Source of the DNA: Flavobacterium sp. M31R6
GTDB taxonomy: Bacteria; Bacteroidota; Bacteroidia; Flavobacteriales; Flavobacteriaceae
DNA length: 64,000 nt
Assembly: GCF_013284035.1 (NCBI RefSeq)
Contig: NZ_CP054141.1
Coordinates: forward strand, 4,092,001 to 4,156,000
Reading direction: 5' to 3'
Shown here: positions 1 through 64,000 of the stretch, piece after piece
How the letters are laid out: every line of letters begins with the position of its first letter
Position numbering within the stretch: position 1 is the stretch's first letter
Notes under the pieces: generated by a model
The model's input: only the letters and a program-made list of their open reading frames with translations
What the model was told of the DNA's origin: nothing
The model's database searches: none
Position numbers and translations under genes: made by a program

Positions 1-971
1 ACAACACCGTCTTTTCCAACTCTTTTTTGGGTATAAAATAATTTTCCATTGTTCCAAAAAACATTGCATATCAATATAAAAGGAACTAAAACCAAACCGA
101 TTCCTAAACCGATCAATGAAAAAACAACCTCAAATATTCTGATAAAATACAAGTATAATTTATTCTGATTACTGCGGCTGAAAGGAAAAAAACGATAGAA
201 ATCCCGCGAAATATATTGAACCGGAATACGTTGTGTTTTACTTTCATATACATGCGTATATTCTCTAATACTCTTGCCCGATTCTAGTAAACGAAGTAAT
301 TGTTGGTATAAATCTGCCGTAATTCCGTCCGTTTGTTGAGAAGCTATCACTATTTCCGATATCCCATTTTCGACAACAAATAAATATAAATCTTCACTTT
401 TTATGTGTTTTACGTACTGATATTCAAATTTATTTTTTGAATGATAATCGGAATTTACATATCCAATTATTTTATAATGAGGATCGACACTCTCCAATCC
501 CAGGACAAGTTCTTGCACCTGCTCACTATCACATATCAAAACTGCATTTTGAACAAATCTGTTGGATGCTAAAAACCGAACATAAATCATTCTCCATGTA
601 TAGAGTGACACAAAGACAGTTATATAAAAAACCAATAATTGCCAACGATTTTTGGGCAATTGTGGTGAAAAAACAGGAGTCAATAAATAAAATATTACTG
701 TAGTGGAAGTCGTTAGAATCGTGCTTCGTAACACTTGAAAGTGATTACTGGCTACTTGAAGATTATACATTTCAAAAATAGCTCCAAACATATTAATATA
801 AAGGGCCAAAACAATAGCCCAATAGATAACAATAGTAGAAAATTTAAAATAATTGAAGCTAAAAACAAGACCTACAAAATACAAACCAAATAATACAAAA
901 ACCACATCAAAAACCCGTAAAAGAATTTTACGCTCGGAAATTTCGAAGTGTATACTTTTTTGATTATCCAT
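1..971 (-). CDS. Polyprenyl glycosylphosphotransferase (WcaJ/WbaP-like), partial
   Basis: This gene runs off the left edge of the window, so only about 323 N-terminal residues are visible. I translated it by hand from the ATG at 969-971. Four hydrophobic helices lie at about residues 16-38, 45-66, 83-100 and 108-125. A Rossmann-like (CoA-binding-3) region follows, then another hydrophobic stretch and the start of the Bac_transf domain, seen as the motif YTQKRVGKDGV at the edge. Enzymes of this family move a hexose-1-phosphate onto undecaprenyl phosphate at the inner membrane to begin a repeat unit. The catalytic part lies outside the window, so the sugar cannot be inferred. Confidence 0.88.
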   Translation of the reverse strand, partial: MDNQKSIHFEISERKILLRVFDVVFVLFGLYFVGLVFSFNYFKFSTIVIYWAIVLALYINMFGAIFEMYNLQVASNHFQVLRSTILTTSTTVIFYLLTPVFSPQLPKNRWQLLVFYITVFVSLYTWRMIYVRFLASNRFVQNAVLICDSEQVQELVLGLESVDPHYKIIGYVNSDYHSKNKFEYQYVKHIKSEDLYLFVVENGISEIVIASQQTDGITADLYQQLLRLLESGKSIREYTHVYESKTQRIPVQYISRDFYRFFPFSRSNQNKLYLYFIRIFEVVFSLIGLGIGLVLVPFILICNVFWNNGKLFYTQKRVGKDGV

Positions 972-1028
972 TGATTTCAAAATTGGATTACGTTGCAAGT
1001 TACTTATTATATAAAAATTAAACCCTCT

Positions 1029-2036
1029 TTATTTTAAAATAGTGACCCACTTAAGCTTAATAATCTGCCAATCAAACTCTTCTGACTTCCTCCTTGCATT
1101 AGCAGTAATTTCACCAAACAAATCAGTGTCTTTAATTAATCTATCGATTTCCTCAACCATTTTTTCGACATCATTATCTGGTATTAACAAACCCTCTTTT
1201 TGATTCTCAATCAAAAATGGAATACCACCAACATTGGTAGAAACTATGGCTAAACCCAAGGACATTGCTTCAATCAAGCTCACAGGCATGTTGTCAAAAT
1301 GGGTCGTATTTATGAAAATATCATACTCTTTAGACTTATTTATCCAATCCTGTTTGGATAATTTTCCCATAAAAAGTATATCTAATTTTAAATCTTTGGC
1401 TTTCAGTTTGGCGTCTAATAAACTCCCATCTTTTTCAGGACCAACCATGCAAAGCGTTGCTTCAGGATATTTCTTTTTTATGGCAGCAAATACTTCAACT
1501 GCCATCATGGGATTGTATATTTTTGCGAAAGAACGCACCCACAATAGATTGGGTTTCGCTTTTTCACGTTCCAAAAAAGGATAGTTTTCAAGTTCAATAG
1601 CATTCGGAATGTATATAACATTTTCATAACCTTCTGCTCTGAAGTGTTTTATTAAAAAAAGAGAAGGTGACACATTCTGGAAAGAATATTTGAAAATCAT
1701 TTGGCTAATTTTCGGGTTATTCTTCAATCTAAAAGCTAAATTCCCTCCGTGTAAAATTGGAATGTATTTTAGTCTCAAAAATCGACACAACTGAGAAGTG
1801 GCAAGTGCATACCAAAAATTAGTCGTACTATAAGTGTCTATCAGTACATAATCTGCATTTCGATATTGAAACACACTCCATACCATAGCTATGAATCTTA
1901 AGACCTTATTTTTCAAAGAAGAACTATATGATACGGTAAAACCTTCTTGCTCCAAAAGCGGACCAAGAATTTCGATGGTAGTTGGGGTAACACCATGCTT
2001 GGATAAGTTATTACCTATGTACAGTAGTTTTCTCAA
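1029..2036 (-). CDS. Glycosyltransferase family 4
   Basis: This 335-residue GT-B glycosyltransferase should transfer a sugar from a nucleotide-sugar donor at the cytoplasmic face during glycan assembly. The C-terminal donor-binding motif PVSLIEAMSLG is at about residues 251-261, followed by the STNVGG stretch. An N-terminal HGGN motif is at 97-100. The start is a TTG codon at 2034-2036: an in-frame stop lies a few codons upstream and the first ATG would remove 50 residues, including the conserved LLYIGNNLSKHG start. The gene overlaps the preceding O-antigen ligase gene by 26 bp, indicating translational coupling. Acceptor and donor are unknown. Confidence 0.88.
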   Translation of the reverse strand: MRKLLYIGNNLSKHGVTPTTIEILGPLLEQEGFTVSYSSSLKNKVLRFIAMVWSVFQYRNADYVLIDTYSTTNFWYALATSQLCRFLRLKYIPILHGGNLAFRLKNNPKISQMIFKYSFQNVSPSLFLIKHFRAEGYENVIYIPNAIELENYPFLEREKAKPNLLWVRSFAKIYNPMMAVEVFAAIKKKYPEATLCMVGPEKDGSLLDAKLKAKDLKLDILFMGKLSKQDWINKSKEYDIFINTTHFDNMPVSLIEAMSLGLAIVSTNVGGIPFLIENQKEGLLIPDNDVEKMVEEIDRLIKDTDLFGEITANARRKSEEFDWQIIKLKWVTILK

Positions 2037-3351
2037 CAGTATAAACTTTTAACAATGAAAGTGCATAAACAAAAGCAGGAGCAGCAAGTCGCATAGCGGC
2101 ATGATTGATGGTCAACAGCCAAAAAACTAAAAAGGAGAGTGCAAATATATTTTGGCGATTGTTTACAAATAAGAACAATGGAGTAAAAAATAAAAGCATT
2201 AAATCAATCAGACCAAGAGAACCGTGTTCCGCCAACATTCTGGTAATTTCATTATGGGAAGCCGCTACAATTCCAGTTTCCTTTTCCCGAATTTCTTTAT
2301 TTCTTCCAACACCAACCCCTAAAATAGGATTATCCACAAACATTTGCAATTCAGAAGCAATAAGAGTTTCTCTTCCAGACAATTGGCTTTTTTTCTCTCT
2401 TCCTCTGGCATCTTGATTCGCATAGCGTTTATTAATCAATCCACCAGTTTGTATGGAACTGTATCCCCAAACCCCCATTCCAGCCAAAAAAGACAGTATA
2501 ATAATCAATCCTATTTTAGGTTTCGTATTAAAATTAGCCTGAAAATACATTACTATCAAAAGTAGAAAAATCATCACAACTGCCGTCAATACACCTCCTC
2601 TTGAAAAAGTTACTATTCCTCTAAAAGCAAAAACCAAAACAAATCCAGCATTTATCGATTGTAAGATTCTGCTTTTAGAATTCAATAACAATTGGACAAA
2701 AAAAACAAAAATCCCTAAGCCTAGTATAGTTGATACTTGATTGGGCCCAAATCCACCTGATGTTTCAAAACTGGATTGCGTTCCTGTAACCACATCCCTC
2801 ACACTGGGAGTGTACAAATACAAGTAAACAACTATTGCAACCAAAGGCAACGAGAATGCTGTAATCACTCCTTTTAATCGATCAAAGGTGATTTTTCTTT
2901 GGTAACAATATATGGAAGAAATTCCCAAACAAACGGGTCCAGAAATATTAAATGCAATAGCCTTTCGAATATCTGTTTCAAAATTTAAGGTAATAGCAGA
3001 TAAAATAATCCCTGGAATCAGTAGAACTAAGAACAACCAATATATAAGAGCTTTATTTGAAAATCCAGAATAAATCATTCCGAGAAACATAAAAATCAAA
3101 ATTGAGTATTTTCCAAACTCATTTAATAACATCCCATCTGTCATTCTCAAAAGAACCTCAACGCTTATTACATAGGCTGATATAACAAGAGCTTCATTAT
3201 TTTTATTCCTGTTTTTTACAATATAATAAATACCGAAAACAAATATCACTAAAGTGTATATTTTTGAAATAAAAGGCAAAACAAATATCAAACCTCCTAG
3301 AAAAGCATGAGATAGCAATAAATAAATATACGACAATTCTTCTTTCTTCAT
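2011..3351 (-). CDS. O-antigen ligase/polymerase family membrane protein (Wzy_C)
   Basis: This 446-residue protein is mostly hydrophobic, with about ten or more predicted membrane helices. The typical Wzy_C/WaaL loop lies at roughly residues 325-385, with GRETL, NPILGVGVGRN and a SHNEITRMLAEHG stretch carrying the conserved His. Members either polymerise repeat units or ligate finished glycan to lipid A-core or protein on the periplasmic side. It sits among glycosyltransferases in the unit that contains the ABC exporter, which makes a ligase role plausible, but ligase and polymerase cannot be told apart from sequence alone. Confidence 0.85.
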   Translation of the reverse strand: MKKEELSYIYLLLSHAFLGGLIFVLPFISKIYTLVIFVFGIYYIVKNRNKNNEALVISAYVISVEVLLRMTDGMLLNEFGKYSILIFMFLGMIYSGFSNKALIYWLFLVLLIPGIILSAITLNFETDIRKAIAFNISGPVCLGISSIYCYQRKITFDRLKGVITAFSLPLVAIVVYLYLYTPSVRDVVTGTQSSFETSGGFGPNQVSTILGLGIFVFFVQLLLNSKSRILQSINAGFVLVFAFRGIVTFSRGGVLTAVVMIFLLLIVMYFQANFNTKPKIGLIIILSFLAGMGVWGYSSIQTGGLINKRYANQDARGREKKSQLSGRETLIASELQMFVDNPILGVGVGRNKEIREKETGIVAASHNEITRMLAEHGSLGLIDLMLLFFTPLFLFVNNRQNIFALSFLVFWLLTINHAAMRLAAPAFVYALSLLKVYTVEKTTVHR

Positions 3352-3352
3352 T

Positions 3353-4426
3353 TTAATTTATTTGCAACCAATTTAAATATTTTTTCATCACACTTTCAGC
3401 AGTATAATTAGCTTGAACCGTGGCATAAAGTGCCTTTCCAAAATCAGAACGCAATGTCTCATTAGTAATCAAATCGACTACAGATTGATAAAAAGAATTC
3501 GGATCATCAGAATCTACGATAAAGCCATTCTGTTTATGCTGAACTATTAGAGGTATTTCACCGACATTAGTAACCACAACAGCTTTTTTATATAATCCAT
3601 ATTCTAAAAGTGCTACGGGCAACCCCTCCGATTTTGAAGTCAAAACAGCAATTTGTGCTTGATTGAGTATGTATTCCACATCTTGCCTTGAACCATAAAG
3701 GAATACATTACTTTCTAAATCATATTCCTTGATTCGTTTTATAATTTGTTTGGAATAGTCGTCTTCAAAGTCTTTTCCAATCAAATGAAAAGTCCAATCT
3801 GGATATTTTTTTTTTAGCTTTTGTGCTACTTCCAACAGTAAAAAATGATTTTTTTGCTCCCTTAAATTAGCCAAAGATACAATTCGCTTTCCCTCAGCTC
3901 CCTTTAGGATTGTATGCTCATCAATACCTATCTCTTTCGTTGGAAAGTTAGGCAAATAAATAACATTTTTTGCTTTTAGTTGTACTTCTGACCAATTTTT
4001 AAGTTTTTGGTTTACAGCAATAACTCCATTAAAAAAAGATGCAGTTTGCTTCAAAACAAAATAAGGTCTCGTTGCTAAAAACTCATTATTACCATAATGA
4101 TCATGTCTAAGGATTTTTAAGTTAGGGCAAATGCATTTTAATAAAACCGCTAAAAAAAAGGAAGTACTATGAGCGTGAATATGAGTTACCTTATTTTTTA
4201 AAACAAAAGAACGCAATCTGAAAAGTGCTCCAAAATCAAGCTGCCTTTTTTTATTCAAAAACAAATAGGAAACTTTCAGATTGATTTGATTACGCAAAGC
4301 ACCCTCTTTTCTAGTAGTAACCAGTCCTGAAAAATCAATTTCATCGACCAAAGTATTCGCATAATTAACAGCCATACGCTCTGCACCACCAGCTTCTAGT
4401 GAATCGATTATTTGAATAATTCTCAT
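3353..4426 (-). CDS. Glycosyltransferase family 4
   Basis: This 357-residue GT4 enzyme begins with the classic motif LEAGGAERMAVNYANTL (residues 10-26). It has a HIHAHSTS stretch at 82-89 and the donor-site motif EGLPVALLE at 267-275, with the two family glutamates. It should be a cytoplasmic retaining glycosyltransferase of the glycan assembly line. The gene ends one base before the ligase gene and overlaps the next upstream gene by 4 bp (ATGA), so it belongs to a tight operon. Sugar specificity is not predictable. Confidence 0.9.
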   Translation of the reverse strand: MRIIQIIDSLEAGGAERMAVNYANTLVDEIDFSGLVTTRKEGALRNQINLKVSYLFLNKKRQLDFGALFRLRSFVLKNKVTHIHAHSTSFFLAVLLKCICPNLKILRHDHYGNNEFLATRPYFVLKQTASFFNGVIAVNQKLKNWSEVQLKAKNVIYLPNFPTKEIGIDEHTILKGAEGKRIVSLANLREQKNHFLLLEVAQKLKKKYPDWTFHLIGKDFEDDYSKQIIKRIKEYDLESNVFLYGSRQDVEYILNQAQIAVLTSKSEGLPVALLEYGLYKKAVVVTNVGEIPLIVQHKQNGFIVDSDDPNSFYQSVVDLITNETLRSDFGKALYATVQANYTAESVMKKYLNWLQIN

Positions 4427-5571
4427 TGTTCAAGCATTTTTTTTATTGCTGATTCAAAAACTTCAAGTGTGTATTTCCGTGACCAATCCGACGCTTTCCT
4501 TCTTTTAGTGTCATAATCCACTTTATCATTTATAAGCTCTTCTACTTTACAAACATCTTGTTCCAAATTACTACGCCAGTTCGAGCAAAGCTCTCGGGTC
4601 ATTTGCAGCAATACACCTCTTTCTCCAAAATCCAACATAAAAGGCACACAAGAAACAGGAGTTGCGATTGGAACACAACCCCAAAACATTCCCTCGGCCA
4701 GTGCTTTCGGCCAACCTTCACTTTGAGAAGGTAAAATCACAAAATGACTGTTTTGATAAGCTTCAGTAACAACTTTTTGGCTTTGGTTTCCTTTTAATTG
4801 TACAATCTTTTCTAAACCATTAGAAGCAATATAACTCTCTAAATTTTTCCTTTCTATACCTTCACCATAAAAATTTAAAGATACATTATATCCCTTTTTA
4901 TATAATGTTTCTAACAATTGCATAGCATACATCGGATTTTTACCCGATGCCAATGCTCCGACAAAAACAAAATTTATTTTTTCTTTTAGATCCAATGCTT
5001 TAATCGGCATTTTATCTTCTTCGGAATAGGTTGCGGTAAAAAATGGTTTTATATTTTTGGTACTACCCTCCCATTCACCATAAACCAAAACTTGCATATT
5101 TCTAGTCAAAAACGTATTGCTCAAAATCCATTTTTGCAAACGGTAACTCCAAGGTTGTTTTGCCTTAGGATCCCAATTACCGGCATACTTCGCCGTTTTG
5201 GGTTTATTTGGAAATAAAACTTGAATCAAACAACCCAACAAACCAATATTTCCAGGGCAACGTAAATGTATATGGTCTGCTTTCCACATGGCTTTAAAAA
5301 TTTGCCAACTTATTTTTGGAATTTTTAAAATTGCGTTAAAAATGGATTTAAAACCTAATAAATTAATACTATCAATCTGGGAAAACTTAATATTTTCGTG
5401 ATTATATGGAATGTCGATTGCCGTACTTGAAGCTCGAAGAAGGGGTGCAACAATAATAAACTCACCAACATATTTTGACCAAACATTCATTTCGCGAACA
5501 TAAGGTGCGTAAGCAAAATAGTTTCCCTTTTGAAAGACATGAGACACTTGAGTTATAATGGCAAATTTCAT
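4423..5571 (-). CDS. Glycosyltransferase (GT-B, GT4-like)
   Basis: This 382-residue GT-B protein has a C-terminal Rossmann half beginning near residue 200 (NFVFVGALASGKNP). The donor motif SEGWPKALAE at about 284-293 carries both family glutamates. The N-terminal half is divergent, with ADHIHLRCPGNIG near residues 98-110. It overlaps both neighbours by 4 bp, which implies translational coupling in the glycosyltransferase operon. Substrate is unknown. Confidence 0.85.
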   Translation of the reverse strand: MKFAIITQVSHVFQKGNYFAYAPYVREMNVWSKYVGEFIIVAPLLRASSTAIDIPYNHENIKFSQIDSINLLGFKSIFNAILKIPKISWQIFKAMWKADHIHLRCPGNIGLLGCLIQVLFPNKPKTAKYAGNWDPKAKQPWSYRLQKWILSNTFLTRNMQVLVYGEWEGSTKNIKPFFTATYSEEDKMPIKALDLKEKINFVFVGALASGKNPMYAMQLLETLYKKGYNVSLNFYGEGIERKNLESYIASNGLEKIVQLKGNQSQKVVTEAYQNSHFVILPSQSEGWPKALAEGMFWGCVPIATPVSCVPFMLDFGERGVLLQMTRELCSNWRSNLEQDVCKVEELINDKVDYDTKRRKASDWSRKYTLEVFESAIKKMLEQ

Positions 5572-6665
5572 GAAATTATTTTGGAAAAAACATTACAATA
5601 ATTTTCAATACTAAAAAGAGATAAAAAAGTATTCCTTGCATTTATACCCATTTGCTCCTGTCTATCAATATTTTTTTCAACTTTTTTAAATATTGAAACC
5701 ATTGAATCAACATCTGAATCGAACTTAAAACATTCGCAACCATCCTTTAAGTATTTTGTAAGACCGGTTTCATTCGAAATTAACAATGGTGTGTTATTCA
5801 TCATTGATTCCAAACCGACTGTTGGTAAATTATCACATTTTGAGGGAATTATTGCAAAATGGCTTTTATTTAAATACTCGTCAATTTTTTCATAAGACAA
5901 TCTTCCAAAATAATGTATTGAAGCATTATTTCTTATCAATTCTTTTATTTCAGATTCTTGACTACCGCTTCCTGAAATGTTTAAAATCATTTTAGAATCT
6001 TTTGATTCATTTCTATAAATTATGAACGCTTTAATTAAATCTATAACCCCTTTTGAAGAATCTAGCCTGCCCAGATATGAAACAACAATGTCTTCATCAG
6101 ATATTCTTATTTTATTTTCAAATCTGTCGTTGATAGGATTTAACACAACACTCCCTTTTTTAATTGAAAAAAAAGCTTTTAAATCTTTTTTTGCTTTTGC
6201 AGAAGGACATATAACTACATCACAAAATAATTTATAGAATATTTTTTTTCTTAAAAACAATAGATTTTGCTTTTTTGAACCATATTTTTTATCGGCCAAA
6301 AGTTGGTCAGACAATGTATGATAATAACAAAAAGTCTTAACTTTTCCTAGAGACATTAACTTCGAAACCAAAATTGAAATATTACTGCCTACAAAATGTC
6401 CTATTACTACATCTGGTTTATATTTTAAATGAATTTTAGAAAACCAAACTAAATCTTTTGTCGAAGTAGGTCTGTTTTCTGTTGGCCATGAACAAACAAT
6501 AATTTCACCAGTACCCTTTTCAATTATTTGATTTATCCTAAAATAGGGTTTGTGCGAAATAAAAACAACTCTATTTCCCAAATCAGCCAGATGATGTGCT
6601 AAATGAAAACTCATACCTGCAAATGAAATTTCGGAAAAATTATGGGCTATTATAATTGTTTTCAT
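5568..6665 (-). CDS. Glycosyltransferase family 4
   Basis: This 365-residue GT4 protein starts with IIIAHNFSEISFAGMSFHLAHHL, the usual N-terminal Rossmann entry. It has a VVSYLGRLDSSKG stretch near residue 195, the start of the donor-binding half, and the motif DNLPTVGLESM near residue 280. It should add one sugar to a lipid-linked glycan at the cytoplasmic membrane face. The ATG overlaps the stop of the gene on its low-coordinate side by 4 bp, and the methyltransferase gene lies 11 bp upstream. Confidence 0.87.
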   Translation of the reverse strand: MKTIIIAHNFSEISFAGMSFHLAHHLADLGNRVVFISHKPYFRINQIIEKGTGEIIVCSWPTENRPTSTKDLVWFSKIHLKYKPDVVIGHFVGSNISILVSKLMSLGKVKTFCYYHTLSDQLLADKKYGSKKQNLLFLRKKIFYKLFCDVVICPSAKAKKDLKAFFSIKKGSVVLNPINDRFENKIRISDEDIVVSYLGRLDSSKGVIDLIKAFIIYRNESKDSKMILNISGSGSQESEIKELIRNNASIHYFGRLSYEKIDEYLNKSHFAIIPSKCDNLPTVGLESMMNNTPLLISNETGLTKYLKDGCECFKFDSDVDSMVSIFKKVEKNIDRQEQMGINARNTFLSLFSIENYCNVFSKIIS

Positions 6666-6676
6666 CCTTAAAAAAT

Positions 6677-7513
6677 TTACTTTTTTATTGCTTCCAAATA
6701 AATGGTTGATCCTTGATAACTATTCAATAATGCTTTAAAGGAATTCAAATAAAATCTTTTCTTGGTCAATTCTACATAAGGAAATTTCTTAACCATAATT
6801 CTACAATTAGCAAAATGATGAAATTCAAAAATATTTTTTATGTTCTCTGCAGTGAAATAATTGAGATGAATTGGAGGTTCATCCTGAAACAATTGGTCTT
6901 TTTCTCTATCCGGATAATTCAGGATTTTATTGTAATTGGGGGTTGAGAGTATTATTTTACCATTATAATTTAGTTTTTTATAAGCCAAATCAAGAAACAA
7001 TTTCAAATCCTGAAGATGTTCAATAACCTCCCAGAGCATTATTACATCAAACTGACCTTTTATTTTTTCCATTTCTTTAAAATCACCATTAATCGTATTT
7101 AATTTTAATTGTTGTGATTTGCGAAATGCTTCTTCATCCAATTCAATTCCTGTGTACAGTATTTGTTCATTTTTTAACCGTATGTGAGCCCCAATCAAAC
7201 CTATTCCACTCCCAATCTCAAGTACCGATTGACAATTTGTATTCAAAATATTTTTCTTTATCAATCTAGAACGATTCAAACCGATATTAATGACTTGCTC
7301 TTTTACAATTTGATCAAACTCAATTTTAGAATGCCTTTGATATTTACTATTCTCTTTATTATACAATTCATCATAAACGGTTACAAATTGTTCTTGAGAA
7401 TATGCAGTTAAACAAAATATCAATTTGCATTTAACACATTGACCTAAATTAAACTTGCTATTTATTAATTCAATTCTATTGTGACAAATTTTACAGGCAT
7501 TGAATTGATCCAT
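6677..7513 (-). CDS. Class I SAM methyltransferase with N-terminal Cys4 motif
   Basis: This 278-residue protein starts with two CxxC pairs (Cys7, Cys10, Cys26, Cys29), likely a small zinc ribbon. The Rossmann methyltransferase core has the SAM-binding motif VLEIGSGIGLIG at about 97-108 and a DVIMLWEVIEHLQDL stretch typical of Methyltransf_23-type enzymes. This architecture occurs among nucleotide-sugar or glycan methyltransferases in polysaccharide loci. It lies one base after a GT2 gene, so a role in methylating the glycan or a sugar precursor is inferred; the acceptor is unknown. Confidence 0.85.
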   Translation of the reverse strand: MDQFNACKICHNRIELINSKFNLGQCVKCKLIFCLTAYSQEQFVTVYDELYNKENSKYQRHSKIEFDQIVKEQVINIGLNRSRLIKKNILNTNCQSVLEIGSGIGLIGAHIRLKNEQILYTGIELDEEAFRKSQQLKLNTINGDFKEMEKIKGQFDVIMLWEVIEHLQDLKLFLDLAYKKLNYNGKIILSTPNYNKILNYPDREKDQLFQDEPPIHLNYFTAENIKNIFEFHHFANCRIMVKKFPYVELTKKRFYLNSFKALLNSYQGSTIYLEAIKK

Positions 7514-7514
7514 C

Positions 7515-8552
7515 TTATTTTAAATTAAGCTGTGTTTTTGGTTTATTCAAAATCAAACTCCACCATCCAACAGTCCGACCAAGTGCTTCTGTAAAAGCGG
7601 CGGCCCTTTTTTTTGTGTTAAAGATATTACTAAATCGAATGATTGTCAATAGTATTGTAATCGAATGCCATTTTAGTCTATCAATAAATACCGGTTTTGG
7701 ATTTTTTACCCGCCACACATACCAACCGTTTCTAACTACCATTTTACCATATTGGTATTGATTAGGGCGACCAGAAGGATTGTGAAAATGACATAATTGC
7801 ACTTTTGTATTAATCACATTTTTTCCAAAGGATAGAGCTCTAACGCTAAAATCGGCATCTTCATAGAGTCCGTAGCCTTCAAAATAAGGTGAAAATTGAA
7901 TTTGATCGACAACTATTTTTCTAAATGCCATAGACATCCCAATTAATAAATCGACCTCATAAATTTTATTATTCAACGGAAAGCCACAAGTCCTACCATG
8001 AGAATAATTAGGCATTTTTCCAGGCCCTAGATTAGATTGCAAGCCCAAATAATTCCGAACCACATTGCGAAGCCCTTCTTTATAAACAAAACCGTCAAAA
8101 GAAAAATACTTGTTTTTATTGTACCCCTTATTTGTTAGTATCTCCTCCCATTTATTTTCGTTGATTGCAACTCCACCAACTCCTGTAATAATAGCATTTT
8201 GCCTGAAAGTATTAATTAATTCCTCAAAATAATCCTTCTCCAAAACGGTGTCATCATCCACAAAACAAACCACTTCCATATTTGACCCAACACGTGCAAT
8301 CCCAAAATTGCGTTGTTTGGTCAGACCTCGATGCTCCTTTGGAACTAGATAATAGTGAAGATTCTCAAAATGATTTTCATTTAAAATAAGCTGTGTTTCA
8401 TTATTGATAGATCCGTCAATAACGAGAATTTCATCGGGGTATAACGTTTGTTCCCTTAATGATTGCAATAATTGGAGCAAAGGTTTAGGACGCATATAGG
8501 TGCAGATGATGAGGGAGAATTGCGGTAAGTTTTTCATAAAGAGTTTATCCAT
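7515..8552 (-). CDS. Glycosyltransferase family 2
   Basis: This 345-residue GT-A enzyme has the N-terminal signature SLIICTYMRPKPLLQLLQSL from residue 13, DEILVIDGS near 40-48, and the metal-binding acidic triplet VDDD at 98-101. A second acidic motif (YEDADFSVR) and the His-rich CHFHNPSG follow towards the C terminus. It should transfer a sugar in the cytoplasm. A second ATG lies at codon 6, so the start could be five codons further in. Spacing to the flanking methyltransferase genes is 1 bp and 13 bp. Confidence 0.88.
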   Translation of the reverse strand: MDKLFMKNLPQFSLIICTYMRPKPLLQLLQSLREQTLYPDEILVIDGSINNETQLILNENHFENLHYYLVPKEHRGLTKQRNFGIARVGSNMEVVCFVDDDTVLEKDYFEELINTFRQNAIITGVGGVAINENKWEEILTNKGYNKNKYFSFDGFVYKEGLRNVVRNYLGLQSNLGPGKMPNYSHGRTCGFPLNNKIYEVDLLIGMSMAFRKIVVDQIQFSPYFEGYGLYEDADFSVRALSFGKNVINTKVQLCHFHNPSGRPNQYQYGKMVVRNGWYVWRVKNPKPVFIDRLKWHSITILLTIIRFSNIFNTKKRAAAFTEALGRTVGWWSLILNKPKTQLNLK

Positions 8553-8565
8553 TTTTTAAGTACTG

Positions 8566-9435
8566 CTAACTTTTTAGAATAACCAAAATATTTCCTGCAG
8601 TTAATTCTTCAGTACTATATTTAATATAATCTTCGTGCAAGTTTACTTTTTTAAACAAATCATACTGCTTTGAACCCACTTTTGTACTTTCATATTCCAA
8701 ATGCACTAACTCAAAACCACAAGTATTAAAAATTTCAAGAAATTGCGGCAATCGTAATCGATTATGATAATCAAATTTAGTGCGTATATTTTCCCATTCC
8801 AGCTTACTATATTTCAAAAATTCCTGTTGCGAAATAGTATTATCACTATGTTGCCTCAAATCACTTGGCGAAATAAAATGAATAACATAAGTTCCTTTTT
8901 TAAATTGATTTATTATTTTATTATGAAACCCAATCACATCCATTTCTTTCATATGAGACAATACATATCTAGAGAAGACAACATCCACCACGGGAATATC
9001 TTGTGTAACTATATTATAATTTGGAAAATATTCTATCCCTTTTGGCAATCCATATTTATTGTTTGCTTGATCTTTTATATTGCAATCATACTTTTTTGAA
9101 AATATAGCATTCAATTCTAAAACCGTTTTTCTTTGAAAATGTTCATTAATATCAAAGGTCATTACGTTTCTTGTCATAAACTTATATTTAAAAAAATAAG
9201 GCATAGCGGGAAACCAACCAGATCCAAACTCAAAAACAGTTCTGTCTTTTAAATCAATTTCTAATTTATCTAGAATAGCATTCAGTCTTAAATAAGTGGA
9301 TTCTACACTTTTTAGTCTATCTTCCAATGTCGTTTTATCAAAAAACATTTGAATTTTATGGTAAAAATAATCATCCACTTTGTTCGGTAATAAAGTCAGT
9401 GATTTAAACAAGAATGTTTTTAATTTATGATTCAT
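8566..9435 (-). CDS. Class I SAM-dependent methyltransferase-like protein
   Basis: This 289-residue protein has a Rossmann SAM-binding motif TVFEFGSGWFP at residues 66-76 and an acidic strand (NVMTFDINEHF) after it, as in class I methyltransferases. A DVVFSRYVLSHM stretch matches motif IV-like sequence. I do not recognise a specific family with known chemistry. Its place between a GT2 gene and a NodB-like gene suggests glycan tailoring, but this is inference. Confidence 0.72.
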   Translation of the reverse strand: MNHKLKTFLFKSLTLLPNKVDDYFYHKIQMFFDKTTLEDRLKSVESTYLRLNAILDKLEIDLKDRTVFEFGSGWFPAMPYFFKYKFMTRNVMTFDINEHFQRKTVLELNAIFSKKYDCNIKDQANNKYGLPKGIEYFPNYNIVTQDIPVVDVVFSRYVLSHMKEMDVIGFHNKIINQFKKGTYVIHFISPSDLRQHSDNTISQQEFLKYSKLEWENIRTKFDYHNRLRLPQFLEIFNTCGFELVHLEYESTKVGSKQYDLFKKVNLHEDYIKYSTEELTAGNILVILKS

Positions 9436-9477
9436 CTCTTATTTTGAATTCAGATTATTTTATTTTTTAAATAAGAA

Positions 9478-11097
9478 TTACAGCACTTTACGATAAACAA
9501 TATTCGTCTCATTTTTTACAACTATATTCCCTAGTTCATCAACATCAAGAAGTATATCCTCAAAACCTGACCAATAACCAACCAATTCTTTTAAAGTAGG
9601 ATTCCAAATTTCATTATTTAGAACCTTCAATCCTAAATAATTAAAATTTTTCTCTACAATAAAATTAATTTCATTCTTACTATAAAACAATCTTCCTTTG
9701 TGATACTTCATAGGGACAGAAAAATAAGTATGAGCAACAAAAACCCCTTTCTCTTTTATAAGTGAATCAATGTTAAGTTGGCATAATGCTTTTTCAAAAT
9801 TATCGATTTTTAAGGTCTGAAAAATATAAAATTCTTTCTCAAAAATAGTATGCTTAAATAGAATAGGACTATATTTTGCTAATTTATAAGGAGTGTTTTT
9901 ATTGCTATTCCAAAAAGCTAGAACTGAGACAATACTGGAAATCAAACCAAAACCATCCTTAAGTAAGGCATAAAATTTACTTTTATCCTTTTGATGAAAT
10001 ACTTTTTTAAAATTCCCTGCGATACTTTTGTATTTCAAAATTAACTCCTGATCCCCATAAAAATGAAACATCATATTTTTAGTCATCAATTGCAATTGTT
10101 TGGAAAAACGCAATCCTTTATTTCCTTTCAAGAAACTTGACAGTGTAAATTGTTTCGTATTCAATTGATTTATTACCCCAACGGTTGCTTTACCAGAGTC
10201 AATATAATTCCACAGAATTTTAATGTTTTTAGTAATTAAATTGACTTCATAATCTTGCTCATTTATTTTTTCATTTTTAAAAAGAGAAAAATTATACGGC
10301 TGAAAACCATGATCAATCCATGTACAAAGACCAGAAAAAGGAGCATTGAAATTATAAAAATCATCAAAACTATCCGGAATAGTTTTTAAAGATTGCGAAA
10401 GAGAATGATAGGCTAACTCATGGCCGTCATTCTGCCAAAGCGACAATTCTTCGGCATCATTTTCAAAAGAAGCATTATCCGATCGTTTTGAAAAATGATT
10501 CAGAAAAAAACCTTTAGTGATTTTTACATTGTTTCTCTTAAAAAAATCTCTCTGAATCTTTAAATTTTCCGGAGTATCAAAATCACAATGATCTGTAAAA
10601 CAAGCTATCGCTGTAAATGGAATTTTTGAACGGCTAAATTCGATCGCATTCTTTTCAGAGAATAAAATCGCTAGATTTTGTTTCCAATTAAAATTCTGAT
10701 TTGCTGATTGAATTGTAACTTCGTTCTGATCTTTAATATAGCTTGTCAATGAAGAGGCGCACTCGGGATTAAAACGCCACAACAATACCGTTTTCAATTT
10801 TTTATTAACTTCCCAAATCCCGATATTTCTATTGGCTTGTACAAGAGTCCCATCTTTCAATTTTATAATCTTAGGACAAAATTCATTCGCAATTCTATCA
10901 CTATTACAATTTACCCATTGATAATCATGGTTTCTAAATTCGATTATGGGTTGAGAAAAGCGTATTACAATATCAAAAGAATTAATTTTTGGAGACAAAA
11001 ATTTTGAAATATCTATTTCAGTTTTATTCTTTTGACTCTTATCAAAAGGAACCGCACTTTTCCCTGAAGGAGTACAAATTAAAATAGATTGTATCAA
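9478..11097 (-). CDS. NodB-like polysaccharide deacetylase-like protein, divergent
   Basis: This 539-residue protein carries a possible carbohydrate esterase 4 (NodB) core. A CFTDHCDFDTPEN segment at about 166-178 resembles the catalytic and metal-binding Asp motif, and GHELAYHS at about 225-232 resembles the His-x-x-x-x-His metal motif. The N-terminal 150 and C-terminal 250 residues match nothing I recognise, and no signal peptide is visible. The frame has no ATG before about residue 338; the first usable codon is TTG at 11095-11097, just after an in-frame stop about ten codons upstream. The start may therefore be non-canonical or the 5' end damaged. Deacetylation of a glycan or lipid-linked intermediate is a guess from the motifs. 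Confidence 0.55.
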   Translation of the reverse strand: MIQSILICTPSGKSAVPFDKSQKNKTEIDISKFLSPKINSFDIVIRFSQPIIEFRNHDYQWVNCNSDRIANEFCPKIIKLKDGTLVQANRNIGIWEVNKKLKTVLLWRFNPECASSLTSYIKDQNEVTIQSANQNFNWKQNLAILFSEKNAIEFSRSKIPFTAIACFTDHCDFDTPENLKIQRDFFKRNNVKITKGFFLNHFSKRSDNASFENDAEELSLWQNDGHELAYHSLSQSLKTIPDSFDDFYNFNAPFSGLCTWIDHGFQPYNFSLFKNEKINEQDYEVNLITKNIKILWNYIDSGKATVGVINQLNTKQFTLSSFLKGNKGLRFSKQLQLMTKNMMFHFYGDQELILKYKSIAGNFKKVFHQKDKSKFYALLKDGFGLISSIVSVLAFWNSNKNTPYKLAKYSPILFKHTIFEKEFYIFQTLKIDNFEKALCQLNIDSLIKEKGVFVAHTYFSVPMKYHKGRLFYSKNEINFIVEKNFNYLGLKVLNNEIWNPTLKELVGYWSGFEDILLDVDELGNIVVKNETNIVYRKVL

Positions 11098-11193
11098 AAT
11101 AAAATGTTTATTAATAAGTACTTATTGTAAAAACAGTTTGTTCAGCACTAAAGATAGCTCTTATCCAAGCGATATTCATAGAAATTTTCACGA

Positions 11194-12729
11194 TCATTTT
11201 CTTAATTCATTAGCCCAAAAAATACTTTTCTGCCACTGCTTATTAAAATAAATTAAATAACTTATTGGGTTTTTAATATTTTGATGTTTATGATACTTAA
11301 AAAATAATGTCGTTCTGTATCTGCCTATTTGTTCCTTACAATTATACTTGAGTTTCACATACATAATCGTAGGGGAAGGCTTGGGTTGTATCTCTTCTTT
11401 ACTCCATGCAAATGTTGGTTTTATTCTAAATCCGCCTATTGAAGCTTTTAGATGTAAAATAGATATCTCTGGAAAAGAAATGACATCTACTCCTAAATTT
11501 CGCAATTGTAATCCAAAATCAGTATCCTCTCCGTATCCAAATTCTAAACATTTATCAAACGATACTTCCTTTAGTAAATCTGCTTTCAAAAAACTATACC
11601 CAGACCCAAAAATACTAGACTGGTGGATATGTAAATTATGTTTATGCTCATTTACTTGCAAGCAAGTTGTCGTTAAGCATAAAACTCCATATTGCTCAAT
11701 ACCTTTAACTACATTCTCTATCAAATCCGATCCAAATCTAATATCATCATCACTAAAGAATACCCATTCACTTTCTACTTGGCTCATCGCCAAATTTCTT
11801 GCATTACAAGCACCTGCTTGATGCGTAAAGGTATGTTTTATGACAAAAGGCCAAATTTCATTATGTATATAATCCAATTCTGAAACACTGTTCACTTTAG
11901 GATTTTGCTCCACTATAATTACATTAATTGGCAAATGAGTTTGCTGAGCTAAATCCTTCAACACATCATACAAATGATCTTTTCTCCCAATAGTTGGAAT
12001 AATAACATCCATAGTTGGGTTAACTATAACTTTAAGAGATGAATTAACTTTAATCGCGTCTAAATCAGTTGTGTTCTTTTTCCTATTCTTAAAAAAATAA
12101 GCATATAAAAAGGCGCCCAAAGGGAATTGACGCTCATAAATGATTAAATTTAAAAACATCATCACTATCCATCTCTTTTTATAATGCTGTTTTATAAATC
12201 TAAAAAGGGTAAAAACAGAAGCTTTGGGAGAAGAAACTAAAAAGTGTTTTTTTAATAATCTAGGTTCGGAATAGCACAACAAACCCTGCGGTTTACAAAC
12301 TTTGGCAATTGAATTTAAATAATAATCAAAACTCGAATCCCGTTTTATCGTTTCCTTAGTGGCTCTCAATATTGAAGCATGAACACATCCCACCAAACTA
12401 CTCATTTGCCAGGTAGGGTACGTTACATTTTTATTTACTCTAATAAACAACGATTCCTCTACATAGCCAATTTTCGGACCTAAATAATTGCTGCTACTTG
12501 GATTATAGGAAAGCATCATTTTATTGTGATGCATTATAAAATTAAGTTCCTCTACATTGAGTACTTCTTGATAGTCTACATGACACCAAACTAGTTTTGA
12601 TTCTGGAAATTGCTCAGCCAATTGCAGTAAACCAAAAGCAATAGATTTATTTTTGTCAAAAGATATTTCACTTTTATCAACGGAAATAACTTTACTAATC
12701 CTATTATTTTTATGATATACTACAATCAA
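11194..12729 (-). CDS. Two-domain glycosyltransferase family 2
   Basis: This 511-residue protein has a C-terminal GT2 catalytic domain from about residue 238 (MDVIIPTIGRKDHLYDVLKDL). Its metal motif is FSDDD at 325-329 and a later acidic motif is FGYGEDTDFG. The first 200 residues form a separate region with a short GT-A-like look (LVWCHVDYQEVL, LVGCVHASIL) but no clear catalytic aspartates, followed by a hydrophobic patch near 187-212. The start is TTG at 12727-12729, overlapping the preceding stop as TTGA, the equivalent of the ATGA coupling used elsewhere here. The extra N-terminal domain may bind acceptor or be a degenerate transferase. Confidence 0.8.
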   Translation of the reverse strand: MIVVYHKNNRISKVISVDKSEISFDKNKSIAFGLLQLAEQFPESKLVWCHVDYQEVLNVEELNFIMHHNKMMLSYNPSSSNYLGPKIGYVEESLFIRVNKNVTYPTWQMSSLVGCVHASILRATKETIKRDSSFDYYLNSIAKVCKPQGLLCYSEPRLLKKHFLVSSPKASVFTLFRFIKQHYKKRWIVMMFLNLIIYERQFPLGAFLYAYFFKNRKKNTTDLDAIKVNSSLKVIVNPTMDVIIPTIGRKDHLYDVLKDLAQQTHLPINVIIVEQNPKVNSVSELDYIHNEIWPFVIKHTFTHQAGACNARNLAMSQVESEWVFFSDDDIRFGSDLIENVVKGIEQYGVLCLTTTCLQVNEHKHNLHIHQSSIFGSGYSFLKADLLKEVSFDKCLEFGYGEDTDFGLQLRNLGVDVISFPEISILHLKASIGGFRIKPTFAWSKEEIQPKPSPTIMYVKLKYNCKEQIGRYRTTLFFKYHKHQNIKNPISYLIYFNKQWQKSIFWANELRK

Positions 12730-13877
12730 AATGAATCTATTATTGATTTATAAAAATCTACATTTTGAGCTACTATTTTTTCAATGTCGAAAAAAGTTTC
12801 TACTCTTATTCTTGCTGCTTTTCCTATAGTTGAGCACAAATTATCGTCTTGTAACAACCCAACTATTTTTTCGGCAAAGACATCGTGATCTTTTGGGTGG
12901 ACCAAATACCCGCTTTCCCCATCAACAAGTAATTCTTGAGACCATCCAATGTTGCTATTCACAACTGGTTTTTGCAACGCCATAGATTCAATTGTCACCA
13001 TTCCTAAAGTTTCTGCAAAAGTTGGAAAAACACAAACATTTGCTTTTTTAATGAATTCCTTCACTTCATTGTAAGGAATTTTACCTAAATAAGAAATAGC
13101 ACTTAAATCTTCATCACTGCATTCTTGTTGCATTAATTCCCAAGTCGATTTGGATTTGGTTTGAATATCAAAAGAATCACTTCCTATTAAAACCAACTTA
13201 GCTTCTGGATATTTACTTCTGACTTTCTTAAAAATATCTGGTAATTCCAGCAGTCCCTTTTTTCGAATAATAGTGCCTATATATAAAATCAACCCTTTCT
13301 CATAAACCAATGGGCTAGCATTCTGGAACAGATTAAGCTCCAATCCGTGGTGAATGGTTTGAATTGCTTTATTTTTAATGCCGAAAAGTCTCTTTGATAG
13401 TTCACCTGCAAAACGGGTAGGAGCAATAAAAGCTTGGGCTTTATTAATTGCTCGCTTTTCAAACCAAAAATTTTTTGCTTTTTGTTTTCTTTGTTCCAAA
13501 TAGCAAAAATAGGTATCACTTCCATGAAAACGAATTACAACTGGTCCTTTTAAATTCATAAAAGCGGTAATTCCTGTCCAATCTGGAGCTTCGACTAAAT
13601 CAATCCCTTCTAAAACAATGTGTTTATTGAGATAATTTTGAATATATTTTCGATGAAAATACCAACCAAACGTTTTATACTTTTGAGCTTTTATCAAATG
13701 TATTTTCACACCATCTTCTTGGAAAATAGCACTTTCTGATTGTCCATAAACAAAAACGGAAACAGTTACCTTTTTTTTAACCAAAGCCACCACCAAGTTC
13801 TTGATACTCGTCCCAATTCCTGCTGCATATTGTACACGCTCATGAGGGTATTCTGGGGTTAAAAAAGCAATGTGCAT
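12726..13877 (-). CDS. Glycosyltransferase family 4
   Basis: This 383-residue GT4 enzyme opens with HIAFLTPEYPHERVQYAAGIG, a typical start with the GIG/GTS glycine loop. It has VIRFHGSDTYF near 124-134, a donor-half entry LILYIGTIIRKKGLLE near 200, and the donor motif FAETLGMVTIESMALQKPVV near 293-312. It should act at the cytoplasmic membrane face. Its stop overlaps the TTG start of the next gene. Donor unknown. Confidence 0.9.
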   Translation of the reverse strand: MHIAFLTPEYPHERVQYAAGIGTSIKNLVVALVKKKVTVSVFVYGQSESAIFQEDGVKIHLIKAQKYKTFGWYFHRKYIQNYLNKHIVLEGIDLVEAPDWTGITAFMNLKGPVVIRFHGSDTYFCYLEQRKQKAKNFWFEKRAINKAQAFIAPTRFAGELSKRLFGIKNKAIQTIHHGLELNLFQNASPLVYEKGLILYIGTIIRKKGLLELPDIFKKVRSKYPEAKLVLIGSDSFDIQTKSKSTWELMQQECSDEDLSAISYLGKIPYNEVKEFIKKANVCVFPTFAETLGMVTIESMALQKPVVNSNIGWSQELLVDGESGYLVHPKDHDVFAEKIVGLLQDDNLCSTIGKAARIRVETFFDIEKIVAQNVDFYKSIIDSF

Positions 13878-13881
13878 ATTT

Positions 13882-14763
13882 TTATTTATTAAAAAAATCT
13901 TTCAAAATTCGAGCGGTAAACAATCTGGCGCCGGTATCATTCAAATGTCCACAGGATGAAAAATATTTATCCTCAACCACTACATTTTCATAATTGTGAA
14001 TTTCAGGATATAACTTTTGTACTTTGTTAAAATACTCAATTCCCTTTGTGTTTTCACACATTGGTGTCATTACCGCTATGAAATTAATATTGTTGTCTTT
14101 GCAAATTTGCTTGATTTCTTCGTAGTATTTGTTATGTTTTAAAGGCTTTAAATTGACAATATTATTCTTCATATTGGCATTTGGTTTCTTGCCTAAAGGA
14201 TGATAACCCAAATTATCTAAATTTGAAGTTCTTTTATGAATCAAATTAAAAAACATTTCACGAAAACCGATACGTTCATCAAATTTAATATAGCGATAAA
14301 AAGGGATATAATACAACTCCGTAAAATCTTCCTCTTGCTCAAAATGTTTTTTAATTATTTCTGAATTATGCAAATAAGGTAAAAACTGAGATGAAATCCC
14401 TTCTGCTTGATGCTCATTTGATAAATTCAAATCGGCTTCTAGAATTACATTTTTAATTTTATAATGTCGCTCCACCATCAATTTTAAAAGCATCGAAGCT
14501 TCAAACAAATGACCACCGCTCATGCCATAATTGAATGTTTTCAGTCCTTGATCTTCAAACATTTTGGCTACGAAATGATTATTGGCTCTGGAAGATCCCA
14601 GAACAACCACATCATATTTTTGATTTTTTGAGTTATAAATATTATCTATTTTACTTCGATTACTCGCTTGCAAAAAAATAGCGGTGTATATAAAATCCAA
14701 AGCAACAGCAATTACTATTGCAAAGATTAATGATTTTAAAGTGAATAATAAAAACTTCTTCAT
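13882..14763 (-). CDS. SGNH-like membrane-anchored hydrolase/O-acetyltransferase partner
   Basis: This 293-residue protein has one N-terminal membrane helix (about residues 8-30) and then a probable periplasmic SGNH-like domain. Block I is VVVLGSSRANNH at 52-63 with the presumed catalytic Ser, and GHLNDTGARLF near 270 carries the block V Asp/His region. It is encoded immediately after an MBOAT gene, overlapping it by one base. This mirrors AlgI/AlgJ- or DltB/DltD-like pairs, where the MBOAT passes acyl groups across the membrane and the SGNH partner attaches them to glycan. O-acetylation of the surface glycan is therefore inferred. Confidence 0.75.
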   Translation of the reverse strand: MKKFLLFTLKSLIFAIVIAVALDFIYTAIFLQASNRSKIDNIYNSKNQKYDVVVLGSSRANNHFVAKMFEDQGLKTFNYGMSGGHLFEASMLLKLMVERHYKIKNVILEADLNLSNEHQAEGISSQFLPYLHNSEIIKKHFEQEEDFTELYYIPFYRYIKFDERIGFREMFFNLIHKRTSNLDNLGYHPLGKKPNANMKNNIVNLKPLKHNKYYEEIKQICKDNNINFIAVMTPMCENTKGIEYFNKVQKLYPEIHNYENVVVEDKYFSSCGHLNDTGARLFTARILKDFFNK

Positions 14764-16196
14764 TAGAATTGAAAATATATAAATTCTTTATAATCGGAGT
14801 ACGTTCCAAAAGCGAGAATGGCTGTTATAGCCAAAGCCAGTTTCACTGTATTATATTTTCCTGAAATAGGCTCTACTCTGGTTCTATTATTCCATTCAAC
14901 CAAAACAAACAGACCAATCATCAACAATATTTCATAATTGTAACGCTCATTTACAAGATACTGAGAAGTAAATTCTCTATTTACGACTATTCGTTTCAAA
15001 TACAAGCAGGCATCGGTTATCGTTTTCGCTCTAAAAAACACCCAGGCAATCGTGCTTAAGCAAAAAGTCATTACAATACTGGCTATTGTCCTTACCGAAT
15101 CCCAATTCCAGTTCAGTTTAATTTCATCTATATTGCTCCGATTTCGATTCAACAATAAAAGGGGCAAAAAATATACCGCATTGACAAACCCCCAGGCCAG
15201 ATAGGTCCAATTGGCACCATGCCAAAAACCGCTTACGACAAAAATGATAAAGACGTTCCGAACCTGCATAACTTTGGAACCTTTGCTTCCTCCCAACGGT
15301 ATGTAGAGATAATCACGAAACCAAGAAGAAAGTGAAATGTGCCAACGACGCCAAAACTCGGCTATATCTCTTGAAAAATATGGGTAATTGAAATTACGCA
15401 ATAATTCCAACCCAAACAATTTTGACATTCCCAATGCCATATCTGAGTATCCTGAAAAATCACCATAAATTTGGAACGCAAAATATACCCCTCCCAAAAT
15501 AAGGGACAAGGAATTCATTGAAGTGTAATTGTCAAAAATGGCATTAGCATAAGTCGCACAGGTATCAGCAATAACAACTTTTTTGACCAGTCCCCAAATT
15601 ATTTGGCAGACTCCTTCTTTGGCTTGATTATAATCAAAGGTTCTTTTGACTTTTACTTCGGGCAATAAATGGGTAGCCCGTTCAATTGGACCTGCCACCA
15701 GAAGTGGAAAATAACTCACGAAAAGTGAATAATCCACAAAATTATATTCTGCCTTAATTCTTTTAAAATAAATATCGATCACATAGGATAATCCATGAAA
15801 CGTATAAAAAGAAATTCCAACCGGTAAAACTACATCTAACAAAAGAGGACTTGCTTTAAAACCAACAGTAGTCAACATTTGTGCGAACGATGCCGAGAAA
15901 AAATTATAGTATTTAAAAATGCCTAAAAATCCCAAATTAACACCGATGCTCAACCAGAACCAAAACTTTCGTCCTTTATCATTGCTGCTTTTTTCAATTC
16001 TAATTCCGGTATAATAGTCCAAAAACGTTGAGAAAACCAACAGAAACAAAAAACGCCAATCCCAACAGGAATAGAAATAATAACTGGCAACGATTAGGAG
16101 TGCATTTTGGCTGCTTTTTGTTTTGTTAAAAACAAACCAATACAGAAAAAATACGATGGGTAAAAAAATGGCAAAAGCCAAGGAGTTAAAAAACAT
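14763..16196 (-). CDS. MBOAT family O-acyltransferase (AlgI/DltB-like)
   Basis: This 477-residue integral membrane protein has the MBOAT hallmarks: FWRRWHISLSSWFRDYLY (281-298), IPLGGSKGS (299-307) and the invariant catalytic His in SGFWHGANW (His326). About ten hydrophobic helices are visible. AlgI-type members transfer acetyl groups from a cytoplasmic donor to a periplasmic partner that O-acetylates polysaccharide. The SGNH-like gene that follows overlaps by one base and is the likely partner. The gene lies among glycosyltransferases, so the target is probably the locus glycan. Confidence 0.92.
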   Translation of the reverse strand: MFFNSLAFAIFLPIVFFLYWFVFNKTKSSQNALLIVASYYFYSCWDWRFLFLLVFSTFLDYYTGIRIEKSSNDKGRKFWFWLSIGVNLGFLGIFKYYNFFSASFAQMLTTVGFKASPLLLDVVLPVGISFYTFHGLSYVIDIYFKRIKAEYNFVDYSLFVSYFPLLVAGPIERATHLLPEVKVKRTFDYNQAKEGVCQIIWGLVKKVVIADTCATYANAIFDNYTSMNSLSLILGGVYFAFQIYGDFSGYSDMALGMSKLFGLELLRNFNYPYFSRDIAEFWRRWHISLSSWFRDYLYIPLGGSKGSKVMQVRNVFIIFVVSGFWHGANWTYLAWGFVNAVYFLPLLLLNRNRSNIDEIKLNWNWDSVRTIASIVMTFCLSTIAWVFFRAKTITDACLYLKRIVVNREFTSQYLVNERYNYEILLMIGLFVLVEWNNRTRVEPISGKYNTVKLALAITAILAFGTYSDYKEFIYFQF

Positions 16197-16245
16197 AATT
16201 TATTTTAAAAATTGCATGCTAATTTTGAAAGTGCAAAGAAAAGGA

Positions 16246-17646
16246 TTATTCTTTAGAAATGATAGTTTTAATTCCTTGCCAAATACGTCTGGAAGCTTCT
16301 TGTGGAGGATGTTGGTTAATGATTTCAAACCAGTTCTTTGCATCTTCTATTACAGAAGAATTCTTTGCCATACCGTTCTCGATTATTGAAGCAATAGCAT
16401 CTGGGCTATTTATCCACAAAACCGTTTCTTTATTAGGCATCGAACGGAAATGCACATATTGATAACATTTAAAAAGATCCCAATTTTTATCTAATTGTAT
16501 TTTTTGATTATAATGAAAATAAGCACATACTTTTTTATGACAAATAAAATCAAACACCATGGAGGAACCTAAATTAAGAACCATTTCACAATGCTCCCCC
16601 AAATTTGACAATAAAGAATCGTCTTCTTTTGTTGGCAATATAGTATTCCACACAGAAGATAAAGGCTTCCAAATAGGGTCTATTGAAACAATAGTGCTCG
16701 AATACTTTTCCAGAATAGTATCATATCGATTCGAAAAATCAACAGGGCATCTTCTAAAGATTATTCCAAGATTATATCCTTTACTATTTAACTCTATTAC
16801 GGCTTTTGCAGCATCTTCTAAATAGGCCGGATCATCGGGACTTGTTGTAATATCATCTCCAGAAAAACAAATATATTTTTTATTTGCATCTAAATTATTC
16901 TGTTTAAAAAATTCTTCTTTTGAACTTAATTTATTTTGATTAAAATGAGCTTCAAATTGTGGAGTTCCAGACACAAAAACCTGTTCTTCTTGAACATAAG
17001 GATAATAAAAAAGCAATTCCTTTTTCATTAAATCACTCCATACAAAATAATAATCCGTTTCAACTACCATTGTTGCTTTTGGCAAATTATCCCAGGAGAA
17101 AATAAAAGTTGCTGTAGGAATTCCTAAATCTTGAGCCGCCAATAACGGTGCAATTGCCGTCATCGGCCGTTGATTGGTGCAAAAAACCATGCCTGGCTGT
17201 TCTTTTTGCAAAGTTTCTAAACATTGATGGTAGTACAGCGTTTTTCTTTCTTCCTGTTTAATTTTTTTTCGAATGCGATTTAATCCATATTTTGAAGAAT
17301 GAGTAAATGACACTAGTCGAGTCAACAAACTTTTTACTGCTTTTGTAGTTGTTGCATACGAAAAAGGAAAACGATACGTATCATAAACAGTGTCTTTGGT
17401 TCTTCGAATATTAAGATTCAACTCTATTTGTTTACGAGCATTTTTGTAGATCTCCGTAAGTGGATGTGATTTAGAGTTTTTAATTTTTATCTCTTTAAAA
17501 CCCAATTCGGTTAAATCAAAAGGTGTATTATTCCAAAAAATAATATCAAAATCTTCTTTTTTTCCAATCTTATAAAAATCTGAATACGCAAAGTTGCGAA
17601 GTCCAATACCGTCAGGTAAGAGTATAAATATTTTATTATTTTTCAT
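16246..17646 (-). CDS. Putative GT-B-fold surface carbohydrate biosynthesis protein
   Basis: This 466-residue protein is not confidently assigned. Two halves are visible. The N-terminal half has a VFCTNQRPMTAIAPLLAAQDLGIPTA-like region (near 180-205) as in UDP-GlcNAc 2-epimerase/GT-B proteins. The C-terminal half has VFVSGTPQFEAHF, YICFSGDD and a late LNLGSSMVFDF motif resembling the nucleotide-site GNSS/GSS motif of that fold. CDP-glycerol-glycerophosphotransferase-like and surface carbohydrate biosynthesis proteins share this layout. ATG at 17644-17646 is preferred over the GTG one codon upstream. It lies in the neuABC block with a GNAT gene, so it might transfer or modify the nonulosonic acid; that is speculation. 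Confidence 0.6.
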   Translation of the reverse strand: MKNNKIFILLPDGIGLRNFAYSDFYKIGKKEDFDIIFWNNTPFDLTELGFKEIKIKNSKSHPLTEIYKNARKQIELNLNIRRTKDTVYDTYRFPFSYATTTKAVKSLLTRLVSFTHSSKYGLNRIRKKIKQEERKTLYYHQCLETLQKEQPGMVFCTNQRPMTAIAPLLAAQDLGIPTATFIFSWDNLPKATMVVETDYYFVWSDLMKKELLFYYPYVQEEQVFVSGTPQFEAHFNQNKLSSKEEFFKQNNLDANKKYICFSGDDITTSPDDPAYLEDAAKAVIELNSKGYNLGIIFRRCPVDFSNRYDTILEKYSSTIVSIDPIWKPLSSVWNTILPTKEDDSLLSNLGEHCEMVLNLGSSMVFDFICHKKVCAYFHYNQKIQLDKNWDLFKCYQYVHFRSMPNKETVLWINSPDAIASIIENGMAKNSSVIEDAKNWFEIINQHPPQEASRRIWQGIKTIISKE

Positions 17647-17650
17647 CACA

Positions 17651-18490
17651 CTAAATTACTAAACTACCTATTCTGCCGTGATCTGAAAAAGACCTATGAA
17701 CTATAAACTCTCGATCTAAAGGTTCCTCCGAAAGAAATGTAATATCGCAAAAACGATTTTCTTCAACTGGATTCAAGCGCCATGGTATTATCGCTTTATA
17801 ATCCAAAACCCATCCGTTTTTTTCTAAATCTTTTGTCTTTAAATCATTCCAGGATGTAATATAATCCATCCATAAGTACCCTAATTCCCAAGACTGTTCT
17901 TCTAATTGATGAAGATTTTCTATATCCACAATTCTCAATCCCCCTACGTTTTCTTGACTTACTGCTCTGGAACCATCTTTCAAAAGGATTCCTTTTATCA
18001 TTGGTTGTTGAAAATAATGACTGTCTTTATTTATAAAATCATCAATAGAAACTCGAATAGGAGAACAAACATTTGCAAAGCTTTTATCCTTAATATTAGG
18101 ATTTATTTTCACATAACGAACTAAATCATGATATCTATACCACCTCATATTTTTGTACAATCCAAGCCCTGCTTCATTTGCAGCTGTAGCGGCTAGCGGA
18201 TAATAGTCCCTAGCTAAAGCATAAAGACTACCTAAGACTCCTTTTCCACGACATTCTTCATTAAGATAAACATTAATTATCCAAGCCATTCCACCACCAA
18301 AATTAGCTCCCACATGACCTACTATCTCTCCTTTTTCATTTATGCATATAAAAGAGCGCCCTTCATTTTTGTTACCAAATTGCCAATTCCAAAATTCTTT
18401 ACTATGTAATGGATGATTATCTCTATAAATAATTTTAAAAAAGGATTGCAATATTCCCCAATCCTTTATTGTCGCCTCTCTTGTTATCAT
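17651..18490 (-). CDS. GNAT family N-acetyltransferase
   Basis: This 279-residue protein has an N-terminal GNAT domain. It includes GRSFICINEKGEIVGHVG (about 50-67), a strand typical of the fold, and the acetyl-CoA pyrophosphate loop EECRGKGVLGSLY at about 78-90 (R/Q-x-x-G-x-G/A type). The C-terminal half is a separate uncharacterised region. It likely N-acetylates an amino sugar or nucleotide sugar, perhaps in the adjacent nonulosonic-acid pathway. It overlaps the deacetylase gene by 4 bp and is followed closely by the GT-B-like gene. Confidence 0.78.
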   Translation of the reverse strand: MITREATIKDWGILQSFFKIIYRDNHPLHSKEFWNWQFGNKNEGRSFICINEKGEIVGHVGANFGGGMAWIINVYLNEECRGKGVLGSLYALARDYYPLAATAANEAGLGLYKNMRWYRYHDLVRYVKINPNIKDKSFANVCSPIRVSIDDFINKDSHYFQQPMIKGILLKDGSRAVSQENVGGLRIVDIENLHQLEEQSWELGYLWMDYITSWNDLKTKDLEKNGWVLDYKAIIPWRLNPVEENRFCDITFLSEEPLDREFIVHRSFSDHGRIGSLVI

Positions 18491-19407
18491 ATCTCTTCTT
18501 TATAATTTTTACCTCCTGGCATGTCATTACAGTCAAAACGATTCAGCAATAAAGGATTTTCAAAACTCGTATTGGTTCCTCGAGTAGTTGTAAAACCAAA
18601 TTTGAACCCTGCCTTTTTTGCAATTTCCCCAACAGAATCAGTACATGCTTCTTTAGTTCCAAAAGGATATGCAATTAATTCAATTTTTGAATTTGTACTT
18701 TTTTCCAGTATTTTTTTTGAATTTTCTATTTCAACCTTTATAGATTCTAAATCTAATAGCCCTAAAGGATAATGGTTATGTGAATGACTTCCTAGACACC
18801 CTCTTTTTGCTAATTCCTTTAAGGATTGCTCATTCATGTAAAGATTTTCTAAAACATACTCTTCTTCAAAATAATGACTGAATAGCTGTTTTATTACCTC
18901 CTCTTGCTCCTTAAAAGTCATTTTAAAATTCAAAACATATTTCAAAATTGCACTTTTTTCATCGTCATACTGATAAATATTTTTCGCTCTTTTCAATTCT
19001 AAATCCGAAAGTTCAATAGAATCAAAATTAAATAAATACTGAACAAATTCATTTGGAGAAATAATTGATCTTAACAGATGAATTTTATGAACAGTGCTTA
19101 CTTTTTTTTGAAAAAAATTACTTGAATTAACAAAAAAAATAGCAGGAATCTCTAACTCATCTAATATTGGCAATGCATAATCAAATTGTTCTTTTAAACC
19201 ATCATCAAAAGTTATCAAATAAAATTTTTCTTTTGATTCTAATATTTGCTTTGAATTATTTAGTAAATCTAAAGAATTGACAAATGTTCCTTTATTTACC
19301 AATAACAATAATTGCTGTCTAAATTCAGCTGGTGTTACACCAAATATACTAGGATATTTAGCATTATACTCCGGACGAATGTAATGATAATTACTTACTA
19401 TTAACAT
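18487..19407 (-). CDS. Polysaccharide deacetylase (NodB/CE4)
   Basis: This 306-residue enzyme has the NodB core. Motif 1 is ITFDDG at 65-70 with the catalytic base and metal Asp, and motif 2 is SHSHNH (207-212) with the metal His pair. FAIPFG-like motif 3 appears as IAYPFGTKEA and the final motif as FGFTTTRG. No signal peptide is seen, so it may act on a cytoplasmic substrate such as a lipid-linked or nucleotide sugar. It lies between neuC and the GNAT gene, which hints at N-deacetylation followed by re-acylation. The exact substrate is unknown. Confidence 0.88.
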   Translation of the reverse strand: MLIVSNYHYIRPEYNAKYPSIFGVTPAEFRQQLLLLVNKGTFVNSLDLLNNSKQILESKEKFYLITFDDGLKEQFDYALPILDELEIPAIFFVNSSNFFQKKVSTVHKIHLLRSIISPNEFVQYLFNFDSIELSDLELKRAKNIYQYDDEKSAILKYVLNFKMTFKEQEEVIKQLFSHYFEEEYVLENLYMNEQSLKELAKRGCLGSHSHNHYPLGLLDLESIKVEIENSKKILEKSTNSKIELIAYPFGTKEACTDSVGEIAKKAGFKFGFTTTRGTNTSFENPLLLNRFDCNDMPGGKNYKEEI

Positions 19408-20529
19408 TTATCTATCTCTAAACTGTTTTTGATGATTCATTTGCCAAAATTCCTTTTTTTGGAGGGACTCCAAAAATAATTCGGCACTATTGCCTTCACC
19501 AAAATCGGCATCTGTTTGTTGTACCTGATGGGAATCAATAGTTCTCAGTGCTTCATAAATATTTTTTTTATTATAATCTACATTTATAATATCGGCATGA
19601 ACTGCTCTATTTTGCTGACGAGTACCAATATTGATAATCGGAATTCCGTAATAAGGAGCTTCCCGTATTCCGGCACTGCTATTTCCTATAATAAATTGAG
19701 AATTTTTTAATAATGTCAAAAAATATTCAAATCGCAATGAGGGAAAAATCCGGAAACGTGGATTCCCTTTTAAGCGTTCATAAGCATTAAGAATTATTTG
19801 ACTACCCAAATCATTATTAGGAAAAACAACAATGTAATTATGTGTGTCTGCCAATAATGCCTCTACAAAATCAGATGCATATTGTTCAATATCCTTTATT
19901 TCAGTGGTTACGGGATGAAACATGACTATAGCGTAGGATTCAAAAAACAGCTGATAATATTCTTTGGCAACAGCTAAATCAGGAAGTTTATCTGAAAACA
20001 TAACATCAATATCAGGTGAACCGATCGTGAAAATAGATTCTTTTACCTCTCCCATTTGCTCCAATCTTTTAGCTGCTTCTGCATTAGAAACAAAATGAAT
20101 ATGGCTCAGTTTACTTACGCTATGACGAATCAATTCATCTACCGTACCCGATATTTCACCCCCCTCAATATGGGCTACCAAAATATTATTTAAGGAACCT
20201 ACAATGGCTCCAGCAAGAGTTTCCACTCGATCTCCATGAACAAGGATTAAATCAGGTTGAACATTTTTTATATAACTCGATAGTCCTTCGATGGTTTTGG
20301 CCAGTGTCAAATCCATGGTGGTTTCATGGGTATGATTCTGAAAAGTATGTATGTTTTTATACCCGCAACGTTGAATTTCCAACAAGGTATATCCGTATTC
20401 TTCCTGTAAGTGCATGCCGGTAACCGCCACAAAAACTTCAAATTCGGGCTGTTGTTCGAGAATCGAAATCAATGATTTTATTTTGCCAAAATCGGCACGG
20501 GTTCCTGTCAGGAATAGTATTTTTTTCAT
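19408..20529 (-). CDS. neuC: UDP-N-acetylglucosamine 2-epimerase, hydrolysing (NeuC/LegG type)
   Basis: This 373-residue enzyme has the family signature ILFLTGTRADFGKIKSLI at the start. It has the nucleotide-binding VHGDRVETLAGAIVG and HIEGGEISGTVDELIRH stretches and a late IIGNSSAGIREAPYYG motif. It hydrolyses and epimerises a UDP- or GDP-linked N-acetyl sugar, giving a free manno sugar for the sialic acid-type synthase. From memory of family sequences, the HIEGGEISGT and FPSLRFEYFLTLLKN segments look closer to the legionaminic-acid LegG group than to E. coli NeuC. ATG at 20527-20529 is preferred to an upstream alternative because it leaves one base after neuB. Confidence 0.9.
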   Translation of the reverse strand: MKKILFLTGTRADFGKIKSLISILEQQPEFEVFVAVTGMHLQEEYGYTLLEIQRCGYKNIHTFQNHTHETTMDLTLAKTIEGLSSYIKNVQPDLILVHGDRVETLAGAIVGSLNNILVAHIEGGEISGTVDELIRHSVSKLSHIHFVSNAEAAKRLEQMGEVKESIFTIGSPDIDVMFSDKLPDLAVAKEYYQLFFESYAIVMFHPVTTEIKDIEQYASDFVEALLADTHNYIVVFPNNDLGSQIILNAYERLKGNPRFRIFPSLRFEYFLTLLKNSQFIIGNSSAGIREAPYYGIPIINIGTRQQNRAVHADIINVDYNKKNIYEALRTIDSHQVQQTDADFGEGNSAELFLESLQKKEFWQMNHQKQFRDR

Positions 20530-20530
20530 T

Positions 20531-21571
20531 TTATTCAAAATCAATAAAATCTAATTGCTCATCATTAGCAATATCCCGCTTAGCTTTTTTACCTAAAATA
20601 GAATTAAAATGTTCCGCTAGAATTTTCCCTGTGCCAGGACGTTTCACCCAAATATTTTCTTTGGAGAATACTTCACCTTTTTTTATGGCAGCGATGGCAC
20701 AAACGGTTGCAAAAGCAAAATCAATTGTAACTTGTTCCTCTTGTGCTGGTTCTTTGACACCACCTCGCATTTGCCAAATTTCATTGGAACTTATAAGTAA
20801 TTGTGAAGTAGTTTGCTCATCCATACTACATACAATATCTGGACCTGTGCGTTGCATATGATCTGTAAAATGGCGTTCCAAAATACTGGCTCCCAAAGCC
20901 ACCGCTCCCAAACAAGCATTATTATTCAATGTATGATCACTTAACCCAAATACTTTATCTGGAAAAGCTTCATGCATTTGAGTCATGGCTCCAAAACGAA
21001 CCAAATGTATTGGTGTTGGGTACAAATTAGTCGTATGCAATAATGCTACAGGGACTTTATGCCTATCAAAAATAGTAACCGCTTTGCGAACACTTTCAAT
21101 AGTATTCATTCCCGTGCTCAAAATAACGGGTTTGCCAAAGGAAGCAATATGTTCTAATAGCGGATAATTATTGCATTCGCCAGAACCAATTTTATAAGCG
21201 GGAATATCAAATTTTTTCAATCGTTCAGCCGCAGCGCGAGAGAATGGAGTCGAAATAAAAATCATCCCTTTACTTTCTACATACTTTTTTAATTCCAATT
21301 CGTCGGCTTCGTTCAACGAACAACGTTCCATAATTTCGTATATGGATACGTCGGAATTACCAGGAATTACTTTTTTGGCCGCTCCAGACATTTCGTCTTC
21401 GACAATATGGGTTTGATGTTTTACAACCTCAACACCCGCTCTATGAGCAGCATCAACCATTTCTTTGGCTACTTGCAATGAGCCTTCGTGATTGATACCA
21501 ATTTCGGCAATGACTAATGGTGGATAATCAGGACCAATTCTTCGTCCTGCTATTTCTATATATGGGTTCAT
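20531..21571 (-). CDS. neuB: N-acetylneuraminate/legionaminate synthase (NeuB/LegI)
   Basis: This 346-residue synthase condenses phosphoenolpyruvate with an N-acetylated 6-carbon manno-type sugar to give a nine-carbon nonulosonic acid. The TIM-barrel part shows [15 protein letters not shown] (18-32), [27 protein letters not shown] and GLSDHTLNN. The C-terminal antifreeze-like SAF domain starts near residue 285 ([19 protein letters not shown]). The gene is followed after one base by neuC, and neuA lies 106 bp upstream. The exact acid is not fixed by sequence; legionaminic acid is favoured because the neuC neighbour looks LegG-like. Confidence 0.93.
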
Positions 21572-21677
21572 TTTTTTGTTTTAAGTTATCGATTTTCAAA
21601 TATCAGTTTTCTAAAAAAGCACTTCAGACTTTGAAATTTTCAACTAAGAATTAATCACTAGTCACTAATTGTTAATT

Positions 21678-22337
21678 TTATTTCAGTCCCATTAAATAAG
21701 CGGCATAATCAAAATCAGCTTGAGTGTCAATATCAACTTCTGAGAAAGGATTATCAACAATAAAAGGGAAAGAGTGGTCTCCTATAATTTTTCCATTTTT
21801 CACCAAATCGGATTTAAGTAGATATAAAAGCCCATTTTCAAAATACAAAGGTTCCAAATCTTGGCTACGTTGTCCAATTTCATAATTATAAGGAACAAAT
21901 TGATCATCAATAATTTTACCTAATTTTTGATGGTTTCTACTTACAGTAAACAAACTATCAAAATTGCCTGTTAGGTAGCGTTGCATCGCTTCGGGCAACA
22001 AAGTTTCTGGTCGTAACGGATTGGTAGGTTGCAATAAAACTACGTGTTCCACCGTTTCAGAAACATTTTCCAACACATGTTTCAAGACCGAAATAGTTGT
22101 AGCGAAATCGTCCGACAAAGCTTCGGGACGGTCAATAACCAATGCTCCATATTCTTGTGCCACTCGCTTAATTGCACTATCATTCGTACTTACATAAATG
22201 GCATCAATTAACTCTGGATGTTGTTGTGCATAACGAATACTGTGCACCAATAAAGGCAATCCATTCAGCACTTTGATGTTTTTATCTTTTAATCGTTTTG
22301 AACCGCCTCTGGCGGGAATAATAGCTATGGTTTTCAT
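21678..22337 (-). CDS. neuA: Acylneuraminate cytidylyltransferase (NeuA/LegF)
   Basis: This 219-residue enzyme activates the nonulosonic acid as its CMP derivative. The N terminus TIAIIPARGGSKRLKDKNI (3-21) is the CTP-binding motif. VVLLQPTNPLRPETLL and a late FSEVDIDTQADFDYA, with its metal-binding Asp pair, are conserved. The ATG at 22335-22337 is chosen over a possible in-frame start further upstream because it gives a 4-bp ATGA overlap with the preceding glycosyltransferase gene and places the motif at the N terminus. Confidence 0.93.
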   Translation of the reverse strand: MKTIAIIPARGGSKRLKDKNIKVLNGLPLLVHSIRYAQQHPELIDAIYVSTNDSAIKRVAQEYGALVIDRPEALSDDFATTISVLKHVLENVSETVEHVVLLQPTNPLRPETLLPEAMQRYLTGNFDSLFTVSRNHQKLGKIIDDQFVPYNYEIGQRSQDLEPLYFENGLLYLLKSDLVKNGKIIGDHSFPFIVDNPFSEVDIDTQADFDYAAYLMGLK

Positions 22338-23428
22338 TGGGCAAGTCTGTTTTTTGCCTCGATTATAATTTTGTTCATTCCCAGGTTCCACATTTCTGTT
22401 GAATATAATTCATTAGATAATTCAGGTATTTCAAATTTACCTTCTAAAAATTCATTTATGGCTTTTTCCCATGCCGAAACAAAATGCGGATTTTCAATTA
22501 ATTTACCCAATTTCCCATATTGAAGTACCTCTGGAACTCCGCCTATAGCCGATGCAATACAGTAATTACCGCAATGCAATGCTTCTATTAAGCTCATGCC
22601 AAAACCTTCATGACAAAGTGTAGGAAACAAATAACAATCAGAACTTTGGAAATAAACAGGAAGTTCATCATTAGGAATTCGACCTAAATACATCACTCCA
22701 TCTTGGGGCGTTTTGGGCTCGCAACCAATAACCCATAACACTATGTCTTGCCTAGTTTTATACACTCGCTTCCAAGCCTCCAGTAAAATACTCAACCCTT
22801 TTTTCGGACGATCCTGTGAACACCATACAAAAACAGTTTTATCGTTTGTATTTTTTGTTTGCTTAATCGCTTGCTTCTCTTTTAGCGAAAGTGGAAAAAA
22901 CTTTTTGGTATCAATACCATTATGCAAAACCGAAAATCGAGTAGGCAATACTGTATAATAATTTTTATGTGCCAAATACGAATCATTCGTTAATAACACC
23001 ATTTCATCTATAGACTCAAAAAACCATCTGCCATTATAATTTTCATAAAAAGGTGGAAAACCATGATAAAAAAACTGAAGACAAGAATTGGATCGCAGCC
23101 CTTTTGAAACCAAAAAAGCAGTAAGTGGCTTTACAATTCCAAAATTATCTATGATTTGAATAATGTATTTTTCGTTTGGTTTCAGAATTTTATCCAAAGC
23201 TTCAAAATAGCCTAAGTACTTATTTTTTTTGACTTTTCTTCTTATTTTAAAAAGTAAACCATTAGCAATCAAACTGTACGCAACATTCTCAAACTGTTTT
23301 TCAGGTGGCTCGCATACTATAAAATCTACTTGATGCTCCTTTTGCAAATAATTTTTATACAGCGTAGTCCAACTTCCTATTTTTGAAAAAGGGAGCGGAA
23401 CTTGTGATAGTAGAATTACTTTGGTCAT
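22334..23428 (-). CDS. Glycosyltransferase family 4
   Basis: This 364-residue GT4 enzyme has a donor-half entry TVFVWCSQDRPKKGLSILLEAW near 205-225 and the donor motif CHEGFGMSLIEALHCG near 277-292, followed by SAIGGVPE. ATG at 23426-23428 is used; the frame also has a TTG two codons earlier. It overlaps neuA by 4 bp, so it is co-translated with the nonulosonic-acid genes. It may act in the same oligosaccharide, but it is not a known sialyltransferase family. Confidence 0.88.
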   Translation of the reverse strand: MTKVILLSQVPLPFSKIGSWTTLYKNYLQKEHQVDFIVCEPPEKQFENVAYSLIANGLLFKIRRKVKKNKYLGYFEALDKILKPNEKYIIQIIDNFGIVKPLTAFLVSKGLRSNSCLQFFYHGFPPFYENYNGRWFFESIDEMVLLTNDSYLAHKNYYTVLPTRFSVLHNGIDTKKFFPLSLKEKQAIKQTKNTNDKTVFVWCSQDRPKKGLSILLEAWKRVYKTRQDIVLWVIGCEPKTPQDGVMYLGRIPNDELPVYFQSSDCYLFPTLCHEGFGMSLIEALHCGNYCIASAIGGVPEVLQYGKLGKLIENPHFVSAWEKAINEFLEGKFEIPELSNELYSTEMWNLGMNKIIIEAKNRLAQ

Positions 23429-23574
23429 ACACAAAAATTTTATGGCTTAGTAAAGATAGAAAAAGTTGTTTAACCTGTCGGGTGTAATTATTAATAACGT
23501 CAGTTCGAGTGTTTTTTGTGAAGTAAAACGCAACAATAAATGTATCGAGAACCATTTGCATCCAACTGCTTAAT

Positions 23575-24654
23575 TTACTCTTTTTTAATTTTTAATTGAA
23601 TCGATTTTAAGTCATTCCCAATGATATAAAAATAATTGCAGTCTTTGTAAAAACTAATAAGATGCAACAAGACTTTGTCGTTTATTTCTTTCAAAGAGTA
23701 ATATTCCGGAACTGTTTTGCCAAACCTTTTTTTAACATAGTATTTCAAACTATTTTGAAAATCATCTTTTTGAAAAATAACATTTAGCACTCCTCCCTTA
23801 AAATTAGGCAATATCACAAAAAGAAAATGACTAATACTTTCTTTTCTGTTTGCTATAAAAAAAGGGGTTCTGCTATTTTCTAACTCATCAAATTCCCTTT
23901 TGGAAATACTTTGCCCCCATTGTTTCAAATTAACAATTGCTCGCTTTTGTTTTTTATTATCTAACAAATGCGCCTGATTAATTCTACTGATGTTTGTCAA
24001 TTGCAAATCACGATTTAATCCTTTTGACTCGGCTTTTCTGTAGGTAACATGCCATTGATGCAGCATTAAAATCTCTTGATCATAAAATAGGGATTGGTAT
24101 CCTGCATTTTCCAATCGATTATGAACATCTTCGTCTTCGGCTCCCCAAAAATGCAAAAACTCGTCAAAACCATGTATTTCATGCAATGCGTTAAGAGGAA
24201 ATAACGACAAGCCTTTGGCTCCACCTTGACTAAAAAAACTTACTTTATATTGATCAAAAGGTTTTACCTGAATACTTTCTTTATGATCCAGAAAACCAAC
24301 TTTAAAAAATACTGCTTGATTAGGATTTTGAATAGTTATCAGTTTTTCTATAAAATCGTGACTGAAAATCATATCTACATCGGCTACAAAAACAAAAGGA
24401 GTTGTTACGTTTTGCAACCCAATATTAATTGCCTTGGCTCTCGACCAGGGTTGATAAGAATGATAGGAATAGAGATAGGTTACAAAATCATAATTCTGAG
24501 TAAGTATCTTAATTGTTGCTGCCTTGTCAAATACAGAGCCATAATCCACAAAAACAACTTTAAAATCCTGATTGCTTTGTTGTGCCAATGAGTCTAGCGA
24601 ACGTTTGACTCTACTTTCTTCCCGATTACGGTAAGGGTATAGTATGGTGATCAT
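23575..24654 (-). CDS. Glycosyltransferase family 2 (galactosyltransferase-like C-terminal motif)
   Basis: This 359-residue GT-A enzyme has MITILYPYRNREESRVKRSL at the start and VADVDMIF as the acidic metal site. A HFWGAEDEDVHNRL segment resembles the WGxEDxD motif of GT7/galactosyltransferase C-terminal domains. A C-terminal extension of about 100 residues is unassigned. The ATG at 24652-24654 is preferred to a longer start because it overlaps the preceding stop as ATGA. The downstream gap to the next gene is about 146 bp. Confidence 0.85.
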   Translation of the reverse strand: MITILYPYRNREESRVKRSLDSLAQQSNQDFKVVFVDYGSVFDKAATIKILTQNYDFVTYLYSYHSYQPWSRAKAINIGLQNVTTPFVFVADVDMIFSHDFIEKLITIQNPNQAVFFKVGFLDHKESIQVKPFDQYKVSFFSQGGAKGLSLFPLNALHEIHGFDEFLHFWGAEDEDVHNRLENAGYQSLFYDQEILMLHQWHVTYRKAESKGLNRDLQLTNISRINQAHLLDNKKQKRAIVNLKQWGQSISKREFDELENSRTPFFIANRKESISHFLFVILPNFKGGVLNVIFQKDDFQNSLKYYVKKRFGKTVPEYYSLKEINDKVLLHLISFYKDCNYFYIIGNDLKSIQLKIKKE

Positions 24655-25673
24655 ATTAAGTATTTTTTGGCCTCTTCTTTGCTCAATCCTTTCCAAATTA
24701 AGTAATACTTCATTATTTTTTTATTCAAAATCAATTTGCCAAACAATTTACTCTTTACAAAATAAGCCAATTTAGAACTTGGCTGAATGGGTTTCAATTC
24801 AAAGTTGCTTTCTTTATCATTTTGCATTAATTTAGATACCTCAACCTGCATCCAATCTTCCAAGACATTCCCCATGTGATAGGCATAATTATCCGCAGTT
24901 GATAATCGCCAAAAACCTTTTTTTACAACAGGAATATCCAAAAATTGTCCTTCGCTATCGCCTCCCAATTTGAATGTTGCAAATCTACTTTCTAAATTAT
25001 CGAAGACTTGTGCTCTATAAGTGGTAGCAAAATGTCCTGCACCTACAACCGCTTTTTTATCTTCATTAGTTACAGTCAAATATTTTTTTAATTGAACCGG
25101 ATTGTAAAAATTAGCATCCCCTACACTTAATCCAAACATTTTTAAAGCATCAGGATTTACTACTGGCGAACATTTTACCTTATTCGAGAAAAATAAATCC
25201 CAATACACATTGGCTGTATAGGTTCTCAAAGAACGTGAAGAAGGTGTAGGGCAAACAGCTCCCGTTTTTGGAAACGCTTCAAAAACAGAATAACTTGCCT
25301 CTTGCCAACCATTCAAGAAAAGTACATCGGCATCCGAAACTGTAATTAAAGGAAAATTATTTCCCGAAATCCCTTTTAAAACGGCATTAAGCTTTCCAAT
25401 ATTTGAAGTATGAATTACCTCCTGTATTTTATTTTTTTGAAATAAATCATTCAGATAAGCTACAACTCCTAGACAGCTTCCATTATTGACAATAGTTACA
25501 GATGTTTTATTATGAATAGTTTTAAATAATGAATCAAGACATAGTTTTAATATCTTAAAACTATCTTCAAAATACCCTTCTTCATTGGGAATATAAACCG
25601 GAATAATCACCTGATGAAAATAATCAGATTCAATTTGAATTTTGTCTTTATGGGGGTTGAAACCTACTCGCAT
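24651..25673 (-). CDS. Glycosyltransferase family 2
   Basis: This 340-residue protein has a GT-A core. FHQVIIPVYIPNEEGYFED lies near residues 19-37, SVTIVNNGS at 60-68 and the acidic motif ITVSDADVLFLNG at about 110-122. The central part discusses no known specificity motif, and the C terminus is basic and hydrophobic, which could anchor it to the membrane. It overlaps the following GT2 by 4 bp and lies 2 bp after the previous gene, so it is firmly in the operon. Confidence 0.82.
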   Translation of the reverse strand: MRVGFNPHKDKIQIESDYFHQVIIPVYIPNEEGYFEDSFKILKLCLDSLFKTIHNKTSVTIVNNGSCLGVVAYLNDLFQKNKIQEVIHTSNIGKLNAVLKGISGNNFPLITVSDADVLFLNGWQEASYSVFEAFPKTGAVCPTPSSRSLRTYTANVYWDLFFSNKVKCSPVVNPDALKMFGLSVGDANFYNPVQLKKYLTVTNEDKKAVVGAGHFATTYRAQVFDNLESRFATFKLGGDSEGQFLDIPVVKKGFWRLSTADNYAYHMGNVLEDWMQVEVSKLMQNDKESNFELKPIQPSSKLAYFVKSKLFGKLILNKKIMKYYLIWKGLSKEEAKKYLI

Positions 25674-25675
25674 AA

Positions 25676-26665
25676 CTAATTTATAATTTCCTCTCTAATA
25701 TTCAAATCCCCTTTAAGGAAACTATATCCTTTACCTAAAAACAAAAGTAAAACAAAGCCAATACATAAATTGATTCTTGACACAGTTTCAATTTTTTTTT
25801 GAAAAATTAAATCTACTATTTTCCTTTTATTTTTTTTCAGAATCTCTAATCTAGAATTAAATATACATAATTCATAAATTGCATTTGAAATTCTAAAAGT
25901 CAAATACTTATTTATTAAATCTTTATCTTCAACATGTTGTTCATTAATTAATTTTCTAGCTTTAGAAAAAAAAATGATTTTTGAATCTAGACTTGATTTT
26001 TTATTTTCAATATTTTGAGTAATGCTTTCATTTCCCCTTCTAATAGAAAAAAGAAAATCATTGGTGTAAATATACTTGGGAAAGTAAAGCAACATTCTGA
26101 AATGAAAATCTGACTCATGTGAATCACTTAAGTTTTCATCAAAAAGATCTTTTTGATGAAAATATTCTTTTCTCCACAAAGGAGCTCCTGTAAAAAAATA
26201 ATGGTTTTTAACAAGGTAACTCAGTATAAGACTATGTTTTGGATTCCTATTAGCTCCATTTTTTGTTCGAATTTCTGAATCTTTATGAAATGTCAAAGAT
26301 TGACTTGCGCAAAAATTCAGTTCATTATTATTCTCTAAAACCTCAACCTGTTTTTCCAGAAAATCAGGATGCATAATATCATCACTGTCAAACCATTTTA
26401 CATATTCGCCTTTGCTCAATTCGAAACCATAATTTCTACAAGCATTAGCCCCTTTTTTTCTGTCTACTGGTCTTTGATGGTATTGAAACCGATTGTCTTT
26501 TTTTATGTAATTAGCAATAAGGGTAGCTGTGTCATCAGTACTCCCGTCATCTACAATAAGACATTCCCAATTTTTATGGTTTTGTGCTATTATGCTTTCT
26601 AGTGTCTCAGCAATTAGGTAGGCACGATTATAAGTAGGGATAATTATGGAGATTAATGGATTCAC
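25676..26665 (-). CDS. Glycosyltransferase family 2
   Basis: This 329-residue protein is a textbook GT2: LISIIIPTYNRAYLIAETL at 4-22, CLIVDDGSTDDT at 35-46 and the DxD-type WFDSDDIMHPDFL at about 91-103. A hydrophobic segment near 300-315 may anchor it in the membrane. The start is GTG at 26663-26665, since an in-frame stop lies two codons upstream. It sits 15 bp after the WbsX-like gene. Donor and acceptor unknown. Confidence 0.9.
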   Translation of the reverse strand: MNPLISIIIPTYNRAYLIAETLESIIAQNHKNWECLIVDDGSTDDTATLIANYIKKDNRFQYHQRPVDRKKGANACRNYGFELSKGEYVKWFDSDDIMHPDFLEKQVEVLENNNELNFCASQSLTFHKDSEIRTKNGANRNPKHSLILSYLVKNHYFFTGAPLWRKEYFHQKDLFDENLSDSHESDFHFRMLLYFPKYIYTNDFLFSIRRGNESITQNIENKKSSLDSKIIFFSKARKLINEQHVEDKDLINKYLTFRISNAIYELCIFNSRLEILKKNKRKIVDLIFQKKIETVSRINLCIGFVLLLFLGKGYSFLKGDLNIREEIIN

Positions 26666-26680
26666 TTTTTACTTAAAATT

Positions 26681-27805
26681 TTATTTATTCAATTCTTTTT
26701 TTACCATTCTAACAGATTCCAACCACTGTAACCCATATTTATTATCCGGTTCTAAATAATTTCCTTCAGCCCATTCATTCCATGATTTAATCATAATAAT
26801 TTGGGGATTTTCAGGGTTTTGCAATAATTTATTAACCGTTTTTCCTAAATGATTTTTCCAAGCATTAGGTGTCGCATTTTTAAAAATAAGTGATTTTTTT
26901 CCACTTCTTGCTGTATTATCCCAATTTGGAAAAACACAAGGAATATACTTTTTATGAGGAAAATCAATGTCGAATTTTGAAACTCCTTTTGTATAATCAA
27001 AAATTAAAGGCCTAGTCCTTTTATTAACTTCATGAGTACTATTCAACATCTTTTTTATTTTTCTTTCTATCCTACCTGCAATACTACTTTCATTTAAAAA
27101 CAAATACTCTTTACCATACCTCATTCTGTGAAATACATCTATGCCAACTTTTCCATAAACAAATTTGTGTTCTGCAATTTCGTGTGGCCCGAGAGTTGAA
27201 ATAAAATAAACCCCGTCAAAACCATTCTTAATCGCTAATGTATTAAATAAGTTTAAAAAAGAATCCAATTCAGGAATGTCATGCATTCTGTAGATATGAA
27301 ACATCGGTTTATTGTCAACTTTTATATACCTTGAATCCTTAAAAAAAGGTAACAGATAATTAAAATAATCAATATAATCCTGCTCTCCATTATAAGTTTG
27401 TTCAATTAATACACTAGGATTATCCAGACCATGCCATATCCCTTTCCAAGTTTCATTTGCCCAACAAAAACAAAAAGGCAAATCTATATTTTCATCCTTA
27501 AGCATAGCTTCTGCTGGCTTTTCCAAAAGCATTTTCCCATTGCCAAACCAATATTGATAATAAATAAACCCATCAATACCATATTCTTTTGCCAAATTAG
27601 CCTGTTGCAATTGTACCTCTGGCATTCGCAAATCATAGAACCCTAAATCTCCTGGCAAAACAGGCTGATAATGTCCCTTAAACAATGGTTTTGCTTTTGC
27701 AACATTGGTCCATTCTGTAAAACCTTTGCCCCACCATAAATCATTTTCATCAATAGGATGATACTGAGGTAGATAATAGGCAAAAAACTTTATATTCTGT
27801 GGCAT
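26681..27805 (-). CDS. WbsX-like protein (glycoside hydrolase 99-like domain)
   Basis: This 374-residue protein has the WbsX/GH99-like signature: FFAYYLPQYHPIDENDLWWG (6-25), GFTEWTNVAKAKPLF (27-41), GIDGFIYYQYWF and a late SWNEWAEGNYLEPD. Members are found in O-antigen and capsule loci, where they are thought to act in glycan assembly, either as transferases or as endo-mannanase-like enzymes; the biochemistry is poorly known. It overlaps the preceding GT2 gene by 16 bp. No signal peptide is visible, which favours a cytoplasmic role in assembly. Confidence 0.9.
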   Translation of the reverse strand: MPQNIKFFAYYLPQYHPIDENDLWWGKGFTEWTNVAKAKPLFKGHYQPVLPGDLGFYDLRMPEVQLQQANLAKEYGIDGFIYYQYWFGNGKMLLEKPAEAMLKDENIDLPFCFCWANETWKGIWHGLDNPSVLIEQTYNGEQDYIDYFNYLLPFFKDSRYIKVDNKPMFHIYRMHDIPELDSFLNLFNTLAIKNGFDGVYFISTLGPHEIAEHKFVYGKVGIDVFHRMRYGKEYLFLNESSIAGRIERKIKKMLNSTHEVNKRTRPLIFDYTKGVSKFDIDFPHKKYIPCVFPNWDNTARSGKKSLIFKNATPNAWKNHLGKTVNKLLQNPENPQIIMIKSWNEWAEGNYLEPDNKYGLQWLESVRMVKKELNK

Positions 27806-28647
27806 AATTTTATAAAAGAGTTTTTTATTTTTTTCAAAAATGACATTCTTGTTTTTTGGGGAATATATAATTTTAAACTTGGATATTTTAATCTAATTTT
27901 TTTATAAAATAAAAACCTGTTAATCATTCTTGGATTCGATTTATTTACAATTTCGCTACTCAACACAGTTGAAACACCAACTTGCTGATCATCGTGAATC
28001 CTATAATCAATTAGTACATCTTCTATAAACATTAGACCTTCAATAGCTGAAGCATGTATTCCAAACCAAGCATCATGCCAATATCCATAGGGTAAATCAA
28101 TTGGAAGAATATTTTCTTTTAAAGATTTGTGAAAACATATTGTAGCTCCAGTTATTTTATTTTTATTAATAATTAAATCTTTGAAAGCTAAAACATTGTT
28201 TTTCCACAATCCTCTTAACTCTTCATTAAAACCCCATTTTCCCCAAAGTGTGGAATTAAGACCAATACCTTCTCCATCAATAAGAGTTGCATCAGTAAAC
28301 AATAATTTGCATTTCTTGTTATTTTCAAAAAAACTTTGCATTATATCAACTTTATTGGAATGCCATACATCATCTTGATCTGCAAGAAATATTAAATCTC
28401 CAGTTGTTATTGAAATTGCTTTTTCAAAATTTTTAATCGTTCCTAATGATTTTTTATTTTGATATAAATGGATTAATCCTGGATATTTGTCTTGATAAAA
28501 ATGAATTAGTTCTATAGTATTATCAACAGAACAGTCGTCACAGATGATTATTTCATCAACCGAAAGTGATTGTGATAAAATGCTTTTTAGTTGCTCACTA
28601 AGAAACTTCCCTCCGTTGTATGTACATAAAGCTACGGATAATGTCAT
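27790..28647 (-). CDS. Glycosyltransferase family 2 (rhamnosyltransferase-like)
   Basis: This 285-residue GT2 protein has SVALCTYNGGKFLSEQLKSIL at 3-23, IIICDDCSVDNT and the motif LIFLADQDDVWHSNKV, a DQDDVW signature common in rhamnosyl- and related transferases. Rhamnose would be available from the rml genes in the window, so a rhamnosyltransferase is plausible but unproven. It overlaps the next GT2 by 4 bp and the WbsX-like gene by 16 bp. Confidence 0.88.
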   Translation of the reverse strand: MTLSVALCTYNGGKFLSEQLKSILSQSLSVDEIIICDDCSVDNTIELIHFYQDKYPGLIHLYQNKKSLGTIKNFEKAISITTGDLIFLADQDDVWHSNKVDIMQSFFENNKKCKLLFTDATLIDGEGIGLNSTLWGKWGFNEELRGLWKNNVLAFKDLIINKNKITGATICFHKSLKENILPIDLPYGYWHDAWFGIHASAIEGLMFIEDVLIDYRIHDDQQVGVSTVLSSEIVNKSNPRMINRFLFYKKIRLKYPSLKLYIPQKTRMSFLKKIKNSFIKLCHRI

Positions 28648-29480
28648 TTCAATAAATTATATAACTTTCGAATAATTTTTTTAAACGCTAACTTTCTTCG
28701 CTCAATATGCAAAGCTTTGTATTTACTTATTTGATTCTTAATAATACCCTGAACTTCTGAATTAAAATTTGGTTTAATATTTTTTAAAAAATGAATCCAA
28801 ATTTTTTCTCTTTTACTGTTATCTTGTGAAGACCATACCGAACTGTCATGCAATCTATAAACTCCCATAAATTCATCTAGGTGTTTAATTTTACCATAAC
28901 GTGCGTTCAACATGTGCAGAAAATAATCTCCAACAGGAGATTTCTCAAAATATTTAGGAAATTTTTCAAATAAATTATTTTTAAAAACAACACTGCATGT
29001 ATGTATATAGTTGCCTTTGGCTAAATCATTAATGGTGGTAGTTTCAGGAACTTTAACAGTTATGATGTCTTCTTTAACAATTCCTTCTTGCAAAATATTA
29101 ACCTTATGAAAACAAATTGTATACTCAGGATTAACCTCTAGAAAATCAACTTGTTTTTGAAGTTTTAATGAATCTGTCCAGTAATCATCACCTTCACAAA
29201 GAGCAACGTATTTTCCCTCACTTTTTTTAAATGCATCAATAAAATTAGGCATCATCCCTATATTTTTTTCATGGTTAAAATACTTAATCCACGATTTTCT
29301 TGGATGATTCTTTAAGATATCTTGAATGACTTCATCTGTTGAATCTGGAGAACAATCGTTCGCCAAAATAAGTTCAATCTCAAAATCACATTCTTGCATC
29401 AAAACTCCTTCGATAGCCTCCCGAATGTATTTTTCGTGACCATAAGTAATCATACAAACACTAATAGTAGGCCTTAACAT
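28644..29480 (-). CDS. Glycosyltransferase family 2, paralogue A
   Basis: This 278-residue GT2 has SVCMITYGHEKYIREAIEGV near the start, LILANDCSPDSTDEVI and the acidic motif CEGDDYWTD. Its first about 90 residues are nearly the same as those of the preceding GT2 gene (29474-30466), while the C-terminal halves differ. That points to tandem duplication with divergence of the acceptor half. ATG at 29478-29480 overlaps the previous stop as ATGTTAA; a longer start is possible but would extend into the neighbour. Confidence 0.88.
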   Translation of the reverse strand: MLRPTISVCMITYGHEKYIREAIEGVLMQECDFEIELILANDCSPDSTDEVIQDILKNHPRKSWIKYFNHEKNIGMMPNFIDAFKKSEGKYVALCEGDDYWTDSLKLQKQVDFLEVNPEYTICFHKVNILQEGIVKEDIITVKVPETTTINDLAKGNYIHTCSVVFKNNLFEKFPKYFEKSPVGDYFLHMLNARYGKIKHLDEFMGVYRLHDSSVWSSQDNSKREKIWIHFLKNIKPNFNSEVQGIIKNQISKYKALHIERRKLAFKKIIRKLYNLLK

Positions 29481-30466
29481 CCGTTTAATTTTTGCCTTAT
29501 TATTCCAATACCAAAACAAGATAAAATAAATTTTAGCAAAATAGCAAAATTCATTTTTCTCTTAAATATTCCCCACGTACAATATTGAAACGTATCTAAA
29601 ATCAATAGATTTTTCATCAATTTATATACATCTGAATAGCTTTGGGAAACAAATGCTCTATTGATTAATCCTCTATTAGTATTACAAATAGAATCTGATA
29701 ACCAAGTTTTGTTAAAATTATTTCTTTTTACAAATTCTTTTCTACAATGATAAGAATCTAATAGTGCAAAAACAAACTTTTCTAAATCTATAGGATGACT
29801 TGCGCTTCCATCAATAATCCTGTACACTGTTGTTGTTTCATTTAAAAAATAAAGTGATGAGTTATGCAGAGTTTCAAGTAAAATTCTTGTATCACCTATA
29901 ACTTTATTTTCAAGTTCTTTCTCAAGTATAGTTAAGACTTTATCTAAAATTGCCTTTCTAAAAACAGTAGTTGCGAACTCAATGAATTTGCTTTTTAACA
30001 TCATAGGAATAACTTCGGATTGTTCAGCTGCAAATCTTGCAGGAATATCAACAAATTGTTCCTTATTCTGAATAAAATACTTAACATTGGTATAAACCAA
30101 TCCTACCTTTTTATTTTCTTCTAAAATATCTACTTGTTTTTGGAGTTTATCTTTAGTAATCCAATAATCATCTCCTTCACACATGGCAACATAATTCCCC
30201 GAACATTGACCCAAAGCAAAAATAAAATTAGGCATCATCCCTAAATTTTCTTTATGATTAAAATACTTAATCCACGATCTTTTGGGATGATTCTCCAAAA
30301 TATTTTGAATGACTTTATCCGTTGAATCCGGAGAACAATCGTTTGCCAAAATAAGCTCAACCTCAAAATCACATTCTTGCATCAAAATCCCCTCAATAGC
30401 TTCACGAATATATTTTTCGTGGCCATAAGTAATCATACAAACACTAACTTTCAAATTTTCCTTCAT
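29474..30466 (-). CDS. Glycosyltransferase family 2, paralogue B
   Basis: This 330-residue GT2 has SVCMITYGHEKYIREAIEGI near residues 8-27, LILANDCSPDSTDKVI and MCEGDDYWITKDKL. The N-terminal half closely matches paralogue A just downstream, including at the DNA level, and the C-terminal half does not. The ATG at 30464-30466 follows the acetyltransferase stop by two bases and is preferred to an upstream start inside that gene. It should add one sugar at the cytoplasmic face. Confidence 0.88.
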   Translation of the reverse strand: MKENLKVSVCMITYGHEKYIREAIEGILMQECDFEVELILANDCSPDSTDKVIQNILENHPKRSWIKYFNHKENLGMMPNFIFALGQCSGNYVAMCEGDDYWITKDKLQKQVDILEENKKVGLVYTNVKYFIQNKEQFVDIPARFAAEQSEVIPMMLKSKFIEFATTVFRKAILDKVLTILEKELENKVIGDTRILLETLHNSSLYFLNETTTVYRIIDGSASHPIDLEKFVFALLDSYHCRKEFVKRNNFNKTWLSDSICNTNRGLINRAFVSQSYSDVYKLMKNLLILDTFQYCTWGIFKRKMNFAILLKFILSCFGIGIIRQKLNGC

Positions 30467-30468
30467 CC

Positions 30469-31116
30469 TTAGAATTCTAATGGCTCTAATTCTTTTATTA
30501 CTTTTGCAGGTGTCCCAACTGCAACACAATTATCAGGCAGGTCTTTTGTAACTACTGATCCTGCCCCAATTATAACGTTTTTACCAATTGTTAGCTTTGG
30601 TAATACACATGCATTTGTTCCTAAAACTGTATAGTCCCCTATTATACAATTCCCTGAGATATGAACACCAGGAGACAATTCTACAAACTTGCCAATTATA
30701 GAATCATGTCCTATTGTGCAATTTAAATTAATTAAAGTTCCTCTTTCAATATTGACATCACTTGTTATTACAGTCCCTGCCATAATATTAGACCCTATTC
30801 CAATGTGATTCCCATAGTGCCCAATACTTGCCAAAGGGCTGATGGTTGAAGTAAAAATGCCTCCAAGTGAAATAAATTTATGATATAGTTTTTTTCTCAA
30901 GATAGGATTACCTATCCCGATTGTGAATCGATTGTCGATTGTATTAAAATAATTCGAGACCTCTTCTGTTGTTTTTAAAATTGGAAATTTTTCATATAGA
31001 CTACCTTTAATATCATCATTGACATCATCAAAAAAAACCAAATTTTCTAATTGATTCATTTGGTGAATTACCTCTAAAACTTCTTTTGCGAATCCTTTGG
31101 CTCCAACTATTAGCAT
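30469..31116 (-). CDS. NeuD/PglD-type sugar O/N-acetyltransferase
   Basis: This 215-residue protein has an N-terminal Rossmann-like half (MLIVGAKGFAKEVLEVIHQM) and a C-terminal left-handed beta-helix of hexapeptide repeats. It ends in the trimeric acetyltransferase signature IGAGSVVTKDLPDNCVAVGTPAKVI. PglD acetylates a UDP-4-amino sugar; NeuD acetylates sialic acid precursors. The aminotransferase gene overlaps by 7 bp upstream, so it most likely acetylates the amino sugar made by that enzyme, as in the PglE/PglD or VioA/VioB pairs. It could feed N,N'-diacetylbacillosamine to the neuC-type enzyme. Confidence 0.87.
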   Translation of the reverse strand: MLIVGAKGFAKEVLEVIHQMNQLENLVFFDDVNDDIKGSLYEKFPILKTTEEVSNYFNTIDNRFTIGIGNPILRKKLYHKFISLGGIFTSTISPLASIGHYGNHIGIGSNIMAGTVITSDVNIERGTLINLNCTIGHDSIIGKFVELSPGVHISGNCIIGDYTVLGTNACVLPKLTIGKNVIIGAGSVVTKDLPDNCVAVGTPAKVIKELEPLEF

Positions 31117-32186
31117 AAATTTTCATTTATTAAAGTAACAATTTTTGTCATATCTACTGCTGATAACCCAACATACAAAGGCAAACATAAAATTCGAGAT
31201 GCAATGCTCTCAGAAATTGACATTGGCATCCCTTTTGTATATTCAATAGTATTCAAAGACGGGTAAAAATAACGTCTTGGAAAAATTTCATTTTCATTTA
31301 AATCTCTTTCTACTCTTAAAAGTTGATCTTCAGTTTCAAAAATAACGGCGTAATAACTGTAATTCCAATCCGTATTATTCCGCATTTTTAAACCTCTCAG
31401 TTTTGAAAAATCAAGTTTGTCATTATAAAAGGCAACTACTTTTTTTCTCTCATTAATTATCATCTCCATATAAGGCAAAACAGTCAAACCCATTGCTGCT
31501 TGCAATTCAGACATTTTACCATTTATCCCCAAACCATGAAAAGCCAAAACTCCTTTATGCCCAAAATTATGACTGTAAAACAATTGGTGTTGCAAATCTA
31601 TATCTTTTGCAAACATGGCACCACCTTCACCTGTATGGAATAATTTAGTAGCATGAAAACTACAAGTGCTTATATCTCCATAATCAAATATTGATTTACC
31701 ATTGTATTTCACTCCAAAACAATGTGCAGCATCATAAATAACTTTTAAATTATACCTTTTTGCAATAGCCTCAATTTCTATCACATTACAGGGATTACCG
31801 AAAACATGAGTAGCTAAAATAGCAGTTGTTTTATCGGTAATGGCGGCCTCAATTTTAGTTTCATCAATCGTTAAATACTCAGGATGAATGTCTACAAAAA
31901 CGGGAGTACAGTTTTCCCACACTATTGCCGCAGTAGTCGCCACATAAGAAAATGGAGTTGTAATGATTTCTCCTTTCCTCCCTAGTAATTTTAGTGCGAT
32001 TTGTAATGGTATCGTCCCGTTATTGGTTATAATAATATTAGAAATAGATAAATAATCTTTCAATTTCTCTTCTAGTTCCAAAACTAACTCACCTCTATTC
32101 GTAAGCCATTGATTATCCCAAGCTCTTTGTACTTGCTTGTTGTAATCATCTATTGGAGGTAAAAAAGTCTTGGTTACGTTTATCAT
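31110..32186 (-). CDS. DegT/DnrJ/EryC1 nucleotide-sugar aminotransferase
   Basis: This 358-residue PLP enzyme has the family fold, with ITTPFSYVATTAAI, VIYDAAHCFGV (cofactor Asp) and the Schiff-base Lys181 in FHATKLFHTGEGG. The N terminus INVTKTFLPPIDDY and GWLTN-like QWLTNRG resemble VioA/FdtB-type enzymes that aminate 4-keto-6-deoxy sugars. Either a dTDP- or a UDP-4-keto sugar could be the substrate, since both the rml genes and the CapD-type dehydratase are present. The start overlaps the FkbM gene by one base and the end overlaps the acetyltransferase by 7 bp. Confidence 0.9.
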   Translation of the reverse strand: MINVTKTFLPPIDDYNKQVQRAWDNQWLTNRGELVLELEEKLKDYLSISNIIITNNGTIPLQIALKLLGRKGEIITTPFSYVATTAAIVWENCTPVFVDIHPEYLTIDETKIEAAITDKTTAILATHVFGNPCNVIEIEAIAKRYNLKVIYDAAHCFGVKYNGKSIFDYGDISTCSFHATKLFHTGEGGAMFAKDIDLQHQLFYSHNFGHKGVLAFHGLGINGKMSELQAAMGLTVLPYMEMIINERKKVVAFYNDKLDFSKLRGLKMRNNTDWNYSYYAVIFETEDQLLRVERDLNENEIFPRRYFYPSLNTIEYTKGMPMSISESIASRILCLPLYVGLSAVDMTKIVTLINENLC

Positions 32187-32941
32187 TATACTATAACTTG
32201 TGAGTCAATAAATCCATTCTTTTTTACAAACACTAATTCGACCAGCCATAAAACACTTGGGCTAAATGGTCTGTTTAAATCTGTTATTTCAAATAATCGA
32301 TAGTTATTTTCATCCATGAAATTAATTAATTTCAAAAAACTATTATCAAACATTTTATTAACCACGCCAGCCTCAACCATAAATATCTCTGTTTTTCCAA
32401 AAAAGTCACTTGCTCCTTTCAAAACCTCAATATCCAATCCTTCGGCATCAATCTTGATAATGTCTGGAATTGGCCATTCACTATTCGACAATAAACCGTT
32501 TAATGTAACCACTGGAATTTCTACTTGTTTGAATCCTGCCGCTTTTGCCTCTTCATGCGAATATCTAAAAGAACAACTATCATCTCTGTCAACAATCGTA
32601 AATTGAAAAGAACCTTCTTTATCTCCTGCACCAACTGGATAAAACTGAACTTTGGAATTGGCATCTAAAATATCTTGAAAAGAATCTTTTAACCAGTTCT
32701 GTGGCTCCAACAAAGTGTAATATGCATTGGAAAAATGATGCAAAGCTTCTCTTGTCCATGTTCCGTGATTAGCTCCAATATCTACAATATGCTTGGGAGT
32801 AAAACCCATTTTTTTTAATGTGTCATAAAAATTAACCAATAAAGAACCTTTACTGTTTGCGTTTAATATCGTTGCTTCTGTATTCACTTTTTTCAAAGTG
32901 TAGCCCAGTTTATGAATAATTTTTTTTACTATTTTTTTCAT
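32186..32941 (-). CDS. FkbM family methyltransferase
   Basis: This 251-residue SAM methyltransferase has HIVDIGANHGTWTREAL (SAM site) and the FkbM hallmark DIIKIDAEGLDIEVLKGA. FkbM-type enzymes O-methylate sugars, and in O-antigen systems some terminal methylations act as chain-end signals. It follows the wzt gene by 12 bp, and wzt has a C-terminal domain of the type that can read chain-end modifications. A chain-capping role is therefore possible but unproven. Confidence 0.9.
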   Translation of the reverse strand: MKKIVKKIIHKLGYTLKKVNTEATILNANSKGSLLVNFYDTLKKMGFTPKHIVDIGANHGTWTREALHHFSNAYYTLLEPQNWLKDSFQDILDANSKVQFYPVGAGDKEGSFQFTIVDRDDSCSFRYSHEEAKAAGFKQVEIPVVTLNGLLSNSEWPIPDIIKIDAEGLDIEVLKGASDFFGKTEIFMVEAGVVNKMFDNSFLKLINFMDENNYRLFEITDLNRPFSPSVLWLVELVFVKKNGFIDSQVIV

Positions 32942-32953
32942 TCTTTTCTTATA

Positions 32954-34216
32954 TTATTCTATCAACCAATCAAACTTGGGTTTTATGAAACCTGGTTCCC
33001 TTCCCATCCAAGATCCCAGAGGTCTTTCCCCTTCTTGAATAGTAAAAACCATAATGTCTTTTTCTACAAAGAGAGAGGTTTTAGCATCCTCTATAACATA
33101 AAAAGATAAATAATAAGTTCCTACATTTAAAAATCCTTCTGGCAAAGTACACTTTATTTTATTTAAACCTTCTTTTAAATTTAAATTATTACTGGTATGC
33201 GAAATGGTAAAAAGCGGTTCTCCGTTATCATTATTTAAAACAAAGGTCACATGCAGTTTTCTTGAAATGTCTTTTAAGGTAAAGGAGGTATTGATTTCAA
33301 TTTTTTGATATTCGTCTAATACCTCATCTGAAGATTTACCTGTAGGGTTTAAACTAATTTCGTGAAGCGTGAATTCTTTTTTATCATAATTTGATGAAAA
33401 TGTCTTTCTGTTTTCTGATTCTGAATCACCACTTAGATAATAACTTACGGCATTTTCAACTGTATCAATTTTTGTTACAACTCCGTTTTCCAAAACAATC
33501 GCTTTAGTACACAAACTCTTCACAGCTGCCATATTATGACTCACAAACAAAACAGTTCTACCTCCCTCACGGGATATATCCTGCATCTTTCCAATGGCTT
33601 TTTTCTGGAACTCGGCATCACCAACGGCCAATACCTCATCAATCACCAAAATTTCGGGCTCCAAAAAAGCAGCTACGGCAAAAGCCAAACGTACAGTCAT
33701 ACCGCTGCTGTAACGTTTGACAGGAGTATCTATGTAGCGCTCACAACCTGAAAACTCTACAATCTCATCAAGCTTGGAGGCTATTTCTTTTTTGGTCATT
33801 CCCAGAATCGCACCATTCAGGAATATGTTTTCTTTACCGGTTAACTCTGGATTAAATCCGGTTCCCACTTCAAGCAGTGAAGCGATACGCCCACGAGACT
33901 TAATGCTTCCAGTAGTAGGAGCTGTAACCTTAGATAATATTTTCAATAAGGTGGATTTTCCGGCTCCGTTCTTGCCAATGATTCCTAAAACTTCACCACG
34001 CTCAACCTCAAAATTAATATCTTGCAAAGCCCAAACATACTCGCTGGTTCCTTTAGTACTGCGGTCATTGGCCTCCCCAATTTTTAAATACGGATCTTCC
34101 TTCCCTCGCATTTGATGCCACCAGCGGTTTAGGTCATGGCTGAGGGTGCCAGTACCTACCTGCCCAAGGCGGTATTGCTTAGAAATATTTTCGGCTTTTA
34201 ATATAATGTCTTTCAC
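32954..34216 (-). CDS. wzt: Polysaccharide ABC exporter ATP-binding protein with Wzt_C domain
   Basis: This 420-residue ATPase drives export of a complete undecaprenyl-linked glycan across the inner membrane with the Wzm permease. Walker A is GKNGAGKST near 81-89, the ABC signature is RYSSGMTVRLAFAVA and Walker B is EILVIDEVLAVGD. The C-terminal half (about 250-420) is a Wzt_C-type carbohydrate-binding domain ending in GSWMGREPGFIKPKFDW. The GTG at 34214-34216 is preferred; a TTG three codons upstream is possible. The permease gene lies 42 bp upstream. Confidence 0.95.
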   Translation of the reverse strand: MKDIILKAENISKQYRLGQVGTGTLSHDLNRWWHQMRGKEDPYLKIGEANDRSTKGTSEYVWALQDINFEVERGEVLGIIGKNGAGKSTLLKILSKVTAPTTGSIKSRGRIASLLEVGTGFNPELTGKENIFLNGAILGMTKKEIASKLDEIVEFSGCERYIDTPVKRYSSGMTVRLAFAVAAFLEPEILVIDEVLAVGDAEFQKKAIGKMQDISREGGRTVLFVSHNMAAVKSLCTKAIVLENGVVTKIDTVENAVSYYLSGDSESENRKTFSSNYDKKEFTLHEISLNPTGKSSDEVLDEYQKIEINTSFTLKDISRKLHVTFVLNNDNGEPLFTISHTSNNLNLKEGLNKIKCTLPEGFLNVGTYYLSFYVIEDAKTSLFVEKDIMVFTIQEGERPLGSWMGREPGFIKPKFDWLIE

Positions 34217-34258
34217 AATTTTCAATTATTGGCATCTTTGCTCTTTCTTCTTTCTTCT

Positions 34259-35128
34259 CTACACCGTATCTATAAAACTTTTCTCCGTCTTATTAAAAAT
34301 CAATAGTCCCACAAAAAAAACTCCTACTGTTACCAAAAAAGTATATCCCAATCCCAAAATCGAAATTTCTCCCACATTAAGCAACATATAACGAGCAGTT
34401 TCTATAATATACGCCAAAGGATTATATTGTATTAACCAACTGTATTTTGGCATTTTTTCCTGTAGTAAAGCCATAGGGTACATCACCGCCGAGAGATACA
34501 TTAACAACTGCACACCAAAACCTATCAAATGATTAAAATCTCTATACTTTGTTACTAATGAAGAAATAAGCATTCCTAGTCCAAGTCCTAGAACACCCAT
34601 TATTACAATCAATACTGGAAATAACAAAACACTTGGATTTAAACTAATATCAGCACCATTAAAAAAATAAAACAGGTAAAAAACAATAAAGATCCCACAT
34701 TGTATACCAAACTTTAATAAATTGGAAATCACTATGGAAATCGGAACTATGATTCTGGGAAAATAAACCTTCCCAAATATACTGGCATTACTCCTGAATG
34801 TATCCGAAGTCCCCGTGAGGCAGGCAGTGAAATAATTCCAAACGGTAATTCCTGCCAAATTAAACAAAAACGGTGGTACAGTTCCGGTACCGATTCCTGC
34901 CACAGTATTAAAAATAATCGTAAACGTAATAGAAGTAAACAACGGCTGAATCAAGTACCAAAGTGGCCCCAAGACAGTTTGCTTATAGACGGTAACAATA
35001 TCTCTTTTAACAAATAAAAATAGTAAATCACGGTATTGCCAAACCTCTTTGAGATTCAAAGAGAAGAATTTATTCTTGGGTGTTATTTCAAACAGCCAAT
35101 CTTTATTTGTGGTATTTCTAGTGTTCAT
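34259..35128 (-). CDS. wzm: Polysaccharide ABC exporter permease
   Basis: This 289-residue ABC-2-type permease has six hydrophobic helices and the family motifs KRDIVTVYKQTVLGPLWYL and YNPLAYIIETARYMLLN. Together with Wzt it moves finished undecaprenyl-PP-linked O-antigen or capsule glycan outwards. It is the first gene after the strong terminator at 35254-35288, and a TAnnTTTG-like element lies about 60 bp upstream. It therefore probably starts a transcription unit. Confidence 0.95.
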   Translation of the reverse strand: MNTRNTTNKDWLFEITPKNKFFSLNLKEVWQYRDLLFLFVKRDIVTVYKQTVLGPLWYLIQPLFTSITFTIIFNTVAGIGTGTVPPFLFNLAGITVWNYFTACLTGTSDTFRSNASIFGKVYFPRIIVPISIVISNLLKFGIQCGIFIVFYLFYFFNGADISLNPSVLLFPVLIVIMGVLGLGLGMLISSLVTKYRDFNHLIGFGVQLLMYLSAVMYPMALLQEKMPKYSWLIQYNPLAYIIETARYMLLNVGEISILGLGYTFLVTVGVFFVGLLIFNKTEKSFIDTV

Positions 35129-35187
35129 TATTTCGGGTTAAAAACGAAAATAGGCAAATTATGTTGGTTGCATACTTAAGTAAATCA

Positions 35188-35195
35188 CAAAGGTA
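35188..35195 (-). promoter_or_regulatory. Candidate -7 element for the wzm-wzt unit
   Basis: On the minus strand the sequence reads TACCTTTG, a match to the Bacteroidota -7 consensus TAnnTTTG. It lies about 60 bp upstream of the wzm ATG and downstream of the terminator. I do not see a clear TTG at the -33 position, so the call is tentative. Confidence 0.3.
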
Positions 35196-35253
35196 ATAAT
35201 TTAAAAAGAGCATATGATTTTTAATAGTACCTCTAAAAAACTACCGTAATCAA

Positions 35254-35288
35254 AAAAGGTTTACAAGAACATCTCTTGTAAACCTTTT
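35254..35288 (-). terminator. Intrinsic terminator after the 4,6-dehydratase gene
   Basis: A perfect 15-bp stem (arms 35254-35268 and 35274-35288) encloses a 5-nt loop (ACATC). On the minus strand it begins 21 bases after the dehydratase stop. The second arm of the transcript runs into a short U tract. It is the strongest terminator visible in the window and separates the dehydratase unit from the ABC-exporter unit. Confidence 0.9.
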
Positions 35289-35309
35289 CTATATTTATTT
35301 TAGTTATAC

Positions 35310-37259
35310 TTACTTATCCAAAATTTCAAAAGTTGAATTCATACTCTTAAACTCTGGAACAATCACTTTCATCTTGGCAACAATATCATCATTGTCAAAG
35401 AAATTAGCAATTCCTATCAATTCATTAATATCAACATGCAAATTTTCAAATTCATCTTGAATCTCTTCAGCAATCATGATTTTTTCATGGTAAGTAGGTA
35501 TTGTCTTTGCGGTATCGTTTAACAACTCCTCATATAATTTTTCTCCAGGTCGTAATCCTACTATCTCTATCTTAATATCTCTATCAGGTATAAATCCAGC
35601 CAATTTTATCATCTTTTTGGCTAAATCCAAAATCCTAACAGGTTTACCCATGTCAAAAATATAAATCTCCCCTCCATTCCCCATGGCACCGGCTTCTAGA
35701 ACCAACTGACAGGCTTCTGGTATGGTCATAAAATAACGAATAATATCAGGATGGGTAATGGTAACAGGGCCACCGTTGGCAATTTGCTTGGTAAACAATG
35801 GAACCACAGATCCATTTGAACCCAAAACATTTCCAAAACGAGTGGTAATGAATTTAGTGGCGTTAGGCCTATTCTCTCTTTGGTTTTTTATTTGCAAAGA
35901 TTGCACGTATTTTTCCGCAATTCTTTTGCTGGCTCCCATAACATTACTCGGATTAACTGCCTTGTCGGTAGAGACCATAACAAATTTTATTACTTCATGT
36001 TCACAAGCCAAATCTGCCAAATGCTTTGTACCTTCTATATTGGTCAAAATTGCTTGCGATGGATTTTCCTCCATTAAGGGCACATGCTTATAAGCTGCAG
36101 CATGATATACTACTTGGGGTTTGTATAATTTAAAAACCCTATTCATTGCTTCCTTATTCCTAACATCGGCAATAACATTGTGAATTTTTGATTTCGAATG
36201 TATTTTTTCTAATTCAAGACTTAAATGATGCAAAGGTGTTTCTGCTTGATCTAAAATAATCACTCTTTTAGGATTGAATGTCAAAACCTGTCTTACAATT
36301 TCACTCCCTATTGAACCCGCTGCTCCTGAGATTAAAACCGTTTTATCTTTCAACTGTTTTGAAATGGATTTATTATCCAAGACTATCGGTTTTCTTTCCA
36401 ATAAATCTTCAATTTGAATATTCTTTACCTTTTGTGAAATCTCCTTCTGATTTTCCCAGTCAGTAATCAAAGGCACGGTATAAACTCTATAATTAAATTC
36501 CAAACATTGATCTACAATAATCAATTGTTCTTCTTTTCCCAAACTTTTATCGGCCATAATTACAGCCTCAGCCCCTACAGAACGCATCAGGGAAGGTAGT
36601 TTTTTCTTCTGAACCAATATGGGTAAATCCAACATCCTTTTGGAAGCATTTTGATTGTTTCTGTCAACAAAACCAACAATTTTAAAACGAGTAGGAGTTT
36701 CAAACTTCAAGGCATTGGCCACCGAAATGGCATTGGCATCGGTTCCATAAATGATGGTTCGTATTAATTTGGTTGCACTTTTCTCGGAAAGATACATTTC
36801 AAAAGTTTGCTTGACTACAACACGGTATAAAAACAATCCGCAAAAAGAAAGCACCACATTGATGAAAAGAGCAGTAGTTAAGAATATTCTTTCATTATAT
36901 AATAATTCGTAAGCAAAATTAAAAACCAAAAACACAACCAAAACTGCCATTTGTGAAAACAAAAGTTTTACTGCATCTATGTAAGAAGAGTGTCTAATAA
37001 TTCCTGAATAGGTTCTAAACAACCAAAAAAAGAAAATATTAAATCCAAAAAAAGAACATATAAACAATACATCATGCGTAGTGTTGATATATTTCAAACC
37101 TGTACCTCTAAAAATAAGGAGGGTAAAGAAAAAGGCAACAATTAAAACTGAAAAATCAATCATAATAATAATCCATCTTGGAAGATAGCTTAAATTACGA
37201 ATGCTTAATTTTAAATTGTCTCTTGAAAAAAATCCAGAATATAGAGAATTTTCATTCAT
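35310..37259 (-). CDS. Membrane UDP-GlcNAc 4,6-dehydratase (CapD/WbpM/PglF type)
   Basis: This 649-residue protein has four N-terminal membrane helices (about residues 25-150), a first Rossmann domain and then the SDR catalytic domain, with the NAD motif ISGAAGSIGSEI near 310. The MVSTDKAVNPSNVMGASKR stretch carries the MxxxK catalytic pair that replaces YxxxK in this membrane-bound class. It converts UDP-GlcNAc to the 4-keto-6-deoxy sugar, the common precursor for the aminotransferases here. It is a single-gene unit: a TATTTTTG element lies 42-49 bp upstream and a strong terminator follows. Confidence 0.93.
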   Translation of the reverse strand: MNENSLYSGFFSRDNLKLSIRNLSYLPRWIIIMIDFSVLIVAFFFTLLIFRGTGLKYINTTHDVLFICSFFGFNIFFFWLFRTYSGIIRHSSYIDAVKLLFSQMAVLVVFLVFNFAYELLYNERIFLTTALFINVVLSFCGLFLYRVVVKQTFEMYLSEKSATKLIRTIIYGTDANAISVANALKFETPTRFKIVGFVDRNNQNASKRMLDLPILVQKKKLPSLMRSVGAEAVIMADKSLGKEEQLIIVDQCLEFNYRVYTVPLITDWENQKEISQKVKNIQIEDLLERKPIVLDNKSISKQLKDKTVLISGAAGSIGSEIVRQVLTFNPKRVIILDQAETPLHHLSLELEKIHSKSKIHNVIADVRNKEAMNRVFKLYKPQVVYHAAAYKHVPLMEENPSQAILTNIEGTKHLADLACEHEVIKFVMVSTDKAVNPSNVMGASKRIAEKYVQSLQIKNQRENRPNATKFITTRFGNVLGSNGSVVPLFTKQIANGGPVTITHPDIIRYFMTIPEACQLVLEAGAMGNGGEIYIFDMGKPVRILDLAKKMIKLAGFIPDRDIKIEIVGLRPGEKLYEELLNDTAKTIPTYHEKIMIAEEIQDEFENLHVDINELIGIANFFDNDDIVAKMKVIVPEFKSMNSTFEILDK

Positions 37260-37300
37260 TTTTACGGTATTTAAATTTCTAAAGAAACGAAGATTGTTAA

Positions 37301-37308
37301 CAAAAATA
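37301..37308 (-). promoter_or_regulatory. Candidate -7 element for the 4,6-dehydratase gene
   Basis: The minus strand reads TATTTTTG, a perfect match to TAnnTTTG, 42 bp before the dehydratase ATG. The 218-bp upstream gap is otherwise AT-rich and no clear -33 TTG is present, so this is a candidate only. Confidence 0.35.
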
Positions 37309-37477
37309 CAAAATATTATCTGTATGGAAATGAATTAACAGGACATAAAAAATGGTTTACAAATAAAAACAAAAAAACAAGGTATTAAAGAATTGTTTTT
37401 GAGTTTACTATCTTTTGTTCTTCAAACATTTTTTTATCTGAAAAATTGCTTTTCTTATGATTATTCGTAGTTCTGCT

Positions 37478-38056
37478 TTATCTGTAAAACATTAATTTAA
37501 AAGTAGCCAAGATAACTTTCAAGTCACCTGAAAAACTTTGATTATAATAATACTCTAAATTCAGTTTCACTTTATCGGGAAAAATAATTTTATCATTATA
37601 TTCTAAAGGAGAAACTTGCTTTTCCAATAACTCATCTTCATTATAATATTTCAAAGAAGCCAAACTTGTTAAACCTGGTTTTAATTCGAGAATCTTTCGA
37701 TTTTCGCCTTCCAATAAATCATAATAGCCTACAATGTCAGGCCTAGGTCCAACGACACTCATCTCCCCTTTAAAAACATTAATAAGTTGTGGTAACTCAT
37801 CCAGCTTATAATTTCGAAGGAATCTGCCAATTCTGGAAATTTGAAGCGTCCCGGTATTGGTAGCAATTTGAATAGTTCGTAATTTGTAAATTTTAAACCC
37901 TTTTCCAAATTGACCTATTCGCTCTTGAGTAAAAATACCATTACTGCGGGTATCTATCATTGCTAAAAACCAAGTCAAAAAGATTAACCAAAAAAACAAT
38001 AAAAGTGTAAAAAACGAAAATGAGATATCGAAAAGTCGCTTAATAATTGGTTTCAA
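37478..38056 (-). CDS. Short sugar transferase (PglC/WcaJ catalytic-domain type)
   Basis: This 192-residue phosphoglycosyltransferase consists of one N-terminal membrane segment (about 11-33) and the Bac_transf catalytic domain. It shows FTQERIGQFGKGFKIYKLRT, the catalytic KLDELPQLINVFKGEMS (Asp-Glu dyad) and VGPRPDIVGYY. It transfers a sugar-1-phosphate to undecaprenyl phosphate to start a glycan. The start is TTG at 38054-38056; an in-frame stop lies just upstream. It directly follows the broken WecA-like gene and may have taken over its initiating role. Confidence 0.9.
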   Translation of the reverse strand: MKPIIKRLFDISFSFFTLLLFFWLIFLTWFLAMIDTRSNGIFTQERIGQFGKGFKIYKLRTIQIATNTGTLQISRIGRFLRNYKLDELPQLINVFKGEMSVVGPRPDIVGYYDLLEGENRKILELKPGLTSLASLKYYNEDELLEKQVSPLEYNDKIIFPDKVKLNLEYYYNQSFSGDLKVILATFKLMFYR

Positions 38057-38092
38057 GTGAATAGTATTTTAGGCAAAAGAATATACTCTTTT

Positions 38093-39059
38093 TTACTTAC
38101 AAGTAATTGTAGTTTTTTCAAAATTAATGTTTTGAACAACCCTATTTCTAATCCATAAATAAACCATGATTTGAAGGAATAAAAAAGAAAAAACAACCGG
38201 AAGTGACAATTCCCCTATTCTTTCCAAATAAATTAGCCCTGCATTTATAAACAATTGAATCCCTGCATACCATAATGATACTACAATATGAGAATAACCT
38301 AATTCATTGGCCAAATACTGATACAAATGGGATCGATGCGGTTCCAGAATATTTTCTTTCTTTTTGATCCGGTTAAAAATAGTGAGAACCGCATCAATGC
38401 CATAAACCGACAAAAAAAGCAGATACCCAATTTGACAGTCAACAAAATCGTTTTGATCATAAAATAGCCCAAAAACAAAGCCATACTGATACTTCCAACA
38501 TCACCTGCAAATGTTTTGGCTTTTTTTCTGACATTGAAAATTCCAAAAGCACAACAGGACAATCCCATAGTGATTAATAATGGGAGACTCGCTTTATTTA
38601 TGTCTAAAAAAGAAAAACTAACGATAGCGACAAACGCATACAACACAGTTATGCCGTTGATACCATCCATAAAATTAAACGCATTAACCCAACCGATCAG
38701 CAAAACAAAAACAATCGGCAAAATCCAAATGGCTTGAGTAAACAAATTCAAATCATAAAAAACTAACCCAATCGCTATGGCATGTGAAGCAAATCTAGGC
38801 AACTGTGACAAGGGCTTTATATCGTCTATAAAACTAATAGTAGCGACTAAAACTACCGCTAAAGCAACTGGCTAAGAAACATATCCAAGCAAACTTGCAA
38901 TAAAATAGCGATTGGAAAAATAATCCCCCCTCCACGTAAAGTAATTGATGTGTGTGAAGAACGACTATTGGGCTTGTCGATAATATTGTAATGATCGGCA
39001 ATCTTGAAATAAATCAATTCAATACCGATGAATAAAAAAAATAATGCAATGTAAATCAT
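38093..39059 (-). pseudogene. WecA/MraY-like polyprenyl-phosphate GlcNAc-1-P transferase, two frameshifts
   Basis: Three reading-frame pieces make one protein of about 320 residues. The N-terminal piece (from ATG at 39057-39059) has DKPNSRSSH and RGGG. The middle piece has FIDD and NAFNFMDGINGI with the metal-binding Asp, plus AGDVGSI. The last piece has HRSHLYQYL. Each junction needs one base restored: near 38862-38874 (CCC to CC would explain it) and near 38425-38428 (a shortened G run). All key motifs survive, so the damage is recent or comes from sequencing error in homopolymers. If intact, it would transfer GlcNAc-1-P or a related sugar to undecaprenyl phosphate. Confidence 0.85.
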
Positions 39060-39256
39060 ATAGGGAGTTATGAGTTGTGGGTTATGGGTTGTCTGTCTTG
39101 CGTTTTTCTGTTCTCTGCTCTCTGTTTTCTATTTTCTGTTTTCTATTTTCTGTTCTCTGCCTTCTGTTCTCTGCCTTCTGCTGTCGGTTCACCATTCACC
39201 ATTCTCTATTCTCAACTGGCTCACAACCGAAAACTCAAAACCCACAACCGAAAAAA
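39060..39256. repeat. Heptamer-based low-complexity tract between rmlA and the WecA-like gene
   Basis: This spacer holds a pyrimidine-rich repeat. From 39125 two copies of the 14-mer TTTTCTATTTTCTG are followed by two copies of TTCTCTGCCTTCTG to 39180, built on a TTYTCTG heptamer that begins around 39105. On either side are short related strings such as CACCATTCACCATTC and ACAACCGAAAA. No gene is supported here; open frames in it are artefacts of the repeat. Confidence 0.8.
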
Positions 39257-40126
39257 CTACAATTTATGTTTCAAAAGTCCCAACAGATATTCGCCATAAC
39301 CGGATTTCTTCAATGGCTCTGCTAAATCTCTCAACTGCTTTTCAGTGATAAAACCTTGTCTCCACGCAATTTCTTCGATACAACCCACTTTCAATCCTTG
39401 ACGTTCTTCCAAAACCTGAACAAACTGCCCTGCTTGCATAAGACTGTTAAAAGTTCCTGTATCCAACCAAGCGGTGCCTCTGCTTAAAATTCCAACTTTT
39501 AATTTGCCTTGCTCCAAATACACTTTATTCACATCGGTAATTTCATATTCACCTCTGGCACTTGGTTTGATATTCTTGGCAATTTCTACCACCGAATTAT
39601 CATAAAAGTACAATCCGGGAACTGCATAATTTGATTTGGGTTCCAAAGGCTTCTCTTCAATAGAAAGCGCTTTCAATTCTTTATCAAACTCAACAACACC
39701 ATAGCGTTCCGGATCCGAAACATGATAAGCAAAAACGACTCCACCTTCAGGATTGGTATTCGATTGCAATAATTCATGCATATTCGCTCCAAAGAAAATA
39801 TTATCCCCCAAAACCAGCGCCACAGAATCCGAACCAATAAATTCCTCTCCAATCACAAAAGCCTGTGCCAACCCATTCGGAATCGCTTGCTCCGCATAAC
39901 TGAACTGACAACCAATTGCCGACCCATCTCCCAATAGTTTTTTAAAGTTAGGTAAATCGTGTGGAGTTGAGATAATCAATATTTCATGAATTCCCGCCAT
40001 CATCAATGTAGATAATGGATAATAAATCATCGGCTTATCATATACAGGCATCATTTGCTTGCTCATTGCAAGTGTCAATGGGTGCAATCGGGTACCAGAT
40101 CCTCCGGCTAGTATAATTCCTTTCAT
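39257..40126 (-). CDS. rmlA: Glucose-1-phosphate thymidylyltransferase
   Basis: This 289-residue enzyme makes dTDP-glucose from glucose-1-phosphate and dTTP, the first step of dTDP-L-rhamnose synthesis. The nucleotide-binding motif [16 protein letters not shown] (3-18), the [19 protein letters not shown] stretch, VLGDNIFFG (metal Asp) and [21 protein letters not shown] are all present, and the length fits RmlA. It is in the same strand order as rmlD and rmlC upstream; only the broken GxxExxY gene interrupts the set. Confidence 0.97.
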
Positions 40127-40146
40127 AGTTATTCTAATTTCACGAA

Positions 40147-40536
40147 TTAATCCAAATTTTTCAAATTAATTATTCTTTTATAATTTAATGATGGCAAACC
40201 AAAATTGATTAGCATACCCAATTCCATAGTCGTACATTTTAAATAATTTCTCAACTGTGCATAGAACGTATCTGGAATATACTGCACCGCTTTTATTTCT
40301 AAAATAATACTATCATAGCAAACAAAGTCTGCTCTATAGTGTTTATTCAATTTCTCCTTTTCATAATATAAATCCAATTTTAGCTGTCTTTTAAAAGGAA
40401 TATTTTGTATTAAAAATTATTTCTCCAACGCTTCCTCATAAACTGCCTCCAAAAATCCTGCTCCTAATGAACGATGTACTTTCATACAAGCTCCAATAAT
40501 TTTAAAGCTTTCTTCCTTATAAAGTATTTTATCCAT
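40147..40536 (-). pseudogene. GxxExxY protein gene with an in-frame nonsense codon
   Basis: The frame from ATG at 40534-40536 encodes a 129-codon GxxExxY family protein: [23 protein letters not shown] carries the signature G-F-L-E-A-V-Y and the later ILEIKAV is the conserved nuclease-like strand. A TAA codon at 40417-40419 (codon 40) replaces what is probably GAA Glu, and the frame continues unbroken to the stop at 40147. The biochemical function of this family is not established. It lies between rmlD and rmlA and is unlikely to belong to rhamnose synthesis. Confidence 0.85.
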
Positions 40537-40548
40537 TAGTAGAATTCG

Positions 40549-41424
40549 TCAAATTCGTTTCAAATTCGTATTAATTAGTTGTTCCATACATTTCACCAAA
40601 CTCTCCCTATATTCGGGAACAACAACACCAAAAGTTTCTTTTATCTTGCTTTTATCCAATAAAGAATACTGAGGACGTTTTGCTGGTGTTGGATATGCTG
40701 AAGATGGAATTCCGCTAATAGCACAATCAAAACCACCAATTTGCTGAATTGCCAAAGCAAATTCGCACCAACTGATTTCCCCTTCATTCGAAAAATGATA
40801 GATTCCGGCTTGCCATTGCTCATGAGTAATAATAGTCATGATGGCTTGAGCCAAATCGGCTGCATAGGTTGGGCTTCCAATTTGATCGTTGACTACACTT
40901 AAAGAATCTCTTTCTTGCATCAATCGGGACATGGTCTTTACAAAATTAGCCCCAAAACTCGAATACACCCAAGAGGTTCTGATGATTATAGAAGATGGAT
41001 TTTCTTCGATGCAGGCTTTTTCTCCAGCCAATTTAGTTTGTCCATATACATTAATAGGAGCAGTTGGTGCCGATTCGGTTAATGCCGTAGCGGCAGTACC
41101 GTCAAAAACATAATCGGTGGAAATATGGATCAATTTGCAATCGTTATCATTGCTCCATTTCGCCATCACAGCAACAGCTTTATGATTCAAAACATCCGAC
41201 AATTCAAATTCTGATTCAGCTCGATCCACAGCAGTATGAGCAGCACAATTAATAATAATTTGTGGATTGATTCTGGATATTTCAGAAACTAAATTATCTA
41301 AATTGCACAAATCCAGCTCATCTCTATCTGTAAAAACCCATTCGAATTGTCTATAGTTTTTTGACAAAACATTCAACTCCGAACCCAACTGTCCACTGGC
41401 ACCCGTAACTAGTATTTTTTTCAT
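40549..41424 (-). CDS. rmlD: dTDP-4-dehydrorhamnose reductase
   Basis: This 291-residue SDR enzyme reduces dTDP-4-keto-L-rhamnose to dTDP-L-rhamnose. The NAD(P)H motif ILVTGASGQLGSEL is at 4-17. INCAAHTAVDRAE, HISTDYVFDGTA and the catalytic Tyr-x-x-x-Lys in VYGQTKLAGEKA are typical of RmlD. The start overlaps rmlC's end by one base, which confirms the operon order rmlC-rmlD. Confidence 0.97.
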   Translation of the reverse strand: MKKILVTGASGQLGSELNVLSKNYRQFEWVFTDRDELDLCNLDNLVSEISRINPQIIINCAAHTAVDRAESEFELSDVLNHKAVAVMAKWSNDNDCKLIHISTDYVFDGTAATALTESAPTAPINVYGQTKLAGEKACIEENPSSIIIRTSWVYSSFGANFVKTMSRLMQERDSLSVVNDQIGSPTYAADLAQAIMTIITHEQWQAGIYHFSNEGEISWCEFALAIQQIGGFDCAISGIPSSAYPTPAKRPQYSLLDKSKIKETFGVVVPEYRESLVKCMEQLINTNLKRI

Positions 41425-41972
41425 TAAAATAAACTATTGCATTTGTCAATAAATGGAAGAACTTGGTCTTTTTCTGAAACTATAGCCTCATTTAAATCCA
41501 TTCCCCAATCGATATTCAATGAAGGATCATCATATTTAATTCCACCTTCGGAAGCCTTATTATAAAATTGATCACATTTGTACATTACCGATGCAGTTTC
41601 GCTAATAACCGAAAATCCATGAGCAAATCCTTGCGGAACCAATAATTGCTTTTTATTTTCAGCAGATAACAAAACACTAAATGCTTTTCCGTAGGTAGCC
41701 GAATCTTTTCTTAAATCTACGGCGACATCAATTATTTCACCTTCTAAAACACGAACCAATTTAGTCTGTGCAAAAGGAGGATTCTGATAATGTAAGCCTC
41801 TCAAAGTTCCTTTCCTAGAAAAAGATTGATTATCTTGAACGAATTCAATATCTATACCTAAATCTTCAAATTTGGTTTTGCTATAGGATTCAAAAAAATA
41901 GCCTCTTTCGTCTCCAAAAACAGTTGGCTCAACAACTACTAAATCTTTAATAAATGTTTGTTCTATATTCAT
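41424..41972 (-). CDS. rmlC: dTDP-4-dehydrorhamnose 3,5-epimerase
   Basis: This 182-residue cupin enzyme epimerises C3 and C5 of the 4-keto sugar. TLRGLHYQNPPFAQTKLVR contains the catalytic His61, and the DVAVDLRKDSATYGK and FAHGFSVIS stretches match the family. Length fits RmlC. It leads the rmlC-rmlD set; about 690 bp without a gene separates it from wzi upstream. Confidence 0.97.
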   Translation of the reverse strand: MNIEQTFIKDLVVVEPTVFGDERGYFFESYSKTKFEDLGIDIEFVQDNQSFSRKGTLRGLHYQNPPFAQTKLVRVLEGEIIDVAVDLRKDSATYGKAFSVLLSAENKKQLLVPQGFAHGFSVISETASVMYKCDQFYNKASEGGIKYDDPSLNIDWGMDLNEAIVSEKDQVLPFIDKCNSLF

Positions 41973-42127
41973 ATTGTATTTTATATGTTGAAAAGGGGAA
42001 ATCTAAAATTCCTAAACTCTCAAACTTTTCAATCTTTAATAACTTAAACCTTTAATTTACGCCATCTCTAGTACAATCCAAAAGCTACATATCACTCTCA
42101 AATCTCTCATTATCTTCCTAAATACAA

Positions 42128-42370
42128 TCAAGTAGGTAAAGTTAAAAACGAAATCAATTTACCCCCTTCAAAAGAATCTATGACATCAACGCAACCTTCA
42201 AAATATGAATAATATTCTTTATTTGCACTTAGATCCTCACTTTCAACTTTTAAAACATTTGAAAGATATTTCCATTTATCTATTTTTACATAATGCTCTT
42301 TTAAAATACCTTAAATAAATACAATAAAATATCTGTTTTCTATTTTATGTCTTAATAAGTCTTCAAAGCA
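42128..42370 (-). pseudogene. Degenerate 3' remnant of an unidentified gene
   Basis: On the minus strand one frame stays protein-like for about 80 codons: CFEDLLRHKIENRYF, then a TAA at 42311-42313, then GILKEHYVKIDKWKYL, VESEDLSANKEYYSYFEGC and FEGGKLISFLTLPT before a TGA at 42128-42130. Stops just upstream end the frame and there is no start. The amino-acid texture is that of a real protein C terminus, but I do not recognise the family. It may be the tail of a gene lost during locus turnover. Confidence 0.4.
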
Positions 42371-42602
42371 TTATCAGCAGAATTATTGATGAAACACATA
42401 AGGCTTCTACCGTTTATTTACAAAAACATGTTTTCTGCAATTTATATTTTTTAATCATTAATTTCTTATTGGTAGTTAATTTCTTACGATAATTTTTTAT
42501 TTAGTAGAATGAACCTTTTCACGACTTAATCCATCTTAAAAAACAGGAACACCAACATTATTTATCCATCCCACACAATTCTAGACAATTAATCTTTTTG
42601 AC

Positions 42603-42624
42603 ATTTCCTCTTTTTACAGGAAAT
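42603..42624 (-). terminator. Weak stem-loop after wzi
   Basis: Arms ATTTCCT and AGGAAAT (7 bp) flank an 8-nt loop about 40 bp after the wzi stop on the minus strand. There is no clean U tract after it, so termination is uncertain. Confidence 0.25.
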
Positions 42625-42665
42625 AACAATTACTTTAAATACTATTTTGCGAATCACAATAAAAC

Positions 42666-44264
42666 TTAAAAATAATATTCCAAGGAAATCTTAACTTGCA
42701 TATTGAGTTTATTATTTTCCAATTGCCATTGGTAATTACGCATTAAAGCAGCATTAAATTTAGCTTGTATCCCTATATTACCAAAACGATGGTAAGTATA
42801 AGCATTAAAATTCAAATCTACCCATTTATGATTATAGTCGGTATAAGCATCATAATAGAAATCCATGTTATGTGCATAGCGTTCCAACTGTACTCCCCAA
42901 ACCTTTTCTTTATTCCAAAGACTAAAATCCAATGTTTGAGAATTACCTCCAGGTCCAATACCTGCACCTATCACTTGACTTTCATTTGTATAACCTTGAC
43001 GAACTTTCCCATGTCGATACCATGCCCCAGCAGGTCTCACGAGTTGATCAGCAGTCTGCTGCATTTGAGTGTTTTCAAAATTAAATTTTAAATAACTACC
43101 TTTTTGTGAATCTATAATAAATATTTTGCTAAATCCTACTAAATAAGCCCTAGAATGCTCAGGAGACTCAAATAAATCCCAAAGAGTTGAAGAATGATCA
43201 TTCCAACCATTTTCAATATACACTTCTGCTTTCGATTCTTTCAAAACCCACCTAAGAAATAAAGAAGCTATTTGATCTCGATTTTTTTCTTCCTCATTTT
43301 TTACATTTTTCTTTTGAAATGGACTTAGTACAGGAAAATAATCATTAAAACTATTACCCATCTCATTATGATACACCTGAAATACACGATTCATTCCTAC
43401 AAACAAACCAGGTATCCATTTAGGCTGGTAATTAACTGATAAACCATTAATATAACGCCATTCCTCCACTTTTGGCCATTTATTATTTACCCCATCAACT
43501 ATATATTCTTCCTCAGGAAAATCAAAACCTGAGTCTTGTAACTTTCCTGATATCACTTGTCCTTCAAAACTGCCTAAAAAAGTTTTTATAGGCTTTCTCG
43601 TATTCAATGTAAAATGTAAAAAACCAAGAGCATTATTGCTCATAATAAGAGAATTACGCTGACCTGGACCCCACCAAAGATTTTCTGTAGACAAGCCAAT
43701 TGATATTTTTTTTATTGCTAAACTAACATTACTCTGCCCCCAACCTAAATATTGATAATTCTTATTACCAAATCGTTCTAAAATGTTGTGATGGTTCAGA
43801 TATTCAACATGAACTAATCTAACATCGTCTGATTCTGTTAACGGAAAAGTTTCAAAATTAGGATTAGCTGCATAAACATACTCTGGTTTAAGCTTAATAC
43901 TCAAAGGACCATAACTGGCATATAACCCGGCACTGAATAACATTTGATAACCTTTGGCAGGAATCATAGCTCCATCGTTCCATCCCATAGGAGCTAAACT
44001 ATTGTATTGTTGAGTCAAACTCATCGGCAATCCAGTAATATAAAATTTACGGGGCAATTCTTTATCCGAATAAGTTTTATTTTCATGAATTAAACTTTGC
44101 GGTAGGGGGCGTAATGTAAAAGAAAATAACGAATCAATTTTCCCCAACAATTGTTCATTTCTCAACCTGTCTTCAATCATGTCTAAAGAACCAACTGAGA
44201 TGTTTTGTGCATTTATAGTAACTCCAATTGTAAAAAAAAAGACTGCAAAAAATTGTAATTTCAT
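42666..44264 (-). CDS. wzi: Capsule assembly Wzi family outer-membrane protein
   Basis: This 532-residue protein has a signal peptide (about residues 1-19, ending in INAQN). The rest is rich in beta-strand and aromatic residues (SLAIKKISIGLSTENLWWGPGQRN, GPLSIKLKPEYVYAANP), ending in the C-terminal LEYYF typical of outer-membrane barrels. Wzi proteins are 18-strand barrels that help anchor or assemble surface polysaccharide at the outer membrane. The gene is flanked by two long gene-free stretches (740 bp before, 693 bp after) and may be its own transcription unit. Confidence 0.9.
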   Translation of the reverse strand: MKLQFFAVFFFTIGVTINAQNISVGSLDMIEDRLRNEQLLGKIDSLFSFTLRPLPQSLIHENKTYSDKELPRKFYITGLPMSLTQQYNSLAPMGWNDGAMIPAKGYQMLFSAGLYASYGPLSIKLKPEYVYAANPNFETFPLTESDDVRLVHVEYLNHHNILERFGNKNYQYLGWGQSNVSLAIKKISIGLSTENLWWGPGQRNSLIMSNNALGFLHFTLNTRKPIKTFLGSFEGQVISGKLQDSGFDFPEEEYIVDGVNNKWPKVEEWRYINGLSVNYQPKWIPGLFVGMNRVFQVYHNEMGNSFNDYFPVLSPFQKKNVKNEEEKNRDQIASLFLRWVLKESKAEVYIENGWNDHSSTLWDLFESPEHSRAYLVGFSKIFIIDSQKGSYLKFNFENTQMQQTADQLVRPAGAWYRHGKVRQGYTNESQVIGAGIGPGGNSQTLDFSLWNKEKVWGVQLERYAHNMDFYYDAYTDYNHKWVDLNFNAYTYHRFGNIGIQAKFNAALMRNYQWQLENNKLNMQVKISLEYYF

Positions 44265-45004
44265 TTAAAATATTATTTTAATTAGATTTAATTAGATTTA
44301 TATTCTAATATTTCAAATTCTAATGAAATATCTTTATCAGTTTGCATTAACCAAGTAAAAAATTAACTAGAATCTCGAAGCGAAGCGATTTGTTACCTTG
44401 TCTTCATTTCTAAATCAATTTACAAAACCAAATAGAATATGAAAATTTGCAGCTCTTTTATATATTGAAATGAGAAAATTATTAAAATACTATGATTCAG
44501 CAAAATCTGTAATTCTCAAAATTCTACACACCTGTAAGGTTGATTTCCAAAGCAGGAGAATTTACATTTTAAAACAAAATTTGAATCACTATGTCTTAAT
44601 AAAATTCAATTTTAACAAAAATAAAAGTGGAGATTAATCTAAAAAAAGAAGTAGTATAGATATTATTTATTTCAAATGACAAATGAATGATAGATTTCAA
44701 AAAATAAATAGTAATAATAAATCAAACTTCAAAAGAGACATCATTTATTCACTAATAAAAAACTTTTTTTTTATTAATTGCATTTCATTCTATGAATATT
44801 TATTCAAAAGTATATGTTAGTTATTTAAACAATACCAGTAATTACAACAAAAAAAGTATTCTCTTATCAATTATAATACAAGCATTACTTGACTAAAATC
44901 AAACTTTATTCTATTGTTTCAATTTTTAAAGGCACTTCTCATCAGAGAATTCTAATAAACATCCTTTTTTAAAAAGGAGTAATTCATAATAATTAATTTA
45001 AAAA
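44265..45004. other. Gene-free 740-bp spacer upstream of wzi
   Basis: This AT-rich region contains no supported gene on either strand. Small features include two tandem copies of ATTAGATTTA at 44281-44300 and a TATTTTTG -7-like element on the minus strand (44616-44623), far from wzi. A palindromic TCC...GGA element is at 44962-44978. The wzi promoter probably lies here, but I cannot fix it. Confidence 0.55.
44962..44978 (-). terminator. Possible terminator after the methyltransferase gene
   Basis: An A/T-rich palindrome with TCC and GGA ends lies about 26 bp after the methyltransferase stop. It has almost no loop and only a short U run afterwards, so it is a weak candidate for the end of the Wzx/Wzy unit. 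Confidence 0.3.
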
Positions 45005-45685
45005 TTATTTAACAGCAATCCCATAAACAATATATTTCCACTTTTCAGGGCAAACTCTATTCAATAATAAGTCATCAATCTTTGACAAACAATGTCTTTG
45101 AAATTCATTTCTACCAAATGTACCGAGTACACCTGTAGTTTTCATTTCGTATTTAGAAAAATCACTCAAAAAAAAATTCATTTCATTTATTGAAATATAT
45201 CTCCAATAATTCGCCCAATTAACAAATCTTTTACGAATAGTTTGATGTATAGGAGAAGCTGACAGATTTTCTGCAAATAGTAACTTCCCTCCGGGCTTTA
45301 ACGCCTTAAATATCTCTTCAAAAACTTTTTTTTGCATATCTAAATTATTCCCTCTTCCGATTCCTCCTATTATTGATTTAAATACAATTATATCAAAATA
45401 ATTCTCATAAGGAATATTAGTTGCATCAATATCTTGATAACAAATTGTTGAAAATAAATCATACTTCAAATGCAAACTTTGAGCTGTATTTTTAACATCT
45501 TTCAAATCTGAACAGATAACTTTATTTCCCTTTAAACTAAGCCAAAGTGAAAGTCCTCCTTCTCTCCCCCCCAATTCCAGACACGTTAGGCCATTATTCA
45601 AATCTATTTTACTTTCCCAAAAATCAAGGGCTTTTATCCAAGAATTCACGTCCCACTGAATTATATCTTTATTTATTTTATCCAT
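45005..45685 (-). CDS. Class I SAM-dependent methyltransferase
   Basis: This 226-residue protein has the SAM motif LTCLELGGREGGLSLWLS (with an ELGG variant of the usual GxGxG), VICSDLKDV and LKPGGKLLFAENL. It resembles small-molecule or sugar methyltransferases. ATG at 45683-45685 is preferred; an upstream TTG would add 11 residues. It follows the WcfS-like gene by about 86 bp and closes the Wzx/Wzy block. Target unknown. Confidence 0.82.
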   Translation of the reverse strand: MDKINKDIIQWDVNSWIKALDFWESKIDLNNGLTCLELGGREGGLSLWLSLKGNKVICSDLKDVKNTAQSLHLKYDLFSTICYQDIDATNIPYENYFDIIVFKSIIGGIGRGNNLDMQKKVFEEIFKALKPGGKLLFAENLSASPIHQTIRKRFVNWANYWRYISINEMNFFLSDFSKYEMKTTGVLGTFGRNEFQRHCLSKIDDLLLNRVCPEKWKYIVYGIAVK

Positions 45686-45771
45686 TTTTATAACATTTGA
45701 TATTTTATTTAAATTCAATAAATATATTAAAAAACAGAATAGAAAAGGGATAAAAGAAAGAATATTAGGAT

Positions 45772-46371
45772 TTAATTTTTGTTATTGTATAAAATACTCA
45801 AAAAAGTCAAAAATATAATTTTAAAATATTCTTTTAAATTTTTATTTTGAATATATTTCATATTCAAACAAATCTTATTCGGCATAATCTGTTCTATGTA
45901 TACTTGTTCAGGATTAGTAACAGACCCCAATATAACATTCTCATCAACATATTCGATAGAAGAATAATCTGTAATTCCAGGTCGTACACTCAAAACTTTA
46001 AACTGATCAGAATTATACAAATCAACATATTTACGCACCTCAGGTCTTGGACCGACCAAACTCATATCCCCTACTAACACATTAAATAATTGAGGAAGTT
46101 CATCGATTTTATATTTTCGAATAAAAAGCCCCATTTGCGTAATACGAGAATCATTACCCCCAATTGTTATCAGTCCTTTTTTATCCGAACCAGTAGCCAT
46201 TGAACGAAATTTATACAATTTAAAATCTTCTCCATTTAAGCCTACCCTGATCTGAATATAAAAGCCTCCTCCTTTACTTTCTAATACTATTAAAAAATAA
46301 ATAATCAAAAACAAAGGAGAAAGTAATAGAATACCAAAAAAAGAAAATGTTATATCAAAAAAACGTATCAT
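45772..46371 (-). CDS. Undecaprenyl phosphosugar transferase, WcfS/PglC-like
   Basis: This 199-residue phosphoglycosyltransferase has one N-terminal membrane segment (about 5-30), QIRVGLNGEDFKLYKFRSM, the catalytic KIDELPQLFNVLVGDMS (Asp-Glu dyad) and LVGPRPEVRKYV. It starts the repeat unit by moving a sugar-1-phosphate to undecaprenyl phosphate. The start overlaps the preceding aminotransferase by 4 bp. In Bacteroides fragilis polysaccharide A the adjacent WcfR/WcfS pair has the same order and sizes and loads 2-acetamido-4-amino-trideoxygalactose; a similar role is inferred here. Confidence 0.92.
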   Translation of the reverse strand: MIRFFDITFSFFGILLLSPLFLIIYFLIVLESKGGGFYIQIRVGLNGEDFKLYKFRSMATGSDKKGLITIGGNDSRITQMGLFIRKYKIDELPQLFNVLVGDMSLVGPRPEVRKYVDLYNSDQFKVLSVRPGITDYSSIEYVDENVILGSVTNPEQVYIEQIMPNKICLNMKYIQNKNLKEYFKIIFLTFLSILYNNKN

Positions 46372-47588
46372 TTAGCTTGAATTACTGTTTCATATGATTC
46401 TTTAACGGTATTGATAACAAAATGAACCTCATCATCTGTAAGTTGCGGATAAATAGGCAAAGATATTTCACAAGCATAGTTTTTATAGGCCTGTGGATAA
46501 TCCTTAATATCATAACCTAGCTCTCTAAAAAAGGTAAGCATTGGCATTGGAATAAAATGAACATTTACAGACACATCCTTCTTCGCAATTACATCTATAA
46601 TATCATCTCTTTGTGCTTCGGTAATATCTTTTATTCTAAGTGCATAAAGATGATATGAGCTCTCCTTGCCATCTTTTACAGAAGGAGGTGTTATAGCCCA
46701 AGTATATTTGGAAAAAGCTTTGTCATAAGCATTAAATACTCTTTTCCTATCAATTAATAATGTAGGATACTGACGCATTTGTGCCAAACCAATAGCCGCA
46801 TTTACATCTGCCATATTAATTTTCATACCTAACCCAACAATATCATATCGCCATCCCCCAGCTTTACTCTTTGAAAAAGCATCTTTGGTTTGACAGTTCA
46901 AACTCATTTGACGTAAGGTTGTATAAAGACTTTCATTATCAAAAGGAGCAGGCAAATTTAAACAGATTGCACCTCCTTCGGCCGTAGTAACATTTTTCAC
47001 TGCATGTAATGAAAAAATAGCTACATCCGTCTCACTACCGGTACGGACATCTCTTTTATAAAAAGCCCCCAAAGAGTGCGCCGCATCATTCATTACTAAA
47101 ATTCTACCCAACTTTTGTTGAACATCAGAAGTAGGGATAAATAATGACCTCATTTCATTAGACTTAACAATGTCCATAATAGCATCATAATCACAAGGGA
47201 ACCCGGCAATATCCACTGGAATTATTGCTTTCGTTTTAGATGTAATCGCTCCCCTAATAGCGTCAACTGAGATATTAAAATCATCACAAACATCGACCAT
47301 TATGGGTATAGCTCCGGCATGCAGCACAGCAAGAGCAGTTGCGCTATACGTATAGGCAGGAACAATAACTTCGTCTCCTGTTTGCACTCCCAGCCATCTG
47401 AGCATCATTATAGCTCCAGAAGTCCAGGAATTAACACACAATACTTCTTTTGCATTAGAAAAATTTTTAATTTCTTCCTCTAATGCTTTTACTTTAGGAC
47501 CTGTTGTGATCCATCCTGAATTTAATGAATCTAAGACTTCTTCAATAACTTCTTTATCTATAAAAGGAGGGGAAAACGGTATTTTCAT
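46368..47588 (-). CDS. DegT family aminotransferase, WcfR/ArnB-like
   Basis: This 406-residue PLP enzyme has IPFSPPFIDKEVIEEVL at the start, GWITTGPKVKALEE (25-38), DEVIVPAYTYSATALAVL, VMNDAAHSLGAF and the Schiff-base Lys198 in SLHAVKNVTTAEGG. The layout is that of ArnB/PglE/WcfR enzymes that aminate C4 of a 4-keto-6-deoxy UDP-sugar. The substrate could come from the CapD-type dehydratase in the window. It is coupled by a 4-bp overlap to the initiating transferase, so the first sugar of the repeat probably carries a 4-amino group. Confidence 0.92.
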   Translation of the reverse strand: MKIPFSPPFIDKEVIEEVLDSLNSGWITTGPKVKALEEEIKNFSNAKEVLCVNSWTSGAIMMLRWLGVQTGDEVIVPAYTYSATALAVLHAGAIPIMVDVCDDFNISVDAIRGAITSKTKAIIPVDIAGFPCDYDAIMDIVKSNEMRSLFIPTSDVQQKLGRILVMNDAAHSLGAFYKRDVRTGSETDVAIFSLHAVKNVTTAEGGAICLNLPAPFDNESLYTTLRQMSLNCQTKDAFSKSKAGGWRYDIVGLGMKINMADVNAAIGLAQMRQYPTLLIDRKRVFNAYDKAFSKYTWAITPPSVKDGKESSYHLYALRIKDITEAQRDDIIDVIAKKDVSVNVHFIPMPMLTFFRELGYDIKDYPQAYKNYACEISLPIYPQLTDDEVHFVINTVKESYETVIQAK

Positions 47589-47593
47589 ATTTT

Positions 47594-48643
47594 TTATCTT
47601 GAGAGTGTTTCGTTTTTATTGCTGTTTTTTTTATTTAAAATTAAAAAATCAAGTATTCCTTCTAGATAACCAAAACCATAACTAAAATGTAGTACAAAAC
47701 AGGTATACATTTGCTTGGAAACATGAATTAAATTAAATTTATTTGTTTGAAAAGCAAAAAAGAAATTTAATAATAAGTAACTAAAAATTTCCAATAAGAA
47801 AACATAAACAAATTTTATATTTAGTAAAATCAATAAAGCAAATATCGGAAATGACAATAAAAATAATACAGGAAATAATTGCCTTATTGTCGTTACCGTT
47901 TTATGCTTTTTATTTACATAAACTTTCCAATAGCCATATTGCCTATACTGTTTGAATAATTTATCAAAACTAGCTCTTACATAATATTTAAATGAAATAT
48001 TTGACTTTAAAAGTATTTTATAACCTGCTTTTATCAATCTAAAGCTAAAATCGTCATCCTGGTTCCTAGTTAAATATTCATCAAAATAACCCAATTCTTC
48101 AAAAATTGATTTTCGAAATGATGGAGGAGTTACAGTATCTACATAAACATCCGTATTAATAGTCCTAAAATTATTAAATCCAACTCCAAATTTTGAAGCC
48201 ATTGCTTTTGAAATAATCTCACTTGTTGCATTTTCATAAACATTAATAATTTTTCCCCCTACACAACCTATTTCATCGTGATTACTCAAAACATCAACAA
48301 TTTCATTTAAGTAATTTTTAGACAATAAAAATCTAGCCCCACATATCATGACTATATTACCTTTAGCCTGTTTAATTCCTAAATTAAAGGCAAAAGGAGT
48401 TCTTTGATTATGATTATCAATAATTGAAATCTGATTGTATTTCCTTTTAATTTCTGGAAATAACTCTCTTGTTCCGTCATTGCTAATTCCATCTACTATA
48501 ATTACTTCAATTAAATCTGAAGGATACTCATTTTCATAAATACATTTAAGGGTTTCTTCGATATGATCTATTTCATTCCTACAAGGAATAATAATCGAAA
48601 CTAAACATTTATTATTAAAATTATTATTCAATTTTAAATACAT
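47594..48643 (-). CDS. Glycosyltransferase family 2, membrane-anchored
   Basis: This 349-residue GT2 has CLVSIIIPCRNEIDHIEETL at about 13-32, VIIVDGISNDGTREL and a DDDFSFRLIKAGY motif. The C-terminal third has two hydrophobic helices (near 255-300), as in processive or membrane-bound GT2 enzymes such as ExoA/succinoglycan-type transferases. It sits between the GT4 gene (3 bp) and the aminotransferase gene (5 bp). It should add a sugar in the Wzx/Wzy repeat. Confidence 0.88.
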   Translation of the reverse strand: MYLKLNNNFNNKCLVSIIIPCRNEIDHIEETLKCIYENEYPSDLIEVIIVDGISNDGTRELFPEIKRKYNQISIIDNHNQRTPFAFNLGIKQAKGNIVMICGARFLLSKNYLNEIVDVLSNHDEIGCVGGKIINVYENATSEIISKAMASKFGVGFNNFRTINTDVYVDTVTPPSFRKSIFEELGYFDEYLTRNQDDDFSFRLIKAGYKILLKSNISFKYYVRASFDKLFKQYRQYGYWKVYVNKKHKTVTTIRQLFPVLFLLSFPIFALLILLNIKFVYVFLLEIFSYLLLNFFFAFQTNKFNLIHVSKQMYTCFVLHFSYGFGYLEGILDFLILNKKNSNKNETLSR

Positions 48644-48646
48644 ACA

Positions 48647-49762
48647 TTAACTATTCATACTGTTTAAATTAACTTTAGAGTATATCCCAATTACCAAATC
48701 TACATTATCTTCCCAATCATAAAGTTTTTTTACACGTTCTCTACCTGCTTTTCCCATTGTAATTCTCAAACTTTTATCTAATATTAATTTTTCAATAGTA
48801 TATGCTGCTTCTTGAGGATTCTTTGACTCAACAACGAATCCAGTTTCATTATTAGCAACAACTTCAGGCAAACCACCAACATTTGAAACCACAACCGGTT
48901 TTTCGCAAGCAGAAGCTTCGATTATGGCAACTCCAAAACTTTCACTATTAGATAATGCTACATAAATGTCCATCATATTTATATAATTCGGGACTAAATA
49001 ATTCTCAACTTTACCTACAAAATTAACATCATTTAAAATATCAAGATTCTCACATAAATTTACGAGCTTTGTTTTATCTTCTCCTTCTCCAACAATCATT
49101 AGCTTTAACTGCAAACTAGGGTTGTCCTCTTTAACGATTTTAAAAGCTTTAATAAGATAATCAATCCCATATTTTGACGACAAAGTCTTAACAGTGCCTA
49201 TTACTATTGCTTCGGAAGAAAAAAAACTATTAGTTTCTATTTTTCTAAATTTTGACAAATCAATTCCAAATGGAGTTATATGGATTCTCTTTTTTGTATA
49301 TTTATTAGTTTCCAATGCCATTACATGGCTTGTTGATAAAATTTCATCAGCTCTATATAGATTAAACTTTATCATCAATTTATGAATAAATGATATTTTA
49401 GGAAAATCATAAATATCACTTCCCCAAACAGATAAAATAAATGGTTTAAAACCACACAGGGCTCCCAACAAACCATAACTAGTGGCATAATGAGCATGTA
49501 CTATGTCTGGTTTAAAATTCTTTATAACTTTTAATAATTTTGGTAAATATTGAATTAAAGTAATTTTTGATATCTCCCCATCTTTTGAAGAATTGTTTTG
49601 AAATCCACCATCAATAATTATTATATTAGAAAACTTTTCATATTCCATATCCTCATTTTTTTCTAGTGAAAATAGACAAATTTCAATATTTCTTTGAGCT
49701 AAGGAAGTTGCCCATCTTTTAGTATGAATGGAATTGGCATTAGAAAGTAAAAGAATTTTCAT
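48647..49762 (-). CDS. Glycosyltransferase family 4
   Basis: This 371-residue GT4 has ILLLSNANSIHTKRWATSLA at the start, PDIVHAHYATSYGLLG near 88-103 and SVWGSDIYDFP. The donor half opens with VIGTVKTLSSKYGIDYLIKAF and carries the motif SESFGVAIIEASACEKPVV. It should be a cytoplasmic retaining transferase of the Wzx/Wzy repeat. It overlaps the polymerase gene by one base. Confidence 0.92.
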   Translation of the reverse strand: MKILLLSNANSIHTKRWATSLAQRNIEICLFSLEKNEDMEYEKFSNIIIIDGGFQNNSSKDGEISKITLIQYLPKLLKVIKNFKPDIVHAHYATSYGLLGALCGFKPFILSVWGSDIYDFPKISFIHKLMIKFNLYRADEILSTSHVMALETNKYTKKRIHITPFGIDLSKFRKIETNSFFSSEAIVIGTVKTLSSKYGIDYLIKAFKIVKEDNPSLQLKLMIVGEGEDKTKLVNLCENLDILNDVNFVGKVENYLVPNYINMMDIYVALSNSESFGVAIIEASACEKPVVVSNVGGLPEVVANNETGFVVESKNPQEAAYTIEKLILDKSLRITMGKAGRERVKKLYDWEDNVDLVIGIYSKVNLNSMNS

Positions 49763-50982
49763 TATGAGTTTTTTATTTTAAACAAAAAATGTAACAAAAG
49801 TACCCAAAATGGTATTTCGTAAAGTGACAAATGAATAACATAACTGTCAAACCAGCCCATAAATAATAAACCGAGCATAAATACATACAATGATGTAACA
49901 AAAGGAGTGCTTTGAGAGTTTAAAGAATAACAAAAAACCAACAAATAGCTATAAAACATTATCCCGAGTAAAAAAGAAGTTAGTATATAAGAAAGTCCTC
50001 CATATATATACAGCGTGCCAAAAAAAGTTTTAACATTTGGCTCAAAACCAGTAGAAATTGTAACGTAATAATTAGAAATTGGACTCAAAGGTTTTTCTCC
50101 TATTAAAAAACGAAAAATATTAATTAACGGTGTAAAAGCATATCCTGGCTCAGTACCAATTGGTAAATTTTGATTAAGATGTTCAGAAAAAGCAATGGGA
50201 CCTGATAAAAGATAATCAATCATATGTTGAAAAATAAATTCATCATTTGAAGATTCAAAACCAAGTGAAATTTTATAAATCAACCAAAAAATCAAAAAGG
50301 GAGAGATAAAAACAATTAAATGACTAAACTTTAATTTTGTCTTTTTTAATAATAATCTACCAATAAAAGAAGATATAAGAGGAATAATAATCCATGATTT
50401 TACTGCATAAAGTACTGAAAAAATTAATGTTATGACAATAATACCTATTTGTAATGCTTTATAGTAACTTTTATTAAAAAAAATAATTAAAAATATAGAG
50501 ATCAGTATTAGTAATAAAATTGAATGTGCAATAAATCCTTTACCTAGATTATCCTGAAAATTGTCATCCCCAAAATTAAAACCAAAACTAGAGGCGATAG
50601 TATAAATCTTAAAAATACATATGAAAATTAAAGGATATGAAATATAAAATAAAAGACAAAGTTTGGATTTAGATATCGTAATATTATTACCATATGTCTC
50701 CAACTGTAACTTACTTACTTTAATATCTTTGAAGGATAATTTAACTAAAAGTCCTGCTACCCAAAAAACAAGTATTCCGAAAAACCAAATTAAAATCACA
50801 TTTTGATTTAATCTAAAATAGGTAAAATTTGATTTAAGATAAAAAGAATCAATAATTAGTAGAATAAGAAAGGGCCATACTAATACAATAGCTGGCGTAT
50901 ATATTGTACCCCATAATTTTTTATCCAAATATGTTAATAAAACAACTAATGTTATAAAAGAGATAAAAAATAAAAATATCAT
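49762..50982 (-). CDS. wzy: O-antigen/capsule repeat-unit polymerase (Wzy-like)
   Basis: This 406-residue protein is strongly hydrophobic, with about ten to twelve membrane helices and a larger periplasmic loop near residues 250-320 (GPIAFSEHLNQNLPIG, FLIGEKPLSPISNYY). Such Wzy proteins have little sequence identity but this topology, and the GPI-Y-E/FSEH-type loop is common in oligosaccharide-repeat polymerases. It lies in the flippase-glycosyltransferase-polymerase block, which supports the role of joining repeats in the periplasm. Confidence 0.8.
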   Translation of the reverse strand: MIFLFFISFITLVVLLTYLDKKLWGTIYTPAIVLVWPFLILLIIDSFYLKSNFTYFRLNQNVILIWFFGILVFWVAGLLVKLSFKDIKVSKLQLETYGNNITISKSKLCLLFYISYPLIFICIFKIYTIASSFGFNFGDDNFQDNLGKGFIAHSILLLILISIFLIIFFNKSYYKALQIGIIVITLIFSVLYAVKSWIIIPLISSFIGRLLLKKTKLKFSHLIVFISPFLIFWLIYKISLGFESSNDEFIFQHMIDYLLSGPIAFSEHLNQNLPIGTEPGYAFTPLINIFRFLIGEKPLSPISNYYVTISTGFEPNVKTFFGTLYIYGGLSYILTSFLLGIMFYSYLLVFCYSLNSQSTPFVTSLYVFMLGLLFMGWFDSYVIHLSLYEIPFWVLLLHFLFKIKNS

Positions 50983-52016
50983 AACTGACTGTTAATAACC
51001 CTCATAAATTCTACAGAGTCAACCTTAGTATTCTCCACAACATAAGAGTTTATATTTTTTATTAACTTCACACTTTTTAGTAGATTTATTTTATTCATCT
51101 TTAACAAAACTGGCAGATATAAATAGGCTAATAATCGAGTTATTTCCCATCTAGTTCTTGAATAATAATTACGTGTATTAATTAATCTATTTATGTAATA
51201 CAAGTAAATATTATTAACTGCATTATTATTCTTTTTAATTGTAGAACCAACTTTATGGTAAATAATGGATTCAAAAACACATGCTATTTTTAATTTATTA
51301 TTTTTAAGCCTTAAAGAAAACTCATAATCCTCTTCACCAAAAAAGAAATCCTCAGTTAACAAACCTGTTTTCTTATGCTGAAAAAGCAAAGCACAACCTG
51401 TAATAAATGTTATCAATGAAAAACCGTCTTTAGGAACTACATTAATATTTTGATCCGCAAATAAATACTTTCGACTACCAAAATAAGTTAATTGTCCTCC
51501 ACAATTCCAAATTTTATTATTAGGATCAAACAATCGGATTTGAGGCGTTACAGCAACTATATCTTTATTTATTGCAATAAAATTATCTAAGACAGTTAAA
51601 GTGTTCTTAACTATTTCTGTATCATTATTTAACAACATTACCCAATCAGAATCTATAATCTGTGCTATTTTTGCGCCTATATTATTCCCTTTGGCAAAAC
51701 CATAATTTTCAAAATTTTCAATAAAAAAAAGAATATCCTTAATTGGATTATTACAAATCATTTCTTTTATCAAACCTTCTGAATCATCTATTTGATCTTC
51801 TTTTAAATAAACAATTACCTTAAAAATTTCCGAACAACCTTCCTTTAATTTGTTTAGTGATTCAGCTTCTGAACCATTATCAACTACTATTGGTAAATAT
51901 CTTATATTTTCACTTTCTTTAAACGATGTTAAGCAAGCTAAAGTATCTTTTTCACCATTCCAATTCAAAATAATAATTGGTATTATACTTTTTAACTGGT
52001 TTGCTTTTTGATCCAT
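50979..52016 (-). CDS. Glycosyltransferase family 2 (rhamnosyltransferase-like)
   Basis: This 345-residue GT2 has IIPIIILNWNGEKDTLACL at 9-27, PIVVDNGSEAESL, YGFAKGNNIGAKIA and DWVMLLNNDTEIVKNTL. This is the WbbL-type signature often seen in rhamnosyltransferases. The rml genes could supply dTDP-L-rhamnose, but specificity is inferred. It overlaps the polymerase by 4 bp and the flippase by 25 bp, so it is translationally coupled at both ends. Confidence 0.9.
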   Translation of the reverse strand: MDQKANQLKSIIPIIILNWNGEKDTLACLTSFKESENIRYLPIVVDNGSEAESLNKLKEGCSEIFKVIVYLKEDQIDDSEGLIKEMICNNPIKDILFFIENFENYGFAKGNNIGAKIAQIIDSDWVMLLNNDTEIVKNTLTVLDNFIAINKDIVAVTPQIRLFDPNNKIWNCGGQLTYFGSRKYLFADQNINVVPKDGFSLITFITGCALLFQHKKTGLLTEDFFFGEEDYEFSLRLKNNKLKIACVFESIIYHKVGSTIKKNNNAVNNIYLYYINRLINTRNYYSRTRWEITRLLAYLYLPVLLKMNKINLLKSVKLIKNINSYVVENTKVDSVEFMRVINSQL

Positions 52017-53278
52017 GGATAAATTTTAAATAAAATTAAAAATAATAAAACAAATTCGCCTGTTGACATTGCAATTGCAGCACCAATTACTCCAAAGAAA
52101 CGTGAGACAAAATAGCATAATGAAACGCTCGTAACTCCTGAAATAAAAACAGCTTTTAAAAAATACCTATTAAATCCTAAATTAATTAAGCCGATAATAC
52201 CTAAATAATAATTAAGTCCACCAAGAAAAATAACCGGAAGTAAAACCTGAAAAATAATTATAGCTGTTTGAAATGATTTTCCTAAATACCAAATTAAAAG
52301 ATAGGGTCCAATAAAATATAGGGTGATTGTAAGTACCAACAACAATGATCCATATATTTTTGCAAATCTTCCAAAACTAGGGTCAATTCCTGCTGTGCTG
52401 TTCAGTTTTCTGCCAAAAAAAGGAAATAAAGCTTTTGAAAGAGGTTCCATCAATGATTGCATTGCTTTAATCACCTTTTCCATAGCTGCATACTGACCTA
52501 CCATTGCATAGTTTGTGGTTAATCCTAAAATAATAATATTTGCTTCCCTATAAAAACTCATAGAAACTGTTGACAAAAAAATATGCCAAGAATCTAATAA
52601 ATAGAATTTCATTCTACTAAAAGATGGTTTTGAAAATTGAACTTTTAGGTAATAATTTATTAAAAATAAACTAGCAAAACCACTTATTAAAAATCCAATT
52701 GACTGAAAGAGGTTAATTAAATAATAATCTAAAGGTCTCCGAATAAATACGAATATTAATACCGTAGAAACAATTCTAGTCAGAAGATTAATAATTGTAA
52801 TATATCCCATTTTTTCTACTCCTTGAAAAAGCCAAAATGGTGTAATCGCTTGTCCCCATAAAATACCAAAACCAAACAGATACAATAATTTATTACTCGA
52901 TAAATTAGGAAAAAAAATAAAACTTAACCACAACAATATACTTGCTAATAACGCAAATATCAATCTGATAACGGTAACATTCGTTAAAACATCCGAAACC
53001 ATATCTTTATCATCTCTATTTACAGAAATCAATTTAGTAGCTGAATAATCAAACCCAAAATTAATTAGCAGTAAACAATATTGGAAAATTGAAAATGAAA
53101 AGATATATTCCCCATAATACTCAACTCCGATAGTTCTAGTTAAATATGGAATTAATAAAAGTGGAAAAATAAAACTTAATAAATTTAAAGATGAAAGTGA
53201 AATGAAATTTATAATTACAGTTTTTATTTCCTCGTTCTTAAGTTTTTTTGAAACTACGGATAAATATTTAGAAATCAT
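51992..53278 (-). CDS. wzx: Lipid-linked repeat-unit flippase (Wzx)
   Basis: This 428-residue protein has about twelve membrane helices and the polysaccharide-synthase motifs LIPYLTRTIGVEYYGEYIFSF, GWILWGQAI-like WGQAITPFWLFQG and AMEKVIKAMQSL. Wzx flips undecaprenyl-PP-linked repeats across the inner membrane. The N-terminal half is typical of the MATE-like fold. The gene overlaps the following GT2 gene by 25 bp. About 60 bp separate it from the wbpB-type gene. Confidence 0.93.
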   Translation of the reverse strand: MISKYLSVVSKKLKNEEIKTVIINFISLSSLNLLSFIFPLLLIPYLTRTIGVEYYGEYIFSFSIFQYCLLLINFGFDYSATKLISVNRDDKDMVSDVLTNVTVIRLIFALLASILLWLSFIFFPNLSSNKLLYLFGFGILWGQAITPFWLFQGVEKMGYITIINLLTRIVSTVLIFVFIRRPLDYYLINLFQSIGFLISGFASLFLINYYLKVQFSKPSFSRMKFYLLDSWHIFLSTVSMSFYREANIIILGLTTNYAMVGQYAAMEKVIKAMQSLMEPLSKALFPFFGRKLNSTAGIDPSFGRFAKIYGSLLLVLTITLYFIGPYLLIWYLGKSFQTAIIIFQVLLPVIFLGGLNYYLGIIGLINLGFNRYFLKAVFISGVTSVSLCYFVSRFFGVIGAAIAMSTGEFVLLFLILFKIYPWIKKQTS

Positions 53279-53339
53279 AAAAAATATATCAAAAAAGCAT
53301 TTTCAAAAAAACTTATACCCAATTTAATCATTAAATCTA

Positions 53340-54383
53340 TTATATTAAAACATTATTGTTGCTATATATTCTCTCAATAATATCTACCACTTTCATACCC
53401 TCCAGTGCATTTGTAGAGATACTATCCTTACCTGCGATTACATTTGAAATATTCTCATATACATAATGATGATTGGCAGCTGATCCTTTATACTGTCCAT
53501 AATCATTTGGCGGATTACTTTCGGCAAGAACTGGCATAACATAATCTTTGATATGACAATATTCCACTTCATTCATATATTGACCACCAACTTTTACAGA
53601 ACCATTTTCGGCTACAATGGTAATTGAGCTTTCTAAATTTTTATCCCAAACAGCAGTAGAATAGTTCAAATTACCCATGCCTCCTTCTACAAAATCAAAA
53701 GAAACAAACCCTGAATCTTCAAAATCCGTACTCTTTTCATGCATAAAATCATTTAACCTTGCATTAATATTAGTTACATCACCAAAATACCAATACATCA
53801 AATCGATAAAATGAGAAAATTGTGTAAACAAGGTCCCTCCATCAAGATCTTTTGTACCATGCCAACTTGTTGGTTTTCCGGTTTTAGTATCAGGTTTATA
53901 ATAACGATTATCGCGATTCCAATAACAATTAATTTGAACCATAAAAATTTTACCTAAAATACGCGCTTCAAGCACTTCTTTAAGCCAAACTGATGGCGGA
54001 GAATAACGGTTTTGCATTACACAAAACACTTGTTTGTGTTTTTGAAGTGCCTTAAATATAATTTGCTCACAACCTGCTTTTGTCAATGCCATAGGTTTTT
54101 CTATTACAACGTGGCAATTGTTCTCTAAAACTTGCAAACCTTGCTCTTGGTGAAACCCATTAGGTGTTGCTATTGCTACAGCATCAACTTCTAAGCCAGA
54201 ATCAAATAAAGCATCCAGAGAATTGAAAAACTTTGCATTTGGGTAATTTTCTAACCCTAACTCTTCTCTTTTTTTGATATCACACAGAGCTACCAATTCA
54301 AAATCGGAATTCCCTAGAATCATACTCGCATGTCTTTTACCGATATGACCACAACCTATCACTGCAAATTTTATTTTACTCAT
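53340..54383 (-). CDS. wbpB: UDP-GlcNAcA 3-dehydrogenase (WbpB/WlbA-type Gfo/Idh/MocA)
   Basis: This 347-residue oxidoreductase has the NAD motif FAVIGCGHIGKRHA (6-19), the family EKPMALT (Lys in the EKP motif) and a GGTLFTQFSHFIDLMYWYFG stretch with the catalytic His. WbpB/WlbA enzymes oxidise C3 of UDP-GlcNAcA and recycle their NADH by reducing 2-oxoglutarate to 2-hydroxyglutarate. The neighbouring wbpD, wbpE, lhgO and wbpA genes support the call. The first ATG is at 54381-54383; the TTG two codons earlier is less likely. Confidence 0.9.
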   Translation of the reverse strand: MSKIKFAVIGCGHIGKRHASMILGNSDFELVALCDIKKREELGLENYPNAKFFNSLDALFDSGLEVDAVAIATPNGFHQEQGLQVLENNCHVVIEKPMALTKAGCEQIIFKALQKHKQVFCVMQNRYSPPSVWLKEVLEARILGKIFMVQINCYWNRDNRYYKPDTKTGKPTSWHGTKDLDGGTLFTQFSHFIDLMYWYFGDVTNINARLNDFMHEKSTDFEDSGFVSFDFVEGGMGNLNYSTAVWDKNLESSITIVAENGSVKVGGQYMNEVEYCHIKDYVMPVLAESNPPNDYGQYKGSAANHHYVYENISNVIAGKDSISTNALEGMKVVDIIERIYSNNNVLI

Positions 54384-54389
54384 CTTCAA

Positions 54390-54965
54390 TTAACTTATTT
54401 TGATTACTGAATTATTTTCTAATTTATATTCTTGTTTACTTTCATCGCAAACAGCAACACCTTCTTTATTAAATTCCAAACGATGCCCATACTCTCCTAC
54501 CCATCCAATTTGTCTGGCTGGATTTCCTACAAACAGAGCAAATGAGGGAACATTTTTGGTAACTACCGCACCGGCTCCTATAAAAGCATATTCGCCAATA
54601 TCATGTCCACAAACAATAGTTGCATTTGCCCCTATACTAGCCCCTTTACCCACATGGGTTTTAGCATACTGATCACGTCTGTTTATGGCACTACGAGGAT
54701 TAATAACATTTGTAAAAACCATTGAAGGACCCAAAAAAACGTCATCATCACAAGTTACGCCAGTGTATATGGAAACATTATTTTGCACCTTGACATTATT
54801 ACCTAATACGACTTGTGGTGAAATCACTACATTTTGTCCAATATTACATTTTTCTCCCATTATACAATTTGACATAATGTGTGAAAAATGCCATATTTTA
54901 GTACCATTGCCAATTGTACAGCCAGCATCAACAATCGATGTTTCGTGTGCGAAAAAATTTTCCAT
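54390..54965 (-). CDS. wbpD: UDP-GlcNAc(3N)A acetyltransferase (WbpD-like)
   Basis: This 191-residue left-handed beta-helix acetyltransferase has the hexapeptide repeats IGNGTKIWHFSHIMSN, IGQNVVISPQVVLGNNVKVQ and a final IGEYAFIGAGAVVTKNVP. WbpD acetylates the 3-amino group of UDP-GlcNAc(3N)A. The short length, HIMSN-type motif and its place between wbpE and wbpB support that. It ends 6 bp before the wbpB ATG. Confidence 0.9.
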   Translation of the reverse strand: MENFFAHETSIVDAGCTIGNGTKIWHFSHIMSNCIMGEKCNIGQNVVISPQVVLGNNVKVQNNVSIYTGVTCDDDVFLGPSMVFTNVINPRSAINRRDQYAKTHVGKGASIGANATIVCGHDIGEYAFIGAGAVVTKNVPSFALFVGNPARQIGWVGEYGHRLEFNKEGVAVCDESKQEYKLENNSVIKIS

Positions 54966-54968
54966 ATT

Positions 54969-56102
54969 TTAGCTTTTAAAGAAAGAAATTACCTGACTAC
55001 ATACATATTCCATTGATTCTAGTTCCATTTCGGTATGAACAGGCAATGAAATTACTTCGTTGCATAAAATTTCTGTTACGTCTAATTTAAAATCTGAATT
55101 GACAAATTGTTGAAATGCTTCTTGCTTGTATAATGGAAGTGGATAATATATCATACTAGGGATTCCCTTCTCAGATAGAAATTTTTGCAATTCATCTCTT
55201 TTACCATTTTTAATTCTCAAGGTATATTGATGGAAAACATGTGTACTGTTTGATTGTCTTTTGGGAACTTGAATTTCTTCAATAGCTGCAAAAGCAGTAT
55301 CATAAAAAGAAGCCATTTGATTACGCGCCTGACTGTAATTATCTAAATGCCTTAATTTAATATTAAGAATAGTCGCTTGTATAGTATCCAATCTGGAATT
55401 ACATCCCAAAACCTTATGATAATATTTTTTTTCTTGTCCATGATTGGCAATCATCCGCATCTTTTGAGCTAATTCATCTTCATTAGTCATTAACGCTCCT
55501 CCATCACCATAACAGCCTAAATTTTTTGAAGGAAAAAAAGAAGTACTCCCGATATGTCCTATCGTTCCTGTTTTTGCAGTACGCCCATCGGAGAAAGTAT
55601 AAGTAGCTCCAATCGCTTGAGCATTGTCTTCAATAACAAACAAATTGTATTTATTAGCCAACTTCATAATTGGTTCCATATCACACGATTGACCGTATAA
55701 ATGAACTGGCACAATTACTTTAGTTCTCAGCGTAATTGCTTTTTCAATAATTTCAGCAGTAATATTAAAAGTGTTTTCATCTACTTCAACCATCACTGGA
55801 ATTAAACCAAGTAATCCGATAACTTCTGCAGTTGCTACATATGTAAAAGAAGGACAAATTACTTCATCACCTCTTTCAAGTCCAAGTGCCATCATGGCTA
55901 TTTGCAACGAATCTGTACCATTAGCACAAGGAATAACATGCTTTACATTAAGATACTTTTCCAAACTTGTTTGAAATTCTTTTACGGCAGGACCGTTGAT
56001 GAAAGCAGTACTACCAATACAATCAATTACGGCATTATCGATTTCTTCTTTTATGTGGTGGTATTGCGTTTTTAAATCCACCATTTGAATGGGTTTCTTC
56101 AT
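54969..56102 (-). CDS. wbpE: UDP-3-keto-GlcNAcA aminotransferase (WbpE-like)
   Basis: This 377-residue DegT-family PLP enzyme has MVDLKTQYHHIKEEIDNA at 7-24, VICPSFTYVATAEV, FVIEDNAQAIGATY and the Schiff-base Lys193 in FFPSKNLGCYGDGG. The PSKNLG motif marks the WbpE/WlbC group that aminates the 3-keto sugar, using glutamate as donor and giving 2-oxoglutarate. That product can serve as oxidant for WbpB. The gene is 3 bp from wbpD and 3 bp from the lhgO-type gene. Confidence 0.93.
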   Translation of the reverse strand: MKKPIQMVDLKTQYHHIKEEIDNAVIDCIGSTAFINGPAVKEFQTSLEKYLNVKHVIPCANGTDSLQIAMMALGLERGDEVICPSFTYVATAEVIGLLGLIPVMVEVDENTFNITAEIIEKAITLRTKVIVPVHLYGQSCDMEPIMKLANKYNLFVIEDNAQAIGATYTFSDGRTAKTGTIGHIGSTSFFPSKNLGCYGDGGALMTNEDELAQKMRMIANHGQEKKYYHKVLGCNSRLDTIQATILNIKLRHLDNYSQARNQMASFYDTAFAAIEEIQVPKRQSNSTHVFHQYTLRIKNGKRDELQKFLSEKGIPSMIYYPLPLYKQEAFQQFVNSDFKLDVTEILCNEVISLPVHTEMELESMEYVCSQVISFFKS

Positions 56103-56105
56103 AAT

Positions 56106-57311
56106 TTATTTATATTTTTTTAAAGCTAAAGTAGCTATACTTTCACCTATCGCTAACGATGATGTTGCAGCAGGCGATGGAGCATTACATACATTAATTA
56201 TATTGCTATCTTCAAAAATCAAAAAATCATCAGAGAGATTTCCTTTGCTATCACAGGCTTGTGCACGAACTCCAGCATTACCTACTTCTAAATCCTCTTT
56301 TTGAATTTCTGGAATTAATCTTTGTAATGCCTTTGTAAATGCTGTTTTTGAATAGGAACGGTACATCTCATACATACCATCTTTCCAATATTTTAAAGCA
56401 ACTTTTTGAAAACCAGAATGCCCCAAAGTTTCAAAAAGCTCTTTCCAATTAACCATTTTGTTAGTATATCCCTCTCTAGCAAAAGCCAATACCGCGTTAG
56501 GACCTGCTTCAACACCTCCATGAACCATTCGTGTAAAATGAACACCTAAAAAAGGGAAATTAGGATTGGGCACCGGATAAATTAAATTCTTAACTAAATA
56601 TTCTTTTTCTTTTTTAATGTTAAAATATTCTCCTCTAAAAGGCAAAATTTGAACATCAAGACTTTTATTGGTCATTTTTGCTATTTTATCAGAATAGAGT
56701 CCTGCACAATTAATAACAGTTTGACAAAAATATTCAGTTTGACTTGTTTCAACTATATTTTTACCATCAATATTATTTGAAAAAAAACCTTTGATCTCTT
56801 GATTGTAAAATATAAGACCACCTAATTCTATAAATAAATCTAAATATTTTTGTGAAACTTCTTTATAATCTATAATCCCAGTTTGGGGAACCCAAATTCC
56901 CGAGATACCACTGCAGTGGGGCTCAATTTCTTTAATTTCTTGAGCGTTTATTTTTTTAATTCCCAGAAGTCCATTGGCAATACCCCTATCATAAATACCT
57001 GACATAATTGACAATTCCTCTTTCTCTGTTGCCACAATTATTTTACCACAAAGATCATATTTAATTTCATTTTCATTACAAAACTGAATCAATTGATCAT
57101 ATCCTTTTTTACAATTTATAGCTTTTAAACTCCCTGGGTTATAATAAATTCCAGAATGAATAACTCCACTATTATGACCTGTTTGGTGCAAAGCGATTTT
57201 AGGTTCTTTTTCTAAAATAATAACTTTTAATAGAGGATTTTGTTTCTTTAGTTGATATGCAGTTGAAAGTCCTACAATCCCCCCTCCTATAATAATAAAA
57301 TCTGTTTTCAA
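56106..57311 (-). CDS. lhgO: L-2-hydroxyglutarate oxidase (LhgO-type FAD enzyme)
   Basis: This 401-residue FAD-dependent oxidase has the dinucleotide motif FIIIGGGIVGLSTAYQL at 5-21, KIALHQTGHNSGVIHSGIYY at about 38-57 and a late NVCNAPSPAATSSLAIG. These features match the L-2-hydroxyglutarate oxidase family, which oxidises L-2-hydroxyglutarate to 2-oxoglutarate and passes electrons to the quinone pool. It lies 3 bp from wbpE and 15 bp from wbpA. Because WbpB makes 2-hydroxyglutarate, a recycling role in the same pathway is likely. The start is TTG at 57309-57311; stops upstream leave no ATG choice. Confidence 0.9.
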   Translation of the reverse strand: MKTDFIIIGGGIVGLSTAYQLKKQNPLLKVIILEKEPKIALHQTGHNSGVIHSGIYYNPGSLKAINCKKGYDQLIQFCNENEIKYDLCGKIIVATEKEELSIMSGIYDRGIANGLLGIKKINAQEIKEIEPHCSGISGIWVPQTGIIDYKEVSQKYLDLFIELGGLIFYNQEIKGFFSNNIDGKNIVETSQTEYFCQTVINCAGLYSDKIAKMTNKSLDVQILPFRGEYFNIKKEKEYLVKNLIYPVPNPNFPFLGVHFTRMVHGGVEAGPNAVLAFAREGYTNKMVNWKELFETLGHSGFQKVALKYWKDGMYEMYRSYSKTAFTKALQRLIPEIQKEDLEVGNAGVRAQACDSKGNLSDDFLIFEDSNIINVCNAPSPAATSSLAIGESIATLALKKYK

Positions 57312-57326
57312 ATCAATTCCTTTAGA

Positions 57327-58622
57327 TTATAATCTCCAATAATTTTTAAATTCTTTAGGATTCATCACTCCTTTTATATCAAACATAAAAAGTTCATCCT
57401 TGGATAACTTTTGAAAATCCAAAACATTCATTTTAACATATTTATTATGTCCAACAGCTAAAACGATAACATCATATAATCCGACTGGTTCATCAATTAG
57501 GGTTACTCCATATTCATGAGCCAATTCATTTGGACATCCATGGGGATCTATAACATGCACATGAATCGAATAATCCATTAACTCTTTTATCAAATCAACC
57601 ACTTTTGAATTTCTAATGTCTGCTACATCTTCCTTAAATGTAACTCCCATAACAAGAACTTTAGATTTACCAGGATTTTTATCTTGTTCAATTAAAGCTT
57701 GTACAATTCTTTTAGCAATAAAACTAGGTATGAAATCATTCACTCTCCTTCCGGCTGCAATAACTTGTGGATCAACACCTAATTGTTTGGCTTTATGCAT
57801 CAAATAAAATGGATCAACACTAATACAATGTCCTCCCACTAGACCTGGTTGGTATTTATGAAAATTCCATTTCGTTCCCGCCGCTTCAATTACCGCTTTG
57901 GTATCAATCCCCATTTTATCAAAAATAATTGCCAATTCATTCATCAAAGAAATATTTATATCCCGTTGGGTGTTTTCTATAACTTTTGCAGCTTCCGCAA
58001 CCTTTATTGACTCGGCTTTATGTAATCCGGCTTTAATAATACTTCCATATACATCAGAAATCATTTCTAAAGCCTCTTCATCATTCCCTGAAACAATTTT
58101 TAATATATTGGTTAAAGTTTTAACTTTATCACCAGGAACAATACGTTCTGGACTATATCCAAATTTAAAATCTATTCCCCCTTTAAGTCCTGAAATTTCT
58201 TCCAATATGGGAACACAATCCTCTTCAGTACAGCCCGGATAGACAGTAGATTCATAAACAACATAATCCCCTTTTTTAAGGGCAGAAGCAACGCTTCTAG
58301 AGGCACCTAATAATGGATTCAAATTTGGCACTTTATTCTCATCTATATCTGTTGGCACTCCGACTATATGAAAATGGGCTTTTTTCAAATCCTCCACATC
58401 AGAAGTAAACACAATATCGCAGTCTTCAAAAGCATTAGTATCTAATTCTTTCGAAGGGTCTATTCCTTTTTTCATCAATTCTACTCTGGATACATTGATA
58501 TCAAAACCTATCACTTTGAAATGCTTAGCAAATTCCAAAGCGAGAGGCAAACCAACATAACCTAAACCAGTTACTGAAATAATTTTTTCTTTATTAAGAA
58601 ATGAATCTATTAGTTTTGACAT
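57327..58622 (-). CDS. wbpA: UDP-N-acetylglucosamine 6-dehydrogenase (WbpA/TviB-like)
   Basis: This 431-residue nucleotide-sugar dehydrogenase has the NAD motif SVTGLGYVGLPLALEF at 16-31 and the catalytic-loop motif GGHCISVDPFYLMHKA with its Cys. VPTDIDENKVPNL and YESTVYPGCTEEDC are typical of the WbpA/TviB branch. It oxidises C6 of UDP-GlcNAc to give UDP-GlcNAcA, the first step of the wbpABDE pathway. It leads the block; a 230-bp AT-rich gap separates it from wzz. Confidence 0.94.
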   Translation of the reverse strand: MSKLIDSFLNKEKIISVTGLGYVGLPLALEFAKHFKVIGFDINVSRVELMKKGIDPSKELDTNAFEDCDIVFTSDVEDLKKAHFHIVGVPTDIDENKVPNLNPLLGASRSVASALKKGDYVVYESTVYPGCTEEDCVPILEEISGLKGGIDFKFGYSPERIVPGDKVKTLTNILKIVSGNDEEALEMISDVYGSIIKAGLHKAESIKVAEAAKVIENTQRDINISLMNELAIIFDKMGIDTKAVIEAAGTKWNFHKYQPGLVGGHCISVDPFYLMHKAKQLGVDPQVIAAGRRVNDFIPSFIAKRIVQALIEQDKNPGKSKVLVMGVTFKEDVADIRNSKVVDLIKELMDYSIHVHVIDPHGCPNELAHEYGVTLIDEPVGLYDVIVLAVGHNKYVKMNVLDFQKLSKDELFMFDIKGVMNPKEFKNYWRL

Positions 58623-58852
58623 ATTAATTTTATAGTGATTTATTTAAAAAATTCTCTAATGCAATTTTCTCTTTCAGCATTAAAAAACAGACATTGTATC
58701 ATAAAAATTTGATTTTCCAACTTTGGTTAAATTCCAACATATCACTTAGTCCATTCTTTATTAAAAAAAACCAATATGAAATAAGTCAAAATAATTAATT
58801 TAAAATATTGGCTACATTAATTTAACTGTTTAATTTTCAATTGTAAAATCAG

Positions 58853-59923
58853 CTACAAATTCAAATTTTTCAGTAATCTCCTTACGATCAGGAACAACAT
58901 TATTAGAAACCACCCTAAAAACCATCCCATTATTAAGCCTTTAGCTTTTCCAAAACGTTCTTTTGATAATGGTAAAATAGGACGATCAATTACTTGTATT
59001 AAAGGCGTTTCCTTACGCAAAGTAACTTTAGCCATTTCGGATTGTTTGACCAATTCGGTCAATATAGCCGTATTCGCCTGTACATCAACTTGTCTGCGAG
59101 CAGAAGGAGTGCGTCGTACATTGAGTGCTGGATTCAACATAAAAGTATTGTCATTGGCTACGGCTACTCCAGTAATGGCACCGTTGAGTTCCGAACGAAT
59201 AGAGTCAGTTTGACGTTCCAAAATTTCCATATTCATACGAGCTTTTTTGCTTTTAGTAGTCACATAGAATTTACCTACTTGCTTAGCTAATGCTTCACAA
59301 AAATAAAAGGAAAATAATTCATTATTCGAAGCCACATCCATAGAAATAATGGCTATTTTTTTATCTTTTTGAGCAACAGAAAGTCCTTCTTTTGATAATT
59401 CTTTATACATCTCACCTAAAATACTATCATGTACCCGAGTGAAATACTTACGCTTGGTTTCAGGTATAAACTGTACATTCTTAAACTTTGGTTCGTCCTC
59501 CCAATCTTCTCTCCATCCGTTAATTTGTATGTACATCTCGGCCAAGGAAATTACTTTTCCATTTACCGTAACTGGAGTCATCAAGGTCTGTTCCACCATA
59601 GTACGGGATTTGAATAACTCGGTTAGATTCGATCCTGTAAAGATACTCCCTCCACCTCCGCCAAGGTCTATCCCTAACGAACTGGCTAATCCAAGTGCTC
59701 CTCCCAATCCACCTCCACCACTTTTCTCATCTTCCAGAGCAAAAGACAATGTTGCAGTATAAACTGGTTTTTTAATGAAAGAATACGTTAACCCCAAAGC
59801 AGCTCCTAACACACTGACCAATAGTATGATTTTCCATTGCGATAGCAAATAAGCATACCATTCCTTTCCTTTCTCAATAAGCTCTTTTAACGAAATCTCA
59901 TCATTAGGGATTTGTTTCTCCAT
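58853..59923 (-). CDS. wzz: Polysaccharide chain-length determinant (Wzz family)
   Basis: This 356-residue inner-membrane protein has a membrane helix at about 30-50 (QWKIILLVSVLGAALGLTYS) and a second at about 328-350 (LIMGWFLGWFLIMLF). Between them is a mostly periplasmic domain with a glycine-rich stretch (GGGGLGGALG, LGGGGGS) near 68-95. This is the Wzz/GumC N-terminal layout. It lacks the C-terminal tyrosine-kinase domain of Wzc. It should control chain length of the Wzy product and lies just downstream of wza. Confidence 0.92.
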   Translation of the reverse strand: MEKQIPNDEISLKELIEKGKEWYAYLLSQWKIILLVSVLGAALGLTYSFIKKPVYTATLSFALEDEKSGGGGLGGALGLASSLGIDLGGGGGSIFTGSNLTELFKSRTMVEQTLMTPVTVNGKVISLAEMYIQINGWREDWEDEPKFKNVQFIPETKRKYFTRVHDSILGEMYKELSKEGLSVAQKDKKIAIISMDVASNNELFSFYFCEALAKQVGKFYVTTKSKKARMNMEILERQTDSIRSELNGAITGVAVANDNTFMLNPALNVRRTPSARRQVDVQANTAILTELVKQSEMAKVTLRKETPLIQVIDRPILPLSKERFGKAKGLIMGWFLGWFLIMLFLIVRRLLKNLNL

Positions 59924-60047
59924 ATTTCTGTTTTCTATTTTTTGATTTCCGAAATTTGTTTTCTGAAAACCGCTATCTGCTTTCTTTATTCTTTATTCTG
60001 AAATCTTTAAACAATTTAAACTTTTAAACTCAAAACCTACTACAACT
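59924..60047. repeat. Low-complexity heptamer-like spacer between wza and wzz
   Basis: This 124-bp spacer has TTTCTGTTTTCTATTTTTTG at its start and further TTTTCTG-like strings, the same texture as the repeat tract between rmlA and the WecA-like gene. No gene is supported here. Confidence 0.6.
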
Positions 60048-62573
60048 TTATTTAAAAGCAGTAACCATAAGTGTTCCCAAAGTAGTAATTATAGCCCCAA
60101 TACTAACCCATTCTCCAGTTGACATTCTCTTGGTTAATGGTTTTTCGGGCACTACTATTTGTGACCCTGGCAATACTTTTGGATAGGTTCTGAAAAACAA
60201 TAAAAAGGAATTGGAAACCGCCGCTTTACCATTTGGATAAATCACATACGCTTTTTTCTTCCACCCTCTGGCATCCAATCCTCCTACCGCATCCAAATAA
60301 TAATTAAAACTTCTCCCTTTGGTGTAAGGTATCTCAGAAGTCAAAAGCACATTTCCAGTTATTTTTACACTTTCATTATAAGTAGCTACTTCTATCTCAT
60401 CTCCCGGCAAAAGAGTTATGTTGGTATTGTTGGAAGGATCTTTAATGATTTTTCTCCAATCTACTGGAATTGTAGCATATTTCTTTTCTTCCAATAATTT
60501 TTTAGCCAATTTATTTTGAATGGTATCCGATTTTACACCCGAACCGTTATTTTTATCACCTGCTTTTAATTGATCACTTTCAACATCACTAATTTTGGAG
60601 CTCACATTCATACTCACATTCTCCAAATCTTCAATTTGTTTGCCTTTGATAGGTCTCTTAATCTTTACACCGTCCAAATCAGCTACAGAGGTCAATCCGC
60701 CTGCTCTTTGAATGACATCATAAATTTTTTCTTTTTTACTGGCCAGAACATACTTTCCAGTATAGGCAACTGCCCCTGTTATTTTTACCATTTCTGGTTT
60801 TTCAAACACGGCCATTCTTCTAACATTAATTACATCATAAGGCTCTAATACAAAGTTTTTTATTTGTTCGTTAGATTCAGCAGTAATTTCAAGATTAAAC
60901 AATGTAGAACGGTTGGGATCAGTATCATTAATGGTATCCGATTTAATCATACGGGCTACCTCAACATGTTTGGATGCAGAACCTTTTAAACCTCCTGCTT
61001 CAATCAATAGATCATTCAAGGTCAAACGATCATGATAATCATAAACCCCAGGCATTTTAACCTCACCATCTATCGTTATTTTATACTCTTCTCTAAAGTC
61101 TAAAATTGAATATACCGTTACTTTATCTTCTTTACGCAAAGCAATATCAGCATCCATGTCGCCAGACAAAGCTTTCTCCAAATTGACATTGACTATCTCA
61201 GTGGTCAGATCAGATTTCAATCGCACAATTATAGCCCTTTTCTTGTAGGCATCTTCTTTTAGTCCCTCGGCTTGTCGAACCAAATCCGAAAAACGCATTC
61301 CTTCATAAAAGGAGTAAGTATCCGGTCTAAAAACAGCTCCTTCAATGATGATACGATTTTCAAAACGGTTCAAAATTTTCGAAACACGATATACATCACC
61401 ATTCAAAGGAGTATAACTGCCGTATTGCGCCGCTTGTATATCAGCCACCTTAAACTCTTTCCCTGTTTTTTGCAAAACATTTACCGACGCGGTATAAGCA
61501 AATTCATTAAATCCCGAAGCAAAATTTAATAAATCAGAAAAATGCTCCCCTTTTTTCATTTCAAAAATCCCGGGACGCTTTACCTGTCCATCAACCGTAA
61601 CTCGATTGACATAAGCCGGAATCCGAATAACATCATTATCCTTTAAACCAACATTATCCGATTGATTGCCACTCACCAAAAAACGGTAAATGTCTATATT
61701 CTTATAGACCTTATTGTTTCGAATCAACTCTATGTTTCTATAACTTCCATTTTTCCCGGGACCTCCGCCCAAAAATAAAGCGTTGTAAACCGTCGCCAAA
61801 GAGGAGATAGAATAATTTCCGGGTTGTCTACTTCCGATAATCGTTACTTTAATGGTACGAATGCGGCTTAAACTTACACTAACTTGAGATTGTCCCGAAC
61901 GCACCGTACTATAGATTCGCGCGATGGCTCCTTTTATTTTTTGAGTGGCCGCCTCAATAGTCATACCTGACACAGCAATTTGTCCAACGTATTGGATATT
62001 GACTTTTCCTTCCACAGATACAGGTACATTATCATCAAACTCTTGTACACCGTTTACGCTCACTTGTAATTCATCTCCAGGCCCTAAAACATAATTTACG
62101 GGCGTAGCCAACTTCAAATTGGGTTGAAAATTCAAGGTGGGGTTATCAAACAACTCCGAACCAAAAACAAGCGAATTCAAACTGTCTTTTACCTTCTTGT
62201 TTTCTATTTTTTCCTGTTTTCGTTGGGTATCTTCACTATCATCTTGTTCATCTTCCGACTCAGAATCTTTTGATTTCTTCTTGCTTGTTTTTTTATCTGT
62301 CGTCGCTTTGGCCGCTTCCGGAAGAGCCAAACGTTTTTTCAATTTGGCAAATTCTGTAGCACTCATACCTTTTGATAACGCCATAGATTCCGCTTGATCA
62401 ATGGATACATTATTACTTTGCAATTGTGATTTTATCTTGGCAATATCCCCATCGGATAAATAATCTACTCTTACGGTGCTTAAGTCATTCCCTTTTAAAA
62501 TATCCTGAGCCATCAAAGAAGAACTCTGAAAAAGAGCCACTAAAAGGACAATTGCTGTAATTATTTTTTTCAT
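60048..62573 (-). CDS. wza: Outer-membrane polysaccharide export protein (Wza-like, SLBB domains)
   Basis: This 841-residue protein has a signal peptide (about 1-22, cut near MAQD). An acidic/lysine-rich linker lies at about 85-130 (KKSKDSESEDEQDDSED), followed by a Poly_export domain near 150-240 (YVLGPGDELQVSVNGVQEF). Several SLBB repeats follow (RTIKVTIIGSRQPGNY, RVTVDGQVKRPGIFEMKKG, KITIDGEVKMPGVYDYHDR, VKITGAVAYTGKYV). The C terminus has a membrane helix (about 820-840). It forms the periplasm-to-surface channel with Wzz. The extended SLBB array is typical of Bacteroidota. Confidence 0.93.
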   Translation of the reverse strand: MKKIITAIVLLVALFQSSSLMAQDILKGNDLSTVRVDYLSDGDIAKIKSQLQSNNVSIDQAESMALSKGMSATEFAKLKKRLALPEAAKATTDKKTSKKKSKDSESEDEQDDSEDTQRKQEKIENKKVKDSLNSLVFGSELFDNPTLNFQPNLKLATPVNYVLGPGDELQVSVNGVQEFDDNVPVSVEGKVNIQYVGQIAVSGMTIEAATQKIKGAIARIYSTVRSGQSQVSVSLSRIRTIKVTIIGSRQPGNYSISSLATVYNALFLGGGPGKNGSYRNIELIRNNKVYKNIDIYRFLVSGNQSDNVGLKDNDVIRIPAYVNRVTVDGQVKRPGIFEMKKGEHFSDLLNFASGFNEFAYTASVNVLQKTGKEFKVADIQAAQYGSYTPLNGDVYRVSKILNRFENRIIIEGAVFRPDTYSFYEGMRFSDLVRQAEGLKEDAYKKRAIIVRLKSDLTTEIVNVNLEKALSGDMDADIALRKEDKVTVYSILDFREEYKITIDGEVKMPGVYDYHDRLTLNDLLIEAGGLKGSASKHVEVARMIKSDTINDTDPNRSTLFNLEITAESNEQIKNFVLEPYDVINVRRMAVFEKPEMVKITGAVAYTGKYVLASKKEKIYDVIQRAGGLTSVADLDGVKIKRPIKGKQIEDLENVSMNVSSKISDVESDQLKAGDKNNGSGVKSDTIQNKLAKKLLEEKKYATIPVDWRKIIKDPSNNTNITLLPGDEIEVATYNESVKITGNVLLTSEIPYTKGRSFNYYLDAVGGLDARGWKKKAYVIYPNGKAAVSNSFLLFFRTYPKVLPGSQIVVPEKPLTKRMSTGEWVSIGAIITTLGTLMVTAFK

Positions 62574-62626
62574 ATTTGAATACTATTTTGGATATTATAG
62601 CTTAATAAATTAAAATTTTATATTTT

Positions 62627-62645
62627 TTACGTAATAATTACGTAA
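62627..62645. promoter_or_regulatory. Perfect 19-bp palindrome upstream of wza
   Basis: The sequence TTACGTAATAATTACGTAA is a perfect inverted repeat with two 9-bp arms and one central base. It ends 54 bp before the wza ATG. The size and symmetry suit a dimeric regulator site, but no regulator gene is in the window. Confidence 0.4.
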
Positions 62646-62651
62646 TTTACT

Positions 62652-62777
62652 TTTGCAAATTATTTAATGATACTTCTCTACTCACTCCACACAAATCACA
62701 ATCCATTTTTCAGTCCTTTACACGGCTTCGCCACAGTGAGTCCCAATTTGGTTCACCGATTTTTAATAATTTGCAAA
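62652..62777. repeat. 13-bp inverted repeat flanking a 100-bp core upstream of wza
   Basis: TTTGCAAATTATT at 62652-62664 and its exact reverse complement at 62765-62777 enclose 100 bp. The core has a GGCTTCGCC hairpin and higher GC than the flanks. The right arm overlaps a TAAATTTG -7 match. Part of each arm (TTTGCAAA) is itself palindromic, so some of the match is less informative. An invertible promoter is one possible reading; a long stem or chance are others. Confidence 0.4.
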
Positions 62778-62781
62778 TTTA
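62774..62781 (-). promoter_or_regulatory. Candidate -7 element for the wza unit
   Basis: The minus strand reads TAAATTTG, a match to TAnnTTTG, about 200 bp before the wza ATG. No clear -33 TTG at the right spacing is present, so the call is tentative. Confidence 0.3.
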
Positions 62782-62957
62782 TACTAAAAAAAAGGATTTT
62801 TCCCTCTTTTTACTGCATTGATTTGCTGTTTTTATTCAAAACTTTAATCAAAAACTAAAAACAACACAAATGACTCACCATCAAATAATTAAAAACAATA
62901 ATCACTTTTTTTATACCTTAATCTGTTTGGCGTGACTATACTTTGTATAAAAAATAA

Positions 62958-63428
62958 TCATTTTATTTTCTTTTCGACCTTAAGAATACATCCTAAAGAC
63001 TCCAAGACGAGTACATAATGATTCTGTTTTACTTCTTGAACTATGGCCGATTGTGCTACAAATGGCCCTGATTCCAATACTATTTTATCCCCTTTTTGCC
63101 ATTTGTCTACCATGACTTCAAAAGTTTCCGGTACATTCAACCAATCTTGTATCGCTTGAATCTCATTTTCCTTTACAATGGCAGGTTTTCCTAACCAAAA
63201 TAAATAACGAATCGCACCAGGAATCTCAAAAATAACATTTCGTTCCTTTTCATTGACTTGAACAAAAATATAGGAATTAAACAACGGAACTTCTATTTTC
63301 TTTTTGCGATCCGACCATTGTCTAACTTTAGTGATGAAAGGACAATAGGCTGTAATCCCTATTTCAGTCAACCGTTCCGCAACTTTCTTTTCCCACTTGG
63401 GTTTGGTGTAAACTACGTACCAGTTCAT
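62958..63428 (-). CDS. UpxY/NusG-family transcription antiterminator
   Basis: This 156-residue protein has a NusG N-terminal (NGN) domain from the start (NWYVVYTKPKWEKKVAERL, FNSYIFVQVNEKER). A C-terminal KOW-like region (KGDKIVLESGPFVAQSAIVQEV) follows. In Bacteroides, UpxY proteins of this type prevent premature termination in the leader of the capsule operon they head. Its place at the head of the wza-wzz-wbp block fits this role. No separate UpxZ-like gene is visible. It lies 384 bp upstream of wza. Confidence 0.9.
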   Translation of the reverse strand: MNWYVVYTKPKWEKKVAERLTEIGITAYCPFITKVRQWSDRKKKIEVPLFNSYIFVQVNEKERNVIFEIPGAIRYLFWLGKPAIVKENEIQAIQDWLNVPETFEVMVDKWQKGDKIVLESGPFVAQSAIVQEVKQNHYVLVLESLGCILKVEKKIK

Positions 63429-63723
63429 TTTTTTTTCTCTTATTAATTCCTTTATATACGTAATTCAATCTCTTTTAAAAATCCACATCCATACAAGACA
63501 CACCCCCCAACCCCTCTCGAGAGGGGAGTTACCCCCCGTAATCGTTAAATATTTTTCTTTTCAAAACAAAATTTTAAAAAAATACAATGTTTTTTTTTGA
63601 TACTGAATTTCTTATTAGCACTCACAACTCATAACTCATAACCCACAACTCACTTGTCACCTCGAGCGCAGTCGAGAGGTACTTCTAACTATTCACTTCT
63701 TACCATTCACTATTCACAAAATC
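63429..63723. repeat. Repeat-rich spacer between rmlB and the antiterminator
   Basis: This 295-bp spacer has a perfect 16-bp palindrome CCCCTCTCGAGAGGGG at 63511-63526 flanked by C runs. A second hairpin-type repeat ACCTCGAGCGCAGTCGAGAGGT-like element is at 63659-63680, and a tract of related short strings (ACTCATA, ACTATTCAC) lies around them. These look like dispersed intergenic repeats. No gene is supported. Confidence 0.65.
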
Positions 63724-64000
63724 CTACGAATACTGCTTCTCATAATAAGAAGCATAAGCCCCAGAAGTCACATTATTCAACCAATCTTGGTTATTCAAAT
63801 ACCAATCAATGGTAATTTCCAATCCTTGCTCAAAAGTAACCGATGGTTTCCAGCCCAACTGGGTGTTAATTTTGGATGCATCAATGGCATAACGCAAATC
63901 ATGACCTGGTCTGTCTTTCACGTAAGTGATCAATTGAGCCGACTCACCTGTAGTTCTCCCCAACTTTTGATCCATAATTTGGCACAATACTTTAACCAAA
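63724..64000 (-). CDS. rmlB: dTDP-glucose 4,6-dehydratase, C-terminal part
   Basis: About 92 C-terminal residues are visible, the rest lying beyond the right edge. TYVKDRPGHDLRYAIDASKI, LGWKPSVTFEQGL and TIDWYLNNQDW are the hallmark C-terminal segments of RmlB, which converts dTDP-glucose to the 4-keto-6-deoxy sugar used by RmlC, RmlD and possibly the aminotransferase. It is on the same strand as the other rml genes but about 21.7 kb away from rmlC. Confidence 0.95.
   Translation of the reverse strand, partial: LVKVLCQIMDQKLGRTTGESAQLITYVKDRPGHDLRYAIDASKINTQLGWKPSVTFEQGLEITIDWYLNNQDWLNNVTSGAYASYYEKQYS

Follow-up and report, generated by a model that had tools for sequence, protein, structure and literature searches.

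The locus lies on the minus strand of a 64-kb window, by which we mean the whole stretch of 64,000 nucleotides of Flavobacterium sp. M31R6 that was analysed. By the coordinates of its open reading frames, five genes follow one another in the order wbpA-lhgO-wbpE-wbpD-wbpB:

wbpA, 57327..58622, minus strand: 431 aa, probable UDP-GlcNAc 6-dehydrogenase (TviB/WbpA-type)
lhgO, 56106..57311, minus strand: 401 aa, FAD-dependent L-2-hydroxyglutarate dehydrogenase/oxidase
wbpE, 54969..56102, minus strand: 377 aa, putative DegT/DnrJ/EryC1-type PLP aminotransferase for a 3-amino sugar, converting glutamate to 2-oxoglutarate
wbpD, 54390..54965, minus strand: 191 aa, putative hexapeptide-type acetyltransferase
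wbpB, 53340..54389, minus strand: putative Gfo/Idh/MocA-type UDP-sugar 3-dehydrogenase, a relative of the sequential (Chromobacterium violaceum/Bordetella pertussis) class

A sugar-nucleotide operon with an embedded oxidase

The order is as an earlier note on this DNA had claimed. The gaps of 3 to 15 bp given there were nearly right: the measured values are 15, 3, 3 and 0 bp, the last falling below that range. This wbpD-wbpB gap is 0 bp if wbpB starts at TTG (349 aa) and 6 bp if it starts at the ATG two codons downstream (347 aa). WbpA scores 379.9 bits against the nucleotide-sugar dehydrogenase model TIGR03026 (cut-off 189.8) and 462.9 bits against the TviB model NF011729, below the cut-off of 592. 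The names wbpA, wbpB, wbpD and wbpE rest on family and context: all aminotransferase models stay below cut-off for WbpE (top, PseC at 234.6 bits), as do a NeuD-type model (77.7 bits) and other acetyltransferase models for WbpD, and no NCBIfam model exceeds its own cut-off for WbpB. A chance neighbourhood or mis-called genes are ruled out by the gene order, the model scores and the co-occurrence in Flavobacterium described below.

The operon thus holds wbpA, wbpB, wbpE and wbpD together, the set sought for a UDP-ManNAc(3NAc)A pathway. No WbpI 2-epimerase was found in the 64-kb window, as the earlier note had said of the vicinity; the sole Epimerase_2 gene there (19408-20544) adjoins a NeuB and is a hydrolysing NeuC (TIGR03568, 417.5 bits), which rules it out as WbpI. 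With no WbpI found in the locus, its product is probably UDP-GlcNAc(3NAc)A; the genome has a second, untyped Epimerase_2 gene at a position far outside the window.

LhgO is a genuine member of its family (533.7 bits against NF008726, cut-off 299), the only copy above that cut-off in the genome, and it scores 346 bits against the Drosophila L2HGDH structure 8w75. Its Ser48, His52, Tyr245, Leu255, His258 and Arg349 correspond to Ser88, His92, Tyr289, Leu299, His302 and Arg393 of dmL2HGDH, and all six are retained in 99 of 100 LhgO proteins. Judged by this alignment, LhgO has the substrate pocket of an L-2-hydroxyglutarate dehydrogenase. The studied enzyme of the LhgO family is L-specific. A better-known setting for this family is the enterobacterial glaH(csiD)-lhgO-gabDTP glutarate operon (L218), whose LhgO has the same pocket residues. 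There, however, L-2-hydroxyglutarate comes from glutarate hydroxylation, according to the available text of PMC6265302, and the glutarate hydroxylase CsiD, the one component of that route looked for, was not found in this genome. This argues against a role of LhgO in glutarate or lysine catabolism.

Conserved linkage of LhgO to the wbp pathway

The closeness of lhgO to wbpB is conserved in other genomes. In families f1 and f2, 19 of the 22 LhgO genes found sit within five genes of wbpB, and in most of these operons lhgO is tightly placed between wbpA and wbpE. LhgO also stands near three clusters with a clearer sequential-class WbpB: L140, assigned by its score to 3q2i; L083, which groups as sister to L140 in the WbpB tree; and L245, assigned by alignment. 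One PAO1-class wbp cluster (L207) has an adjoining LhgO as well. In eight other loci LhgO has, no more than two genes away, a YdiJ-like D-2-hydroxyglutarate dehydrogenase, a neighbour expected of a 2-hydroxyglutarate enzyme. Six loci showed no LhgO in this survey owing to the simple gene caller; two (L101, L102) were then read from annotation, and the others (L164, L166, L169, L205) were left out.

LhgO also occurs in sugar operons where no WbpB was seen, namely rfbF-lhgO-SDR-rfbC-DRL and legionaminic-acid-type operons, and many LhgO genes in the survey have neighbourhoods without wbp genes. Contexts outside the phylum came from one unannotated Bacillus locus (L049) and from eight regions among 211 LhgO records of a plasmid collection. 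Two Deinococcus regions are sugar operons, a Salmonella region reads glaH-lhgO-gabDT, a Proteus record has almost no annotation, and the Priestia, Parageobacillus, Pseudomonas cerasi and Niallia regions show no sugar operon around LhgO. Recurrence in such differing sugar operons (wbp, rfbF-DRL, leg) is what one would see if the operon enzyme oxidised a sugar-nucleotide or sugar-acid intermediate instead of 2-hydroxyglutarate. We regard such a new substrate as quite improbable. The wbp-, leg- and rfbF-linked proteins checked keep all six pocket residues, including the equivalents of His302 and Leu299, which the consulted sections of PMC10726252 do not give among the residues conserved in GlpO. 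Moreover, the established wbp steps, as far as the text seen of PMC10622841 describes them, leave no reaction open for LhgO.

Within Flavobacterium, LhgO and the WbpB family of the window occur in the identical 4 of 150 genomes (p 4.9e-8, shared ancestry ignored). Relative to the window proteins, WbpB in these genomes is 74-94% or just 48% identical, and LhgO 85%, 58% and 43% identical; thus the four genomes do not simply share near-identical copies of a single gene block. LhgO accompanies the window's WbpB family in 4/4 Flavobacterium genomes and the PAO1 class in 0/3, these three genomes being just 86-89% complete. Among the f1/f2 genomes of the phylum sample, the corresponding counts are 6/6 and 0/8. 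Phylum-wide the contrast vanishes, with LhgO in 37/59 genomes with the window's WbpB family and 48/77 with the PAO1 class, so a linkage specific to sequential-class WbpB everywhere fails. Linkage within ~10 kb, counted by eye from coordinate lists with unlisted LhgO places checked, was found in 6/59 genomes with the window's WbpB family (G000, G161, G242, G357, G453, G173) and 1/77 with the PAO1 class (G184), a difference with p 0.04 when shared ancestry is ignored. Overall, conserved position and co-occurrence support tying the operon LhgO to the wbp pathway. The pairing with one WbpB class in the Flavobacterium sample hints that this class forms L-2-hydroxyglutarate.

It is useful to ask how often this linkage arose. 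The wbp-linkage label needs seven changes on the LhgO tree and seven on the WbpB tree, where 24 of 69 rows are LhgO-linked. Seven independent recruitments of LhgO are nevertheless not upheld, since a forced single clade of 22 wbp-linked LhgO rows, which leaves out L152 and L153, cannot be rejected (p-AU 0.155), and neither can smaller wbp-linked groups forced into one clade (p 0.13 to 0.50). One clade of all 24 rows is rejected, apparently because the LhgO proteins of L152 and L153 belong to a mostly non-wbp-linked group. The clades tested were chosen after inspection of the LhgO tree, from which L082 was left out as a copy of L041. An unrejected single origin would suit an LhgO that moved along with polysaccharide operons and had no pathway role, as would its absence (at E <= 1e-60) from 22 of the 59 genomes with the window's WbpB family. 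Such a passenger is nonetheless very improbable: the co-occurrence across 150 Flavobacterium genomes is exact and spans two WbpB subfamilies, lhgO keeps its tight place between wbpA and wbpE, and its pocket is conserved.

The WbpB class and the source of 2-hydroxyglutarate

The top solved relatives of the window WbpB are 3q2i (172.9 bits) and 3q2k (161.8 bits), which we take to be WlbA of C. violaceum and B. pertussis, respectively; the next relative scores 65.3 bits. There is no close similarity to 3o9z and 3oa2 of the PAO1/Thermus class, which score 35.4 and 32.9 bits over ~200 residues. For scale, the PAO1-class member of L207 reaches 396 bits to 3oa2 and 354.6 bits to 3o9z. Closer relatives of 3q2i exist, such as the clearer sequential-class WbpB of L140 (240.6 bits), so by sequence the window WbpB is placed in a separate subfamily nearest to the sequential class. 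In the part seen of PMC10622841, a sequential mechanism is given for the C. violaceum/B. pertussis class, as opposed to the 2-oxoglutarate ping-pong of the PAO1/Thermus class. The earlier proposal that WbpB recycles NADH via 2-oxoglutarate therefore holds for the PAO1/Thermus class, whereas the window enzyme is nearest to the other (173 versus 33 bits), though distant even from the WlbA structures (173 and 162 bits). A more distant Gfo/Idh/MocA enzyme, D3dgpA, is unable to use 2-oxoglutarate, according to the accessible portion of PMC11239390. At set thresholds, 25 WbpB positions, not placed relative to the active site, track LhgO linkage in a comparison of 21 linked rows (mostly f2; L152 and L153 left out) with 26.

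If WbpB did not use 2-oxoglutarate, a promiscuous cellular enzyme might make L-2-hydroxyglutarate from 2-oxoglutarate, for example that released by WbpE, and LhgO would merely clear it. This account fits the sequential description of the nearest class (PMC10622841, in part) and the many LhgO genes in contexts without wbp genes. However, WbpD-like and WbpE-like genes accompany both WbpB classes, and two LhgO-free Flavobacteriaceae genomes with PAO1-class clusters (L255, L257) carry a WbpE-like aminotransferase 40-42% and a WbpD 73-76% identical to those of the window. Thus, an aminotransferase that releases 2-oxoglutarate is not enough to predict LhgO. Nor does either WbpE subtype track LhgO, since relatives at 41-43% identity stand with it in L083, L140 and L245 and those at 40-42% without it. 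We consider metabolite repair of this kind unlikely.

The closest precedent is P. aeruginosa PAO1. There, in the parts of PMC8651671 available, WbpB forms D-2-hydroxyglutarate, which inhibits it, and a D-2-hydroxyglutarate dehydrogenase supports WbpB-dependent LPS synthesis. The likeness lies in a UDP-GlcNAcA 3-dehydrogenase that makes 2-hydroxyglutarate and an FAD enzyme that returns 2-oxoglutarate, as we propose here. The PAO1 system differs in its D isomer, its unrelated FAD enzyme (D2HGDH, PA0317) and its WbpB class, whereas the window has an L-type enzyme within the operon and a WbpB related to the other class. A PAO1-type product would be wrong for an L-specific oxidase, so a co-substrate cycle would need the window WbpB to form L-2-hydroxyglutarate. 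In the literature searched on 2-hydroxyglutarate, WbpB/WlbA, lhgO and polysaccharides, no report of L-2-hydroxyglutarate formation by WbpB was found, and the sole product enantiomer found was D, in the text seen of PMC8651671. For L-2-hydroxyglutarate oxidase and O-antigen, the only match was a Brucella deletion table.

A possible surface-sugar source of L-2-hydroxyglutarate

The earlier note had LhgO closing a co-substrate cycle. Its enzyme is genuine, tied to the pathway and equipped with an apparent L-2-hydroxyglutarate pocket; against the cycle stand the class of WbpB and the D product of PAO1. On balance, we see about an even chance that LhgO is a working part of the UDP-GlcNAc(3NAc)A operon, in which it turns the L-2-hydroxyglutarate formed by a sequential-class WbpB back into 2-oxoglutarate. 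WbpB would oxidise the sugar at C-3 and reduce 2-oxoglutarate to L-2-hydroxyglutarate, as co-substrate or in a side reaction. LhgO would oxidise the latter and pass electrons to the membrane quinone pool, removing an inhibitor and pulling an unfavourable 3-oxidation forward. We infer that WbpB is the source, and likewise the enantiomer formed, the electron acceptor and the benefit; quinone is extrapolated from E. coli LhgO, whose activity is higher with ubiquinone-1 than with menaquinone-4 (PMC6265302, in part).

More tentatively, and with somewhat less than even confidence, the two WbpB classes may differ in handedness. Both would recycle NADH onto 2-oxoglutarate. In the PAO1 class the product would be D-2-hydroxyglutarate, cleared by a D-2-hydroxyglutarate dehydrogenase encoded at another place in the genome; in the sequential class it would be the L form, cleared by an LhgO able to travel with the operon. 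If so, the "sequential" description of that class is incomplete.

If the proposed cycle is true, surface-sugar synthesis would be a dedicated bacterial source of L-2-hydroxyglutarate, and an oxidase encoded in the operon would couple this synthesis to respiration. LhgO linkage would then be a genomic marker for 2-hydroxyglutarate-forming sugar dehydrogenases, and would offer an easy way to find out if 2-oxoglutarate truly plays no part in the second WbpB class.

The LhgO-containing wbp operon and its conservation

The gene for LhgO, the L-2-hydroxyglutarate (L-2-HG) dehydrogenase/oxidase, lies second in a five-gene operon, in a region that resembles a large locus for surface polysaccharides. 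The gene order described in the earlier note is borne out, as are gaps of 3 to 15 bp for the first three intervals (15, 3 and 3 bp), but the last gap is 0 bp.

Features of the operon and its surroundings in the window
58622 to 53340, minus strand: wbpA-lhgO-wbpE-wbpD-wbpB, five genes
60048-62573: export-type protein, recognised by eye only
58853-59923: chain-length-type protein, by eye only; no match in NCBIfam
51992-53278: flippase-like protein, by eye only; no match in NCBIfam
48647-49762: glycosyltransferase
47594-48643: glycosyltransferase
45772-46371: sugar transferase
42666-44264: Wzi-type protein
19408-22391: NeuB, NeuC and cytidylyltransferase

The last of these belong to a sialic-acid-type set at 18487-22391, comprising NeuC, NeuB, the cytidylyltransferase and a polysaccharide deacetylase.

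Judged by sequence, the window protein is a genuine LhgO. It scores far above the cut-off of the curated family model, Drosophila L2HGDH is its best-matching relative of known structure, and it contains the residues named in the Drosophila structure paper, which reports strict L specificity for the Drosophila enzyme (PMC10726252). All six pocket residues are kept in 99 of 100 aligned LhgO proteins, the exception being L216 (Leu to Ala). L-2-HG is probably the substrate. Close relatives that carry names are mostly from Flavobacterium. Within its genome (G000), this LhgO is the sole match above the family cut-off, three others being weak (20-24 bits), and a search there for the glutarate hydroxylase CsiD found none. 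Elsewhere the genome encodes a candidate YdiJ-like D-2-HG dehydrogenase; across 948 aa it shares 44% identity with a protein from locus L269 that itself scores 589.9 bits against the YdiJ model, under the cut-off of 1350.

Among 150 Flavobacterium genomes, LhgO (E <= 1e-60) and relatives of the window WbpB (E <= 1e-40) each occur in four, and both sets consist of G000, G033, G056 and G095. The order wbpA-lhgO-wbpE-wbpD-wbpB holds in all but G095, whose WbpB is 46-48% identical to that of the window and in which two glycosyltransferase pieces separate LhgO (43% identity) from a wbpB-wbpD-wbpE set. The operon of F. rhamnosiphilum (L038) is the same as the window's. The earlier note had proposed counting lhgO adjacency to wbpB in other genomes; when every LhgO-positive genome of families f1 and f2 in our surveys was inspected (n = 22), wbpB lay at most five genes from lhgO in 19, including 14 of 14 in f2, the exceptions being G441, G771 and G781. 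LhgO is common in the rest of the phylum (165/395 genomes). In our context survey, a non-random sample in which all f1/f2 matches were entered and others were drawn from listed matches, LhgO stood near this WbpB family in three inspected loci outside f1/f2 (L151, L152 and L153); in L151 wbpA adjoins LhgO and wbpB is five genes away. It is highly likely that lhgO is functionally linked to the wbp operon.

Linkage to wbpB, which holds for 24 rows of the LhgO tree, requires seven changes on that tree. A single clade of all 24 was rejected when forced, and one of 22 (without L152 and L153) was not. We therefore limit our claim to an association of LhgO with several WbpB subfamilies, among them the PAO1 class in a single case, and claim no number of independent origins.

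In L084:9744-12822 (G161), wbpD gives way to an E1/transketolase-type enzyme of 643 aa and a hexapeptide-repeat protein of 384 aa in an otherwise identical order; gene sizes indicate the same replacement in L087 (G453). This suggests that the 3-amino sugar carries another acyl group there.

The WbpB class and the possible source of L-2-HG

The window WbpB is a relative of the C. violaceum and B. pertussis enzymes (3q2i/3q2k) and is distant from 3oa2/3o9z (PAO1/Thermus). The original paper on the former enzymes reportedly found that 2-oxoglutarate is not needed at all. According to PMC10622841, catalysis by P. aeruginosa WbpB is of the ping-pong type and involves 2-oxoglutarate, and the mechanisms in B. 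pertussis and C. violaceum are sequential. Thus, 2-oxoglutarate recycling by WbpB, which the earlier note treated as established, does not carry over directly to the window WbpB, which is nearer the sequential class. A more distant member of its enzyme family that is unable to use 2-oxoglutarate also counts against WbpB as the source of 2-HG. According to PMC8651671, PAO1 WbpB produces D-2-HG and is inhibited by it, and a D-2-HG dehydrogenase mutant has reduced O-antigen; the general idea of WbpB-derived 2-HG cleared by a dehydrogenase is therefore already published for the D isomer. On the possible passage of electrons to menaquinone, PMC6265302 reports higher activity of E. coli LhgO with ubiquinone-1 than with menaquinone-4.

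Near the window, LhgO follows the WbpB class. PAO1-class WbpB occurs in 3/143 Flavobacterium genomes (G071, G100 and G125, with completeness of no more than 86-89%), and these do not overlap with the four LhgO carriers. Within the f1/f2 portion of the phylum sample, LhgO accompanies the window WbpB family in 6/6 genomes (five linked, G441 not) and PAO1-class WbpB in 0/8; P values for such co-occurrence ignore shared ancestry. WbpD- and WbpE-like genes accompany both classes. WbpE in the f1 PAO1-class clusters inspected (L255, L257) is just 40-42% identical to that of the window, but relatives of 41-43% identity stand next to LhgO in L083, L140 and L245, so WbpE subtype does not explain the pattern. 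On this co-occurrence, WbpB would be the simplest source of L-2-HG; that it is the source and that the cycle closes has about an even chance.

Phylum-wide, the evidence runs against class specificity, as LhgO is equally frequent with the window WbpB family (37/59) and with the PAO1 class (48/77). The 22 genomes with the former and without LhgO fall in f4 (nine), f13 (four), f18 (four), f9 (three), f5 (one) and f12 (one). For G492, the single f12 genome, the sister of its WbpB is the WbpB of the anaerobe Parabacteroides distasonis; LhgO may have no use where a suitable respiratory acceptor is lacking. Genomes in which LhgO and wbpB lie no more than about 10 kb apart number 6/59 for the window WbpB family and 1/77 for the PAO1 class. 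In one genome (L207) a PAO1-class cluster does adjoin LhgO; the order is LhgO, wbpA, wbpE, wbpD, wbpB, and a frame on the opposite strand separates wbpA from wbpE.

LhgO in other gene contexts

At L269:5391-9473, LhgO lies at most two genes from a YdiJ-like D-2-HG dehydrogenase, so the genes for the two 2-HG isomers are close neighbours. The same spacing recurs in L159, L162, L181, L188, L194, L197 and L200, whose YdiJ-like proteins are 58-63% identical to that of L269, the only copy scanned with the YdiJ model. In L106:6224-8197 (Pseudomonas cerasi plasmid) and L107:3119-5027 (Niallia plasmid), LhgO follows an annotated FadR/GntR-type regulator with no sugar locus, probably as a catabolic unit.

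A second LhgO sugar operon, rfbF-lhgO-SDR-rfbC-DRL_cat oxidoreductase, occurs in Deinococcota and Bacteroidota; L160 and L163 hold parts of it, followed in L163 by a carbamoyltransferase. LhgO also lies directly upstream of a legionaminic-acid-type operon in L264, and L263 and L265 (G185, G419) have similar gene sizes and matches.

LhgO in other sugar operons
L101:6231-11194 and L102:6226-11149: rfbF-lhgO-SDR-rfbC-DRL, Deinococcus plasmids
L268:8283-13227: same gene set
L264:8457-16345 (G247): LhgO, then LegC-type aminotransferase, NeuD, NeuB, NeuC and cytidylyltransferase

In G185 and G247, the LhgO beside the legionaminic-acid-type genes is a second copy, about 20 kb from wbpB. The pocket residues are also kept in the tested LhgO proteins of both operon types. 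Either several sugar pathways yield L-2-HG, or the role of LhgO in these operons is more general.
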